A DNA stretch of 38,633 nucleotides, taken from the IMG/VR virus record IMGVR_UViG_3300045286_000101, positions 1-38,633 of that record, one strand, 5' to 3'. The translations under genes were made by a program, and so were the position numbers. Below are positions 1 through 38,633 of this stretch, one piece after another. Source of the stretch: a virus. A model generated the notes under the pieces. That model searched no databases and had not been told where the DNA came from. It saw only the letters and a program-made list of their open reading frames with translations. Every line of letters begins with the position of its first letter. Position 1 is the first letter of the stretch.

Positions 1-99
1 GCTGGCGGGTTCGGTGCTGAGTGGCGGGCGATGATCGAGACGGGTTCGCGTGCCGGGCGTGCCGGGGCCGCCGGGGCCGCCAGGGCCGCCGAGGCCGCC
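1..99 (+). repeat. Terminal direct repeat, left copy (circular assembly overlap)
   Basis: Bases 1-99 are identical to 38506-38604. Beyond that point the two copies differ inside the 9-bp minisatellite (Trp/Trp units here against Gln/Trp units at the right end). It is best read as assembly overlap of a circular or circularly permuted genome, broken at a variable repeat. Confidence 0.85.
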
Positions 100-222
100 T
101 GGGCCGCCTGGGCCGCCGGGGCCGCCGGGGCCGCCAGGGCCGCCGAAACGGAACGCGCGTGGAACGACTTCGACCCCTGCACCATCCTCGAGCAACTCAT
201 CGCCGTCGGACGCGCCGCGTGA
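1..222 (+). CDS. C-terminal part of Ala-rich AAX-repeat protein (wraps from 38152)
   Basis: This is the 3' end of the gene that begins at 38152; the reading frame is continuous across the circular junction, giving a protein of about 191 residues. Residues encoded by bases 43-160 are a tandem repeat of Ala-Ala-X (X = G, R, E or W) made from a 9-bp unit of the type gccgccNgg. After the repeat comes a unique tail ending in ILEQLIAVGRAA. The stop overlaps the GTG start of the next gene (GTGA). The repeat is open in all three forward frames, but only this frame connects to the conserved N-terminal part. The function is unknown; the Ala-rich stretch probably forms a helix. Confidence 0.75.
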   Translation, partial: AGGFGAEWRAMIETGSRAGRAGAAGAARAAEAAWAAWAAGAAGAARAAETERAWNDFDPCTILEQLIAVGRAA

Positions 223-1085
223 GCGCGACCACCATCGACGTCGGTCCCGCCCCGGAGGACGTCAAGAAGCCCGGCGACGACGACCAACGCATGTGGTCCG
301 TCACCACCCTCATCGGCTGCCTCGACAAGCCCGCCCTTATCTACTGGGCAGCCGAGGAAACCGCGAAAGCTGCGGTGCAGTCGCTCCGGTCCGTGCACGC
401 CATGGTCGACGAGCAAGGCGCGGACGCTGCGGTCGAATGGCTCAAAGGCGCCCGGTTCCGCCGAACGAAAGGGCAGCGCACCGCCGTCGAGCTCGGTACC
501 GCCGTCCACGCCGCGTGCGAGCAGTACGTCATCACCGGTGAACGGCCCGACGTCGACGCGGAGGTCGCACCCTTCCTTGACCGCTTCGACGCATGGTGCG
601 ACGAGTTCCAACCCGAGTACCAGGCCGCCGAGGTGACCGTGTTCTCGCCGACGTACGGGTATGCGGGGACGTGCGACGCGTTCCTCACCGTGGGCGGCGT
701 GCGCGCCATCGTCGACTACAAGTCCACACGGAAGTCGGTCGACGCCAAGGGCAACCCCACGTCGCCCTATCCCGAAGTCTCGTTGCAGCTGGCTGGTTAT
801 CGGTATGCAGACATCGCAGCCGTGTGGCGGCCGCGCCGGTTTGAGAAGTTCCGGCGCCGGTATTATCTGCTGAGCCCGGAGGAACGCGCGCTCGCGGTGC
901 CGGTTCCCGAGGTCGATACCGGTCTCGTCATTCACCTCACGCCCGAGCACTGCCACGCGTACCCCGTGAAGTGTGACGAGGAAGTGTTCGAGTCCTTCCT
1001 CGCAGTCATCGACGCCGCGCGATGGTCGTTCGAGATCTCGAAGGACGTCATCGGCCAGCCCCTGGTGAAGGGCGGCCTTTCGTGA
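219..1085 (+). CDS. RecB/Cas4-like PD-(D/E)XK exonuclease
   Basis: The 288-residue protein starts at GTG 219, overlapping the previous stop; an upstream extension in this frame would only translate repeat DNA. It carries the order of motifs expected of the PDDEXK_1 / RecB-like nuclease superfamily: an early His in GTAVHAACEQY (about H97), E138, Asp in GTCDAF (D153), the core IVDYKS (D166, K168), then a QLAGYRYA motif (Q190, Y194). Family members are metal-dependent DNA exonucleases used in phage recombination and replication. It heads a string of overlapping DNA-metabolism genes that also contains a Holliday junction resolvase and a RepA-like ATPase. The substrate polarity cannot be read from the sequence. 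Confidence 0.85.
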   Translation: MSATTIDVGPAPEDVKKPGDDDQRMWSVTTLIGCLDKPALIYWAAEETAKAAVQSLRSVHAMVDEQGADAAVEWLKGARFRRTKGQRTAVELGTAVHAACEQYVITGERPDVDAEVAPFLDRFDAWCDEFQPEYQAAEVTVFSPTYGYAGTCDAFLTVGGVRAIVDYKSTRKSVDAKGNPTSPYPEVSLQLAGYRYADIAAVWRPRRFEKFRRRYYLLSPEERALAVPVPEVDTGLVIHLTPEHCHAYPVKCDEEVFESFLAVIDAARWSFEISKDVIGQPLVKGGLS

Positions 1086-1594
1086 AGCCGTGTCTCATCG
1101 ACGGGTGCGAAAGCGAGCAGCGGGCGCGTGGCTGGTGCGCCCCGCACTGGAAGCGGTGGCGCCGTCATGGTGACCCGCTAGCGGGCGGACCTGAACGGCG
1201 ACGGCTTCCGGCGACGGTTTTCTTCGCGGAGGGCGCGCCGAACGCGTGCTGGCTCTGGCAGGGAACGATCAACAGGCGGACCGGCTACGGCGTGCATGGC
1301 AAGAGTCCAGCCCACCGCGTTATCTACGAGCTGCTCGTCGGGCCGATTCCCGTCGGTCTCGAGCTCGACCACACCTGCAAGGTTCGGGCGTGCGTCAACC
1401 CGGTGCACCTGGAGCCCGTCACTGGTCGCGAGAACAACGCGCGGAGCGCGAGCCCCTCTGCGCTCAACGCGGCGAAGACGCACTGCAAGTGGGGCCACGA
1501 GTTCACACCCGAGAACACGCGCATCGAACGCGACGGATCACGCGTCTGCCGAACATGTAAGCGGGAGCGGCAGCGCATGAGGAAGGCGGCGTAG
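1082..1594 (+). CDS. HNH homing-type endonuclease with N- and C-terminal zinc motifs
   Basis: The 170-residue protein starts at GTG 1082, overlapping the previous stop. It has an N-terminal Cys/His cluster (C4, C9, C19, H22), a CWLWQG motif typical of phage HNH_3 proteins, then the HNH core LELDHTCKVRACVNPVHL with D96-H97, N106 and H109, and a C-terminal second Cys cluster (C135, H139, C156, C159). It probably cuts double-stranded DNA as a free-standing homing endonuclease. A paralogue lies at 36781-37179 with the same N-terminal zinc motif and the shared ELLVGPIP segment. The core residues are intact here. Confidence 0.88.
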   Translation: MKPCLIDGCESEQRARGWCAPHWKRWRRHGDPLAGGPERRRLPATVFFAEGAPNACWLWQGTINRRTGYGVHGKSPAHRVIYELLVGPIPVGLELDHTCKVRACVNPVHLEPVTGRENNARSASPSALNAAKTHCKWGHEFTPENTRIERDGSRVCRTCKRERQRMRKAA

Positions 1595-2809
1595 GTGCCC
1601 ATCGTCGAATTGCAACGACGGCTCCGAGAGGCGGGAAGAATTCGCCTCGGCGACAAGGGCGGCCGCAACGGGGCACCCCGGAAGCTCGCCACGTTCCGTC
1701 TGACCGGTCCCGACCGGAAGCTGCTCGAGGCCGCAGCCGCGGTGTACGGCGGCACGGTCGAGCCGTGGCCGGAGATGGACGGCCAGTTCCAGGTCACGAC
1801 CGAGGCGACGTCGATGGACGTCATCATCCCGCCGACGGAGATGGCCCACTCGGTCTGGTACGAGCAGTGGTCTGCTGGGGGCTGCAACCGGCGGTGCGAC
1901 GGGACGTGGGACACGATCACCGACGCTGCGTGCGACTGCGATCCGGAGAACCGGGCGTGCGCGCCGCACACGCGCCTGTCGGTGATGCTGACGGCACTGC
2001 CCGGTATCGGTGTGTGGCGGTTGGACACGCAGGGTTGGAACGCCGCCGCTGAGTTGCAGGGCGCGGTCGACATGATCCAGCAGGTCGCGGCGCGCGGGAC
2101 GTTGCTCCCTGCCCGGCTGATTCTGGTGCGTCGAGAGTCGAAGGCGCGCGATCGGAACGGGAAGGTGACGACCCGGAAGTTCGTGGTGCCCGCGCTCGAC
2201 GTCGACGTCCAGATGGCCGGAGGCGCCGCGATCGGCGGGTCGAGCACCGTCGCGATCGCTGGTGCGCGTGGTCAGCTCGAGGCCGGGCCGGGGTTCACGC
2301 CGGTGCCGCCGGCGGTCGAGTCGGGCCCGTCGATCGCGGAGCAGGCCGCACCTCGGGAGCCGAGGCCGCGGCGTGCGAATGCTGCGGCCCCGTTGAAGGG
2401 GTCGGGCCGGTCGCGCCGCAAGGAGTCTTCCGTGCCGCCGGCGGAGTCGGCCGGAGAGGTGGACGAGGCCGGACCGTCGAGCTCTTCCCCCGAGGGTTCC
2501 GGTCCTGGCCCGTCCGCCGAGCGTTCGGCGGAGGACAGGGAGCGTGCGCAGCGCGTCGCGATGATGATCGCCGACTACGGGCTCGAGTCGGACGAGGAGC
2601 GCCACCGGTTCCTGCTCGCGTTTTCTGGGGGCAGGTTCTCGTCGGGGTACGACGTGACGCCTCCGGAGATGGCGCAGATGCGTGCTGCGTTGGTGCGCAT
2701 GAAGCGCGGTGAGCTTGCGATCGCGGATGGGGCGGACGGTCCGATTCTGGTGGATACGAAGAGTGGGCTTGTTCCGACGCGCCCACACGACGAAGGGGAG
2801 ACCGAATGA
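1595..2809 (+). CDS. Conserved phage protein resembling recombination directionality factors
   Basis: The 404-residue protein has a GTG start directly after the previous TAG. The N-terminus MPIVELQRRLREAGRIRLG, the IIPPTEMAHSVWYEQW segment and a Cys cluster at about 95-125 (GGCNRRCDGTWD, ACDCDPENRAC) resemble a large family of actinobacterial and phage proteins often annotated as recombination directionality factor-like, by analogy to phiC31 gp3. Residues about 225-320 are a low-complexity Pro/Ser/Arg/Glu linker, and the end is a small helical domain. No serine or tyrosine integrase is visible in the genome, so a role in excision is uncertain; a DNA-binding role in replication or recombination fits the neighbours. 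The family assignment is from memory of sequence style. Confidence 0.6.
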   Translation: MPIVELQRRLREAGRIRLGDKGGRNGAPRKLATFRLTGPDRKLLEAAAAVYGGTVEPWPEMDGQFQVTTEATSMDVIIPPTEMAHSVWYEQWSAGGCNRRCDGTWDTITDAACDCDPENRACAPHTRLSVMLTALPGIGVWRLDTQGWNAAAELQGAVDMIQQVAARGTLLPARLILVRRESKARDRNGKVTTRKFVVPALDVDVQMAGGAAIGGSSTVAIAGARGQLEAGPGFTPVPPAVESGPSIAEQAAPREPRPRRANAAAPLKGSGRSRRKESSVPPAESAGEVDEAGPSSSSPEGSGPGPSAERSAEDRERAQRVAMMIADYGLESDEERHRFLLAFSGGRFSSGYDVTPPEMAQMRAALVRMKRGELAIADGADGPILVDTKSGLVPTRPHDEGETE

Positions 2810-3123
2810 GCATGCCGAAGCTGCCGGTATTCGAGGGGCGGACACCCGACGGGATGGCCGTGAACGTCACCGGCAGCGTCGAGCTCGAAGGGCCGCTCCA
2901 GTCGCCGTCGAAGCTCGAGGACACCACGTACGCCGTGGTCCAGCTGACGACGACGAAGGTGGCGCACAACGTCGACAAGGACGGTGTGCTGCACCGGGTG
3001 GAGACGCTCAAGGTCGAAGCGATCGGGATCTTCGACACGACGGACGAGCCGGCGGAGATCATCACCCGGTTGCACCGTGAGGCGCGTGAGCGTGCCGGGA
3101 TCAGCGAGCTTCCGCTGTCGTGA
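2806..3123 (+). CDS. Small conserved phage protein, unknown
   Basis: The 105-residue protein starts at ATG 2806 inside an ATGA overlap with the preceding gene, so the two are probably translationally coupled. The N-terminal two thirds alternate hydrophobic and polar residues (a likely beta-barrel or sandwich) and the C-terminus (EIITRLHREARERAG) is helical. No catalytic motif is recognisable. Its tight pairing with the RDF-like gene suggests a joint role in DNA metabolism, but this is inference. Confidence 0.8.
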   Translation: MSMPKLPVFEGRTPDGMAVNVTGSVELEGPLQSPSKLEDTTYAVVQLTTTKVAHNVDKDGVLHRVETLKVEAIGIFDTTDEPAEIITRLHREARERAGISELPLS

Positions 3124-3154
3124 AGTGGCGTGGTCACTGGATCGAGGTCGAGAA

Positions 3155-3418
3155 GTGACCGAAGCTGAGCTCGACGCGCTCCGCACCCGCGCGCGCGCCA
3201 TCCTCGACCAACACGCGGCCCGCGTCCGCGACCTCATCGACACGAACTACGACGGGCTCGCCACCATCCTCCACTCGGACGGGCAACTCGCTGACATCGC
3301 ACGCGTCGCGATCGGCGCCGTCGTCCTCGACCTACGCGCAACGCTCCTCGTCGCACCGCACCTGGCCGGTCCGGTCCTCGCCGCATGGGGATCGATCGCG
3401 GAGCCGGGGGTGTCGTGA
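3155..3418 (+). CDS. Small helical protein, unknown
   Basis: The 88-residue protein is predicted to start at GTG 3155, which has a GAGG at 3144-3147 with 7-base spacing; the alternative GTG 3125 lacks a ribosome site. It is mostly helical, with a charged N-terminal half (TEAELDALRTRARAILDQ) and a hydrophobic second half (ARVAIGAVVLDLRATLLVA) too broken to be called a membrane helix. It sits between the RDF-like pair and the resolvase. No function can be assigned. Confidence 0.6.
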   Translation: MTEAELDALRTRARAILDQHAARVRDLIDTNYDGLATILHSDGQLADIARVAIGAVVLDLRATLLVAPHLAGPVLAAWGSIAEPGVS

Positions 3419-3759
3419 GCAACCCGTCGAAGCAGCGCGGCACCGCGTTCGAGGCCGCGCTCGTCAACTACCTCCACCGTCGCGGCCACCCGCACATCGA
3501 ACGCCGCACCCTCTCCGGTGCTCACGACCGCGGCGACATCGCCGGCGTCGCCTCGACGGTGATCGAAGCGAAGGCCTGTCGCACGATCACGCTCTCGGAA
3601 TGGGTCAACGAAGCCCAGGACGAAGCACGCAACGCCAACGCCAGCATCGGCATCGTCGTCGCCAAACGACGCGGCACTTCGGACGTCGGCCAAGCGTACG
3701 CGGTCCTCCCATTCGCCCAGCTCGTCACACTCCTCGAAGAAGCAGGACGACTCCCGTGA
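3415..3759 (+). CDS. Holliday junction resolvase-like PD-(D/E)XK nuclease
   Basis: The 114-residue protein starts at GTG 3415 within a GTGA overlap. It matches the small archaeal-Hjc / phage resolvase pattern: basic N-terminus with KQRGTAFEAALVNYL (E13), then a GDIAG motif (D41) followed by VIEAK (E51, K53), and a helix-strand end (IGIVVAKRRG). These are the metal-binding and catalytic residues of the PD-(D/E)XK fold. It would resolve branched recombination or replication intermediates before packaging. The length fits the family. Confidence 0.8.
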   Translation: MSNPSKQRGTAFEAALVNYLHRRGHPHIERRTLSGAHDRGDIAGVASTVIEAKACRTITLSEWVNEAQDEARNANASIGIVVAKRRGTSDVGQAYAVLPFAQLVTLLEEAGRLP

Positions 3760-4175
3760 AGCTCGACCGGTTCCTCGAACACGACCCCGATGACGGCACC
3801 ATCGCCACCAACACCACCATCCGCCGGCACCGGCCCGGACCACCCGTCGTGATCGAAGCTCTCCCCACACCGAACGCCACGGAACGGCAACGCGCTCACC
3901 GAGGCACGATCGAACCCGCCATCCCCGACCTCACCTGGATGGCCACCGGCTCATGCCGCGGCTACCCGACCGACTGGTGGATCCCCAACCACGACGGTCA
4001 ACGCGGCGTCACCATGCCCGCACCATCCGACAAAGCCGTCCGCCTCTGCACCACCTGTCCCGTCAGAACTCAATGCCTCGAGCACGCGATCCAACATCAC
4101 GAGCATGGCTACTGGGGTGGCACCACCGACCGGCGACGCGAACGGATCCGACGCGAACGGACACGCGCGTCGTGA
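3756..4175 (+). CDS. WhiB-family iron-sulfur transcription regulator
   Basis: The 139-residue protein starts at GTG 3756 (GTGA overlap). Four cysteines, C67, C98, C101 and C107, give the WhiB spacing (C-x30-C-x2-C-x5-C) expected to bind a [4Fe-4S] cluster, and they are followed by the GYWGG turn (residues 118-122) and a basic Arg-rich tail RRRERIRRERTRAS. WhiB proteins are confined to actinobacteria and their phages and act through the host sigma factor. The unusual N-terminal 60 residues have no recognised domain. It probably controls phage or host transcription and is strong evidence for an actinobacterial host. Confidence 0.93.
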   Translation: MKLDRFLEHDPDDGTIATNTTIRRHRPGPPVVIEALPTPNATERQRAHRGTIEPAIPDLTWMATGSCRGYPTDWWIPNHDGQRGVTMPAPSDKAVRLCTTCPVRTQCLEHAIQHHEHGYWGGTTDRRRERIRRERTRAS

Positions 4176-4588
4176 CCGCGGAGGCTGAAGCCCCCCCCGT
4201 CGACCAGGACAACGGCGAGGACGAGGACGGCTGGGAACGCTCCCTGAGCAGCGCCGAGGTGTGCCGCGCCTGTCCCGGCCTCACCTACCGGCAACTCGAC
4301 TACTGGTGCCGCCAACGCCGCTTCGGTCCCGGCATCGGCGAAGCCCACGGCTCCGGCACCCCACGACGTTTCCCACCTGAAGTGGTCCCCATGATCCGCG
4401 CCGGACTCATCCTCTCCCGCTTCGGCCTCAACGGCGACGCCTGCCACAACGCCATGACCCGCATCCGCGCTCTGCTCGAGCAGACCGATCCCACGACGAT
4501 CGGGAGTATCAGCTTCGACCTCGACGGATACGACACCACCCCCGACCAGCCCGGCATCGTCGTCCCACTCGCCGCCCTCACCAGCTGA
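4172..4588 (+). CDS. MerR-like helix-turn-helix DNA-binding protein
   Basis: The 138-residue protein starts at GTG 4172, overlapping the WhiB stop by four bases. An acidic N-terminus of about 25 residues precedes a MerR-type helix-turn-helix: SAEVCRACPGLTYRQLDYWC followed by a wing ending in PRRFPPEVVPMIRAGLIL. The GLTYRQLDYW core is typical of single-domain MerR-like phage regulators. No effector domain is present. Together with WhiB it forms a two-regulator pair in the early operon. Confidence 0.82.
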   Translation: MTAEAEAPPVDQDNGEDEDGWERSLSSAEVCRACPGLTYRQLDYWCRQRRFGPGIGEAHGSGTPRRFPPEVVPMIRAGLILSRFGLNGDACHNAMTRIRALLEQTDPTTIGSISFDLDGYDTTPDQPGIVVPLAALTS

Positions 4589-4592
4589 GCGC

Positions 4593-5108
4593 GTGACCTT
4601 CCCCGCCTGGACCGTCGGACTCACCGGCAGCCGCTACGAAGCCGCGCGCGCGCTCCACGCCGCCGCCACACCACCCTCCGACGCCCACCGCACCAGCACC
4701 GCCCTCGCCCGCGCCCACGCCGCCGGCCTCAGCCGCGACGAACTCACCGCGATCCTGCGCGACGCCCGCCCCACCATCACCGACACCGACCTCGCACGCG
4801 CTGTACGCACGCCGCGCATACCCCCGCGCGCGCTGCACGATCTTCACGACGAAGACGGCCCCGGCTGGGCCGGCCCCTACGCCGAGCTCTGCATCGAACT
4901 TCGCCGCCGCCACGACACGCAACATCTCGATCTTCTCGCAGTCATCGAAACCGCGGCAGTTCTCGCCGCCGGCATCCCTGACCAAGACCTCGCCTGCCTC
5001 ATCGCCTGCGCCCACCTCATCGTCCTCGGCGCCACCCGATCAACGCCCGAGATGCTCGGCTACAGGTTCCAGCTCGCGTGCCGCCTGTTCCACGAGGCCG
5101 CAGCGTGA
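4593..5108 (+). CDS. Hypothetical helical protein
   Basis: The 171-residue protein starts at GTG 4593, four bases after the previous stop. It is rich in Ala, Arg and Asp and predicted all-helical, with segments such as SRDELTAILRDARPTITDTDLARAV and a C-terminal QLACRLFHEAAA. Its position just before the RepA-like ATPase and the end-to-start overlap suggest a partner in replication, such as a helicase loader or primase accessory, but no motif proves this. Confidence 0.75.
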   Translation: MTFPAWTVGLTGSRYEAARALHAAATPPSDAHRTSTALARAHAAGLSRDELTAILRDARPTITDTDLARAVRTPRIPPRALHDLHDEDGPGWAGPYAELCIELRRRHDTQHLDLLAVIETAAVLAAGIPDQDLACLIACAHLIVLGATRSTPEMLGYRFQLACRLFHEAAA

Positions 5109-6463
5109 TGACGACACTCGACGACCGGCCACCCGACTACGCCTACGACGACGGCCCCCCAGCCGACGACCTCATCGACGACCACGACGCCTTCCTCGAC
5201 GGCCTCCAACTCTTCGAGCAACGCGCCCCGACCATCGAGCCCGACAAGCCCATCGAGCTCAACCTGCGCGTCCCCGCACTCCACACCATCCTCAACGGCG
5301 ACCAGCCCGACGAGACACCCATCTGGCTCAGCCCACCCGACGGGCCCGCCCTCTTCTACCCCGGCCGCTACCACGACCTCCACGGCCAACCCAGCGGCGG
5401 CAAGACCTGGATCGCCCTCGCAGTCTGCGCCGAGATACTCACCCGCGGCGACGGCGGCATCCTCTGGATCGACTGGGAAGACACACCTGCCACCTTCGTA
5501 CGTCGACTCCAAGCCCTCGGCGTCCCCGACGTCCTCATCGGCGACCCCACCCTCGTCCGATACGTGCAGCCCCAAGGCCCCCTCCACCGTGAAGAGCTAG
5601 TAGCACTCCTCGAGCACGCACGCGCCGTCGACGCTGCGCTCCTCGTCCTCGACGCCCTCGCCCCCGCCCTCGCGCTCGACGGCCTCGACGAGAACAGCAA
5701 CACCGACGTCACCCGCTGGGTCGAACGCACCGTCAAACCGTTCCTCGCCGACGGGCGCGCCGTCATCGGCCTCGACCACATCCCCAAAGACCCCGACAAC
5801 CGCAGCATCGGCGGCCGCGGCGCCGGAGCAAAACGCGCCATCATCGACGGCGCCTCATACACCGTATTGACCGTCACCCCATTCAGCAGAAAACGACGCG
5901 GGGAAGTGAAGCTCCGCATCGCTAAAGACAGGCCCGGAATGGTCGGCCCCGTCGGAACAATCGCCGCGCACATCGAGCTCATCCCACACGACGCCGGCGG
6001 GCGGCTGGAGACGATCGTGAAGCCGCCACCGGAGACCACCGACAAGACCACGGGTGACTTCCGGCCGACCCACCTGATGGAGCGCGTTAGCCGCTGGTTC
6101 GAGGCCAGGCCGGCTGGCGAGCTCGCCTCCCAGAACGACATCGAGAAGGGCGTCAAGGGCAAGGGCCAACATCTCCGCGCCGCCGTCCGCGCGCTCTCTC
6201 GCGAGGGTCATCTCACCGTCGACTCGACCGGGACGAACGACGCGTATGCCCTCGCCCAGCCCTACCGCGAACCAGACCGCGTCCCCGCGTCCCCAGGCGC
6301 GTCCCCCCCGTCCCAGGACGGGGGGGCAAATGCGGACGAAGGGGTGCGCGTCCCCGCGTCCCCCGGTTACTACAAACCGGGGACGCGGGACGCGCCCCAA
6401 CCGCATGCCGACGACGAGGGGCGCGTCCCCGACCCCACACTCGACCACGAGGAGCCATGGTGA
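5108..6463 (+). CDS. RepA/RecA-like AAA ATPase (replicative helicase-type)
   Basis: The 451-residue protein starts at ATG 5108 in a TGATG junction (GTG 5105 is an alternative). It has a Walker A HGQPSGGKT (residues 92-100), the ILWIDWEDTP strand after it, a Walker B LLVLDALAP (about 178-186) and a VIGLDHIPKD sensor-like loop (about 219-228), the pattern of AAA_25 / RepA-like hexameric helicases. Residues about 335-400 look like a winged helix (SQNDIEKGVKG, LRAAVRALSREGHLTV). The C-terminal 60 residues are low complexity and encoded by GC-rich repeats and hairpins. It is the only replication ATPase in the genome, so it probably acts in origin unwinding with host polymerase. Confidence 0.85.
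   Translation: MTTLDDRPPDYAYDDGPPADDLIDDHDAFLDGLQLFEQRAPTIEPDKPIELNLRVPALHTILNGDQPDETPIWLSPPDGPALFYPGRYHDLHGQPSGGKTWIALAVCAEILTRGDGGILWIDWEDTPATFVRRLQALGVPDVLIGDPTLVRYVQPQGPLHREELVALLEHARAVDAALLVLDALAPALALDGLDENSNTDVTRWVERTVKPFLADGRAVIGLDHIPKDPDNRSIGGRGAGAKRAIIDGASYTVLTVTPFSRKRRGEVKLRIAKDRPGMVGPVGTIAAHIELIPHDAGGRLETIVKPPPETTDKTTGDFRPTHLMERVSRWFEARPAGELASQNDIEKGVKGKGQHLRAAVRALSREGHLTVDSTGTNDAYALAQPYREPDRVPASPGASPPSQDGGANADEGVRVPASPGYYKPGTRDAPQPHADDEGRVPDPTLDHEEPW
6279..6436 (+). repeat. GC-rich direct repeats and two strong inverted repeats in the 3' end of the ATPase gene
   Basis: The element gcgtccccgcgtcccc occurs at 6279-6294 and 6348-6363, with a partial copy at 6421-6436. A perfect 11-bp inverted repeat lies at 6303-6313 / 6316-6326 (seven C, GTCC; GGAC, seven G). 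A second one, 23 bases against 21 with two single-base bulges, lies at 6346-6368 / 6375-6395 around the loop ACTACA. The density of these elements within 160 bp is striking next to a RepA-like gene and would suit an origin, a pause site or an RNA structure. The region is still coding. Confidence 0.7.
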
Positions 6464-7092
6464 ACCCCGAACGCCGCACTCGCAACATCGCCGACCGCAT
6501 CAACGCCATCGCCCTCGCCATCCACCGCGGCGCCATCACCAACCTCGACACCTGGTCCGGCCCCGCCGAACCCCGAGACCCACTACTCGAGCAGGCCCGA
6601 GCACTCGACCCCAACCAGTACGACGCGCTGCCCGATCCTCCCACCGACGACGAGGCCGGCAACCCCATCGACTACCACGACCCCACCGGCAACGCTGCCG
6701 GCACCCGCCCCGACATCCACGCATGGGCCCGACGCGAAATCGACCGACTCCTCGCACAAGTCGAAAACGACCTCGACGAAACCCTCGGACATCTCCGAAT
6801 GGGACTCGCCACACGCCAAGCCCAAGAAATAAAAGCCAAGCTCCCACCAGCTTGCACATCATGCGCAAGACTCCGAGACCACCAACACCGAACCCTCTAC
6901 ACGCCAGCTCGAGTCACCCGCTACATCGGGAAGCGCAGACTGCAGCTCTGCGACTGGTGCGACAACTTCCACACCGACTACCACCAACTCCCACCCATCA
7001 CCATCCTCCGCGCCTACCACGACGGCCGACGCCCCAACCGACGCACCATCGAACGAGCCATCCGCAACCAACGCAAGACCGTTCGCACATGA
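6457..7092 (+). CDS. Hypothetical protein with CxxC pairs
   Basis: The 211-residue protein starts at ATG 6457 and overlaps the ATPase gene by seven bases. The first 120 residues are helical and acidic, with a coiled-coil-like stretch (AWARREIDRLLAQVENDLDE). Two Cys pairs follow (PPACTSCARL at about 131-137 and LCDWCDNFH at about 168-172), suggesting a zinc-binding knuckle, before a basic Arg/His-rich C-terminus. It closes the early operon before the packaging genes. It may be a late-gene regulator or DNA-binding protein; no family is recognised. Confidence 0.75.
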   Translation: MVNPERRTRNIADRINAIALAIHRGAITNLDTWSGPAEPRDPLLEQARALDPNQYDALPDPPTDDEAGNPIDYHDPTGNAAGTRPDIHAWARREIDRLLAQVENDLDETLGHLRMGLATRQAQEIKAKLPPACTSCARLRDHQHRTLYTPARVTRYIGKRRLQLCDWCDNFHTDYHQLPPITILRAYHDGRRPNRRTIERAIRNQRKTVRT

Positions 7093-7150
7093 CACGCTCC
7101 GACGCGCTACCTTCGGGGACAAATCGAGGATCGGCCGACCTGGCCCCACG

Positions 7151-7438
7151 ATGACCTGGCCACGCGGACGCAGCCGCCGAGACACCGAGCTCCCACCCGA
7201 CTGGCCCACCATCCGCACCGCAGTCCTCGAACGCGACGGCTACCGCTGCCGCATCTGCGGCCAGCCAGCCAACCAAGTCGACCACATCGACGACCCGAAC
7301 GACCACCGCCCCACCAACCTCCGCTCCCTCTGCCAGCCCCACCACGCGCACCGCACAGCGCAACAAGGCGCAGCAGCAGCGCACGCCAAGCGCGGAACCG
7401 CACGACGACCCGACGAGAAGCATCCGGGCCTGCGGTAG
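7151..7438 (+). CDS. HNH endonuclease (packaging-associated, McrA type)
   Basis: The 95-residue protein has the compact HNH core ERDGYRCRICGQPANQVDH with C33/C36, D44-H45, N56 in HRPTNLRSL and C61/H64. It lies immediately upstream of the terminase genes, the place where HK97-like siphoviruses carry an HNH protein required with the terminase for cos or specific end cleavage. This differs in type from the two zinc-flanked HNH_3 proteins elsewhere in the genome. The start ATG 7151 has only a weak ribosome site. Confidence 0.88.
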   Translation: MTWPRGRSRRDTELPPDWPTIRTAVLERDGYRCRICGQPANQVDHIDDPNDHRPTNLRSLCQPHHAHRTAQQGAAAAHAKRGTARRPDEKHPGLR

Positions 7439-7451
7439 GGGGAGGACCCCC
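7438..7451 (+). other. GC hairpin after the HNH gene
   Basis: Five G (7438-7442), loop AGGA, five C (7447-7451) begin right at the HNH stop codon. There is no T tract. It is either a weak terminator or part of the packaging/regulatory leader that continues to 7605. Confidence 0.5.
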
Positions 7452-7563
7452 GCCCCACCGACCGCGGCGCTCCGGCAGGTACTAACGCCGTTCGGATGTA
7501 CGGGTTCCGGTGTCTTCGGCGCCCACTGGAAATGCAACATCGAAAGGGCAACGACTGATCTCG

Positions 7564-7595
7564 CCCGAAACGGGCGTCCCCCTTCCCGAAACGGG
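7564..7595 (+). promoter_or_regulatory. Paired CCCGAAACGGG palindromes upstream of small terminase
   Basis: CCCGAAACGGG occurs at 7564-7574 and again at 7585-7595, exactly 21 bp apart (two helical turns). The second copy runs into GGGAG, the likely Shine-Dalgarno of the terminase gene at 7606. A closely related pair (CCCGCAACGGG) lies upstream of the scaffold gene at 11646-11678. These could be protein-binding half-sites or RNA hairpins controlling head gene translation. Confidence 0.65.
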
Positions 7596-7605
7596 AGCTG
7601 CTCCG

Positions 7606-8019
7606 ATGCCTGGTCCTCTGCCGAACGCGACGCGACGCCGGCGTAACACGCCGACGATCCCGACGACCGATCTCCCTGCCGACGGCAGGAAGGGCCGCGC
7701 CCCCGCGTGTCCGTACTCGTTGGGCACGGCTGGGAAGGCGTGGTGGGCGTGGGCGTGGAAGCTGCCGCACGCGTGTGCGTGGTCGGCCGGCGACCTGTAC
7801 GTGGTAGCGCGCCGGGCACGGCTTGAGGACGATGCGCGGACGGTGACGTCGGAGCGTGAGATGCGTGAGCTCGACGATCGGCTCGGTCTGACGCCGAAGG
7901 GCATGGCGGCGTTGCGGTGGCGAATCGTGGAGCCGGCGGCAGCCGAGGGTGTGGCACCGGATCCGAAGGTGGCGAGCCTGGACGATCGCCGAGCGGCTCT
8001 GGCCGAACGTGCCTCGTGA
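7606..8019 (+). CDS. terS: Terminase small subunit
   Basis: The 137-residue protein is chosen to start at ATG 7606, which has GGGAG about 10 bases upstream; an in-frame ATG-like start 96 bases earlier adds residues unlike the family. The N-terminus MPGPLPNATRRRRN and the GTAGKAWWAWAWKLPHA-type helix resemble the small terminase proteins of many actinophages that precede the large subunit. A basic start, a central DNA-binding helical region and an acidic/hydrophobic C-terminus fit a DNA-recognition subunit. It overlaps the large subunit gene by 11 bases. Confidence 0.78.
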   Translation: MPGPLPNATRRRRNTPTIPTTDLPADGRKGRAPACPYSLGTAGKAWWAWAWKLPHACAWSAGDLYVVARRARLEDDARTVTSEREMRELDDRLGLTPKGMAALRWRIVEPAAAEGVAPDPKVASLDDRRAALAERAS

Positions 8020-9679
8020 GTTCATCCACGCGCCGGACCATGATCGTGATCGGAGCCTCGGTTGGCTCGGCGTCGCGTGGATGGAGCACTTCTGCCTCCA
8101 CGGCCCGGGCGACGTGCAGGGCCAGGCAGTGGAGCTCGACCTCGAGCTGACCGGGCTGACGGTCGACCAGTACGCGCTCGGCCCGTCTGGCCGGCGCCTG
8201 TACGACTCGGCGTTCATCTCGCGGGCGAAGGGGCGCGACAAGTCGGGCCAGGCCGCACGCGAGGGCCTCTTCGAGGCGTTCGGGCCGTGCCGGTTCGCAG
8301 GCTGGGCCAAGGGCGGCGAGAAGTTCCGATGGCGGGACTTCGTCTACGAGTACCGGTCGGGCGAGCCGATGGGCCGGCCGGTCGTGTCGCCGTTCATCCG
8401 GTGCATCGCGACGGAGGAGTCGCAGGCCGGGAACACCTACGACAACATCTACTTCAACCTCACTGAGGGACCGCTGGCCGAAGGTCTCGGCCGCGACGAT
8501 GCGGGCGTCACCCGGATCAACATCCCGGGCGGGGGTGAGATCATCCCGTCGACTGCGGCGAACGCGTCGAAGGACGGCGGCAAGGAGACGTTCGTCGTTT
8601 TCGACGAGACGCACCTGTACGTGCTGCCGGAGCTCCGAAAGATGTACGCGACGGTGCGTCGCAATATGGGGGCGAAGCGGAAGCAGTCTGAGCCGTGGTC
8701 GCTTGAGACGTCGACGATGTACTTGCCCGGCGAGGGGTCGGTCGCCGAAGACACCCACAAGGCTGCGCAGTTGATCCGCGAGGGGAAGACCCGGCGGGCT
8801 CGGATCCTGTTCGACCATATCGAAGCGCCGCCCGATGTCGACCTGACTGACGAGGCCGAGCTCCGCGCTGCGCTCGCTGAGGTGTACGGGCCGTTCATCG
8901 AGGTGATGGATGTCGACCGGGTCCTCTCGGAGATCTGGGACCCTCGGAACGATCCGCAGGACTCGCGCCGGTACTACCTGAACCAGCCGACGTCGGCGCG
9001 CGACGCGTGGCTGACGCATGCTCAGTGGGAGGCGTGCAGGGTTGACCGGCCGCTCCCTCCGAATGGGACGGCGATCACGGTCGGTTTTGACGGTTCCCGG
9101 AAGCGTGCGCGGGGGGTGACCGACGCGACGGCGTTGGTCGGGATGACGCTCGAGGGTGCGCATCTCTTCGAGATCCAGGTGTGGGAGCAGCCGGCGAACG
9201 ATCCGGATTGGCAGGTGCCCGTCCATGAGGTTGTCGCGGCGGTTGAGCACACGTTCCGGACGTGGCGGGTCGTTGGCTTCTACTGCGACCCGGCGAAGTG
9301 GGAGACCTACGTCGCGGAGTGGGAAGCCGCGTACGGTGATCGGCTCGTAGCGAAGGCGACGCGCGACCATCCGTGCGAGTGGTGGATGACGGGCGGTCGC
9401 GCGACGCAGACGGTGCGTGCGCTCGAGCAATTCCACGACGCGATCATCGACCGGGAGTACACGCACAACGGGTCTGATGCGTTATCTCGTCATGCGAAGA
9501 ACGCTCGTCGACGCCCGTCGCGTTCGGGGTTGCAGATCGCGAAGGAACATCCGGACAGTCCGAACAAGATCGACGCGGTGGTTGCCGCGGTGCTCGCTTC
9601 GAAGGCTCGCCTCGACGCGTTGGCGAAGGGTGGTGGCACGCCACCGCCGGCGCAGCATGCGCCACGCCGGGTCCGTTGA
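8009..9679 (+). CDS. terL: Terminase large subunit
   Basis: The 556-residue protein contains the packaging ATPase and nuclease. A Walker A-like ISRAKGRDKSGQ lies at about residues 69-80 and a Walker B with catalytic Glu in FVVFDETHLY (about 198-207). The C-terminal nuclease part shows TVGFDGSRKRARG (first Asp) and a late NKIDAVVAAVLASKA containing the last metal-binding Asp. The start is set at GTG 8009, overlapping terS; GTG 7949 is possible. It would translocate DNA into the prohead with the portal encoded next. Confidence 0.92.
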   Translation: MPREFIHAPDHDRDRSLGWLGVAWMEHFCLHGPGDVQGQAVELDLELTGLTVDQYALGPSGRRLYDSAFISRAKGRDKSGQAAREGLFEAFGPCRFAGWAKGGEKFRWRDFVYEYRSGEPMGRPVVSPFIRCIATEESQAGNTYDNIYFNLTEGPLAEGLGRDDAGVTRINIPGGGEIIPSTAANASKDGGKETFVVFDETHLYVLPELRKMYATVRRNMGAKRKQSEPWSLETSTMYLPGEGSVAEDTHKAAQLIREGKTRRARILFDHIEAPPDVDLTDEAELRAALAEVYGPFIEVMDVDRVLSEIWDPRNDPQDSRRYYLNQPTSARDAWLTHAQWEACRVDRPLPPNGTAITVGFDGSRKRARGVTDATALVGMTLEGAHLFEIQVWEQPANDPDWQVPVHEVVAAVEHTFRTWRVVGFYCDPAKWETYVAEWEAAYGDRLVAKATRDHPCEWWMTGGRATQTVRALEQFHDAIIDREYTHNGSDALSRHAKNARRRPSRSGLQIAKEHPDSPNKIDAVVAAVLASKARLDALAKGGGTPPPAQHAPRRVR

Positions 9680-9694
9680 AACCCAGGGAGGGTC

Positions 9695-11089
9695 ATGACG
9701 ATCGACACCTCCCAGCGGGGATCCCCGGGGTGGCGGCTCAAGCGGCTCATGAAGCGCCTCGGCGCGCTGCGTCCGCAGTACCAGAAGCTCGACGACTACT
9801 ACACGGGTGAGGCCGCGTGCCTCGCGTTGACCGACAAGGTGCAACGCCAGGCGTACCGGCGGTTGATGCACTACTCGCGTACCAACTACGCCGAGCTCGT
9901 CGTCGAAGCGGTCCGGGAACGGTTGAAGGTTAACGCGTTCCGCACCGGCGCGGCCGGCGACGTAAACGGCGACCAGGCGGCGTGGCGGATCTGGCAGGCG
10001 AACCAGCTCGACGCGGACTCGGCGTTGGTGCACCGGTGGGCGCTCACGATGGGCGACGCGTACATGATCGTCGGGCCTCCGGATCCGGAGATCGGCGCGC
10101 CGCTGATCTCGGTCGAGGATCCTCGGTGTGTTGTCGTCGAGTACGACGCGGCCCGCCGGCGGAAGGTCGTCGCCGCTTTGAAGCTCGACCGCAACGAAGA
10201 GCTCGGCGTGGACATCGCGTACCTGTACCTGCTGGAGAACGGTGTCCCGTGGGTGATCCGCGCGGCGCGCAAGTTGAAGGACCAGACGCCGTTCGTGTCG
10301 ATGGATGGTCTCGAGTGGATCGACGAGCATCCGATCCTGAACGTCGATGGTGATCCACTCACCAGGATCCCGGTCGTCGGGTTCCACAACCGTCTCGGCG
10401 CCCGGTCGTGGGGAGAGTTCGAACCGCATCTGCCGCTCCTCGACCGCATCAACTACGGGGTGCTGTCACGGTTGGAGATCGCGACGATTCAGGCGTTCCG
10501 TCAGCGGGCCGCGAAGGGCGGCCCCGACCTCGACGAGGACGGCAACGAGATCGACTACTCGGACATCTTCGCCGGGGAACCCGGAGCGATCTGGAAGCTT
10601 CCGGCCGGGATGGACCTGTGGGAGTCCGGGCAAGTGGATCTCACCCCGGTACGCAACGCGATCAAGGACGATGTTCAGGATCTCGCTGCAGTCACTCGCA
10701 CGCCGCTCTTCTACTTGACGCCGGACGCGGCGAATGGCAGCGCGGAAGGCGCGTCGCTCGCGCGTGAGGGTCTCGTGTACAAGACCGAGGATCGGCAGGT
10801 CGAGTTCGGCGAGTCGCACGAGCAGGCCGAGTCGATCGCGTTCGAGTACGAGGGCGACGCGGTGCGCGCGTCGCGTGTCGACATGGAGGTCGTGTGGGCG
10901 CCGGCGGAGCGGTTCTCGCTCGCGGAGCGGTACGACGCCGCGTCGAAGGCCGGCGGCGTGTTGCCGTTGCGGACGATCCGTGAGGACGTCCTGCAGTTCT
11001 CGCCGCAGGAAGCCGACCGGATGGCCACCGAAGACCAGGCCCAGGCTCTACTCACTCCTGCGCCGCCGCCGGCGTTGACGAATGCCTGA
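9695..11089 (+). CDS. Portal protein (SPP1 gp6-like)
   Basis: The 464-residue protein starts at ATG 9695 with a clear GGGAGGG ribosome site. Typical portal features are the helical N-terminus with LDDYYTGEAAC, an RTNYAELVVEAVRERL segment, WALTMGDAYMIVG, and a crown/stem region with PLFYLTPDAANGSAEGASL. The length and context (after terL, before a MuF-like protein) fit the PF05133 dodecameric portal at the capsid vertex. The Pro/Ala tail is short. Confidence 0.93.
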   Translation: MTIDTSQRGSPGWRLKRLMKRLGALRPQYQKLDDYYTGEAACLALTDKVQRQAYRRLMHYSRTNYAELVVEAVRERLKVNAFRTGAAGDVNGDQAAWRIWQANQLDADSALVHRWALTMGDAYMIVGPPDPEIGAPLISVEDPRCVVVEYDAARRRKVVAALKLDRNEELGVDIAYLYLLENGVPWVIRAARKLKDQTPFVSMDGLEWIDEHPILNVDGDPLTRIPVVGFHNRLGARSWGEFEPHLPLLDRINYGVLSRLEIATIQAFRQRAAKGGPDLDEDGNEIDYSDIFAGEPGAIWKLPAGMDLWESGQVDLTPVRNAIKDDVQDLAAVTRTPLFYLTPDAANGSAEGASLAREGLVYKTEDRQVEFGESHEQAESIAFEYEGDAVRASRVDMEVVWAPAERFSLAERYDAASKAGGVLPLRTIREDVLQFSPQEADRMATEDQAQALLTPAPPPALTNA

Positions 11090-11645
11090 TGCGCTCACCC
11101 GGACGTTCCAGCAGCGCATCTCGCTGATCGGCGACCGGGCCGGCACGCTCACCGCGCAGCACTGGCGCGACGGCGGCCACGACGAGGTGAACATCGAAGC
11201 GTTCACCCGCAAGGTCGCGCCGGTACTGGCCGCGGCGAAGATGGGAGCGGTAGCAACCGCAGCCGCGTACTACGCGCTCCTCGCCAAGATCCGCCCCGCC
11301 GGCGTTCCCGTCGACGCGGTGAAGGTCGACGTGCTCTACCGCGAACCGTTCATCGCGTACTGGCAGGCCCTGAAGAATGGGCACAGCCTTGACGAGGCGG
11401 TCCAATCGGGCCTCGCTCGAGCGGACGCGTTCGCCCGCAACTTCGTCGTGAGCGCGTCGCGACGTACCGGTGATGTCCTCTACCGACGTTCCGGGCTGAC
11501 CGTCGCCTACTGGAACCGTGACACCGATGCCGACGCGTGCCCGTGGTGCGTTGAGGTCGCGGACCAGACGTACAGCTCGGCGGAGACGGCCGACTTCGGC
11601 CACGACAGGTGCGGCTGTACGCCGGCGCCGGTCTTCGCTTCCTGA
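11082..11645 (+). CDS. MuF-like capsid/head morphogenesis protein
   Basis: The 187-residue protein starts at ATG 11082, overlapping the portal gene by eight bases. The C-terminal CPWCVEVADQTY (C153, C156) and FGHDRCGCTPAP (H174, C177, C179) are the hallmark Cys/His signature of minor head proteins of the MuF / phage Mu gpF type, internal virion proteins that sit near the portal. The N-terminal 120 residues are helical. The position between portal and scaffold is typical. Confidence 0.82.
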   Translation: MPDALTRTFQQRISLIGDRAGTLTAQHWRDGGHDEVNIEAFTRKVAPVLAAAKMGAVATAAAYYALLAKIRPAGVPVDAVKVDVLYREPFIAYWQALKNGHSLDEAVQSGLARADAFARNFVVSASRRTGDVLYRRSGLTVAYWNRDTDADACPWCVEVADQTYSSAETADFGHDRCGCTPAPVFAS

Positions 11646-11679
11646 CCCGCAACGGGTCACCGACCATCCCGCAACGGGA
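11645..11679 (+). promoter_or_regulatory. Paired CCCGCAACGGG palindromes before the scaffold gene
   Basis: ACCCGCAACGGGT at 11645-11657 and TCCCGCAACGGGA at 11667-11679 are two short hairpins with 5-bp stems and CAA loops, 22 bp apart. The second merges with the GGGAGGA ribosome site of the scaffold gene. They match the CCCGAAACGGG pair before the small terminase. Confidence 0.65.
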
Positions 11680-11690
11680 GGAACCCCCTG

Positions 11691-12242
11691 ATGGCAGACG
11701 CCACGGCCGAAACGGCCACCGAGACCACAACCACCGAGACCACAGCCGAGACGGAGACCGAAACGGTCGAGTCGCTGCGCGCTGAGGCCGAGAAGTGGAA
11801 GGCCCAGTCCCGCAAGAACGAGGACCGGGCCAAGGAGCACAGCAAGCGTCTCCGCGAGCTCGAGACCGAGCAGCGCGCGCAGATGTCCGACGCAGAACGC
11901 GCTCTTGCCGAAGCACGAGACCAGGGTCGCAGCGCGGCGCTGGTCGAGGTCGGCAGCCGTCTCGTCGACGCGGAGATCCGCGTCGCCGCCGCGGGCCGCA
12001 CGATCGACGTCGATGCCCTCCTCGAAGGTCTCGACCGCTCGAAGTTCCTCACCGATGCCGGTGAGCCGGACTCGACGGCGGTCACGGCATGGATCGACAA
12101 GCTCGCTCCCGCCACCACCGAGACTGAGACCACGCCTACGCGCGGTCCGCTCGACCTCGGCCAGGGGACCCGCCAACAGACCCCGATCGGCGACGACGAC
12201 GCCCTGACCCGCGACCTCAAGGCCGCGATCGGCGCCAAGTGA
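11691..12242 (+). CDS. Capsid scaffolding protein
   Basis: The 183-residue acidic protein starts at ATG 11691 after GGGAGGA. It begins with a Thr/Glu-rich disordered stretch, then a long coiled coil at about residues 28-85 (SLRAEAEKWKAQSRKNEDRA...), and ends with a small basic segment DLKAAIGAK. This is the classic layout of phage scaffolds that interact with capsid through the C-terminus. It lies directly before the major capsid gene. Confidence 0.88.
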   Translation: MADATAETATETTTTETTAETETETVESLRAEAEKWKAQSRKNEDRAKEHSKRLRELETEQRAQMSDAERALAEARDQGRSAALVEVGSRLVDAEIRVAAAGRTIDVDALLEGLDRSKFLTDAGEPDSTAVTAWIDKLAPATTETETTPTRGPLDLGQGTRQQTPIGDDDALTRDLKAAIGAK

Positions 12243-12267
12243 GCCGACCAGACCCCAAGGAGACCCT

Positions 12268-13236
12268 ATGGCCGTGACGGCCGCAACCAAGACCAGCGAC
12301 TTCGATGCGAAGCTCCTGCCGCCCCACATCTCGGAGGCGATCTTCGAGCGGGCGGCGCAGCAGTCCGTGTTCCAGTCGCTCATCCCTCGAGTGCCGCTCT
12401 CGTACAACGGTGAGGCGATCCCGGTCGTGACCGGCCGGCCCGTCGCCGGCTGGGTGTCGGAGGGTGGCCAGAAGCCGGCCACCAAGGGCACGATGACCCT
12501 GAAGACGATCTCGCCGAAGAAGCTCGCCGCGATCGCGGTCGTGGCATCCGAGGTCGTCCGGGCCGACCCGGGCGGGTACGCGACGAACCTCCAGCCGCAG
12601 CTCGCCGAGGCGTTTGCCATCGCGTTCGACTACGCGGTCGCCCACAACCTCGGCGGTGACGGCACCGGCTCCGGCCCGTTCTCCACGTACCTCGACCAGG
12701 CCACCAAGACGTCCGAGATCGGCACCACGTCCGTCGCGAACGGCGGCGTGTACGCCGACTTCAACGCCGCGCTCACGAAGATCGTGTCGACGAAGGACGC
12801 CTCGAACCGCCGGTACCGGATGACGGGCGTCGCGATCGACTCCGTCCTGGAGCCGGTGATCCGCGGCGCGGTCGACACGACCGGCCGGCCCGTGTTCGTC
12901 GACCTCGCCCGAGACGTGACGTCCGGTGCGATCGCCGCCGCCGGCACGATCCTCGGACGCCCGTCGTTCATGGGCGAAGGTGTCGCCACACCCGACCTCG
13001 ACACGGTCGTCGGTTACGCCGGCGACTTCTCGCAGGCCGCGTGGGGTGCCGTCGGATCGATCAGCTACGCGATCAGCACCGAAGCCACCGTCACCATCAA
13101 CGGCTCGCTCGTCTCCCTCTGGGAGAACAACCTCGTCGCGATCCGCGCCGAGGCCGAGTACGGCTTCCTGCTGAACGATGCCAACGCGATCGTGAAGCTC
13201 ATCAACACGAACAACAGCCCGGTCACCTCGAGCTGA
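12268..13236 (+). CDS. Major capsid protein (HK97 fold)
   Basis: The 322-residue protein starts at ATG 12268 with AAGGAGA upstream. Features typical of HK97-fold capsids are the QSVFQSLIPRVPL/ NGEAIPVVTG N-arm region, VSEGGQKPATKGTMTLKTIS, the E-loop/A-domain border at VVASEVVRADPG, and the C-terminal AIRAEAEYGFLLNDANAIVKL. There is no N-terminal delta domain, in keeping with the separate scaffold gene. A strong hairpin follows the gene. Confidence 0.92.
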   Translation: MAVTAATKTSDFDAKLLPPHISEAIFERAAQQSVFQSLIPRVPLSYNGEAIPVVTGRPVAGWVSEGGQKPATKGTMTLKTISPKKLAAIAVVASEVVRADPGGYATNLQPQLAEAFAIAFDYAVAHNLGGDGTGSGPFSTYLDQATKTSEIGTTSVANGGVYADFNAALTKIVSTKDASNRRYRMTGVAIDSVLEPVIRGAVDTTGRPVFVDLARDVTSGAIAAAGTILGRPSFMGEGVATPDLDTVVGYAGDFSQAAWGAVGSISYAISTEATVTINGSLVSLWENNLVAIRAEAEYGFLLNDANAIVKLINTNNSPVTSS

Positions 13237-13246
13237 CCGCAGCGGA

Positions 13247-13276
13247 GTGCCCGCGGCCCCACGGGGTCGCGGGCAC
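13247..13276 (+). terminator. Strong GC hairpin after the major capsid gene
   Basis: GTGCCCGCGGCCCC at 13247-13260 pairs with GGGGTCGCGGGCAC at 13263-13276, a 13-14 bp stem with one G-U pair. It starts 10 bases after the capsid stop and has no T tract. It probably blocks 3' exonucleases or partly terminates transcription so that capsid mRNA is in excess. Confidence 0.65.
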
Positions 13277-13306
13277 CTTCCGCGTCGACGACGAGGAGGT
13301 GTGGCC

Positions 13307-13921
13307 TTGGATCCGCTCGCGACCGCCGACGACGTGCAGGCCCGCCTCGGTCGTGCCCTCACCGACACCGAGCTCTTCCGGATCGACGCCCTCATCGGCG
13401 ACGCGTCGGAAGCCGTCAGGGACAAGTCGGGCCAGCAGTTCACCCCGGGAACGTCGACGACGACGTTCCGGCCAGCAAAGGGCCGGATCCGTCTTCCGCA
13501 GCGTCCCGTCACCGCGGTCGCGTCGGTCACCGACATCTACGGCAACGACCTCGCCGCGGTCCGTGTCGGCGACACCGAGTACGTGCAGCTGAACCTGTCG
13601 CCGCTCAACGCGTGGGAAATCGAACCGTACCGGTGCGGCCTCACCGAAGTGGTCGTCACCTACGACCACGGCGATACGGAGGTCCCGGAGAAGATCGTCG
13701 GTGTCGTCTGCTCGATCGTGTGTCGTGCACTCGGCATGGACCCTGCGAATCCGGGTGGCACCGCCACCCAGGAATCGATCGACGGGTACGCGGTCACCAC
13801 CGGTGGTGGCGTCGCGACGTCGAGCGTGGTCGCGCAAGGCGCGCTCGGGATGCTCCCATCCGAGATCGAGATCTGCGAGAAGTTCAAGCGGCCGTCGTCC
13901 CCGATCGTCACGTTCGCGTGA
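13307..13921 (+). CDS. Head-tail connector (adaptor) protein
   Basis: The 204-residue protein is assigned TTG 13307 as start because GAGGAGG (13293-13299) lies 7 bases upstream; GTG 13301 would sit almost on the ribosome site. The N-terminus (LATADDVQARLGRALTDTE) and ASEAVRDKSGQ match the helical connector family (HK97 gp6 / SPP1 gp15 type), followed by a beta region with RIRLPQRPVTAV. It binds the portal ring after packaging. Confidence 0.82.
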   Translation: MDPLATADDVQARLGRALTDTELFRIDALIGDASEAVRDKSGQQFTPGTSTTTFRPAKGRIRLPQRPVTAVASVTDIYGNDLAAVRVGDTEYVQLNLSPLNAWEIEPYRCGLTEVVVTYDHGDTEVPEKIVGVVCSIVCRALGMDPANPGGTATQESIDGYAVTTGGGVATSSVVAQGALGMLPSEIEICEKFKRPSSPIVTFA

Positions 13922-14256
13922 GCATCGAGCGGTTCTTCACCCGGCAAGCGACCGTGACCCATCCTGCGGTCGTGTCCGGGTACGGTGACGCCACTCGCCT
14001 CGACTACACAGTGCCGCCGGCGACGACCGAGACGGTCATGGGCTGGCTCGCCCGCTACTCGGTCAGCCAGGTCACGACCGACACGCGCGACACGCCAGTC
14101 GGCAACTACATCTTCCGCTGCCCGGCCGACTCGAACATCGGCGCGACTGACCGGCTCACCGTCGACGGGCAGGACTTCAAGATCCAGGGCGAGCCGTGGA
14201 AAGCGCCCACACCCGGCGGCGCGCATCACCTCGTGGTCTCCCTCGACTTCCCGTGA
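13918..14256 (+). CDS. Head-closure / head-tail connector protein
   Basis: The 112-residue protein starts at GTG 13918 (GTGA overlap). It is beta-rich, with a late GNYIFRCPADSNIGATDRLTVDGQDFKIQGEP layout seen in head stopper proteins of siphoviruses. It follows the adaptor as expected. The next connector gene is displaced by the glycosyltransferase block. Confidence 0.75.
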   Translation: MSIERFFTRQATVTHPAVVSGYGDATRLDYTVPPATTETVMGWLARYSVSQVTTDTRDTPVGNYIFRCPADSNIGATDRLTVDGQDFKIQGEPWKAPTPGGAHHLVVSLDFP

Positions 14257-15167
14257 ACGTCCTCGCTGTGCTGCCCCAGTACATGCCGTGGTCGCGCGTC
14301 GGCTCGTGGATCACGACCCACGACTATCTCGCCGGCCTCGCGCACCGCGGACACCACGTCGACGCCACAACGCTCCGACCGACCGACCCGTACGAGATCG
14401 ATGGCGTGCATGTCAACGGGCAGATCGAGCAGCCGGATGTCGGGATCTGCCATCTCGGTTCGCCGCCGTCGGTCGGGCACAACCTCTCGCGCCTCGGCGT
14501 CCCGGTGGTGCGGATGGCGCACGGGCACAGTCCCGACAACGCCGCGCATCTGGATGCCACACCGACAGCACTGGCGATCTTCGCGAGTCAGGCGCTCGCC
14601 GATGACACCGCTTGGGACGGGCCGCAGATGGTCGCTCATCCGCCGGTGTTCCCGGACCGGTACCGGGTGAAGCCCGGCCGGAAGATCACGCTGTCGAACT
14701 TGTCGCAGGACAAGGGCGGCGCGCTGCTCGGCTGGATCACCGAAGCGCACCCGGAGCTCGAGTTCCTCGGCGTGCTCGGCTGGGGGTACCAGTACGAGCA
14801 GCAGGGGCCGAACGTCGAGGTGATCGCCCCTGTCGAGGACATGCGCACCGTCTACCGGCAGACGCGGGTCCTGTTGATGCCGTCCGATCGGGAGTCGTAC
14901 GGGCGGTGCGCGGTCGAAGCCGCGTGTTCGGGGATCCCGACGATCGCGCATCCGTCGCCGGGGCTGATGGAGGCGATGGGCGACCATGCGATCTGGGTCG
15001 ACCGTGCGGACCGGCAGGGCTGGATCGACAAGGTCGGCGAGTTGCAGGACCCGGCCGTATGGCGGGAAGCGTCCATCAACGCGCGTGGTGCAGTGCAGTC
15101 GGACCCTGACGCGACGGTCGACAACGTGTGCGAAGCGATCGAGGAACTGTGTCGCAGCAGCGTGTAA
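14253..15167 (+). CDS. GT-B glycosyltransferase (GT4-like)
   Basis: The 304-residue protein starts at GTG 14253 (GTGA overlap). It has two Rossmann-like halves: MPWSRVGSWITTHDYLAGLA at residues 11-30 and, in the donor domain, ITLSNLSQDKGG (145-156) then MPSDRESYGRCAVEAACSGIPTI (209-231) with the E-x7-E pair E214/E222 typical of GT4 enzymes. It would transfer a sugar from a nucleotide donor in the cytoplasm. It is the first of three glycosyltransferases inserted between head-tail connector genes, so virion proteins or a host glycan are likely acceptors. Confidence 0.87.
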   Translation: MNVLAVLPQYMPWSRVGSWITTHDYLAGLAHRGHHVDATTLRPTDPYEIDGVHVNGQIEQPDVGICHLGSPPSVGHNLSRLGVPVVRMAHGHSPDNAAHLDATPTALAIFASQALADDTAWDGPQMVAHPPVFPDRYRVKPGRKITLSNLSQDKGGALLGWITEAHPELEFLGVLGWGYQYEQQGPNVEVIAPVEDMRTVYRQTRVLLMPSDRESYGRCAVEAACSGIPTIAHPSPGLMEAMGDHAIWVDRADRQGWIDKVGELQDPAVWREASINARGAVQSDPDATVDNVCEAIEELCRSSV

Positions 15168-15853
15168 CGGTCCTGATCCCGCGGCGTGAGGACGGAGCCC
15201 GCCGCGACGAAATCTGGTCCTACGTGAAGAGCCGATGGGCCGGCTGGGATCTCCACGAAGGCCACCACACCGACGGGCCGTTCAACCGGTCGGCTGCCAT
15301 CAACCAGGCGTCCCGATCCGCAGGCGATTGGGACGTGGCAGTCATCGCCGACTCGGACAGCTTCGTCGGAGAAGACCAACTCCAAGTCGCGATCGACGGC
15401 TGCTGGTCCGACGGCCGCATGTGGCTCGCCTACACCGAGTACGGCTACCTCGACTGGCCGATGTCCGACCGGATCATGGCCGGCTACACGGGCGACTGGC
15501 TGCCGGGTGTCGAGTTCACGATGACGAACACCTGCAGCTCGATGGTCGTCGTCCGCCGCGACGTGTGGAACCAGTGCCGCGGCTTCGACGAAGGCTTCCG
15601 CGGGTGGGGATTCGAGGACATCGCGTTCTCGCATTCGGCGCAGACCTTCGGTGGAGGGCTCTCGCGTGCGCCGGGCCGCTGCTGGCACTTGAAGCACCTG
15701 CCGAGCATCGAACGCTCACCTCAGCAAGACACGGTCAACCGGCTCCGCGCTGAGCGGTACCACGCCGTCGCGTACGACAAGCCGGCGATGCGCGCACTGA
15801 TCGATGAACTGAGGGCCGATGATCCCAGCGCGGTTGGTCAGGACGGTCCCTGA
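15149..15853 (+). CDS. GT-A glycosyltransferase with GWGFED motif
   Basis: The 234-residue protein starts at GTG 15149, overlapping the GT4 gene by 19 bases. The DSD motif at 68-70 (AVIADSDSF) is the metal/nucleotide-sugar site of GT-A enzymes. GFDEGFRGWGFEDIAF (145-160) matches the GWGxED acceptor-site motif of the GT7 C-terminal / polypeptide GalNAc-transferase-like family. The motif suggests transfer of Gal, GalNAc or a similar sugar; the actual substrate is unknown. Confidence 0.85.
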   Translation: MSQQRVTVLIPRREDGARRDEIWSYVKSRWAGWDLHEGHHTDGPFNRSAAINQASRSAGDWDVAVIADSDSFVGEDQLQVAIDGCWSDGRMWLAYTEYGYLDWPMSDRIMAGYTGDWLPGVEFTMTNTCSSMVVVRRDVWNQCRGFDEGFRGWGFEDIAFSHSAQTFGGGLSRAPGRCWHLKHLPSIERSPQQDTVNRLRAERYHAVAYDKPAMRALIDELRADDPSAVGQDGP

Positions 15854-16430
15854 ACAGACCCCGCTCCAGGTCGAGCAGTGGTGGGCCCACGCTCGATCGC
15901 TCCACCCCGACTGGGATTGCGTCACCCTCCGCGACCCGCTCGACCCTGCGGAGTTCCCGTTCACCGGCGACTACTGGCGGCATTGCCACAACGGTGCGCA
16001 ACTCGCCGGGCTGATCCGCCTCGAAACGATCTACCGGCACGGCGGTCTGTACATCGATTCGGACGTGGAGCTGTTCCGGCCGCTCGACCCGCTCCGCTCC
16101 CTCGACTGTTTCGCTGCTTGGGAAGACGAGAACGTCGTCCCTGACGCCGTATTCGGCGCAACACCGCAACACCCGGCGATCCTCGAATGTCTCGACCTCG
16201 CGCTCTGCCGGCTCATGTCGACCGTCACGGACTGGCGGACCGGGAACGGCGCGTGGTCGACCGGCCCGGGCGTGTTCACCACGGTCCTCCCCCAAGCCGA
16301 CGGGGTGACCCTGTTCGGTCCGGAGGCGTTCTACGTGCCGCACTACACGCAGAAGGACCGGCTCGGTGATCCGCCGCACCCGGACGCGTACGGCCGGCAC
16401 CACTGGCACGGATCCTGGTTGGAGGCCTGA
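15819..16430 (+). CDS. GT32-like glycosyltransferase (DXD sugar-binding region)
   Basis: The 203-residue protein starts at ATG 15819, overlapping its neighbour by 35 bases. The RLETIYRHGGLYIDSDVELF segment with DSD at 80-82 is the Gly_transf_sug (PF04488) core of GT32 / capsular polysaccharide-type transferases. MIPARLVRTVP at the start matches the usual first strand (IPxxIxxxW-like). It ends in a TGATG overlap with the next connector gene, so the block is translationally integrated into the structural operon. Confidence 0.86.
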   Translation: MIPARLVRTVPEQTPLQVEQWWAHARSLHPDWDCVTLRDPLDPAEFPFTGDYWRHCHNGAQLAGLIRLETIYRHGGLYIDSDVELFRPLDPLRSLDCFAAWEDENVVPDAVFGATPQHPAILECLDLALCRLMSTVTDWRTGNGAWSTGPGVFTTVLPQADGVTLFGPEAFYVPHYTQKDRLGDPPHPDAYGRHHWHGSWLEA

Positions 16431-16693
16431 TGGCGCTGAACTTCAAGCTCAAGCTCAACACGCGCGGCGTCAACGAGCTCCTCACCAAGAGCATCAAGCC
16501 GGATCTGAAGAAGCGGATCGACCGTGTCCAGGCCGTCGCATCGCAGGGCATGGAGAACCCCGATGGGATGACCGTCATCGACGCGTCGGATCACAACCGC
16601 GCTCGCTTCATCGTGCTCACGACCACCGAAGAGGCGATGCACGGCGAAGCGAACGACCGACGCCTGACGCGCGCGCTCGACGCTGCACGATGA
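16430..16693 (+). CDS. Small head-tail connector protein
   Basis: The 87-residue protein starts at ATG 16430 (TGATG). It is short and basic at the N-terminus (NFKLKLNTRGVNELLTKSI) and sits between head closure and tail terminator, where HK97 gp10-type neck proteins are encoded. The family assignment rests mainly on position. Confidence 0.68.
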   Translation: MALNFKLKLNTRGVNELLTKSIKPDLKKRIDRVQAVASQGMENPDGMTVIDASDHNRARFIVLTTTEEAMHGEANDRRLTRALDAAR

Positions 16694-17088
16694 GCAACGA
16701 AGCGTTCGCCGATGTCGAGGCAGCGGTCATGTCTTGGCTCGGCGGTGGCCTCACCGAGTACGTCGGCGATCAGGTTCCGAGCAAGGAACAACGACCCGGG
16801 ATCGTCGTGATCCGGCTCGGCGGACCACGCATCAACGTCGCAGCCGAAGACGCAACCGTCACCATCGAAGCGTGGGCGCAGCCCGGGCAGTGGCCGGCGG
16901 CGCATGCGCTCATCCTGCGAGCTCGGCAACGGATGCACGCGGTGGTCGGCACGCTCGTCGACGGCGTGACGTTCGTGAAGGTCTCCGAGTTCGCCGGCCC
17001 GGGCCGGCTCATCGATCCCGTCTCCGGGGCCGCGCGGTACGTCATGACGTTCTCGCTGCGAGTCCGCACGCTCGCACCGACCCCGTAA
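16690..17088 (+). CDS. Tail terminator protein
   Basis: The 132-residue protein starts at ATG 16690 (ATGA overlap). It has the alpha/beta arrangement of gpU-type terminators: an N-terminal helix (FADVEAAVMSWLGG), central strands with VTIEAWAQPGQWPAAHALILRAR and an RYVMTFSLRVR C-terminal strand. It directly precedes the major tail protein, as usual. Confidence 0.8.
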   Translation: MSNEAFADVEAAVMSWLGGGLTEYVGDQVPSKEQRPGIVVIRLGGPRINVAAEDATVTIEAWAQPGQWPAAHALILRARQRMHAVVGTLVDGVTFVKVSEFAGPGRLIDPVSGAARYVMTFSLRVRTLAPTP

Positions 17089-17126
17089 CACCCACCACCC
17101 ACCACCCAGAAACCAGGAGGCCGATC

Positions 17127-17687
17127 GTGGCCGATGACAGCACCAAGACCTTCCCGGTCGCGTCGGGCGAGATCTACGCCGCCGCGGTCGGGACCACCGC
17201 CCCGACGTCCCCGAACTCCGCGCTCGTCAGCGCCTACACCAACGGCATGGTCGGCTTCCTCGGACCCGACGGTGTCACCATCACGCCGGCGCGGCAGACC
17301 CAGGACAACAAGGCGTTCCAGAACGGCGCCGTCGTCAGTACCCAGCAGACCGAGTTCAAGGCCACGGTCGACTTCGCGATGCTCGAGTACAACGAAGAGA
17401 CCGCGTTGCTCTACTACGGCAACGTGACCCACGTCGACACGACGTCGTTCTACTCGGACATGACCGCCGCGGCGATGCCGCACTACTCGTGGGTCATCGA
17501 GTTCGTCGACGGCGGTCTCAAGAAGACCCGTTTCTGGTTCCCGGACGCGAAGATCACCGACCAGTCGGCCGAGGTGTTCAAGAACGGCGACCAGGCCCTG
17601 TTGCCGGTGACGCTGACCGCGTACCCGGACTCGTCGGGCCGCTACTACCGCAAGTTCGTCGACCACGACATCACGGTGAGCTCGTGA
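17127..17687 (+). CDS. Major tail (tube) protein
   Basis: The 186-residue protein starts at GTG 17127 with AGGAGG six bases upstream, the strongest ribosome site in this region and fitting for an abundant protein. The sequence shows the beta-sandwich style of siphovirus tube proteins (IYAAAVGTTAPTSPNS, FVDGGLKKTRFWFPDAKITD, LPVTLTAYPDSSG). It lies between terminator and tail assembly chaperones. Confidence 0.88.
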   Translation: MADDSTKTFPVASGEIYAAAVGTTAPTSPNSALVSAYTNGMVGFLGPDGVTITPARQTQDNKAFQNGAVVSTQQTEFKATVDFAMLEYNEETALLYYGNVTHVDTTSFYSDMTAAAMPHYSWVIEFVDGGLKKTRFWFPDAKITDQSAEVFKNGDQALLPVTLTAYPDSSGRYYRKFVDHDITVSS

Positions 17688-17986
17688 CGTTTGACCTCGA
17701 CGCGGTACTCGCCGAACGCAGGGACAACAAGCCTCCGTTCGAGTTCACCTTCGACGGCGAGACCTACTACCTGCCGCCACATTCCGACATCAGGGCCGAC
17801 GCGGTCCTGATGTCGGCCGGCGGACTCAACGAAGGCCTTCGACTGCTGCTCGGCCCTGAGCAGTGGGAACGGATGAAGCAGTCGACGAAGACGTTCGACT
17901 ACAAGTCGTTCCTCAAGCTGTACGACGCATACCAGACCTACACGGGGGAAGACCTGGGGGAATCCGAAGCCTCATCGAGTTCCTGA
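17684..17986 (+). CDS. Tail assembly chaperone, short (unshifted) form
   Basis: The 100-residue protein starts at GTG 17684 (GTGA overlap). It includes KPPFEFTFDGETYYLPPHSDI, a common beginning for actinophage chaperones of the lambda gpG type. It ends soon after two GGGGGAA heptamers, where part of the ribosomes can shift to the -1 frame. Confidence 0.85.
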   Translation: MTFDLDAVLAERRDNKPPFEFTFDGETYYLPPHSDIRADAVLMSAGGLNEGLRLLLGPEQWERMKQSTKTFDYKSFLKLYDAYQTYTGEDLGESEASSSS

Positions 17987-18351
17987 ACGAACACGGTGAG
18001 GCTGTTGAAGCCGACCTCGCGCAGTACTACCCGGGAACGAGGTTGTCTGACCTGGGAACATCGCGGCTCACCTGGCGGCGTCTGCGGGTATTGATTCGGC
18101 AACTGCCGGCAGGTTCGCGGACGATGCGCGCATTGAACCCGTACCAGGAATGGTCGACGGAAGCGCATCTGCTCGCGCTCGCGGTCGACGCATTGCGGGG
18201 AGCGAACTGGCAGCGGAGCACCGACCCGCGTTCGCCGAGACCGCCCCCGAAACCGATCGCGCGTCCAGGTGTCCAAGCACCAAAGCCAGCGGGCCTGCCT
18301 CTCAACGAACTACGTCGCGTGCTGCATCCAGAGTCCGAAGGGGGTGAGTGA
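17684..18351 (+). CDS. Tail assembly chaperone, -1 frameshift fusion (gpG-T-like)
   Basis: The long product joins 17684-17962 to 17962-18351 by a programmed -1 shift, 222 residues in total. The downstream frame continues GIRSLIEFLNEHGEAVEADL and TSRLTWRRLRVLIRQLP, the usual second half of actinophage chaperones, and has no good independent start. The lambda G/GT arrangement is conserved in siphoviruses, where the long form links the tape measure to tube subunits. It ends in TGATG overlap with the tape measure gene. Confidence 0.82.
17944..17962 (+). promoter_or_regulatory. Candidate -1 frameshift slippery sites
   Basis: Two in-phase copies of G GGG GAA lie at 17944-17950 and 17956-17962, 12 bases apart, in a zero frame that reads Thr-Gly-Glu-Asp-Leu-Gly-Glu. 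A slip at either keeps Gly-tRNA on GGG. The shift must occur before the zero-frame stop at 17984. Confidence 0.7.
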
Positions 18352-20375
18352 TGGCCGTCGAGTTGGGGACCGGTTACGTCACCATCACCGCCTCCGCGAA
18401 GGGCATCAAGCAGTCGATCGTCTCCGAGCTCCAAGGCGTAGAGACGGCCGCGTCGACAGCCGGCGCGAAGTCCGGTACGAGCTTCGCGGCGAAGTTCTCG
18501 TCGCTGCTCGGCGGACGAGTACAGAGCGCCGTCGGCGGCCAGGCGCAGGAAGTGGCCGGGATCTTCCAGAAGCTCAACGGTGAGAGCACGAAGCTCGCAT
18601 CGTCGCAGAGTCAGGCGGGCACAGCGTCACTCGGTCTCGCGACCGGACTGAAGGTCGCTGCCGGCGCCGCGGCGGTCTTCACCGCGGGGAAGCTCGTCAA
18701 GTTCCTCGGCGACTCGGTCCACTCGTACACGGACCTCGCTTCTCAGGTCCGCTCCTACCAGCGCGTCACGGGTGCGTCCGCCGAAGAGTCCTCGAAAATG
18801 GTCTTCGCGTTGAACACCTTGGGGATCTCGGCCGACAAGGGCGGGACGAGCATGTTCCGTCTCGCCCAGCGGATCGGTCAGGGGAAGGTCAATCTCTCGA
18901 AGTACGGCGTCGAGGTGAAGAAGACCGCCGACGGCAACGTCGACCTCGAAGGCACGCTGCTCAGCATCTCCGACGCGTACAACGCGACGCACGACCCTGC
19001 ACAGCGCGCCGCGCTGCTCATGGATTCGTTCGGTCGGTCCGGGAAAGACCTGATCCCCGTCCTGGCGCGCGGACGTGAAGGCATCAAGGAGCTGTTCGAC
19101 GAGGCCGGCCGCACCAACCACATCCTCGACCAGGGTGACCTCGACCGAGCGAAGCAATTCCAGCTCGCCACCCACGAGCTGTCGCAGACGTTTGAGGGCC
19201 TGCAGGTCAAGGCTGGGAACGCGCTCACTCCGTTCCTGACCGACATCACCGAAGTCATCACCGATGTGGTGCAGCTCGCCGACAAGCTCGGCGTCTTCGA
19301 TGCCATCGGTACGACCCTGCAGGCCGGGTTCAGCCCTGTTGTGTCGACGATCGAAGCCATCAAGAAGGTGTCGGACACGATCGGCCTCACCCAGGCGAAC
19401 ACCGACTCGAAGCTCGGTCAGGCTCAGAAGTACCTCGCCGACCAGCAGTCGAAGTACGCCGACCTCGTGAATGAAGGGAACGGGAAGTCGGCGGAAGCTC
19501 TCAGGCTGCGCAAAGAGATCATCGCGGTCACGAAGTACCTCGGACCGGCCGAGAAGGAGCTGGCGGACATCTCGGTGACTGCAGCGGACCGGAAGGCCGC
19601 CGCCGAGGAACGTCACAAGCAGGCGGTCGAACGTGAGACGCAAGCGATCGAGAACCGGAACAACGCGACGATCGCGTCGTTCTCGTCGGCGATCCAGGCG
19701 ATCCAGTCGACGAATCAGCTCGCATCCGAGGTCGGGCACCTCAACGACGGGACCGCGCAGTCGGTCGACTCGTTGACGTTGCAGCAGGACGCGCTGAACA
19801 CCGCCGGCGCGAAGGCGCAGGCCGCGACCGACAACTTCGAGGCCCTGAACGGTCGTCAGGCGACCGCGCAGGAGAAGGCCGGGTTCTTCCGGCAGGCGCT
19901 CATCGATCTCGGGAACCAGTTCCCGCAACTGATCCCACTCATCTTGGGCTACATCCAGAAGCTCGACGCGATCCCACCCGAAAAGACGACGAGCATCACC
20001 GCCGACACGGCAACCGCGGAGACATCACTGAAGCGCATCATCGACCTCAAGACCCAGGTCGGTTCGCCGGTCACTGTCCCCGTACGCGGCGGGAACTCGA
20101 TCTTCCGTGCCGCTGGTGGGCCCGTCTCCGCAGGAAGCCCCTACATCGTCGGCGAAGAGGGCTGGGAGGTGTTCGTGCCGGACACGAGCGGCACGATCAT
20201 CCCCCACGGTGCCGCATCGACCGGCGCGCCCATCGCCGCTGGCGGCACTGTCGGCACGATCCAGGTCGCGGTGCAGCTCGACGGTCAGACCATCGCCCGT
20301 TCCGTCCACAAGGTCGACGGCCGCAACGGTGTCGTCGGCGCCGGCGCGTCGCGCTCGAAAGCGTTCGGAGGGTAG
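18351..20375 (+). CDS. Tape measure protein
   Basis: The 674-residue protein starts at ATG 18351 after GGGGGTGAG. It opens with the common ELGTGYVTITASAKGIKQSI, has a hydrophobic segment at about 97-120 (ATGLKVAAGAAAVFTAGKLV), long helical/coiled-coil stretches (AADRKAAAEERHKQAVERE), and ends with the tape measure C-terminal signature AAGGPVSAGSPYIVGEEGWE. At about 0.15 nm per residue the tail would be near 100 nm. No peptidase or muramidase domain is evident. Confidence 0.92.
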   Translation: MAVELGTGYVTITASAKGIKQSIVSELQGVETAASTAGAKSGTSFAAKFSSLLGGRVQSAVGGQAQEVAGIFQKLNGESTKLASSQSQAGTASLGLATGLKVAAGAAAVFTAGKLVKFLGDSVHSYTDLASQVRSYQRVTGASAEESSKMVFALNTLGISADKGGTSMFRLAQRIGQGKVNLSKYGVEVKKTADGNVDLEGTLLSISDAYNATHDPAQRAALLMDSFGRSGKDLIPVLARGREGIKELFDEAGRTNHILDQGDLDRAKQFQLATHELSQTFEGLQVKAGNALTPFLTDITEVITDVVQLADKLGVFDAIGTTLQAGFSPVVSTIEAIKKVSDTIGLTQANTDSKLGQAQKYLADQQSKYADLVNEGNGKSAEALRLRKEIIAVTKYLGPAEKELADISVTAADRKAAAEERHKQAVERETQAIENRNNATIASFSSAIQAIQSTNQLASEVGHLNDGTAQSVDSLTLQQDALNTAGAKAQAATDNFEALNGRQATAQEKAGFFRQALIDLGNQFPQLIPLILGYIQKLDAIPPEKTTSITADTATAETSLKRIIDLKTQVGSPVTVPVRGGNSIFRAAGGPVSAGSPYIVGEEGWEVFVPDTSGTIIPHGAASTGAPIAAGGTVGTIQVAVQLDGQTIARSVHKVDGRNGVVGAGASRSKAFGG

Positions 20376-21545
20376 ATGCCGATCACCACGGTCACCCCGA
20401 CGATCCCGACCAGCGAACCCACCGACATCCCCGTCACCGAAGCCGGCTACCACACCGGCTCGTCGGGCGCGAACCCGGGCGGGTTGAACGCCGACGGGGC
20501 ACGCAAACTCCCCGCACGCTTCGCTGCCGAGATCCGTGCCCTGTCCCGCCAGGTCGGCTACACGGGCGACACGGCCGGCGCGTCGACCCACGAGGGCCGC
20601 ATCAAGGCCAACGAGGCGCTCGTCACCCGCTCGTATCCGATGACGGTCCTGCCCGGCCTGCGCGACCTGGCGATCACCGACGCGCAACTCACCTCCGGAT
20701 GGGCCGACCACCACTACACGACAGCGATCTCGTCCGGGAAGCTCCGCATCACCGCGACCGCCCCCGGCTCGGATCAGATGCGCCGCGTCTACGGCCTCAC
20801 CGACAGTGGGATCAGCGGCGCGAGCGAGGTCAAGTCGACGTTCGCCGGCGCGGACGACAGCGCGTGGGCAACGACCGCGAACTATCAGGTCGGTCACGCG
20901 CATCGGATCACCGCCGCGAAGCAGACCCTCGCCCCCGCACAGACCGCGGCGAGCGCGACGTCGACGACGATCGTCGGGACCGGGTTCACGAACCAGCAGT
21001 TCCTCTCGAAGCTCTCCGGGTACCGCGAGTGCTACGTGCAGACCGTCGCCGGGACCGGCGCCGGCCAGAAGCGCCGCATCATCAACAACACGACGACGAC
21101 GATCACCGTCGACACCGCATGGTCGGTCACCCCGGACAACACGACCGTGTTCGAGGTGTACACGTTCCACACCCGCGCGGTGGTCATCTCCGGGTCGGTC
21201 CTCGTCGGGTTCTTCGGCCACGAGTACTTCCAGATGCTCACCTTCGACGGCGGCTGCTGGAACATCCAGAACCGCACGTCGCTCGCCCCCTACGTGTACA
21301 GCTCCGGGACGACGTTCAAGGCGCTCCCCTGGTCGATGAAGACCCGCGTGGTAGGCAACACCGTCGACCTCGCGATCTGGATCGGTGCCGACCCCGAACC
21401 CGCCTACGGGGCATCCGGGAAGTCGGCATCGTGGACGATCCCCGACGGTGAGTTCTGCGAACCCGGCATGTCAGGCCTCTACGTCGCGCACCTCCCCGAC
21501 GGCGGGTACGTCGAGCTCGACAACGCGATCACCACGCGCCTGTGA
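20376..21545 (+). CDS. Minor tail protein
   Basis: The 389-residue protein starts at ATG 20376 directly after the tape measure stop. It has a Thr/Pro-rich N-terminus, a helical GARKLPARFAAEIRALSRQ segment, and a beta-rich body that could be a concanavalin-type or jelly-roll domain (SGKLRITATAPGSDQMRR, YVELDNAITTRL). Its position is where distal tail proteins occur, but the sequence does not clearly match Dit. It may bind carbohydrate. Confidence 0.7.
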   Translation: MPITTVTPTIPTSEPTDIPVTEAGYHTGSSGANPGGLNADGARKLPARFAAEIRALSRQVGYTGDTAGASTHEGRIKANEALVTRSYPMTVLPGLRDLAITDAQLTSGWADHHYTTAISSGKLRITATAPGSDQMRRVYGLTDSGISGASEVKSTFAGADDSAWATTANYQVGHAHRITAAKQTLAPAQTAASATSTTIVGTGFTNQQFLSKLSGYRECYVQTVAGTGAGQKRRIINNTTTTITVDTAWSVTPDNTTVFEVYTFHTRAVVISGSVLVGFFGHEYFQMLTFDGGCWNIQNRTSLAPYVYSSGTTFKALPWSMKTRVVGNTVDLAIWIGADPEPAYGASGKSASWTIPDGEFCEPGMSGLYVAHLPDGGYVELDNAITTRL

Positions 21546-24325
21546 GCACCATCGGCTGGGACTCCACCGAAGGGTGGGACTCGACCTCCGGATGGGACGC
21601 GGGCGGCGCGGCTGTTGCCGGCAAGCACGCCGCGCACATGGGGATCAGCTTCAACTACGGCGGCCCGAACAGTCAGACACTCCTCGATCTCCTCGCCGAG
21701 ATCGGCTGCGGGTACGCCCGGTGGGGCATCGAGATCACCGACTTCATGTCGACACCGAACTCGACCTCGAGCTACGGGACCCTCAACCTCTCGGCACTCG
21801 CCGCGACAATCGCCGCCGTCCACAATCTGACGACCGCCGAAGGCAAACCGATGGCGGTGCACCTCTCCGTCAACGGCGTCCCCCGCAAAGTCAACCCGAA
21901 CTCGGGAAGCGCGGACCCGGCAACGAACGGCGGACAGGACCACTGGTTCGCGACCGACAACGCCGGCCGGCTCATCGTCTGCGACTACACGGTCCAAGTA
22001 GCGAATCTGCTCGACCCGAGCCTCGGCGACATCCTCCAACTCGGCAACAACGAGTGCAACAACGGCTCGTTCAACCACGACGGCTCCACGAACCCCGGCC
22101 CGGGTGTCGTCGGCGTCGGCCCCGACGTCGTCGCCCACCAAGTCGCCGACGTATGCATCGCAGTCCGCACCGACGGCCCCTCAGGGCTGCTGGTGATGGG
22201 GCCGGCGATCATGAACTACGGCGACATCCACGCGTCGACCGGCGCGCAGACGATCCTCAACGCGGCGGCGTGGGCCGGCGCGATGGTCAACGCCGACAAG
22301 CGGCTCCGCAACCAAACCCAAGCCGGATTCTCCGGCACCGACGCCCGTTTCGACGGTTGGGACCACCACAACTACACGGGGAAGACCCCGCCGCTCTCCG
22401 GTGTGAGCATCAGCTCGAACACGACCGCTCTCACCTCCGGGTTCGGATGGGCATCCCCCCAGCTGCTAGCGATGCGTGCCGCGCTCGCGTTCAACGGGGT
22501 CACCGCCCCCGACGGGTCCCCCGTCAAGATGGGTGTCAGCGAGTACGGGACGTCACGGTCGGGGACGATCACCGACAGCTCCGGGACGTTCACGTTCACC
22601 GACAGCATCCAGAACGCGTACCTCGCCCAGTACTTCATGCTCTACGAGGCGGCCCGGAACGAGGGGTGGCTGACGTTCCCGACGTGTTGGCACACGATGA
22701 TCGGCGCCGACAACGACAAGAACCTCTTCCACGCCGCCGCGCCACACGATCCGTTCCCGTCCGGGCAGACCTACATCGACTTCGCGCACGCCGACGAGGG
22801 TGTCGTCACCCCGCCCGGCAATCCGCCCGTCGCGCATTTCGTCGCGAACCCGGCCTGGTTCTCCTACACGGGGACCACCGTCTCCTGGCAGGACACCTCT
22901 GCGAACGGGCCGACGAGCTGGGTGTGGGACTTCGGTGACGGCACGACCAGCAACGTGGCGAACCCGACGCATTCGTGGGCGCATGCCGGTAGCTACACGG
23001 TCACCCTGACCGTCACGAACGCGTACGGGACCGACACCATCTCGATCCTCTGGAACGTCGTCGATCAGGTCATCACCCCGACACCGACCGACCCGTACGC
23101 CCCCGACGTCAAGGTCGAGCTCGGGATCGCGTCGTCGATGCTCACCGACACGGACACCTGGGCGGTCGGCAACAACCCGCGCGGCAAGCTCGACGGACCG
23201 TGGAAGATCGCCGCCGCGTACCACTGGTTCGATGTCTCCGGCGACCTCGACGCCGGCGGCACGACCTACCAAGTGCAGCGGGGCCGCACGAACCCGCTCG
23301 AGCGGATCTCCGTCGGGACCTGCTCGGTCACGGTCCGCAACGACAACCCAGGGAGCGCGGGGAACTACGACTCGCAGAACTGGCTGTCGCCGTACTTCCC
23401 GAACCTGCGTGCCGGGATGGCACGCCTGCGGTTGTCGATCGACGGGCAGCCGGTGTTCACCGGGATCATCTCGGACCAGCCGAACGTCGACTCCGTCGGG
23501 AACCTCGTCACTACCACGTTCTCGTGCGTGGATTTCCTCGCGTTGTTGAACGTGCCGATGAAGTACAAGCCGGAAGCGGTCCACACCGCGCAGAAACGCC
23601 TCTACCGGATCGGCGAGAAAGCCGGCGTGTTCCCACGAGTCCCGTCGTACATGATCGCCGGGGTCAACACGTACGCGAAGGGCCTGCTGTTCGACGACAC
23701 GGCCCTCTCGTTGATGATGGACGTCGCGTTCGCTGAAGGCGGGATGCTCTACGCGGCGACCGGCAGCATCAACTTCATCAACCGGGACCACATGGCCGGC
23801 GCGCCACCGTTGTTCACGTTGACGGATCAGCCGCCGAACGACAACAACCGCATCCAGTATGCGGGGATCGTCCGCAACGACGGGGTCGACACCGCCTACG
23901 ACCAGTTCAGCTTCAAGACCCCCGACGGGATCGAGACGGTCGCTTCGCAACACGCGAACACACCACGGGCGTTCCCAGAGTTCACGTCACCGATCGGTGG
24001 GACGAGCCAGGCGGACACGAAGTACCGGAACCAGGTCCGGGTGAACCAACTCCTCGGCGACTTCGGTGCGCCCGCGTTCCGGTTCGAGAAGGTCCAGGTC
24101 GAAGCCCACCGGTACTCGCCGGAGCAGCGACGCGCGTTCATCACCGGTCAGGAGATCGGTCACGTCTGCCGTGTCGAACGGACCCCGCCGGGGACGGTCT
24201 TCTACGACTTCGCGGGTGGGACGTTGGCACGGAATCAGGTCATCGAGGGGATCTCGATCGATGGCAGTCCCGGCATCTGCAACATGGAGTACACGATGAG
24301 CGCACAGTTGGAGCCGGTCGGATGA
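21542..24325 (+). CDS. Tail tip protein: glycoside hydrolase - PKD - baseplate hub fusion
   Basis: The 927-residue protein starts at GTG 21542 (GTGA overlap). Residues about 1-20 repeat GWDST. Residues 28-420 look like a clan A TIM-barrel glycosidase: HMGISFNYGG start, acid/base candidate E171 in LQLGNNECNN and nucleophile candidate E334 in MGVSEYGTS. Residues about 426-506 form a PKD domain (SWVWDFGDGTTSNVANPTHS, YTVTLTV). From about 520 the protein resembles siphovirus tail-tip proteins (WKIAAAYHWFDVSGDL, RGRTNPLERISVGTCSVTV). It probably degrades a host glycan during adsorption. Confidence 0.82.
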   Translation: MSTIGWDSTEGWDSTSGWDAGGAAVAGKHAAHMGISFNYGGPNSQTLLDLLAEIGCGYARWGIEITDFMSTPNSTSSYGTLNLSALAATIAAVHNLTTAEGKPMAVHLSVNGVPRKVNPNSGSADPATNGGQDHWFATDNAGRLIVCDYTVQVANLLDPSLGDILQLGNNECNNGSFNHDGSTNPGPGVVGVGPDVVAHQVADVCIAVRTDGPSGLLVMGPAIMNYGDIHASTGAQTILNAAAWAGAMVNADKRLRNQTQAGFSGTDARFDGWDHHNYTGKTPPLSGVSISSNTTALTSGFGWASPQLLAMRAALAFNGVTAPDGSPVKMGVSEYGTSRSGTITDSSGTFTFTDSIQNAYLAQYFMLYEAARNEGWLTFPTCWHTMIGADNDKNLFHAAAPHDPFPSGQTYIDFAHADEGVVTPPGNPPVAHFVANPAWFSYTGTTVSWQDTSANGPTSWVWDFGDGTTSNVANPTHSWAHAGSYTVTLTVTNAYGTDTISILWNVVDQVITPTPTDPYAPDVKVELGIASSMLTDTDTWAVGNNPRGKLDGPWKIAAAYHWFDVSGDLDAGGTTYQVQRGRTNPLERISVGTCSVTVRNDNPGSAGNYDSQNWLSPYFPNLRAGMARLRLSIDGQPVFTGIISDQPNVDSVGNLVTTTFSCVDFLALLNVPMKYKPEAVHTAQKRLYRIGEKAGVFPRVPSYMIAGVNTYAKGLLFDDTALSLMMDVAFAEGGMLYAATGSINFINRDHMAGAPPLFTLTDQPPNDNNRIQYAGIVRNDGVDTAYDQFSFKTPDGIETVASQHANTPRAFPEFTSPIGGTSQADTKYRNQVRVNQLLGDFGAPAFRFEKVQVEAHRYSPEQRRAFITGQEIGHVCRVERTPPGTVFYDFAGGTLARNQVIEGISIDGSPGICNMEYTMSAQLEPVG

Positions 24326-24942
24326 CGGGCGGCCCGATCACGGTCGCGACGGGTGCGACGCCATCGTCGGACGACTGGAACGAGATCGCACGGCAGACGG
24401 TGATCCCGGTCGACAACGCCGGGATGCTCGGGTGGGGCAGCGTGCCGACGGGAGCGTTCGTGTTCAACACGGACCAGCAGGCCTACTACTCGTACAACGG
24501 GTCGGACTGGATCATGATCGGTGGTCGGCGCATCGGCTGCCGCCTCACCCGCAACGCGCTCCAGTCGCTTCCTGACTCATCGGAGATCGCGGTGCAGTGG
24601 GACACCGCCGCGCAGGACACCGACGCGTTCATCACCTCGACGCCGCCGACGGTCGCGAACATCGATACGGTCACGATCCCGTCCGGCTTCGACGGCCTCT
24701 ACATGGCCGTCGCCTACGTGTACTTCTCGACGGGGATCGGATCGGTCCCCGGCTACGTGAAGATTTTGCAGAACGGCACCGGCGGGTTCGAGTCGTCCGC
24801 CGCTGCTGGCGGTGTGCGCGGCACCGTCTCCGCGCAATGCAACCTCTCCGGCGGCGACCACATCAAGGTCGTCGCCTGGCAAGCATCCGGCGCGGGCATC
24901 GACATGACCGCCCGCCTGCAGCTGTTCCGGATGGGCCCGTGA
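24322..24942 (+). CDS. Minor tail / fibre protein with C1q-like C-terminus
   Basis: The 206-residue protein starts at ATG 24322 (ATGA overlap). Residues about 45-70 have FVFNTDQQAYYSYNGSDWIM, a short trimerisation-like motif of fibres. The C-terminal 130 residues alternate strands (DTVTIPSGFDGLYMAVAYVY; DMTARLQLFRMGP) in the manner of C1q/TNF-like jelly rolls found on fibre tips. It may form a trimer. Confidence 0.68.
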   Translation: MTGGPITVATGATPSSDDWNEIARQTVIPVDNAGMLGWGSVPTGAFVFNTDQQAYYSYNGSDWIMIGGRRIGCRLTRNALQSLPDSSEIAVQWDTAAQDTDAFITSTPPTVANIDTVTIPSGFDGLYMAVAYVYFSTGIGSVPGYVKILQNGTGGFESSAAAGGVRGTVSAQCNLSGGDHIKVVAWQASGAGIDMTARLQLFRMGP

Positions 24943-25781
24943 GCGCACCGTTCCCGCTCGGCTCGAGCGTGAGCTACTGGCTGTGGGGTGTCTCCGGCCA
25001 GTTCGGCTTGCATCGCATTCCGGGCCCTGAGGTCGGCTGCGTGTGTGTGATGGGCCGCAACGGGAACCCCGCGGACGGGTACGGGCCGAACGGACATACC
25101 GGGATCTGTGTGTCGACCGGACCGGGGACGGTGACGTGCATCGAGTCGCGGGGCGGTGTCGGCGTCTGCTACAAGACCCGCCGCCGCGAGGAGTGGGACG
25201 GGTTCTGCCGCGTCGACGGGATGACCCCGCATGTGGTCGGCGGGATGCATGTGTGGGAGTCGATGTACGACGCGTTTACCGGGACCGTCGCGCACGTCGG
25301 CTACTACTCGGGGCCGGATGTCGTGAACGATGGGCATCCGGACCGGGCGTGGATCGGCGACGGGAACGGCATCGACTGTTCCGGTGCCGTCAAGTTGTGC
25401 GCCGACTACGGATACGACCACGCGGCCGGGCAGCCGGCACCGCAACCACCGCCACCCCCGCCTCCACCATTGTGGGCCGGTCTCGACGATGAGGAAGACA
25501 TGAGCCGAGTAGCTACGTTCCCGTTCAACAACCAGGCGCATTCCGTGTGGGTCGACGAACCGTCGAAACATCTGTTCCACAGCTTCGTCGACAGTGGCGG
25601 CAAGCACGGCTTCGAGGACTTGAGCACGGTGACGGGGATCGGTGCGCTCACCCTCGACCGTCCCACTGTGAGTGCTGCGGGGTCGTGTCTCGTGGTCGGT
25701 GTGTTCGGAGCCGCCGACAATGTGTACGTCGAGCTCCGGTACGACGGGAAGGGTTGGGGAGCCGCGGTCCCCGGCCACTGA
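24939..25781 (+). CDS. Putative endolysin with permuted cysteine-peptidase-like domain
   Basis: The 280-residue protein starts at GTG 24939 (GTGA overlap). NGHTGICVS (H53) and the following TVTCIESRGGVGV / WDGFCRV resemble the strands and His of NlpC/P60 or CHAP peptidases. A DCSGAVKLC motif, normally the N-terminal catalytic Cys, occurs later at C147, which would imply a circularly permuted fold. A polyproline linker (about 168-177) leads to a 90-residue C-terminal domain, possibly cell-wall binding. Two small membrane proteins follow, as in a lysis cassette. It could instead be a tail-associated protein. Confidence 0.45.
   Translation: MSAPFPLGSSVSYWLWGVSGQFGLHRIPGPEVGCVCVMGRNGNPADGYGPNGHTGICVSTGPGTVTCIESRGGVGVCYKTRRREEWDGFCRVDGMTPHVVGGMHVWESMYDAFTGTVAHVGYYSGPDVVNDGHPDRAWIGDGNGIDCSGAVKLCADYGYDHAAGQPAPQPPPPPPPPLWAGLDDEEDMSRVATFPFNNQAHSVWVDEPSKHLFHSFVDSGGKHGFEDLSTVTGIGALTLDRPTVSAAGSCLVVGVFGAADNVYVELRYDGKGWGAAVPGH
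25500..25781 (+). CDS. Possible internal-start product: C-terminal domain alone
   Basis: ATG 25500 in the same frame has GAGGA four bases upstream, immediately after the polyproline linker, and would give a 93-residue free C-terminal domain (MSRVATFPFNNQAHSVW...). Several endolysins make such binding-domain fragments. No expression evidence is available. Confidence 0.35.
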   Translation: MSRVATFPFNNQAHSVWVDEPSKHLFHSFVDSGGKHGFEDLSTVTGIGALTLDRPTVSAAGSCLVVGVFGAADNVYVELRYDGKGWGAAVPGH

Positions 25782-26113
25782 TGCTCGGCACGTCCGACGC
25801 GCACGACGTGTGGATCGCGATCATCTCCGCGATCGGGATCGTCCTCGCCGCGACGGTCCCGACCATCATCGGGCTGCAACTCAAGCGTGGGCAGCGAGAA
25901 ATCCATCAGAAGACCGACGACATCAAGGACACGGTCGGACAATCGAACGGGGCCGGGAACCTCACTGAGATCGGCGAAGGACTCGCCGAGAAGCTCGAAG
26001 GGGTCCGGGCCGAGCAGGACCATCACGCGGCGCTCGACGAAGCCCGCTTCCGCACTTTGCATGAGCATCTCAATATCCCGTTCCTCGAAGACCCAGACAA
26101 GGAGACATCATGA
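25781..26113 (+). CDS. Single-membrane-helix protein, holin-like
   Basis: The 110-residue protein starts at ATG 25781 (TGATG). One membrane segment at about residues 10-34 (VWIAIISAIGIVLAATVPTI) is followed by a basic residue cluster and a charged, coiled-coil cytoplasmic tail (EIHQKTDDIKDTVG). It lies between the putative endolysin and a two-helix holin candidate, so a lysis role (holin partner or antiholin) is likely. Confidence 0.65.
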   Translation: MLGTSDAHDVWIAIISAIGIVLAATVPTIIGLQLKRGQREIHQKTDDIKDTVGQSNGAGNLTEIGEGLAEKLEGVRAEQDHHAALDEARFRTLHEHLNIPFLEDPDKETS

Positions 26114-26295
26114 ATCTCGGCAAGTATGGGAAGACGATTACCGCGCTGGCGACTGGCGCGATCGGTTGGGCGACACTCGTCGTCAACAGTGCGTCAGGTC
26201 CGATCACCGCAGGCGAGTGGATCGCGGGCGCGACTGCGCTCGCGACCGCGCTCGGCGTGTACGCGGTGAGCAACGCCCCGCAGAGCACCGTCTGA
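26110..26295 (+). CDS. Small holin candidate
   Basis: The 61-residue protein starts at ATG 26110 (ATGA overlap). Two hydrophobic segments (ITALATGAIGWATLVVNSA and GEWIAGATALATALGVYAV) are separated by a short turn; the basic N-terminus (NLGKYGK) and the ITAGEWIAGATALATALGVY motif are typical of small actinophage holin-like proteins. It ends the probable lysis cassette. Confidence 0.7.
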   Translation: MNLGKYGKTITALATGAIGWATLVVNSASGPITAGEWIAGATALATALGVYAVSNAPQSTV

Positions 26296-26299
26296 CCGG

Positions 26300-29188
26300 A
26301 TGTCGCTCGACGCGCTCGACGGCCGCGCCCGTCGATTCCCCATCCTGCTGCCACTCGGCTACCCGAAGACCCTCGAATGGGAACTCTTCGACGACGCCGA
26401 GCTCACGCAGCCGACCGACCTGTCCGGCACGTCCGACTGGCTGCTGCGCGTCACGCGTGCCAGCCAGTCGGACCTGCCGATCACCGGCACGGTCTCGGGG
26501 AACATCGTCACAACGCCGCTACCGGACACGCTCAACGGCCGGTACCACCACACGCTCGAGACCGTCATCGGCAGCAAACGCGTCCCGTTGCTGACGGGAC
26601 CGCTGCAGTTCTCGAACGACGGGTCACCGTCGGGCATCCCAGCGTCAGACACGATCCGTGTCCAGCTCCACGTCGCCGACCGTGTCACCGTCGTCGGCAT
26701 CCTGGCCGGTAACGGCGGCGGCGGGTCGGGTGTCGCATGGATGGTGGACCCGCGTGAGTACGGCGCCGCTGTCGATGGGACTACTGACGACACAGCGGCA
26801 CTCAATGCGGCGATCGTCGCCGCAGGAGCGGCAGGAACCGTTCTGGTCCCGCCCGGCAATATGGCGATCGGCTCGCAGATCACCCCGGTCGACGCGACGA
26901 CACCCCTGCGGCTCGTCGGCCTCGGCGCTGCCCGCTCCAAGATCACTGTCCTCACGGGAACGACCGGCCCGATCTTCGACCTCGCGTTCACCGGCAACCA
27001 ACCGAACGTCGAGCTCGCCGACTTCGAGATCGACGGCATGGCCGTCCGCACCCAGGACCTCGTCTACCTCGACGGTGTGAACAAGCCGCGCATCAACCGG
27101 GTGAAACTCCGCGGCGGGCGTCGTCAGGTGTGGCTCGGGATGGTCACACAGGCCGAGCTCGACGTGTGGTGCATGAACCCGACGGAGACGGGACTGTATG
27201 TCCTGCCACCGAACCCGATTTCGCTCGCGAATCCGGCAGGGCAGCAGCCGAACTTCGCTGTTCGTGGCTTCCACTACGAGGCGACGACCGCGAACGACAC
27301 CATCGACGTGCCGGCCGCGATCCACGTCGCGTGTTACACGACCGCGATCACGATGCAGAACGTCGAGATCACGCAACGGTTCGCGACCGGGGCAGGGACA
27401 CTGCAACGTGGGATATGGTTCGATGTCCCGGAACCGGGCGCGAACACGTACTGCGCGCTAGCGACCGCGCTCACCGACACGACCGGCACCACCGTCGTCG
27501 TCAAAGCCGGGACCGATCCGGCAGTCCTCGATTTCCTCGCTCCCGGGGCGACGATCGTTATCGATTCGACGACCGGGAACCGTGAAGCGATCACCCTCGG
27601 TGCTTCGTCGGACGGGTTGACCTGGACGGGCTGTACCCGCAACGCGGACACGCTCGGCGCGCACACTCACGCGGTCGACGCGACGATCCAACTCCCGATC
27701 GGTGGTCGGGGCACGTTCGCCTTCTTGCGGGGTCTGCTCCTCGACGGTGTGAACGGGCCGGCGATCGCAGCGAGCAACGCCCGCGAGCTCCAGATCGGCG
27801 GCCAGTCGTTCATTTCGACGCATGCGGGCGGCGGGTTCCCGGCGGTGCTGATCGAAGGGTACGGCCGGGACGTGCAGATCGGCGGCGAGTCGTGGCTCGC
27901 CGGGACCGGCATCGAGTTCGCGTCCGGGTCCGTCACGAACGTCGTGTCGATCGACGACGTGTTCCTCCCGCAGACCAGTCCCGGCGGGGCGCTCGTCTTC
28001 CCCGCTGACGCGACGGTCACGAACCTCCTCGTCGGCGACAACGTGACGACGACGTGGGGACTCGCCGAAGACATCAACGGTGTCGACGAAACGAAAATGG
28101 CCCGGATCATCGGCGCGATCGACCACGACAAGCCGAACCTCCCGCGCACGCTACGCGTGACGGACTTGTCGCTTGACGACGCGATCCACTGGAAGAACCC
28201 GGTCGCTGACAAGTCCCGGTTCTTCACGTTGACGGCGTCGGGGACGTTGCAGGAACGGAATAACGCCGGTTCGGTGATCTTCTCCCGGCAGGATTCGGGG
28301 ACAGAGATCCTGGTCGGTGGTACAGCGATTCGTGCGGTCGGGACGAACACGCCTGAGGGGCATGTGACCGCGGGCGTCGGTTCACTGTTCCTCCGCACCG
28401 ACGGTGGCACATCGTCGGTGCTGTATGTCAAGGAATCGGGGAGCGGGAATACCGGATGGGTCGCGCACGGAGGGTCGGGCGCGACGAACCTCGGCTACAC
28501 GCCATCGACCCGGGTCCTCACCTCGGACACCGGCGCGGACGTGACGCTCCCGCTCGTCGACGGGTCGAACCCGGGCCTGATGGCCTCCGCCGACTACACG
28601 CGACTGAGCAACACATCCGGGACGAATACCGGCGACCAAGACCTCTCCGGGCTGGCGACATCTTCGGCGCTCGCGTCGGAAGCGTCGGCGCGCGCCACCG
28701 CTGACGGGCTCCTCGTCCCGAAGACCACCACGGTCAATGGTCATGCCCTCACCGGTAACGTGACCGTCACCGCGGCGGATGTCGGCGCGGACGTGGCGGG
28801 CGCTGCCGCAGCCGCGCAAGCCGCGTCGCAGCCCGTCGACTCGGACCTGACCGCGATCGCCGCGCTCGCGACAACCAGTTACGGGCGCGCGTTGTTGACC
28901 CTCGCCGGCCTGTCGAATCTGCTGGCGACGGTCGGCCCGACTGGTACCCCGTCGTCGTCGACGTATCTGCGGGGCGATGGAGCATGGGTCGCAGTCTCCG
29001 GCGGTGGCGGCGGCGACATGCTCGCCGCGAACAACCTGTCGGACCTGACGAACGTGGCGACCGCACGGACGAATCTCGGTCTCGGCAATGTGAACAACAC
29101 AGCAGACGTGAACAAGCCGGTGAGCACCGCGCAGCAGGCCGCGATCGACGGCGCCTCGTACAACACTCTGTTCATGGTGGGAGTCTGA
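26300..29188 (+). CDS. Tail spike with pectate-lyase-like beta-helix
   Basis: The 962-residue protein starts at ATG 26300. Residues 1-130 resemble baseplate-attachment (BppU-like) domains. From about 150, VDPREYGAAVDGTTDDTAA is the entry motif of the pectate_lyase_3 right-handed beta-helix, continuing to about residue 560. The rest is fibre-like: low-complexity repeats, SGLATSSALASEASARATADG and an end with NNLSDLTNVATARTNLGLGN, typical of tail fibres. It probably binds or cleaves a surface polysaccharide. Confidence 0.85.
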   Translation: MSLDALDGRARRFPILLPLGYPKTLEWELFDDAELTQPTDLSGTSDWLLRVTRASQSDLPITGTVSGNIVTTPLPDTLNGRYHHTLETVIGSKRVPLLTGPLQFSNDGSPSGIPASDTIRVQLHVADRVTVVGILAGNGGGGSGVAWMVDPREYGAAVDGTTDDTAALNAAIVAAGAAGTVLVPPGNMAIGSQITPVDATTPLRLVGLGAARSKITVLTGTTGPIFDLAFTGNQPNVELADFEIDGMAVRTQDLVYLDGVNKPRINRVKLRGGRRQVWLGMVTQAELDVWCMNPTETGLYVLPPNPISLANPAGQQPNFAVRGFHYEATTANDTIDVPAAIHVACYTTAITMQNVEITQRFATGAGTLQRGIWFDVPEPGANTYCALATALTDTTGTTVVVKAGTDPAVLDFLAPGATIVIDSTTGNREAITLGASSDGLTWTGCTRNADTLGAHTHAVDATIQLPIGGRGTFAFLRGLLLDGVNGPAIAASNARELQIGGQSFISTHAGGGFPAVLIEGYGRDVQIGGESWLAGTGIEFASGSVTNVVSIDDVFLPQTSPGGALVFPADATVTNLLVGDNVTTTWGLAEDINGVDETKMARIIGAIDHDKPNLPRTLRVTDLSLDDAIHWKNPVADKSRFFTLTASGTLQERNNAGSVIFSRQDSGTEILVGGTAIRAVGTNTPEGHVTAGVGSLFLRTDGGTSSVLYVKESGSGNTGWVAHGGSGATNLGYTPSTRVLTSDTGADVTLPLVDGSNPGLMASADYTRLSNTSGTNTGDQDLSGLATSSALASEASARATADGLLVPKTTTVNGHALTGNVTVTAADVGADVAGAAAAAQAASQPVDSDLTAIAALATTSYGRALLTLAGLSNLLATVGPTGTPSSSTYLRGDGAWVAVSGGGGGDMLAANNLSDLTNVATARTNLGLGNVNNTADVNKPVSTAQQAAIDGASYNTLFMVGV

Positions 29189-29517
29189 TGGCACAGGTCC
29201 GCAAGAACCTCGGCGGTGGTCTCCTCCCGGCCGCGGCGACTGACACGACCTTGTACACGGTGCCGGCTGCGACGGATACGGTCGTCGCTGACCTGATCGT
29301 CTGCAACCAGGGTGCAGCCACGACGTTCCGGGTCGCATGGCGAGTCGCCGGCGCTGCACTCGCGACCAAGCAATACCTGTTCTATGACTGTCCGATCGAC
29401 GCGAATGACACGCTCGCGCTCGGTCTGGGGATCACGATGGCCGCGACGGATGTCCTCACGGTCCGGTCCGCGTCCGGGTCGGTGTCGTTCAACGCGAGCG
29501 GGGCGGAGAACTCGTGA
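29188..29517 (+). CDS. Small beta-sandwich virion protein
   Basis: The 109-residue protein starts at ATG 29188 (TGATG). The sequence LYTVPAATDTVVADLIVCNQ and ANDTLALGLGITMAATDVL are typical of a small phage beta-sandwich family found next to tail fibre genes, probably a fibre accessory or decoration protein. No catalytic residues are seen. Confidence 0.72.
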   Translation: MAQVRKNLGGGLLPAAATDTTLYTVPAATDTVVADLIVCNQGAATTFRVAWRVAGAALATKQYLFYDCPIDANDTLALGLGITMAATDVLTVRSASGSVSFNASGAENS

Positions 29518-30800
29518 CCATCTCCGCGACCCGTCACCGGCCGACAACCACACCGACTCTCAAGGCCCCACTCACGGGGTTGATCGACCGGACCGGTGGC
29601 ACCCACTTCGGGACCTCCGACGTCTACTCGGCCGGCGAACTCCGCTACAACAACGCCGCGGCGAAGTTCACGTCTGGCGAACAGGTCCGCGACTACATGC
29701 GCGGCGTCACCATCCAGCTCGACTGGGCCGACCTCGAACAGTCCAAGCCGAACCAGTGGGACTTCACCAACCTCTCGACCGCGATCACGACGGCGGAGAC
29801 GGCCGGGCAACACGAGTTCGGCCTACGGATCTTCGCCGGTTGGCATATGCCCGCGTGGATCGTTACGGGTGACCTCGCGTTGGCGCACTGGTACAACGAC
29901 ACGACCGCCGTCGCGAATCTGCATTGGGGTACAGGCGTCGCGAGTGGCGATACGAACTGGGTGAATGGTGCGGGCGGATCGTTCGCGTCGCAGTCAGGCG
30001 CGACCGACTACGCGCCGGGCGGCGCCGCGAACGGCACGATCGGGGCACGGTCGGGTGCGATGCCGGTGTGGTGGGACCAGCGGATGGCCGACCATTACGA
30101 GCGGCTCATGTCGCGTGTCGCCCGCGAGGTCGAGTCCGACGACCGGATCAGGCATGTGCAGATCGGTATGCCGACAACGGTCTTCGCTGAGCCGATGATC
30201 CACCAGACGTACGCGCACGCGGGTGACGGGACGACACGCCCGAACCTGCTACGAGCGACGGCTGCCGGTTGGACACAAGAGGCCGAGCTCGAGCTGTGGC
30301 GTCGTGTGTTCCAGATCCATCATGCGTGCTTCACGAGGACGCGGACGGTGTTGTGTATCAATGTGGCGGAACGGTTCGTCGATGTGGGCGATGTCGCGTA
30401 CACGAATGCGCTCGACCCTGAGTACTCGGGCGAGTTGCAACGGCTCGCGAAGTCGATCATCGGCGATGCGTTGATCTTGCAGAACAACTCGCTGCTTTCA
30501 CCGCGGCGGACCGGTAGCAACTGTTGGTTGCATACGTCGACGCCCCGCTACACGGAGTTGTACACGCGGATGACGGATGGGAGCGTCCCACGGCTTGGGT
30601 TCCAGACCGATAACCGGGGGACGATCCTCGGCCAGTCCGGCGATAGTTCAACGGTCCGCGCGGCGGTGCAGGACGGCATCGACATGGGCGGCGCCTACGT
30701 CGAACTGCCGGTCGGGTACCACCAGGACTTCTCCCTCGCGCAGTTCCAGGCGATGGACGCCGCGTGTACTGCGAACGCGAATGCGAGGGTCGCGCCGTGA
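29514..30800 (+). CDS. TIM-barrel glycosidase-like tail protein
   Basis: The 428-residue protein starts at GTG 29514 (GTGA overlap). It resembles clan A glycosidases (beta-galactosidase-type barrels): VTIQLDWADLEQSKPNQWDF followed by GLRIFAGWHMPAWIV, then WDQRMADHYERLMSRVAREV and a strand-end Glu in MPTTVFAEPMI that could be the acid/base. The nucleophile position is not clear, so it may be a binding-only or divergent enzyme. It lies between fibre genes and lacks a signal peptide, so it is most likely a virion component. Confidence 0.68.
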   Translation: MTISATRHRPTTTPTLKAPLTGLIDRTGGTHFGTSDVYSAGELRYNNAAAKFTSGEQVRDYMRGVTIQLDWADLEQSKPNQWDFTNLSTAITTAETAGQHEFGLRIFAGWHMPAWIVTGDLALAHWYNDTTAVANLHWGTGVASGDTNWVNGAGGSFASQSGATDYAPGGAANGTIGARSGAMPVWWDQRMADHYERLMSRVAREVESDDRIRHVQIGMPTTVFAEPMIHQTYAHAGDGTTRPNLLRATAAGWTQEAELELWRRVFQIHHACFTRTRTVLCINVAERFVDVGDVAYTNALDPEYSGELQRLAKSIIGDALILQNNSLLSPRRTGSNCWLHTSTPRYTELYTRMTDGSVPRLGFQTDNRGTILGQSGDSSTVRAAVQDGIDMGGAYVELPVGYHQDFSLAQFQAMDAACTANANARVAP

Positions 30801-32953
30801 GTATCTCGTCGGCACGGAAAGTCGCGAACGCTGCGGACGTCCTCGTCGCCGACGGCGGGAGCAACTATGCGGGGACGGATGTGGAGGCGGTCCTCGCGGA
30901 GATCGCCGGCCTGATCGGTTCGGGGTCGATGACGACCGAGCAGGTGCAGGACATCCTCGGTGCTGCGCTAGTCGGCGGGACTGGTGTCACGGTCACGTAT
31001 GACGACACTGCGGGGACGGTGACGGTAGCGGTCGGGTCGACGGTGTACCGGTCGGGTGGGACGGATGTTCCGGTCGCGGATGGTGGGACGGGCGCGTCGG
31101 ACGCGGCGACGGCCCGGTCGAATCTCGGCGTTGCGGCCGTCTCACACACCCACCCGGAATCCGACATCACGAACCTGACAACCGACCTCGCAGGGAAGGC
31201 CGCCGCGTCGCACACGCATCCTGAGTCGGACATCACGAATCTGACGACGGATCTCGCCGCCAAAGCTCCACTCGCGTCGCCGACGTTCACCGGGACCGTC
31301 ACGGTCCCGACCCCGTCGAACTCAACCGACGCGGCGACGAAGGGCTATGTGGACACGTCGGTGGGGACTCCGACCGCGCTGCTCTCGCGTGTCCTCGCCG
31401 GGATGACGATCCCGCCGAACTCGTTGGACAGGTGGAAAGCCGGACCCGGCCTCCCCGGCACACCATTGAACGGGAGCATCACGAACTCGGCGACGTCGCT
31501 CGCGCCGACCGACTCGTCATTCTTCCCGAACACCGCTCATCGTGTCTTCACGATCGATAGCGAGGAGTTCTTCTCGACCGGCGGTGAGACGACCACCACC
31601 GTCAACGTCGACGGTGGGATCAACGGGACGGCGCGCTCGAGTCATGCGGACAAGGCCGAGATCATCCGGTCAAAGGTCCGCAGGGTGATGCATATCGGCG
31701 ATTCGGTCGCTGAGGGTGTGACGACGTCGACGACCGTTGCGGGGGACGGCTGGTCGGTGCGTGCCGCGCGTGTCGTCTCGAAACGTCTCGGCGGCGAGAT
31801 CGGCCAGATGTGGCCGATGTGGCGTTCCACCGCGATTTCCCAAGTTCATCAGGAGTATGTCCTCACCGGTGCCGCGTCGGCGGGAGTCGCCGCCTACGAC
31901 CTCGGCCCGTATGGCGGGGTTGTGTTCACCGGCGGGTCCGGGAACGGGTTCGTGTGGACCCGTCCCGCCGGGTTGACTGTCCAAGCGGTCGACATCCTCT
32001 GGGTGGACTACTCGTCGACGTCGTGGGACTGGCAGTACAGCCTCGACGGCGGCTCGACATGGGTCGGGAACCCGATCACGAGCTCGATCTACACGTCCGG
32101 GACCGCGAAGCTTCGCCGGTCGCGGATCGTGTGCGACAACCCGACGACGATCCGGGTCCGTGCGTACAACGGGTCGGCGAACAAGACGATTGTGCTCCCC
32201 TATGTGCCGTTGACGACGTGGTCGACACCACCGACGACGGGTGTGACCGAAGGGGTCATGTGGGCGAACCTCGGCGCGGCCGGCCAGAAGCTCCGCACCT
32301 TGTTGAACTCGAGGACAGTCACCGACGGAGTCACGAACGGGACAACGACGCTCACGTCCGCGACGGCCGCGTTCGTCGCGAACGATGTCGGGTCGACGAT
32401 CTACGTCAACGGCGCCGCGTACACGATCAGTTCCCGCACCAACGGGACGACGGTTGTGCTGTCCGGGTCGCCGGCCACCGCGACCGGTGTACGACTCACG
32501 ATCTTCCAAGGTGACAACACGGGCGACCGGATGGCCCAGTTCCTCGGCCATCACGGGTCCACCTTCCCGGACCTCGTCATCTGCGGCCCATGGGACAACG
32601 ACATGGGCACCTCACCGACATCGAACGGTGACACGAACCCCGACGCGATGACCGACATGCTCACCTACCTCGTCGGGAAGATCCAACCCGTCGCCGACGT
32701 GCTCCTGATCGCACCCCACGAAGACAACACGTTCTCGACGTCGCTTCAAGCGCAGTACCGGACCGCGATTCACGGGGTCGGCACCGCGCTCAACTGCGCG
32801 GTCCTCGACCTGTACGACGCGTTCGCCGCCTACGGGTACACCGGATACACCGCCGTCAACGCCGGAGGGTTCATGTACGACTCGGTGCATTTCTCGGCGC
32901 TCGGTAACCAGTGGATGGGTTCGCACCTCGCGCGTGTTCTCGGGGTGGTCTGA
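30797..32953 (+). CDS. Tail fibre with SGNH/GDSL-type esterase domain
   Basis: The 718-residue protein starts at GTG 30797 (GTGA overlap). The first 200 residues are fibre-like, with two copies of SHTHPESDITNLTTDLA and a TFTGTVTVPTPSNSTDAATK segment. The SGNH hydrolase starts with VMHIGDSVAEG (S303), has a CGPWDND segment and ends with DSVHFSALGNQW (D695, H698), giving the Ser-Asp-His triad. About 200 residues of beta-rich sequence are inserted between the first and third blocks. The enzyme probably removes acetyl groups from the host receptor glycan. Confidence 0.83.
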   Translation: MSISSARKVANAADVLVADGGSNYAGTDVEAVLAEIAGLIGSGSMTTEQVQDILGAALVGGTGVTVTYDDTAGTVTVAVGSTVYRSGGTDVPVADGGTGASDAATARSNLGVAAVSHTHPESDITNLTTDLAGKAAASHTHPESDITNLTTDLAAKAPLASPTFTGTVTVPTPSNSTDAATKGYVDTSVGTPTALLSRVLAGMTIPPNSLDRWKAGPGLPGTPLNGSITNSATSLAPTDSSFFPNTAHRVFTIDSEEFFSTGGETTTTVNVDGGINGTARSSHADKAEIIRSKVRRVMHIGDSVAEGVTTSTTVAGDGWSVRAARVVSKRLGGEIGQMWPMWRSTAISQVHQEYVLTGAASAGVAAYDLGPYGGVVFTGGSGNGFVWTRPAGLTVQAVDILWVDYSSTSWDWQYSLDGGSTWVGNPITSSIYTSGTAKLRRSRIVCDNPTTIRVRAYNGSANKTIVLPYVPLTTWSTPPTTGVTEGVMWANLGAAGQKLRTLLNSRTVTDGVTNGTTTLTSATAAFVANDVGSTIYVNGAAYTISSRTNGTTVVLSGSPATATGVRLTIFQGDNTGDRMAQFLGHHGSTFPDLVICGPWDNDMGTSPTSNGDTNPDAMTDMLTYLVGKIQPVADVLLIAPHEDNTFSTSLQAQYRTAIHGVGTALNCAVLDLYDAFAAYGYTGYTAVNAGGFMYDSVHFSALGNQWMGSHLARVLGVV
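31142..31267 (+). repeat. Synonymously diverged tandem repeat in the fibre gene
   Basis: Two 20-codon repeats (31142-31201 and 31208-31267, period 66 bp) encode 19 of 20 identical residues but differ at 13 codons by synonymous changes. The pattern looks like selection for protein sequence with loss of DNA identity. Confidence 0.8.
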
Positions 32954-33660
32954 TGCCTGGCCTGGTCGATATCGGGAAACGGTCCGGGATGGCGCTCGGC
33001 GCTTCACTGTTCACCGCTGCAGGGCAGCTCATCTACGCGTCGGCTGCCGGGACCGCGGCGATCCTCACGGCAGGGTCGAACAATGCGCTCCTCTACCTGA
33101 CGGGCGGTGTCCCCGCATGGACCGCAGCACCCGCGACGGCGAATCAGCCACTCGTCTACGACGGGAGCAGCCCCGCATGGGGCGCACCGCAGTCCGCGGC
33201 GGTAGTCGCCGCGGACGTCACCCACACACAATCGAATACGACACTCTCCGACGTGACCGGCTTGTACGTCCCGATCGGTGCTTCGGCGACCGAGGTGTGG
33301 TTCTGGGAGGCGTACCTGATGGTCACCGCCGCGAACTCGACCGTCGACGTCAAGTTCGGATGGACCGTCCCGACCGCCGCGACGATGAAGTGGGGCGCCC
33401 TCTCGCCGAACACCCAACTCCCCGGCTGGGTCGCCTACGCGACCGCGACGACCACAACCGCGTCGCTCCTCGGAGATCAGACGTTCGTGCCGGTGGCCGG
33501 GACCGCGAACGGGACGGTCGGTCTCGCGTACGCCGGGTACATCTTCGGCGGTGGCACTTCCGGGAACGTCCAGTTGCAGTTCGCGCAGAACACCTCGGAC
33601 GCGAGCAACCTGACGATCGCGAAAGGGTCGATGCTCCGCTATCGGCGACTCATCGCCTAG
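32953..33660 (+). CDS. Tail protein with C1q-like C-terminal domain
   Basis: The 235-residue protein starts at ATG 32953 (TGATG). An N-terminal Gly/Ala-rich stretch precedes a motif repeated in fibre proteins (LYLTGGVPAWTAAPATANQP, YDGSSPAWG), then a beta-rich C-terminal domain with LSDVTGLYVPIGASATEVWF and an RYRRLIA end. It is the last gene of the tail/fibre operon. Confidence 0.72.
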   Translation: MPGLVDIGKRSGMALGASLFTAAGQLIYASAAGTAAILTAGSNNALLYLTGGVPAWTAAPATANQPLVYDGSSPAWGAPQSAAVVAADVTHTQSNTTLSDVTGLYVPIGASATEVWFWEAYLMVTAANSTVDVKFGWTVPTAATMKWGALSPNTQLPGWVAYATATTTTASLLGDQTFVPVAGTANGTVGLAYAGYIFGGGTSGNVQLQFAQNTSDASNLTIAKGSMLRYRRLIA

Positions 33661-33796
33661 GGCATTCGACGCTGCCGCCACGTTCGACGATCTGAGCGAC
33701 ACGCCGCGCGTCGCGGCAGTCCACGGAGCGCGCGCCGCATCCGGCCAACAGGACCGCGACGAGTGCTCCGACGATTCCTGCCCTGATCCCAGCCAT
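33650..33796 (-). CDS. Candidate antisense lipoprotein
   Basis: This 48-residue frame reads leftward and converges on the end of the preceding tail gene (11-base overlap). It encodes MAGIRAGIVGALVAVLLAGC, a signal peptide with an LAGC lipobox, followed by a short mature part with two more Cys (VDC, VEC). A TACACT hexamer (33806-33811, minus strand) ends 10 bases before the ATG, so a near-leaderless mRNA is possible; no ribosome site is seen. Small phage lipoproteins often block superinfection or act as spanins. It may be a chance frame. Confidence 0.4.
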   Translation of the reverse strand: MAGIRAGIVGALVAVLLAGCGARSVDCRDARRVAQIVERGGSVECPRR

Positions 33797-33825
33797 AACC
33801 CGGGGAGTGTACGCCGGGGCTTGTT

Positions 33826-33885
33826 CTCCCGGTGGGGTGCTGCGGGCAGTCGTCCCCAGCTGCTCCCTGCGCGCCCCACCGGGAG
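33826..33885 (+). promoter_or_regulatory. Long inverted repeat that covers a ribosome site
   Basis: CTCCCGGTGGGG at 33826-33837 pairs perfectly with CCCCACCGGGAG at 33874-33885, extendable by three more pairs inwards. The right arm contains the GGGAGG of the gene at 33891. In RNA this would sequester the ribosome site; in DNA it lies between the antisense lipoprotein promoter and the rightward gene. Confidence 0.7.
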
Positions 33886-33890
33886 GTCTG

Positions 33891-34178
33891 ATGCGTCCCG
33901 AACATGAGTGGCCTGCGGTCGCTGAGCCGCCGGACCCGTTACCCGCGGCGGCGGACGGCGCGTTACGCGACGCCCGCATCGCCTTATGGGCCGACCTCTG
34001 GCAACGGGTCGAACGGTACGAGAAGCAACGCGACCAGCTGACCGCGCTCATGGACGCGGTCGCGGTGCTGCTCGCCGAATCGCCCCGCACGTTCAAGGTG
34101 CGACGTCTCGAACGTCGCCTCGCCCGGCTGCAGGCCGGTGAAGTGACCCGTACTGGCCGACCCCGGAAGGACCACTGA
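33891..34178 (+). CDS. Small coiled-coil protein, unknown
   Basis: The 95-residue protein starts at ATG 33891 with GGGAGG upstream. A Pro-rich start is followed by a continuous charged helix (ALWADLWQRVERYEKQRDQL, then AVAVLLAESPRTFKVRRLERRL). The gene starts a short rightward operon with the papain-like and Rpf-like genes. No family is recognised. Confidence 0.72.
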   Translation: MRPEHEWPAVAEPPDPLPAAADGALRDARIALWADLWQRVERYEKQRDQLTALMDAVAVLLAESPRTFKVRRLERRLARLQAGEVTRTGRPRKDH

Positions 34179-34447
34179 TGCCTCTCCTCGACTGGCGCCA
34201 AAACCACGACCTCCGCGCGTTCGCGTGGATTGCACGAGGGTGTCGAGGTCGGCACGTCGAAGGCATGGCCCCTGGGACCGGTTTACTTGACCAAGGACCC
34301 GACGGGTCATGTGTCGGTCACGGCTTCGCCGCCGCGGTCTCCGCGGTGCATCCCGGTGTGAACCACCACACCGCGCTCGCCTACTACGAACTCGCCACCA
34401 GCCGCGACCCGTACGTGGAACGGGTCACGGTCGTCGCATACCCGTAG
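34178..34447 (+). CDS. Truncated papain-like cysteine peptidase
   Basis: The 89-residue protein starts at ATG 34178 (TGATG). LLDQGPDGSCVGHGFAAAV carries the oxyanion Gln (Q39) and nucleophile Cys (C45) seen in papain-fold proteins of actinophages, followed by the ALAYYELATSRDP helix. It then stops at 34447; the domain with the catalytic His and Asn (another 120-150 residues in the family) is missing in all nearby frames. It is either a remnant or a binding-only fragment. Confidence 0.68.
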   Translation: MPLLDWRQNHDLRAFAWIARGCRGRHVEGMAPGTGLLDQGPDGSCVGHGFAAAVSAVHPGVNHHTALAYYELATSRDPYVERVTVVAYP

Positions 34448-34495
34448 CGTCTCCGGGGTCGAGGCGCCTTCCCCTCACACATAGGTGCTCCCGTC

Positions 34496-35008
34496 ATGTT
34501 CCGACGTGTTGTGTTCCCGCTGCTGTTGTTGACCGCGCTCGCGCTCATCATCCCGACCCTCCGTCACGCCCCCGCCTCCAAGGCGGGGGTTCTCTCGTCT
34601 CTGGGGCCGGATGTCCCGGCCTACCAGCTCGACGGCCTCAACGAGACAGTGACCCGCGCCGGCATGTACGCGCACCTCGTCGCACAGCAGGAGGCGGCGG
34701 CCGAAGCGCGACGCGCGGTCGAAGTTGCGCGGACACGAGCAACTCAACCGAACCGAACACCTGCTCTCAACCCGAGAACGGGTGTAAACTGGGACGGGAT
34801 TGCACGCTGCGAGACGGGGAGCAACTGGCAGCATCAGACCCGTTACGACGGTGGTCTCGGAATCCTTCATGCTGCATGGATCGAGTTCGGTGGCCGCGAC
34901 TTCGCCGAGTACGGGTCGCAGGCCTCTCGTGCACAGCAGATCGTGGTGGCGGAACGGATCTATGCCCGGTATGGGTTGAGCGGTTGGGGTTGCCGGGCCT
35001 ACGGGTGA
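34496..35008 (+). CDS. Secreted Rpf-like transglycosylase
   Basis: The 170-residue protein starts at ATG 34496 (AGGTG upstream). Residues 1-30 are a signal peptide (FRRVVFPLLLLTALALIIP). A coiled-coil linker follows (HLVAQQEAAAEARRAVEVAR), then an Rpf/transglycosylase-like domain at 98-170: NWDGIARCETGSNW with catalytic E106, YDGGLGILHAAWIEFGG and a WGC near the end (C105-C166 disulfide). Rpf proteins cleave actinobacterial peptidoglycan and can wake dormant cells. It is secreted rather than virion-like and lies outside the lysis cassette. Confidence 0.85.
   Translation: MFRRVVFPLLLLTALALIIPTLRHAPASKAGVLSSLGPDVPAYQLDGLNETVTRAGMYAHLVAQQEAAAEARRAVEVARTRATQPNRTPALNPRTGVNWDGIARCETGSNWQHQTRYDGGLGILHAAWIEFGGRDFAEYGSQASRAQQIVVAERIYARYGLSGWGCRAYG
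34569..34600 (+). terminator. Intrinsic terminator-like hairpin inside the Rpf signal-peptide region
   Basis: CCCCCGCC (34569-34576), loop TCCAA, GGCGGGGG (34582-34589) is a perfect 8-bp GC stem, followed by TTCTCTCGTCT. It lies about 70 bases into the coding region. It could end or attenuate rightward late transcription while the gene is still readable. Confidence 0.7.
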
Positions 35009-35178
35009 CGTCCCGTCTCGGTCGCCCACTGGTCGATGGTGGGCCAGTCCCAGCATGGACGGCCACCGACCGTCCATTGAGGGTCGGGGAGGAGGCCACG
35101 GTGCCGCCACTGGTCGACGGTCGCGCGTGCGACGTCGAGCCGTGCGGCCATCTCGACGAGCCCGACCGGGTCAGTCAC
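34999..35178 (-). CDS. Small HTH DNA-binding protein
   Basis: The 59-residue protein starts at GTG 35178, in a GTGA overlap with the upstream gene on the same strand. VEMAARLDVARATVDQWRHR is a helix-turn-helix of the MerR/AlpA-excisionase type, followed by a wing with PCWDWPTIDQWATETG. It is the last gene of the leftward operon and converges on the end of the Rpf gene (10-base overlap). It may be the operon's own regulator or a phage repressor/excisionase. Confidence 0.7.
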   Translation of the reverse strand: MTDPVGLVEMAARLDVARATVDQWRHRGLLPDPQWTVGGRPCWDWPTIDQWATETGRHP

Positions 35179-35393
35179 CCAAACTCCCCGCCGGACACCT
35201 GAGCGTCGCCGTACACCCGAGCGTCGCCGTACACCCAAGCGGTTGGTGCGACTGCCACGCGGTCGGCGACCCATCCGCCGATGGTGCCGTCGGGGTTGGT
35301 GTGTTGGTGGGCGGGGCCGGGTCCGTCGCCGAAGTCGTAGGTGGTCATCATTGTGGGGTGGTGCGGAGTTGGACGACTTGAGCGGGTGGTCAT
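35175..35393 (-). CDS. Hexapeptide-repeat (beta-helix) protein
   Basis: The 72-residue protein is given the ATG start at 35393, which has GGGAG upstream; ATG 35411, in an ATGA overlap, is an alternative adding six residues. The C-terminal half is a run of hexapeptide-type repeats (GGWVAD, RVAVAP, TAWVYG, DARVYG, DAQVSG) expected to form a small left-handed beta-helix. Two codon-level units are an exact DNA duplication (18 bp twice at 35201-35236). No function is known. Confidence 0.72.
   Translation of the reverse strand: MTTRSSRPTPHHPTMMTTYDFGDGPGPAHQHTNPDGTIGGWVADRVAVAPTAWVYGDARVYGDAQVSGGEFG
35201..35236. repeat. Perfect 18-bp tandem repeat
   Basis: gagcgtcgccgtacaccc occurs twice head to tail (35201-35218, 35219-35236). 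It encodes six residues of the hexapeptide repeat on the minus strand and looks like a recent duplication. Confidence 0.85.
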
Positions 35394-35407
35394 GGTGTCT
35401 CCCTTGG

Positions 35408-35638
35408 TCATGCGGTGTAGGCGTCGATCGCGTCGCCGAGCGAGTCGGCGGTGATTGTGCTGGTCGACTCCCACCGCTCATCGGACCGTGTCCACACGGT
35501 GTAGTCAGTGTCGATGGTCTTCGCTGAGATGAGGGTCTGTCCGTCGTCGGAGGTGGCGCAGGCGACTCGTCCCATCCAGGGGGCGGGTCGGCCGACCTCG
35601 ATCGTCCAACCGGGTCGGTGTGTGGTCTCGTCAGTCAT
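35408..35638 (-). CDS. Small beta-rich protein, unknown (first gene of leftward operon)
   Basis: The 76-residue form starts at ATG 35638 after AGGGAGAAGG. An 87-residue form could start at ATG 35671, located about 7 bases downstream of the promoter -10, that is at the predicted first base of a leaderless mRNA. The sequence (TIEVGRPAPWMGRVACATSD, AKTIDTDYTVWTRSD) suggests a small beta fold. It has no known family. Strong promoter and ribosome site mean it is probably well expressed, perhaps in a lysogen. Confidence 0.72.
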   Translation of the reverse strand: MTDETTHRPGWTIEVGRPAPWMGRVACATSDDGQTLISAKTIDTDYTVWTRSDERWESTSTITADSLGDAIDAYTA

Positions 35639-35797
35639 GGTGCCTTCTCCCTTGTTGGTCTCTGTCTCCATGTGTAGAGAATATCACGACAGGCTGGGAG
35701 TGTCAAGCACAATCCGCGAGATTTCTCCTACAGTCCCCCAGAATCCTGCCGATAGACGGGGCCGACGGGGAAACACCCCGCCCGAAAGGACCCTACG
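35639..35797. promoter_or_regulatory. Divergent intergenic region
   Basis: The 159 bp between the leftward operon and the LPxTG gene hold the leftward promoter, a CGGGG-AAACA-CCCCG hairpin at 35766-35780 in the leader of the rightward gene, and an AAAGGA ribosome site. A weak rightward -10 (TACAGT, 35729-35734) lacks a good -35. Confidence 0.55.
35678..35706 (-). promoter_or_regulatory. Sigma70-type promoter of the leftward operon
   Basis: On the minus strand a perfect -35 TTGACA (35701-35706) is followed after exactly 17 bases by -10 TATTCT (35678-35683). The predicted transcription start falls at about 35671, on or next to an in-frame ATG. This is the best promoter in the window and points away from the LPxTG gene. 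Confidence 0.82.
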
Positions 35798-36382
35798 ATG
35801 AGACTCTCCCGGCTCCTCGCCGCCGCGTTCACCGCCGGTGGCCTCTGGCTCGCCTTCCCCGTCAACGCTTGGGGGAACGACGTCAACGCGGCCACGTTGA
35901 CCTGTACCGGCTGGACCGTCACCTACACCCACTTCCCCACACAGCCCGTCCCTGTGACGGTCCTCCTCGACTACCCGAACGGTCACCGTGACGCTCACAT
36001 AGCGACCACGGGCCCGTCTGGGGTCCTCTCAGGCCGGTCGCCGTGGACCGGGACCGGGACTGCCGGCCTGACCGTCTTGTGGAATGTCGGCGGCCCGCAC
36101 CACTACTCGGTGACCGCGCGGCTCGACTGTCCGCCACCCACCACCACCACGAGCAGCACGACGAGCACGACGAGCACGACGGTGCCGACGAGTACGACCA
36201 CGAGCCCGCCGACCTCGACCGTCCCACCCTCGAGCGTCCCGCCGACCTCCGCCCCGCCGGGACCGCCGGCCGGGTTGCCGCCGACGGGCGCGTCCGGGTC
36301 CGAGATCGCGGTCGGTGTGACCGGTGCGCTCCTCGTCGCTGCTGGACTCATCCTGGTCCGAGGGACCCGACCGGTGCGGTAG
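35798..36382 (+). CDS. Secreted LPxTG-type cell-wall-anchored protein
   Basis: The 194-residue protein starts at ATG 35798. It has a signal peptide (RLSRLLAAAFTAGGLWLAFP, cut near residue 26), a small beta domain with one Cys pair (C36, C111), a Thr/Ser/Pro-rich stalk (about 113-157), then the sortase signal LPPTG at 160-164, a membrane helix (EIAVGVTGALLVAAGLILV) and a basic tail RGTRPVR. It should be attached to the host wall by the host sortase. This is unusual for a phage; likely roles are surface conversion or superinfection exclusion. Confidence 0.87.
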   Translation: MRLSRLLAAAFTAGGLWLAFPVNAWGNDVNAATLTCTGWTVTYTHFPTQPVPVTVLLDYPNGHRDAHIATTGPSGVLSGRSPWTGTGTAGLTVLWNVGGPHHYSVTARLDCPPPTTTTSSTTSTTSTTVPTSTTTSPPTSTVPPSSVPPTSAPPGPPAGLPPTGASGSEIAVGVTGALLVAAGLILVRGTRPVR

Positions 36383-36415
36383 ACGGGTGAACCGCGTGAA
36401 GGTGGACTGTCCCGA

Positions 36416-36547
36416 GTGCGGCGCCGTCTGGTTGATGGCCTGGCGGTTCACCCTCACGGTTGTGGTTGCGGCCGGGAGACGGTCCGGGCGTGTTCGGCTC
36501 GGATCGCGGCGGTTTGCAACGGGCTGGCCACGCTCGGTGATATCTAG
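36416..36547 (+). CDS. Possible small Cys-rich protein
   Basis: A 43-residue frame from GTG 36416 reads VRRRLVDGLAVHPHGCGCGR and later CSARIAAVCNGLATLGDI, with four cysteines. In another frame, just upstream, lies VDCPECGAVW, which has a zinc-ribbon look. The two could be parts of one gene split by an indel. The ribosome site is weak, and the 210 bp between 36383 and 36592 show nothing else apart from the repeat and promoter described below. Confidence 0.3.
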   Translation: MRRRLVDGLAVHPHGCGCGRETVRACSARIAAVCNGLATLGDI

Positions 36548-36572
36548 AAGAAGTGCTTGCAATCTGGAAGAA
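36543..36572 (+). repeat. TCTRGAAGAA direct repeats upstream of the BldC-like gene
   Basis: TCTAGAAGAA (36543-36552) and TCTGGAAGAA (36563-36572) are exactly 20 bp apart and flank or overlap the TTGCAA -35-like element. They are candidate operator sites for the DNA-binding protein encoded at 36593. Confidence 0.55.
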
Positions 36573-36585
36573 CCCGTGCCAGTCT
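36557..36585 (+). promoter_or_regulatory. Possible early rightward promoter
   Basis: TTGCAA (36557-36562), 17-base spacer, then CAGTCT (36580-36585), seven bases before the GTG at 36593. The -10 is poor, but spacing suggests a leaderless transcript starting the early operon that runs through the circular junction. Confidence 0.4.
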
Positions 36586-36592
36586 GCCGTCC

Positions 36593-36784
36593 GTGCCCGA
36601 GTTCGACTACTCACCGACGGCCGCCGCCCAGTACCTCGGAGTCCACCTCTCGACCCTGAAGCGGTGGGCGCGCGAAGGCCGCGTCGCCGGCTTCCGCACT
36701 CCCGGCGGCCACTGGAAGTTCTCCAAGGCTGACCTCGACGCCTTCCTCGCCGCCGGGCGCACCGAGCCGGAGAACGTCGCATGA
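36593..36784 (+). CDS. BldC/excisionase-like HTH protein
   Basis: The 63-residue protein starts at GTG 36593 (no ribosome site; possibly leaderless). It is a single winged HTH of the MerR/BldC superfamily: YSPTAAAQYLGVHLSTLKRW followed by the wing AREGRVAGFRTPGGHWKF and ADLDAFLAA. Such proteins serve as excisionases, repressors or developmental regulators. As the first gene of the early operon it is a good candidate for an early switch. Confidence 0.85.
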   Translation: MPEFDYSPTAAAQYLGVHLSTLKRWAREGRVAGFRTPGGHWKFSKADLDAFLAAGRTEPENVA

Positions 36785-37179
36785 CGCCCGTCTGCGCCGT
36801 CCAAGGCTGCCCGGACCCGGCTCGGACACGCGGGTGGTGCCACGCTCACTACACCCGCTGGCGTCGAACCGGCCGACCCACACCGCCCACCCGCGAGGAG
36901 CGGTTCTGGGCGAAGGTCGAGATCACCGACACCTGCTGGCTTTGGATCGCCGGAACAACCCACGACGGCTACGGGCACTTCTGGATCGGTGAGACCCACG
37001 TTGGCGCCCACCGGTACGCGTACGAGCTTCTTGTCGGGCCGATCCCTGCGGGGCTAGACCTGGACCACATCTGCTGCGTGACTCGCTGCGTGCGGCCGGA
37101 CCATCTCCGACCGATGACGCGCGAGGCGAACGTCAGTCGAGCGCGTCGGTTGTACGAGGCACGGAGGGCAGCGGCATGA
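36781..37179 (+). CDS. HNH endonuclease paralogue, missing the central Asn
   Basis: The 132-residue protein starts at ATG 36781 (ATGA overlap). It shares with the protein at 1082 the N-terminal zinc motif (C5, C10, C20, H23), CWLWIAG, AHRYAYELLVGPIPAGL and the DH pair (D95-H96). The core reads TRCVRPDHL, so the usual Asn of HNH is Arg (R105), while H108 remains. It also lacks the C-terminal Cys cluster. It may be less active or bind DNA without cutting. Confidence 0.82.
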   Translation: MTPVCAVQGCPDPARTRGWCHAHYTRWRRTGRPTPPTREERFWAKVEITDTCWLWIAGTTHDGYGHFWIGETHVGAHRYAYELLVGPIPAGLDLDHICCVTRCVRPDHLRPMTREANVSRARRLYEARRAAA

Positions 37180-37523
37180 GCGGCTCCCGCTTCCGTCCGG
37201 GCGGGCCGATCGGCCCAGCACCGCGCGTCGTCGTCAACCTCGACGACTTCCCCCTGCTCACCAGCACCGAGGCTGCCCGCGCGCTCGGGCGGCGCATCGC
37301 CGAACTCGACGACGTGCCGTCGGTCGCGGGACCGACCGGCACCCGCCGCTACCGGGCTGACATCGTCGACTGGATCGCGTACCGCGACCGCACGGGACTC
37401 ACCCCGAACGTGCGGCGCGCGCCGGAGTCGGCGTTCGACAACTCGGCGCGCGCCCTCGGCTACGTCCTCGTCGCCGCCATCGTGGTCGTCGCCGGTTTCG
37501 CGACCTGGCTGGTGATCCGGTGA
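37176..37523 (+). CDS. Tail-anchored protein with HTH-like N-terminus
   Basis: The 115-residue protein starts at ATG 37176 (ATGA overlap). The middle (FPLLTSTEAARALGRRIAEL, then TGTRRYRADIVDWIAYRDR) resembles a degenerate MerR/excisionase helix-turn-helix, and residues about 90-115 are one C-terminal membrane helix (YVLVAAIVVVAGFATWLVIR). A membrane-tethered DNA-binding protein is unusual in phages; the HTH reading is tentative. Confidence 0.68.
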   Translation: MSGSRFRPGGPIGPAPRVVVNLDDFPLLTSTEAARALGRRIAELDDVPSVAGPTGTRRYRADIVDWIAYRDRTGLTPNVRRAPESAFDNSARALGYVLVAAIVVVAGFATWLVIR

Positions 37524-37741
37524 CTCCGGCGCAGGTCATCCTCAACGAGGCCAACGCGATCCGCGTCGTCCGCCGCTGGCGCGCGCCCGGCAAGCCGTAC
37601 CGCGCCCGCCACCTCCAGCGCGCCGTCTGCGTCGTGCGACGCGCGTACCCGCACGGCCGGATGCCGCGGCCGCTCATCGACGCGCTCACGAGCCTCGGCC
37701 ACTACGCCAACGACCCGCGCTCACCGAGGCGACCACGATGA
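37520..37741 (+). CDS. Small basic protein, unknown
   Basis: The 73-residue protein starts at GTG 37520 (GTGA overlap). It is very basic (RVVRRWRAPGKPYRARHLQR), so nucleic-acid binding is plausible. It lies between two membrane-associated proteins in the early operon and has no recognised domain. Confidence 0.65.
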   Translation: MTPAQVILNEANAIRVVRRWRAPGKPYRARHLQRAVCVVRRAYPHGRMPRPLIDALTSLGHYANDPRSPRRPR

Positions 37742-38127
37742 CTGCGACCGTCGAGTCGACGCGCGCCCGCCGGTCGTTCCGTCCCCTCGCGAGCGTCACC
37801 ATCGGCGTCCTCGTTTACGCGTCGCTCCCGTGGCTCCACGCGCGCGGCATGGACTTCCTCGACTGGTGTGGTGATGCGCTTCCGTTCGTCACCGTCTGCG
37901 GCCTCCTCGGCGGCGTCGTCCTCTTCGTGTTCTGGCCTGACCGTGACCGGTTCGCGCGTCGATCGGGGGTGAGCCGACCCGACCTGCCCCGGGGATCTGG
38001 CTTCCCCCGATCGGCGGACGGCCCGGTCCAGACGCGTCGTCAGCCGCCGACACGGCCAACGCGTGCGCGCGCCATTGGGGACACGCGCCGACGGCCGTCC
38101 AACTCGCGACAGGACTTCTGGCTCTAA
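37738..38127 (+). CDS. Small membrane protein
   Basis: The 129-residue protein starts at ATG 37738 (ATGA overlap). Two membrane segments (SVTIGVLVYASLPWL at about 20-34 and LPFVTVCGLLGGVVLFVFW at about 48-66) are joined by a short acidic loop, and the C-terminal half is a disordered, Arg-rich cytoplasmic tail. The function is unknown; early membrane proteins often alter host metabolism or exclude other phages. Confidence 0.7.
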   Translation: MTATVESTRARRSFRPLASVTIGVLVYASLPWLHARGMDFLDWCGDALPFVTVCGLLGGVVLFVFWPDRDRFARRSGVSRPDLPRGSGFPRSADGPVQTRRQPPTRPTRARAIGDTRRRPSNSRQDFWL

Positions 38128-38151
38128 CGCCAGCGGGGGAGGCAACAGACC

Positions 38152-38633
38152 ATGACCGCCACATTCACCGACGACGCTCGCGAACGCCTCCAAGCGTTCC
38201 TCGCCACACACCACATCGCCGCCGGACTCGGCACCGAAGAAGAGGCCTGCAGCATCGCCGCGATCAACCTCGCGCTGACCGGCACCCTCACCGACGACAT
38301 CCCCGACTGCATGTCCTACGTGATCGGCCGATGGATCATCGGCGTCCAGGACCGCATGCCCGACACGATGCGGAACTCGGACCGGTGGAAGGCGCTGCTC
38401 GTCGACGCTGCTGGCACCGGCCGCGATCACGAGACCGAGCGGTTCCGGCTCCTGTGCCAGTGGATGAACGACAAGGTGCTCGCGACGGTGCAGCCCGTCG
38501 CGGATGCTGGCGGGTTCGGTGCTGAGTGGCGGGCGATGATCGAGACGGGTTCGCGTGCCGGGCGTGCCGGGGCCGCCGGGGCCGCCAGGGCCGCCGAGGC
38601 CGCCCAGGCGGCCTGGGCCGCCGGGGCCGCCCA
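38152..38633 (+). CDS. Conserved phage protein with Ala-rich repeat (N-terminal part; continues at base 1)
   Basis: ATG 38152 follows GGGGGAGG. The visible 160 residues begin TDDARERLQAFLATHHIAAG and include LGTEEEACSIAAINLALTGTL, DDIPDCMSYVIGRWIIGVQD and HETERFRLLCQWMNDKVLAT, a conserved helical protein seen in several phages but of unknown role. The AAX repeat begins near residue 133. The frame runs off the end and resumes at base 1, ending at 222. At this end the repeat reads EAAQAAWAAG rather than EAAWAAWAAG. Confidence 0.78.
   Translation, partial: MTATFTDDARERLQAFLATHHIAAGLGTEEEACSIAAINLALTGTLTDDIPDCMSYVIGRWIIGVQDRMPDTMRNSDRWKALLVDAAGTGRDHETERFRLLCQWMNDKVLATVQPVADAGGFGAEWRAMIETGSRAGRAGAAGAARAAEAAQAAWAAGAA
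38506..38604 (+). repeat. Terminal direct repeat, right copy
   Basis: These 99 bases are identical to bases 1-99. After 38604 the last 29 bases diverge from the left copy within the 9-bp repeat, so the two ends represent different repeat variants or an assembly ambiguity. Confidence 0.85.

Follow-up and report, generated by a model that had tools for sequence, protein, structure and literature searches.

Three glycosyltransferases of different families in the head operon of a likely actinobacterial siphovirus are predicted to modify the C-terminal tails of its capsid and tail-tube proteins

Three adjoining glycosyltransferase genes, designated GT1, GT2 and GT3, probably serve an actinobacterial siphovirus as a cassette for virion glycosylation, in which soluble enzymes add a short glycan to the serine/threonine tails of the major capsid protein (MCP) and of the major tail/tube protein (MTP). 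The DNA analyzed (the window, which is the whole stretch of 38,633 bases) is an IMG/VR virus record. Its plus-strand late operon is continuous and encodes, in this order, TerL, portal, protease, scaffold, MCP, head-tail adaptor (Ad1), head closure (Hc1), GT1, GT2, GT3, neck, tail terminator, tail tube, and tape measure (Table 1). The MCP ends in ...NNSPVTSS, the predicted acceptor, and the MTP in ...DITVSS, the second predicted acceptor. Neither a promoter-like site nor a plus-strand terminator-like site was detected in the scanned interval spanning GT1 to GT3 (14253-16430).

Table 1. Features of the window, with the supporting domain and family matches.
Feature	Coordinates	Strand	Product	Matches
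Gp3-like recombination directionality factor	1595-2809			PF18897, 9e-39
MCP	12268..13236	+	major capsid protein	PF05065, 7.6e-22; phrog_10, 4.9e-55
Ad1	13307..13921	+	head-tail adaptor	phrog_442, 1.1e-24
Hc1	13918..14256	+	head closure; left neighbor of GT1	phrog_501, 2.2e-12
GT1	14253..15167	+	GT4-like GT-B, EX7E E214/E222; 304 aa, GTG start	PF13692 (Glyco_trans_1_4), 1.6e-11, 45 bits (cut-off 27); PF00534 (Glycos_transf_1), 1e-9, 38.6 bits (cut-off 26.4)
GT2	15149..15853	+	GT-A, Glyco_transf_7C/galactosyltransferase-like, DSD and GWGFED; 234 aa, GTG start	PF02709 (Glyco_transf_7C), 4.4e-6, 26.7 bits (cut-off 23); phrog_1721 (galactosyl transferase), 5e-20
GT3	15819..16430	+	GT32-like GT-A, DSD (D80, D82); 203 aa	PF04488 (Gly_transf_sug), 1.1e-8, 36.1 bits (cut-off 23)
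Neck	16430..16693	+	neck protein; right neighbor of GT3	phrog_387, 5.9e-13
Tail terminator	16690..17088	+	tail terminator	PF11367; phrog_123
MTP	17127..17687	+	major tail/tube protein	PF25681, 8.7e-18; phrog_117, 6e-37
Pectate-lyase-like protein	26300-29188		962 aa	PF12708

GT1 combines a Glycos_transf_1-type GT-B C-terminal domain with an EX7E pair, the two features that define GT4 enzymes, and both glutamates of the pair were invariant in an alignment of four relatives. GT2 has the Glyco_transf_7C domain, the DxD motif and the GWGxED motif of GT7-like enzymes, a classification that leaves its sugar specificity aside. Residues D68, D70, and D157 of GT2 were present in 15 of 15 aligned rows, and W153, G154, and E156 were nearly invariant. 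The AlphaFold model of GT2 (pLDDT 93) matched β4GalT/GalNAcT structures, including β4GalT1/7, which are GT7/GT27-type crystal structures. GT3 displays the PF04488 domain with a DxD motif that is characteristic of GT32; the DSD motif, together with G75, G76, and D82, was invariant among 14 homologs, and the model (pLDDT 89) matched the fold of the GT32-type enzyme Och1 (TMq 0.70) and that of SetA. The three genes overlap each other by 19 nucleotides (GT1/GT2) and 35 nucleotides (GT2/GT3), and their neighbors by 4 nucleotides (GTGA, Hc1/GT1) and 1 nucleotide (TGATG, GT3/neck). The GTG codon at 15149 was chosen as the start of GT2 since the homologous overlap is retained in the independent contig L016. 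The GT genes of L016 are 56-69% identical to those of the window and, because of this conservation, GT1 to GT3 are real genes rather than chance open reading frames. Thus, coordinates, motifs, Pfam matches, and the folds of GT2 and GT3 agree with the claim of the earlier note that glycosyltransferases of three families are embedded in the head-tail operon, with frames overlapping each other and both neighbors, between head closure and the next connector. The structure predictions that it had called for, obtained here for GT2 and GT3, yielded the GT7/GT27-type and GT32-type matches.

A search of relatives for the same cassette revealed that GT1-GT2-GT3, referred to as cassette A, recurs in the same order in independent contigs at three connector junctions. 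These are MCP|Ad1 (L006, L007, L041, L043, and L436), Ad1|Hc1 (L127/L388, and L193 with GT1 and GT2 only), and Hc1|Neck (the window, L016, L117, and L118). The site occupied in the window, at which the earlier note had considered a three-family cassette notable, is therefore one of three used by such cassettes. In most copies of cassette A, GT3 is followed by a SAM methyltransferase gene, which is absent from the window and from L118. Two unrelated glycosyltransferase/methyltransferase cassettes occupy the same junctions in relatives. Cassette B encodes four GT-A/GT2-family enzymes, a homolog of the window's GT2 and, in some members, a methyltransferase (L046, L079, and L084; partial in L018, L042, L045, and L048; also L442/L443). 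Cassette C, present in L056/L058 and partially in L019, encodes a PF13524 glycosyltransferase, two methyltransferases, one of which is of the FkbM type, and an RXYLT1-like protein. The methyltransferases of the sister cassettes are of the FkbM and Methyltransf_23/11 types. L134 resembles a hybrid of cassettes A and B, and GT1 alone is located directly 3' of the MCP gene in many prophages and contigs, at times in two copies. Alignments were required to find these relatives, as a scan of viral contigs with the single GT1 protein returned no match; a plasmid search with GT3 returned distant partial matches only.

The C-terminal residues of late proteins were compared over hundreds of relatives, most of the loci having been retrieved by seeding on GT1 or on capsid relatives. 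Genomes were scored as GT+ if they harbored glycosyltransferase genes between those for the MCP and the tail terminator. With this definition, under which the GT HMMs may miss other families and genes elsewhere in incomplete contigs are uncounted, the last residue of the MCP was serine in 112 of 128 GT+ versus 1 of 25 GT- genomes (p = 2e-16), and that of the MTP in 84 of 88 versus 1 of 22 (p = 1e-17). Serine or threonine was found within the final two residues of all 128 GT+ capsid proteins versus 9 of 25 GT- ones. Defining GT- independently from any model, as genomes with no room for a cassette (2 kb or less from the MCP stop codon to the tail terminator), gave 112/128 versus 1/29 for the MCP and 84/88 versus 1/26 for the MTP. 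Among contigs retrieved only by capsid or portal scans, the MCP ended in serine in 16 of 17 GT+ and 2 of 29 GT- members. In a second capsid family, the association was also observed for the MCP (19/20 versus 3/10, p = 4e-4), and was not significant for the MTP (2/5 versus 1/9). The C-termini of TerL, portal, protease, and scaffold showed no association of serine with glycosyltransferases, and the last residues of Ad1 and Hc1 leaned in the opposite direction to those of the MCP and MTP. Within genomes, MCP and MTP tails matched each other in 27 of 88 cases versus 22 after shuffling, which is not a significant excess (p = 0.06). Since the terminal serine is spelled TCC, AGC, and TCG, selection apparently operates at the amino-acid level. 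A nucleotide-level artifact due to an overlapping start codon or ribosome binding site was rejected, as all three codons are used and few of them permit an RTGA overlap.

The sister genomes L063 (GT+) and L073 (GT-) illustrate the association, the MCP and MTP tails being ..NGGS and ..NGGS in the former versus ..NGD and ..ATP in the latter. Independent pairs were concordant in 2.6 of 3 cases in the first family and 2.0 of 3 in the second, with none opposed; the Che8 family provided an additional case. The presence of glycosyltransferases switches few times per capsid tree, and there were about 5-6 phylogenetically independent contrasts, of which 0 were opposed, with no single tree reaching p<0.05. 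Some matches are fragments or clade-mates. By itself, this pair analysis is suggestive of the link between serine tails and glycosyltransferases, and not significant. The small number of contrasts leaves some room for the unlikely explanation that the enzymes modify another virion component, such as minor tail proteins, the serine tails being clade-linked and carried along by recombination. The head module may travel as a block, and a raw clade association is also present in the tail terminator, which ends in serine in 51 of 95 GT+ versus 1 of 23 GT- genomes with independent pairs concordant in 1.0 of 4. However, the MCP and MTP, which flank the cassette, both end in serine, whereas Ad1, Hc1, and the neck protein adjoin it and do not. 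In addition, the glycosyltransferase genes of phages Che8 and Firecracker sit elsewhere and yet both serine tails are present.

The tail terminator ends in ..PVS in 44 of the 95 scored GT+ genomes, in GT1-only clades such as those of L160 and L174. This protein could be a third acceptor, or the motif could be a clade trait.

The sequence of the MCP tail also followed the type of the cassette, which argues against the modification of another component. In the window's capsid clade, genomes with cassette A ended in TS[ST] in 10 of 10 cases (three of them assigned from contigs showing GT1 only), the overall motif being P-V/I-T-S-S/T. The tail was [ST]GS, i.e. S/T-G-S, in 7 of 7 genomes with cassette B and QTS in 2 of 2 with cassette C. 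Cassette type switches at least two times in this clade, and four times on the best tree. Tail and cassette type were concordant in all independent pairs on supported branches (2 pairs; 4 available on the best tree). Adjacency alone is insufficient to account for this co-switching because one or two genes separate the cassette from the MCP gene in the window, L016, L193, L042, L048, and L018. Recombination of a short head segment might nevertheless account for it.

The enzymes might instead act on the host envelope (teichoic acid, glycolipid, or arabinogalactan) to exclude other phages, in the manner of glycosyltransferases of lysogenic conversion. In annotations, phage glycosyltransferases from several families appear as morons, and many relatives of the window are prophages. 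We nevertheless consider this explanation quite improbable. The genes overlap within the late head operon, none of the three proteins contains a strong transmembrane segment (maximum KD19 of 1.21 or less), and the genes searched included neither a polyprenyl-sugar nor a flippase partner. Modification of the envelope would also leave unexplained both the association with C-terminal serine and the co-switching of tail and cassette. Seroconversion by GtrABC involves a flippase, a membrane polyprenyl glycosyltransferase, and a membrane glycosyltransferase acting on the host O-antigen. Like the GtrABC genes, the cassette would be a phage gene set that alters glycans and switches surface chemistry, but neither a flippase nor a polyprenyl-phosphate glycosyltransferase domain was found among the window proteins searched.

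Phage glycosyltransferases can also act on DNA, as does the T4 β-glucosyltransferase on phage DNA. Glucosylation of modified phage DNA by GT1 to GT3 is, in our estimation, extremely improbable. The genes are located in the head operon, sister cassettes encode FkbM and Methyltransf_23/11 methyltransferases, and no base-hydroxylating or base-modifying enzyme was recognized among the window proteins searched, in a record that may be incomplete and that includes some small unscanned open reading frames.

Modification of the MCP and MTP is in agreement with the glycosylation of phage virions, described by Freeman et al. (2023), as cited in PMC12363180 and PMC11256854, for a few mycobacteriophages including Che8, Corndog, and Myrna. 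According to the citing papers, capsid and tail-tube proteins are glycosylated in Che8-type phages (PMC12363180; PMC11256854), and the glycosyltransferases Che8 gp110 and Corndog gp38 are called essential (PMC12363180). Capsid and tail tube are the targets reported there, whereas those of the window are predicted. Che8 resembles the window in encoding its own glycosyltransferases, in the homology of gp109 to GT2 (4.6e-47 with the GT2 HMM), and in an MCP (..NKTGS) and an MTP (..SDGS) that both end in Gly-Ser; no other late protein of Che8 that was examined ends in serine. Reportedly, the sugars of the glycosylated virion proteins described in 2023 are carried at the C-terminus. The three glycosyltransferase genes of Che8 differ in being located at the right end of the genome, those of the window being in the head operon. 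The window has the GT4-like and GT32-like enzymes in addition, and none of the models of GT1, GT2, and GT3 matched Che8 gp108 or gp110. These comparisons, together with the serine ends that track the cassette, the tail motif that switches with its type and the absence of strong transmembrane segments, support the proposal of the earlier note that virion proteins are glycosylated, without the specificity for the Hc1|Neck site.

Other named phages gave mixed results. The prophage prophiGD57-2, in which glycosyltransferases are annotated (GD57 gp75 matches the GT2 HMM at 3.7e-46), has MCP and MTP tails ..RAGS and ..IAGS, and both proteins end in V or A in AGM1, Dubu, and phiSASD1, whose whole genomes have no annotated glycosyltransferase. 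Firecracker, a Corndogvirus, ends its MCP in ..LVGS and its MTP in ..KGDS, and its gp33-36 also comprise a methyltransferase and glycosyltransferases inside the head operon; they differ in lying between portal and protease and in being, by annotation, a GalNAcT-like enzyme and an unassigned glycosyltransferase. Phrappuccino gp142-145 and prophiGD91-2 gp73-76 include adjoining GT3 and GT2 homologs and a SAM methyltransferase, but are outside the head module in the order GT3-GT2-GT2, and GT1 was not found. In the Streptomyces phage TurkishDelight, gp20 (L004:10433-12469) is homologous to GT1 and is encoded between the capsid gene and the major tail gene, and the MCP and MTP end in serine. In contrast to GT1, gp20 is a 678-aa protein with two tandem GT1-type GT-B domains, and no GT2 or GT3 homolog was found beside it. 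Two proteins do not fit the serine rule: the MCP of Myrna (gp99), a phage reported to have glycosylated proteins, ends in alanine, and the annotated MTP of GMA2 ends in arginine. The Myrna protein gp98 (L477/L479), encoded directly upstream of gp99, ends in ..LAGGS.

In the mechanism that we propose, GT1 to GT3 would be translated late in infection along with the head and connector proteins. The soluble enzymes would act in the cytosol with host nucleotide sugars as donors and transfer a short glycan to the exposed serine/threonine tails of the MCP (..PVTSS) and tail tube (..ITVSS). The serine would be primed by one enzyme and the glycan extended by the other two; the three folds, and the methyltransferases of relatives, make a multi-sugar glycan built in sequence plausible. 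In relatives, a methyltransferase may cap this glycan. The cassettes are modular: at the three junctions between head and connector genes, three unrelated sets of glycosyltransferases and methyltransferases are found, with a C-terminal tail that varies according to the set. We are evenly divided on a broader proposal, according to which the connector region of head operons in actinobacterial siphoviruses is a coat-switching locus where unrelated cassettes move among the three junctions. The acceptor tails of the MCP and MTP, two proteins without relation to each other, would be exchanged or would evolve in concert so as to fit the priming enzyme of the cassette, with the free C-terminal serine as the acceptor signal. 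If true, phages would have interchangeable sugar coats, comparable to O-antigen switching in bacteria.

Virion glycosylation was already known, and Corndogvirus also has glycosyltransferases in its head operon. A modular island that uses three connector junctions, and whose acceptor tails are specific to the cassette, seems to be new, according to a limited check of the literature. Our results suggest that virion glycosylation is common in uncultured actinobacterial siphoviruses and offer a rule for the acceptor, a C-terminal serine on both capsid and tail tube. Exchangeable cassettes would diversify phage surfaces, which bears on the natural role of the glycans and on the recognition of phage particles, by antibodies as well as in soil or water.

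The capsid protein from a cellular genome that is closest to the window MCP (62% identity) belongs to a prophage (L193) of Aquihabitans sp. G128, a member of the class Acidimicrobiia, Actinomycetota. For this reason, the host of the window phage is likely to be actinobacterial. The L193 capsid tail, ..SPVTSS, is that of the window, and its GT1 and GT2 genes are those found between Ad1 and Hc1.

Several additional observations were made. GT1-GT2-GT3 cassettes are present in L011, L130, L131, L133, L136, L137, and L153, contigs in which no head model matched and which represent a different virus type or context; L011 contains large paralogous open reading frames and has a lower third-position GC content. 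At the Hc1|Neck junction of L063 (5269-7915), a weak UDPG/GDP-mannose dehydrogenase-like open reading frame and a large one, which overlaps the GT3 match and includes an FkbM methyltransferase domain, are both absent from the sister L073. The window encodes a recombination directionality factor, which suggests that the phage is temperate and uses a serine integrase; among the window proteins searched, none was recognized as an integrase. The 962-aa pectate-lyase-like protein is likely to be the tail spike.

Follow-up and report, generated by a model that had tools for sequence, protein, structure and literature searches.

The window, which is the whole 38,633-nt stretch of viral DNA that was analysed, carries on its plus strand at positions 21542–24325 a fusion gene encoding 927 amino acids, in which a putative N-terminal glycosidase domain is followed by a PKD domain and a tail hub domain. 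The GTG start codon of this gene overlaps the stop codon of the gene upstream (GTGA). Its GC3 was approximately 0.90, like that of the neighbouring genes, and lay between 0.82 and 0.95 across nine full 300-nt blocks, with values of 0.90, 0.91, and 0.90 in the N-terminal, PKD, and C-terminal parts, respectively. This evenly high GC3 in one frame across the three parts indicates a single real gene and not a frame artefact, and the single polypeptide described in the first-pass annotation is borne out as a continuous ORF that is GC3-biased throughout.

The protein begins with a tail of 26 residues (21542–21619), read from the sequence, which contains a short GWDST repeat (GWDSTEGWDSTSGWDAGG); the tandem repeat opening the protein spans positions 21542–21600 (GWDSTEGWDSTSGWD). 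Residues 27–425 (21620–22816) constitute an orphan domain, for which we propose a clan A-like (beta/alpha)8 glycosidase fold, with E171 (22052–22054), which follows N170 where strand 4 ends, as the putative acid/base, and E334 (22541–22543), at the end of strand 7, as the putative nucleophile. The PKD domain occupies residues 445–499 (22874–23038), and residues 517–927 (23090–24322) were assigned from profile matches to a tail hub or tip domain of the phrog_5313 type. All of these features are encoded on the plus strand.

The neighbouring genes discussed here are also on the plus strand. The tape measure gene (18348–20375; phrog_2276, E = 1.4e-17) lies two genes upstream of the fusion gene, supporting the siphovirus tail gene order that had been suggested for this locus. 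The gene between them (20376–21545) encodes an accessory tail protein of 389 amino acids, with a possible relative (weak, E = 0.006) at positions 7113–8243 of L003, located before rather than after the tape measure region. We rejected this 389-aa protein as a paralogue of the N-terminal domain, although 'GW-HHYT' is common to both. The end of the fusion gene is overlapped by a gene for a 206-aa virion structural or tail protein (24322–24942; phrog_13989, E = 2.4e-8), after which a Cys-containing frame at approximately 24939–25781, with the sequence 'GIDCSGAVKLCADYGYDH', possibly encodes a cell-wall peptidase or lysin; the ORF enclosing this frame had no Pfam match. A 962-aa tail spike candidate (26300–29188) contains a pectate-lyase-like segment (PF12708, E = 3.6e-9) and a C-terminus weakly matching other virion proteins. 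The 428-aa protein encoded at 29514–30800 matched no family; its start (IQLDWADLEQSKPNQWDFTN...LRIFAGWHMPAW) suggests a second clan A-type barrel, and in hhalign it aligned near the beginning of the GH5 profile at a score of 20.2, which is not significant. The 729-aa fibre encoded at 30764–32953 contains phage tail repeats (PF12789) and, at its C-terminus, a weakly matching GDSL/SGNH hydrolase domain with GDS and DSVH motifs (PF13472, E = 9.4e-6), and is possibly a deacetylating tail fibre. Seven of the eight relatives of the capsid gene found in bacterial genomes were in Actinobacteria (the best, with 58%, in Herbihabitans), and the relatives of the portal gene were mostly from actinophages.

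The PKD and C-terminal domains

The PKD spacer with a WDFGDGT motif reported in the first-pass annotation was confirmed by Pfam as one PKD domain at residues 445–499. PF18911 scored 58.6 bits against a cut-off of 27 (E = 6.5e-16) and PF00801 scored 37.2 bits against a cut-off of 23.5 (E = 3e-9), so that both profiles exceeded their gathering scores, and the WDFGDGT core is located at residue 462, inside the domain. PKD domains in the PDB were also matched by this segment.

The C-terminal domain matched phrog_5313 at positions 23225–23452 (E = 7.2e-6) and 23585–23821 (E = 5.8e-5) in the order of the model, a weak match whose E-values are those for a single record and which is absent from the filtered hmmscan listing. 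For residues 517–927, there was no Pfam match and no significant match to PDB sequences, and an AlphaFold2 prediction of the domain from an alignment of three rows had a pLDDT of 30.6, too low to indicate a fold. In the related phage contig L086 (the contig of L008, found via its major capsid protein), the tape measure protein is homologous to that of the window (phmmer E = 1.7e-29), and the gene directly 3' of the tape measure gene encodes a phrog_5313 protein (6483–9464). Microcystis phage Mae-JY09 protein WWT39960.1 matches the C-terminal domain directly, and likewise matches phrog_5313. Because of the phrog_5313 match, the position of this family behind a homologous tape measure gene in L086, and the tape measure gene upstream in the window itself, from which the fusion gene is separated by one gene, the C-terminal domain is very probably a tail hub or tip module, in agreement with the tail-tip-like C-terminus noted earlier.

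The N-terminal domain

In GH5-type members of clan A, the conserved residues are an Arg on strand 2, a His on strand 3, Asn-Glu on strand 4, His-x-Tyr on strand 6, a Glu on strand 7, and a Trp on strand 8. The N-terminal domain contains R60, H107, N170-E171, H276-x-Y278, E334, and W383 in the same order, with E171 in the context QLGNNECNNG and E334 in the context KMGVSEYGTS; the Glu pair thus occurs exactly where the first-pass annotation had placed it. By eye, strands could be proposed at residues 31–38, 56–61, 102–109, 163–171, 214–224, 269–278, 328–336, and 377–386 (strands 1–8), such that the signature residues each close a strand-like hydrophobic segment, and helix-like segments alternate with these strands.

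Of 28 genuine GH5 domains, 22 contain a loose form of the ordered pattern, whereas only 2 of the 663 other ORFs with at least 300 amino acids do; shuffling the N-terminal domain 50,000 times produced it 351 times (0.7%). The enrichment in true GH5 domains over these controls, approximately 100- to 250-fold, is an upper estimate, because the residues and the spacings allowed between them were chosen post hoc, with the protein already seen. A strict residue regex was dropped as overfitted, since only 1 of the 28 true GH5 domains passed it. The clan GH-A residues are present in order, with the Glu pair assigned to strands 4 and 7, in a pattern defined after the fact.

Sequence searches gave no relative of residues 27–425 in phages, plasmids, viral contigs, genome contigs, or approximately 800 actinobacterial genomes (396, plus 397 from the order of the closest host). 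Peptide patterns and the DNA motif for GWD[HQDE]HxY were used for the phages, plasmids, and viral contigs; the 19 matches to the DNA motif were attributed to chance, as were the weak matches, which were short. When P0001 was compared with 396 genomes of a second order, the best matches examined covered the PKD domain only and belonged to secreted proteins with an unrelated N-terminus. Comparison of residues 27–425 with Pfam, PHROGs, NCBIfam, and PDB sequences was likewise negative. At E <= 10, nothing on the window was matched by the profiles of GH5 (PF00150), GH53 (PF07745), or GTA_TIM (PF13547), the last of which did match its Caulobacter control. The segment 'LQLGNNECNNG' resembles strand 4 of GH53, an identity that was rejected when PF07745 gave no match. 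In hhalign against an alignment of 28 actinobacterial GH5 domains, the scores were 19.0 for the N-terminal domain and 18.3 for the reversed sequence, with an alignment that was out of register. An AlphaFold2 prediction of residues 1–435 from the single sequence had a pLDDT of 31.8, too low to speak for or against a barrel.

The comparison with GH families that had been put forward as a check therefore gave neither a GH5 nor a GH53 profile match, and hhalign to GH5 stayed at control level. The clan A-like barrel claimed from the first reading accordingly has indirect support only, from the full ordered residue set with both Glu residues, and none from family profiles or from hhalign. We consider it likely from the residue signature that the domain adopts a clan A-like barrel, and rather probable, with somewhat less assurance, that it is an active enzyme.

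Proposed function and alternatives

We propose, with a probability of roughly 0.6, that the gene encodes the tail hub protein of an actinobacterial siphovirus, extended at its N-terminus, via a PKD domain, by a highly divergent glycosidase of the GH5/clan A type with a retaining mechanism. The gene, the two Glu residues, the PKD domain, the match to the hub family, and the tail context are directly supported. The fold, catalysis, substrate, and geometry described in the following are predictions. The hub would form the end of the tail tube, and the N-terminal barrel, in which E171 would serve as acid/base and E334 as nucleophile, would cleave a host surface or cell-wall glycan when the baseplate lands, cutting at or beside the landing point and thereby allowing the tail tube to reach the membrane. 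The PKD domain would keep the enzyme away from the hub. Solved siphophage hubs are trimers and, by analogy, three copies of the barrel would probably be arranged round the hub, pointing outward or downward. A glycan-cutting role agrees with the tail gene cluster, given the pectate-lyase-like spike and the GDSL-type fibre downstream and the GH5-like domain in a fibre of L086. This L086 fibre (12468–16397; 1309 amino acids) has a long run of near-identical 'GSAAVTLADFTSSASG' repeats around the GH5-like domain (PF00150, E = 5.7e-4). A bolder version, somewhat less likely than not, is that the domain represents an unrecognised clan A family, in the sense that it has no sequence relatives in the collections searched here, built into an actinophage tail hub as a barrel followed by a PKD domain and the hub itself, which would give every virion a small, fixed complement of sugar-cutting enzymes at the site of DNA exit.

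The alternatives concern mainly the N-terminal domain. One unlikely but reasonable reading is a glycan-binding module, barrel-like or otherwise, that serves receptor binding and whose catalysis was lost or never present: carbohydrate-binding domains are common in tail tip proteins, and the extra domains of Tal, Dit, and the megatron often bind carbohydrates but have no demonstrated catalysis (PMC9863714, PMC10276861), but the catalytic set is complete here, comprising both Glu residues and their usual companions, and all eight residues would be unexpected in a module for binding only. A similarly low probability attaches to a chance motif match in an unrelated fold that is not a glycosidase. 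The orphan sequence, the low AlphaFold2 confidence, and the silence of the GH5, GH53, and GTA_TIM profiles and of hhalign all suit this explanation, and a pattern with a frequency of 0.3–0.7% can turn up among many proteins; arguments against it are that true GH5 domains carry the ordered pattern far more often than the controls, that every signature residue is placed at a strand end, and that a PKD spacer, of a kind common in secreted enzymes, is present.

The substrate may also differ from the exopolysaccharide first suggested. An ectolysin acting on peptidoglycan or a wall-linked polymer is a less probable reading, to which we nevertheless give more weight than to the two preceding ones, as the cell wall is the usual target of tail tip lysins in Gram-positive siphophages (PMC9863714, PMC10194240) and the relatives of this phage infect thick-walled Actinobacteria. 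The residue pattern is, however, that of GH5 and not of the GH23, GH25, or GH73 lysozymes, and no lysozyme or peptidase family was matched. GH5-type enzymes are known to act mostly on beta-linked polysaccharides of plants, fungi, or bacteria. In the least probable of the alternatives, the C-terminal domain is not the hub but belongs to a minor tail protein at the periphery, and the enzyme sits on a side appendage. The tape measure gene is followed first by the 389-aa gene and only then by the fusion gene, and phrog_5313 is annotated as 'unknown function', both of which would fit such a placement, but the location of this family directly behind the tape measure gene in L086 speaks for the hub.

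Comparison with known systems

The proposed glycosidase–hub fusion resembles several known proteins in part. The N-terminal domain shares the ordered R-H-NE-HxY-E-W residues with GH5 (Cellulase, PF00150) of clan GH-A, and differs from it in having no HMM match, an hhalign score not above controls, and longer loops. The phrog_5313 proteins of L086 and Microcystis phage Mae-JY09 have the C-terminal domain match in common with the fusion protein, whereas their N-terminal modules are different or absent, with no barrel or PKD domain found. In Gram-positive siphophages, lysins fused to tail tip proteins are ordinary (PMC9863714, PMC10194240). As with Tal, the tail tip protein is encoded after the tape measure gene and its fused domain, enzymatic in Tal, is predicted to be enzymatic here. 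In Tal, the variable part comes after an N-terminal hub part; the order is reversed in the fusion protein, in which no peptidoglycan hydrolase family was found.

In the closest precedent, the megatron of RcGTA and roseophage R4C, the TIM domain lies within a large peripheral domain. An annotated TIM-barrel-like domain (GTA_TIM, PF13547) and a gp27-like hub are combined in one tail-end polypeptide, and the large extra domains ahead of the gp27-like central domain are called peripheral (PMC7296036, PMC10276861, PMC8601537). The fusion protein is similar in that a large extra domain precedes the hub-like domain. It differs in having no GTA_TIM profile match, in its actinobacterial rather than alphaproteobacterial host, and in its PKD spacer and complete catalytic-type residues; iris and fibre-binding domains were not recognised. 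Because the extra pre-hub domains of the megatron are called peripheral and the window has separate spike and fibre enzyme candidates, the earlier view that the enzyme sits on the very tip of the tail rather than on a side spike goes too far, and it is the fusion to a hub that the data support.

A tail tip that carries an enzyme is in itself nothing new, since fused tail lysins are ordinary and a TIM-barrel-like domain is known in the hub protein of the gene transfer agent megatron. The new part is most likely the combination, as read from the sequence, of an orphan clan A-like domain and a PKD domain ahead of an actinophage hub. If this is correct, the protein would add a glycosidase sequence that is missed by current family profiles and would provide a testable case, and possibly a depolymerase, for how phages of Actinobacteria cross surface glycans to the membrane. 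It would also mean that the design of an enzyme-like barrel in a hub protein reaches from the alphaproteobacterial gene transfer agents to the siphophages of Actinobacteria.
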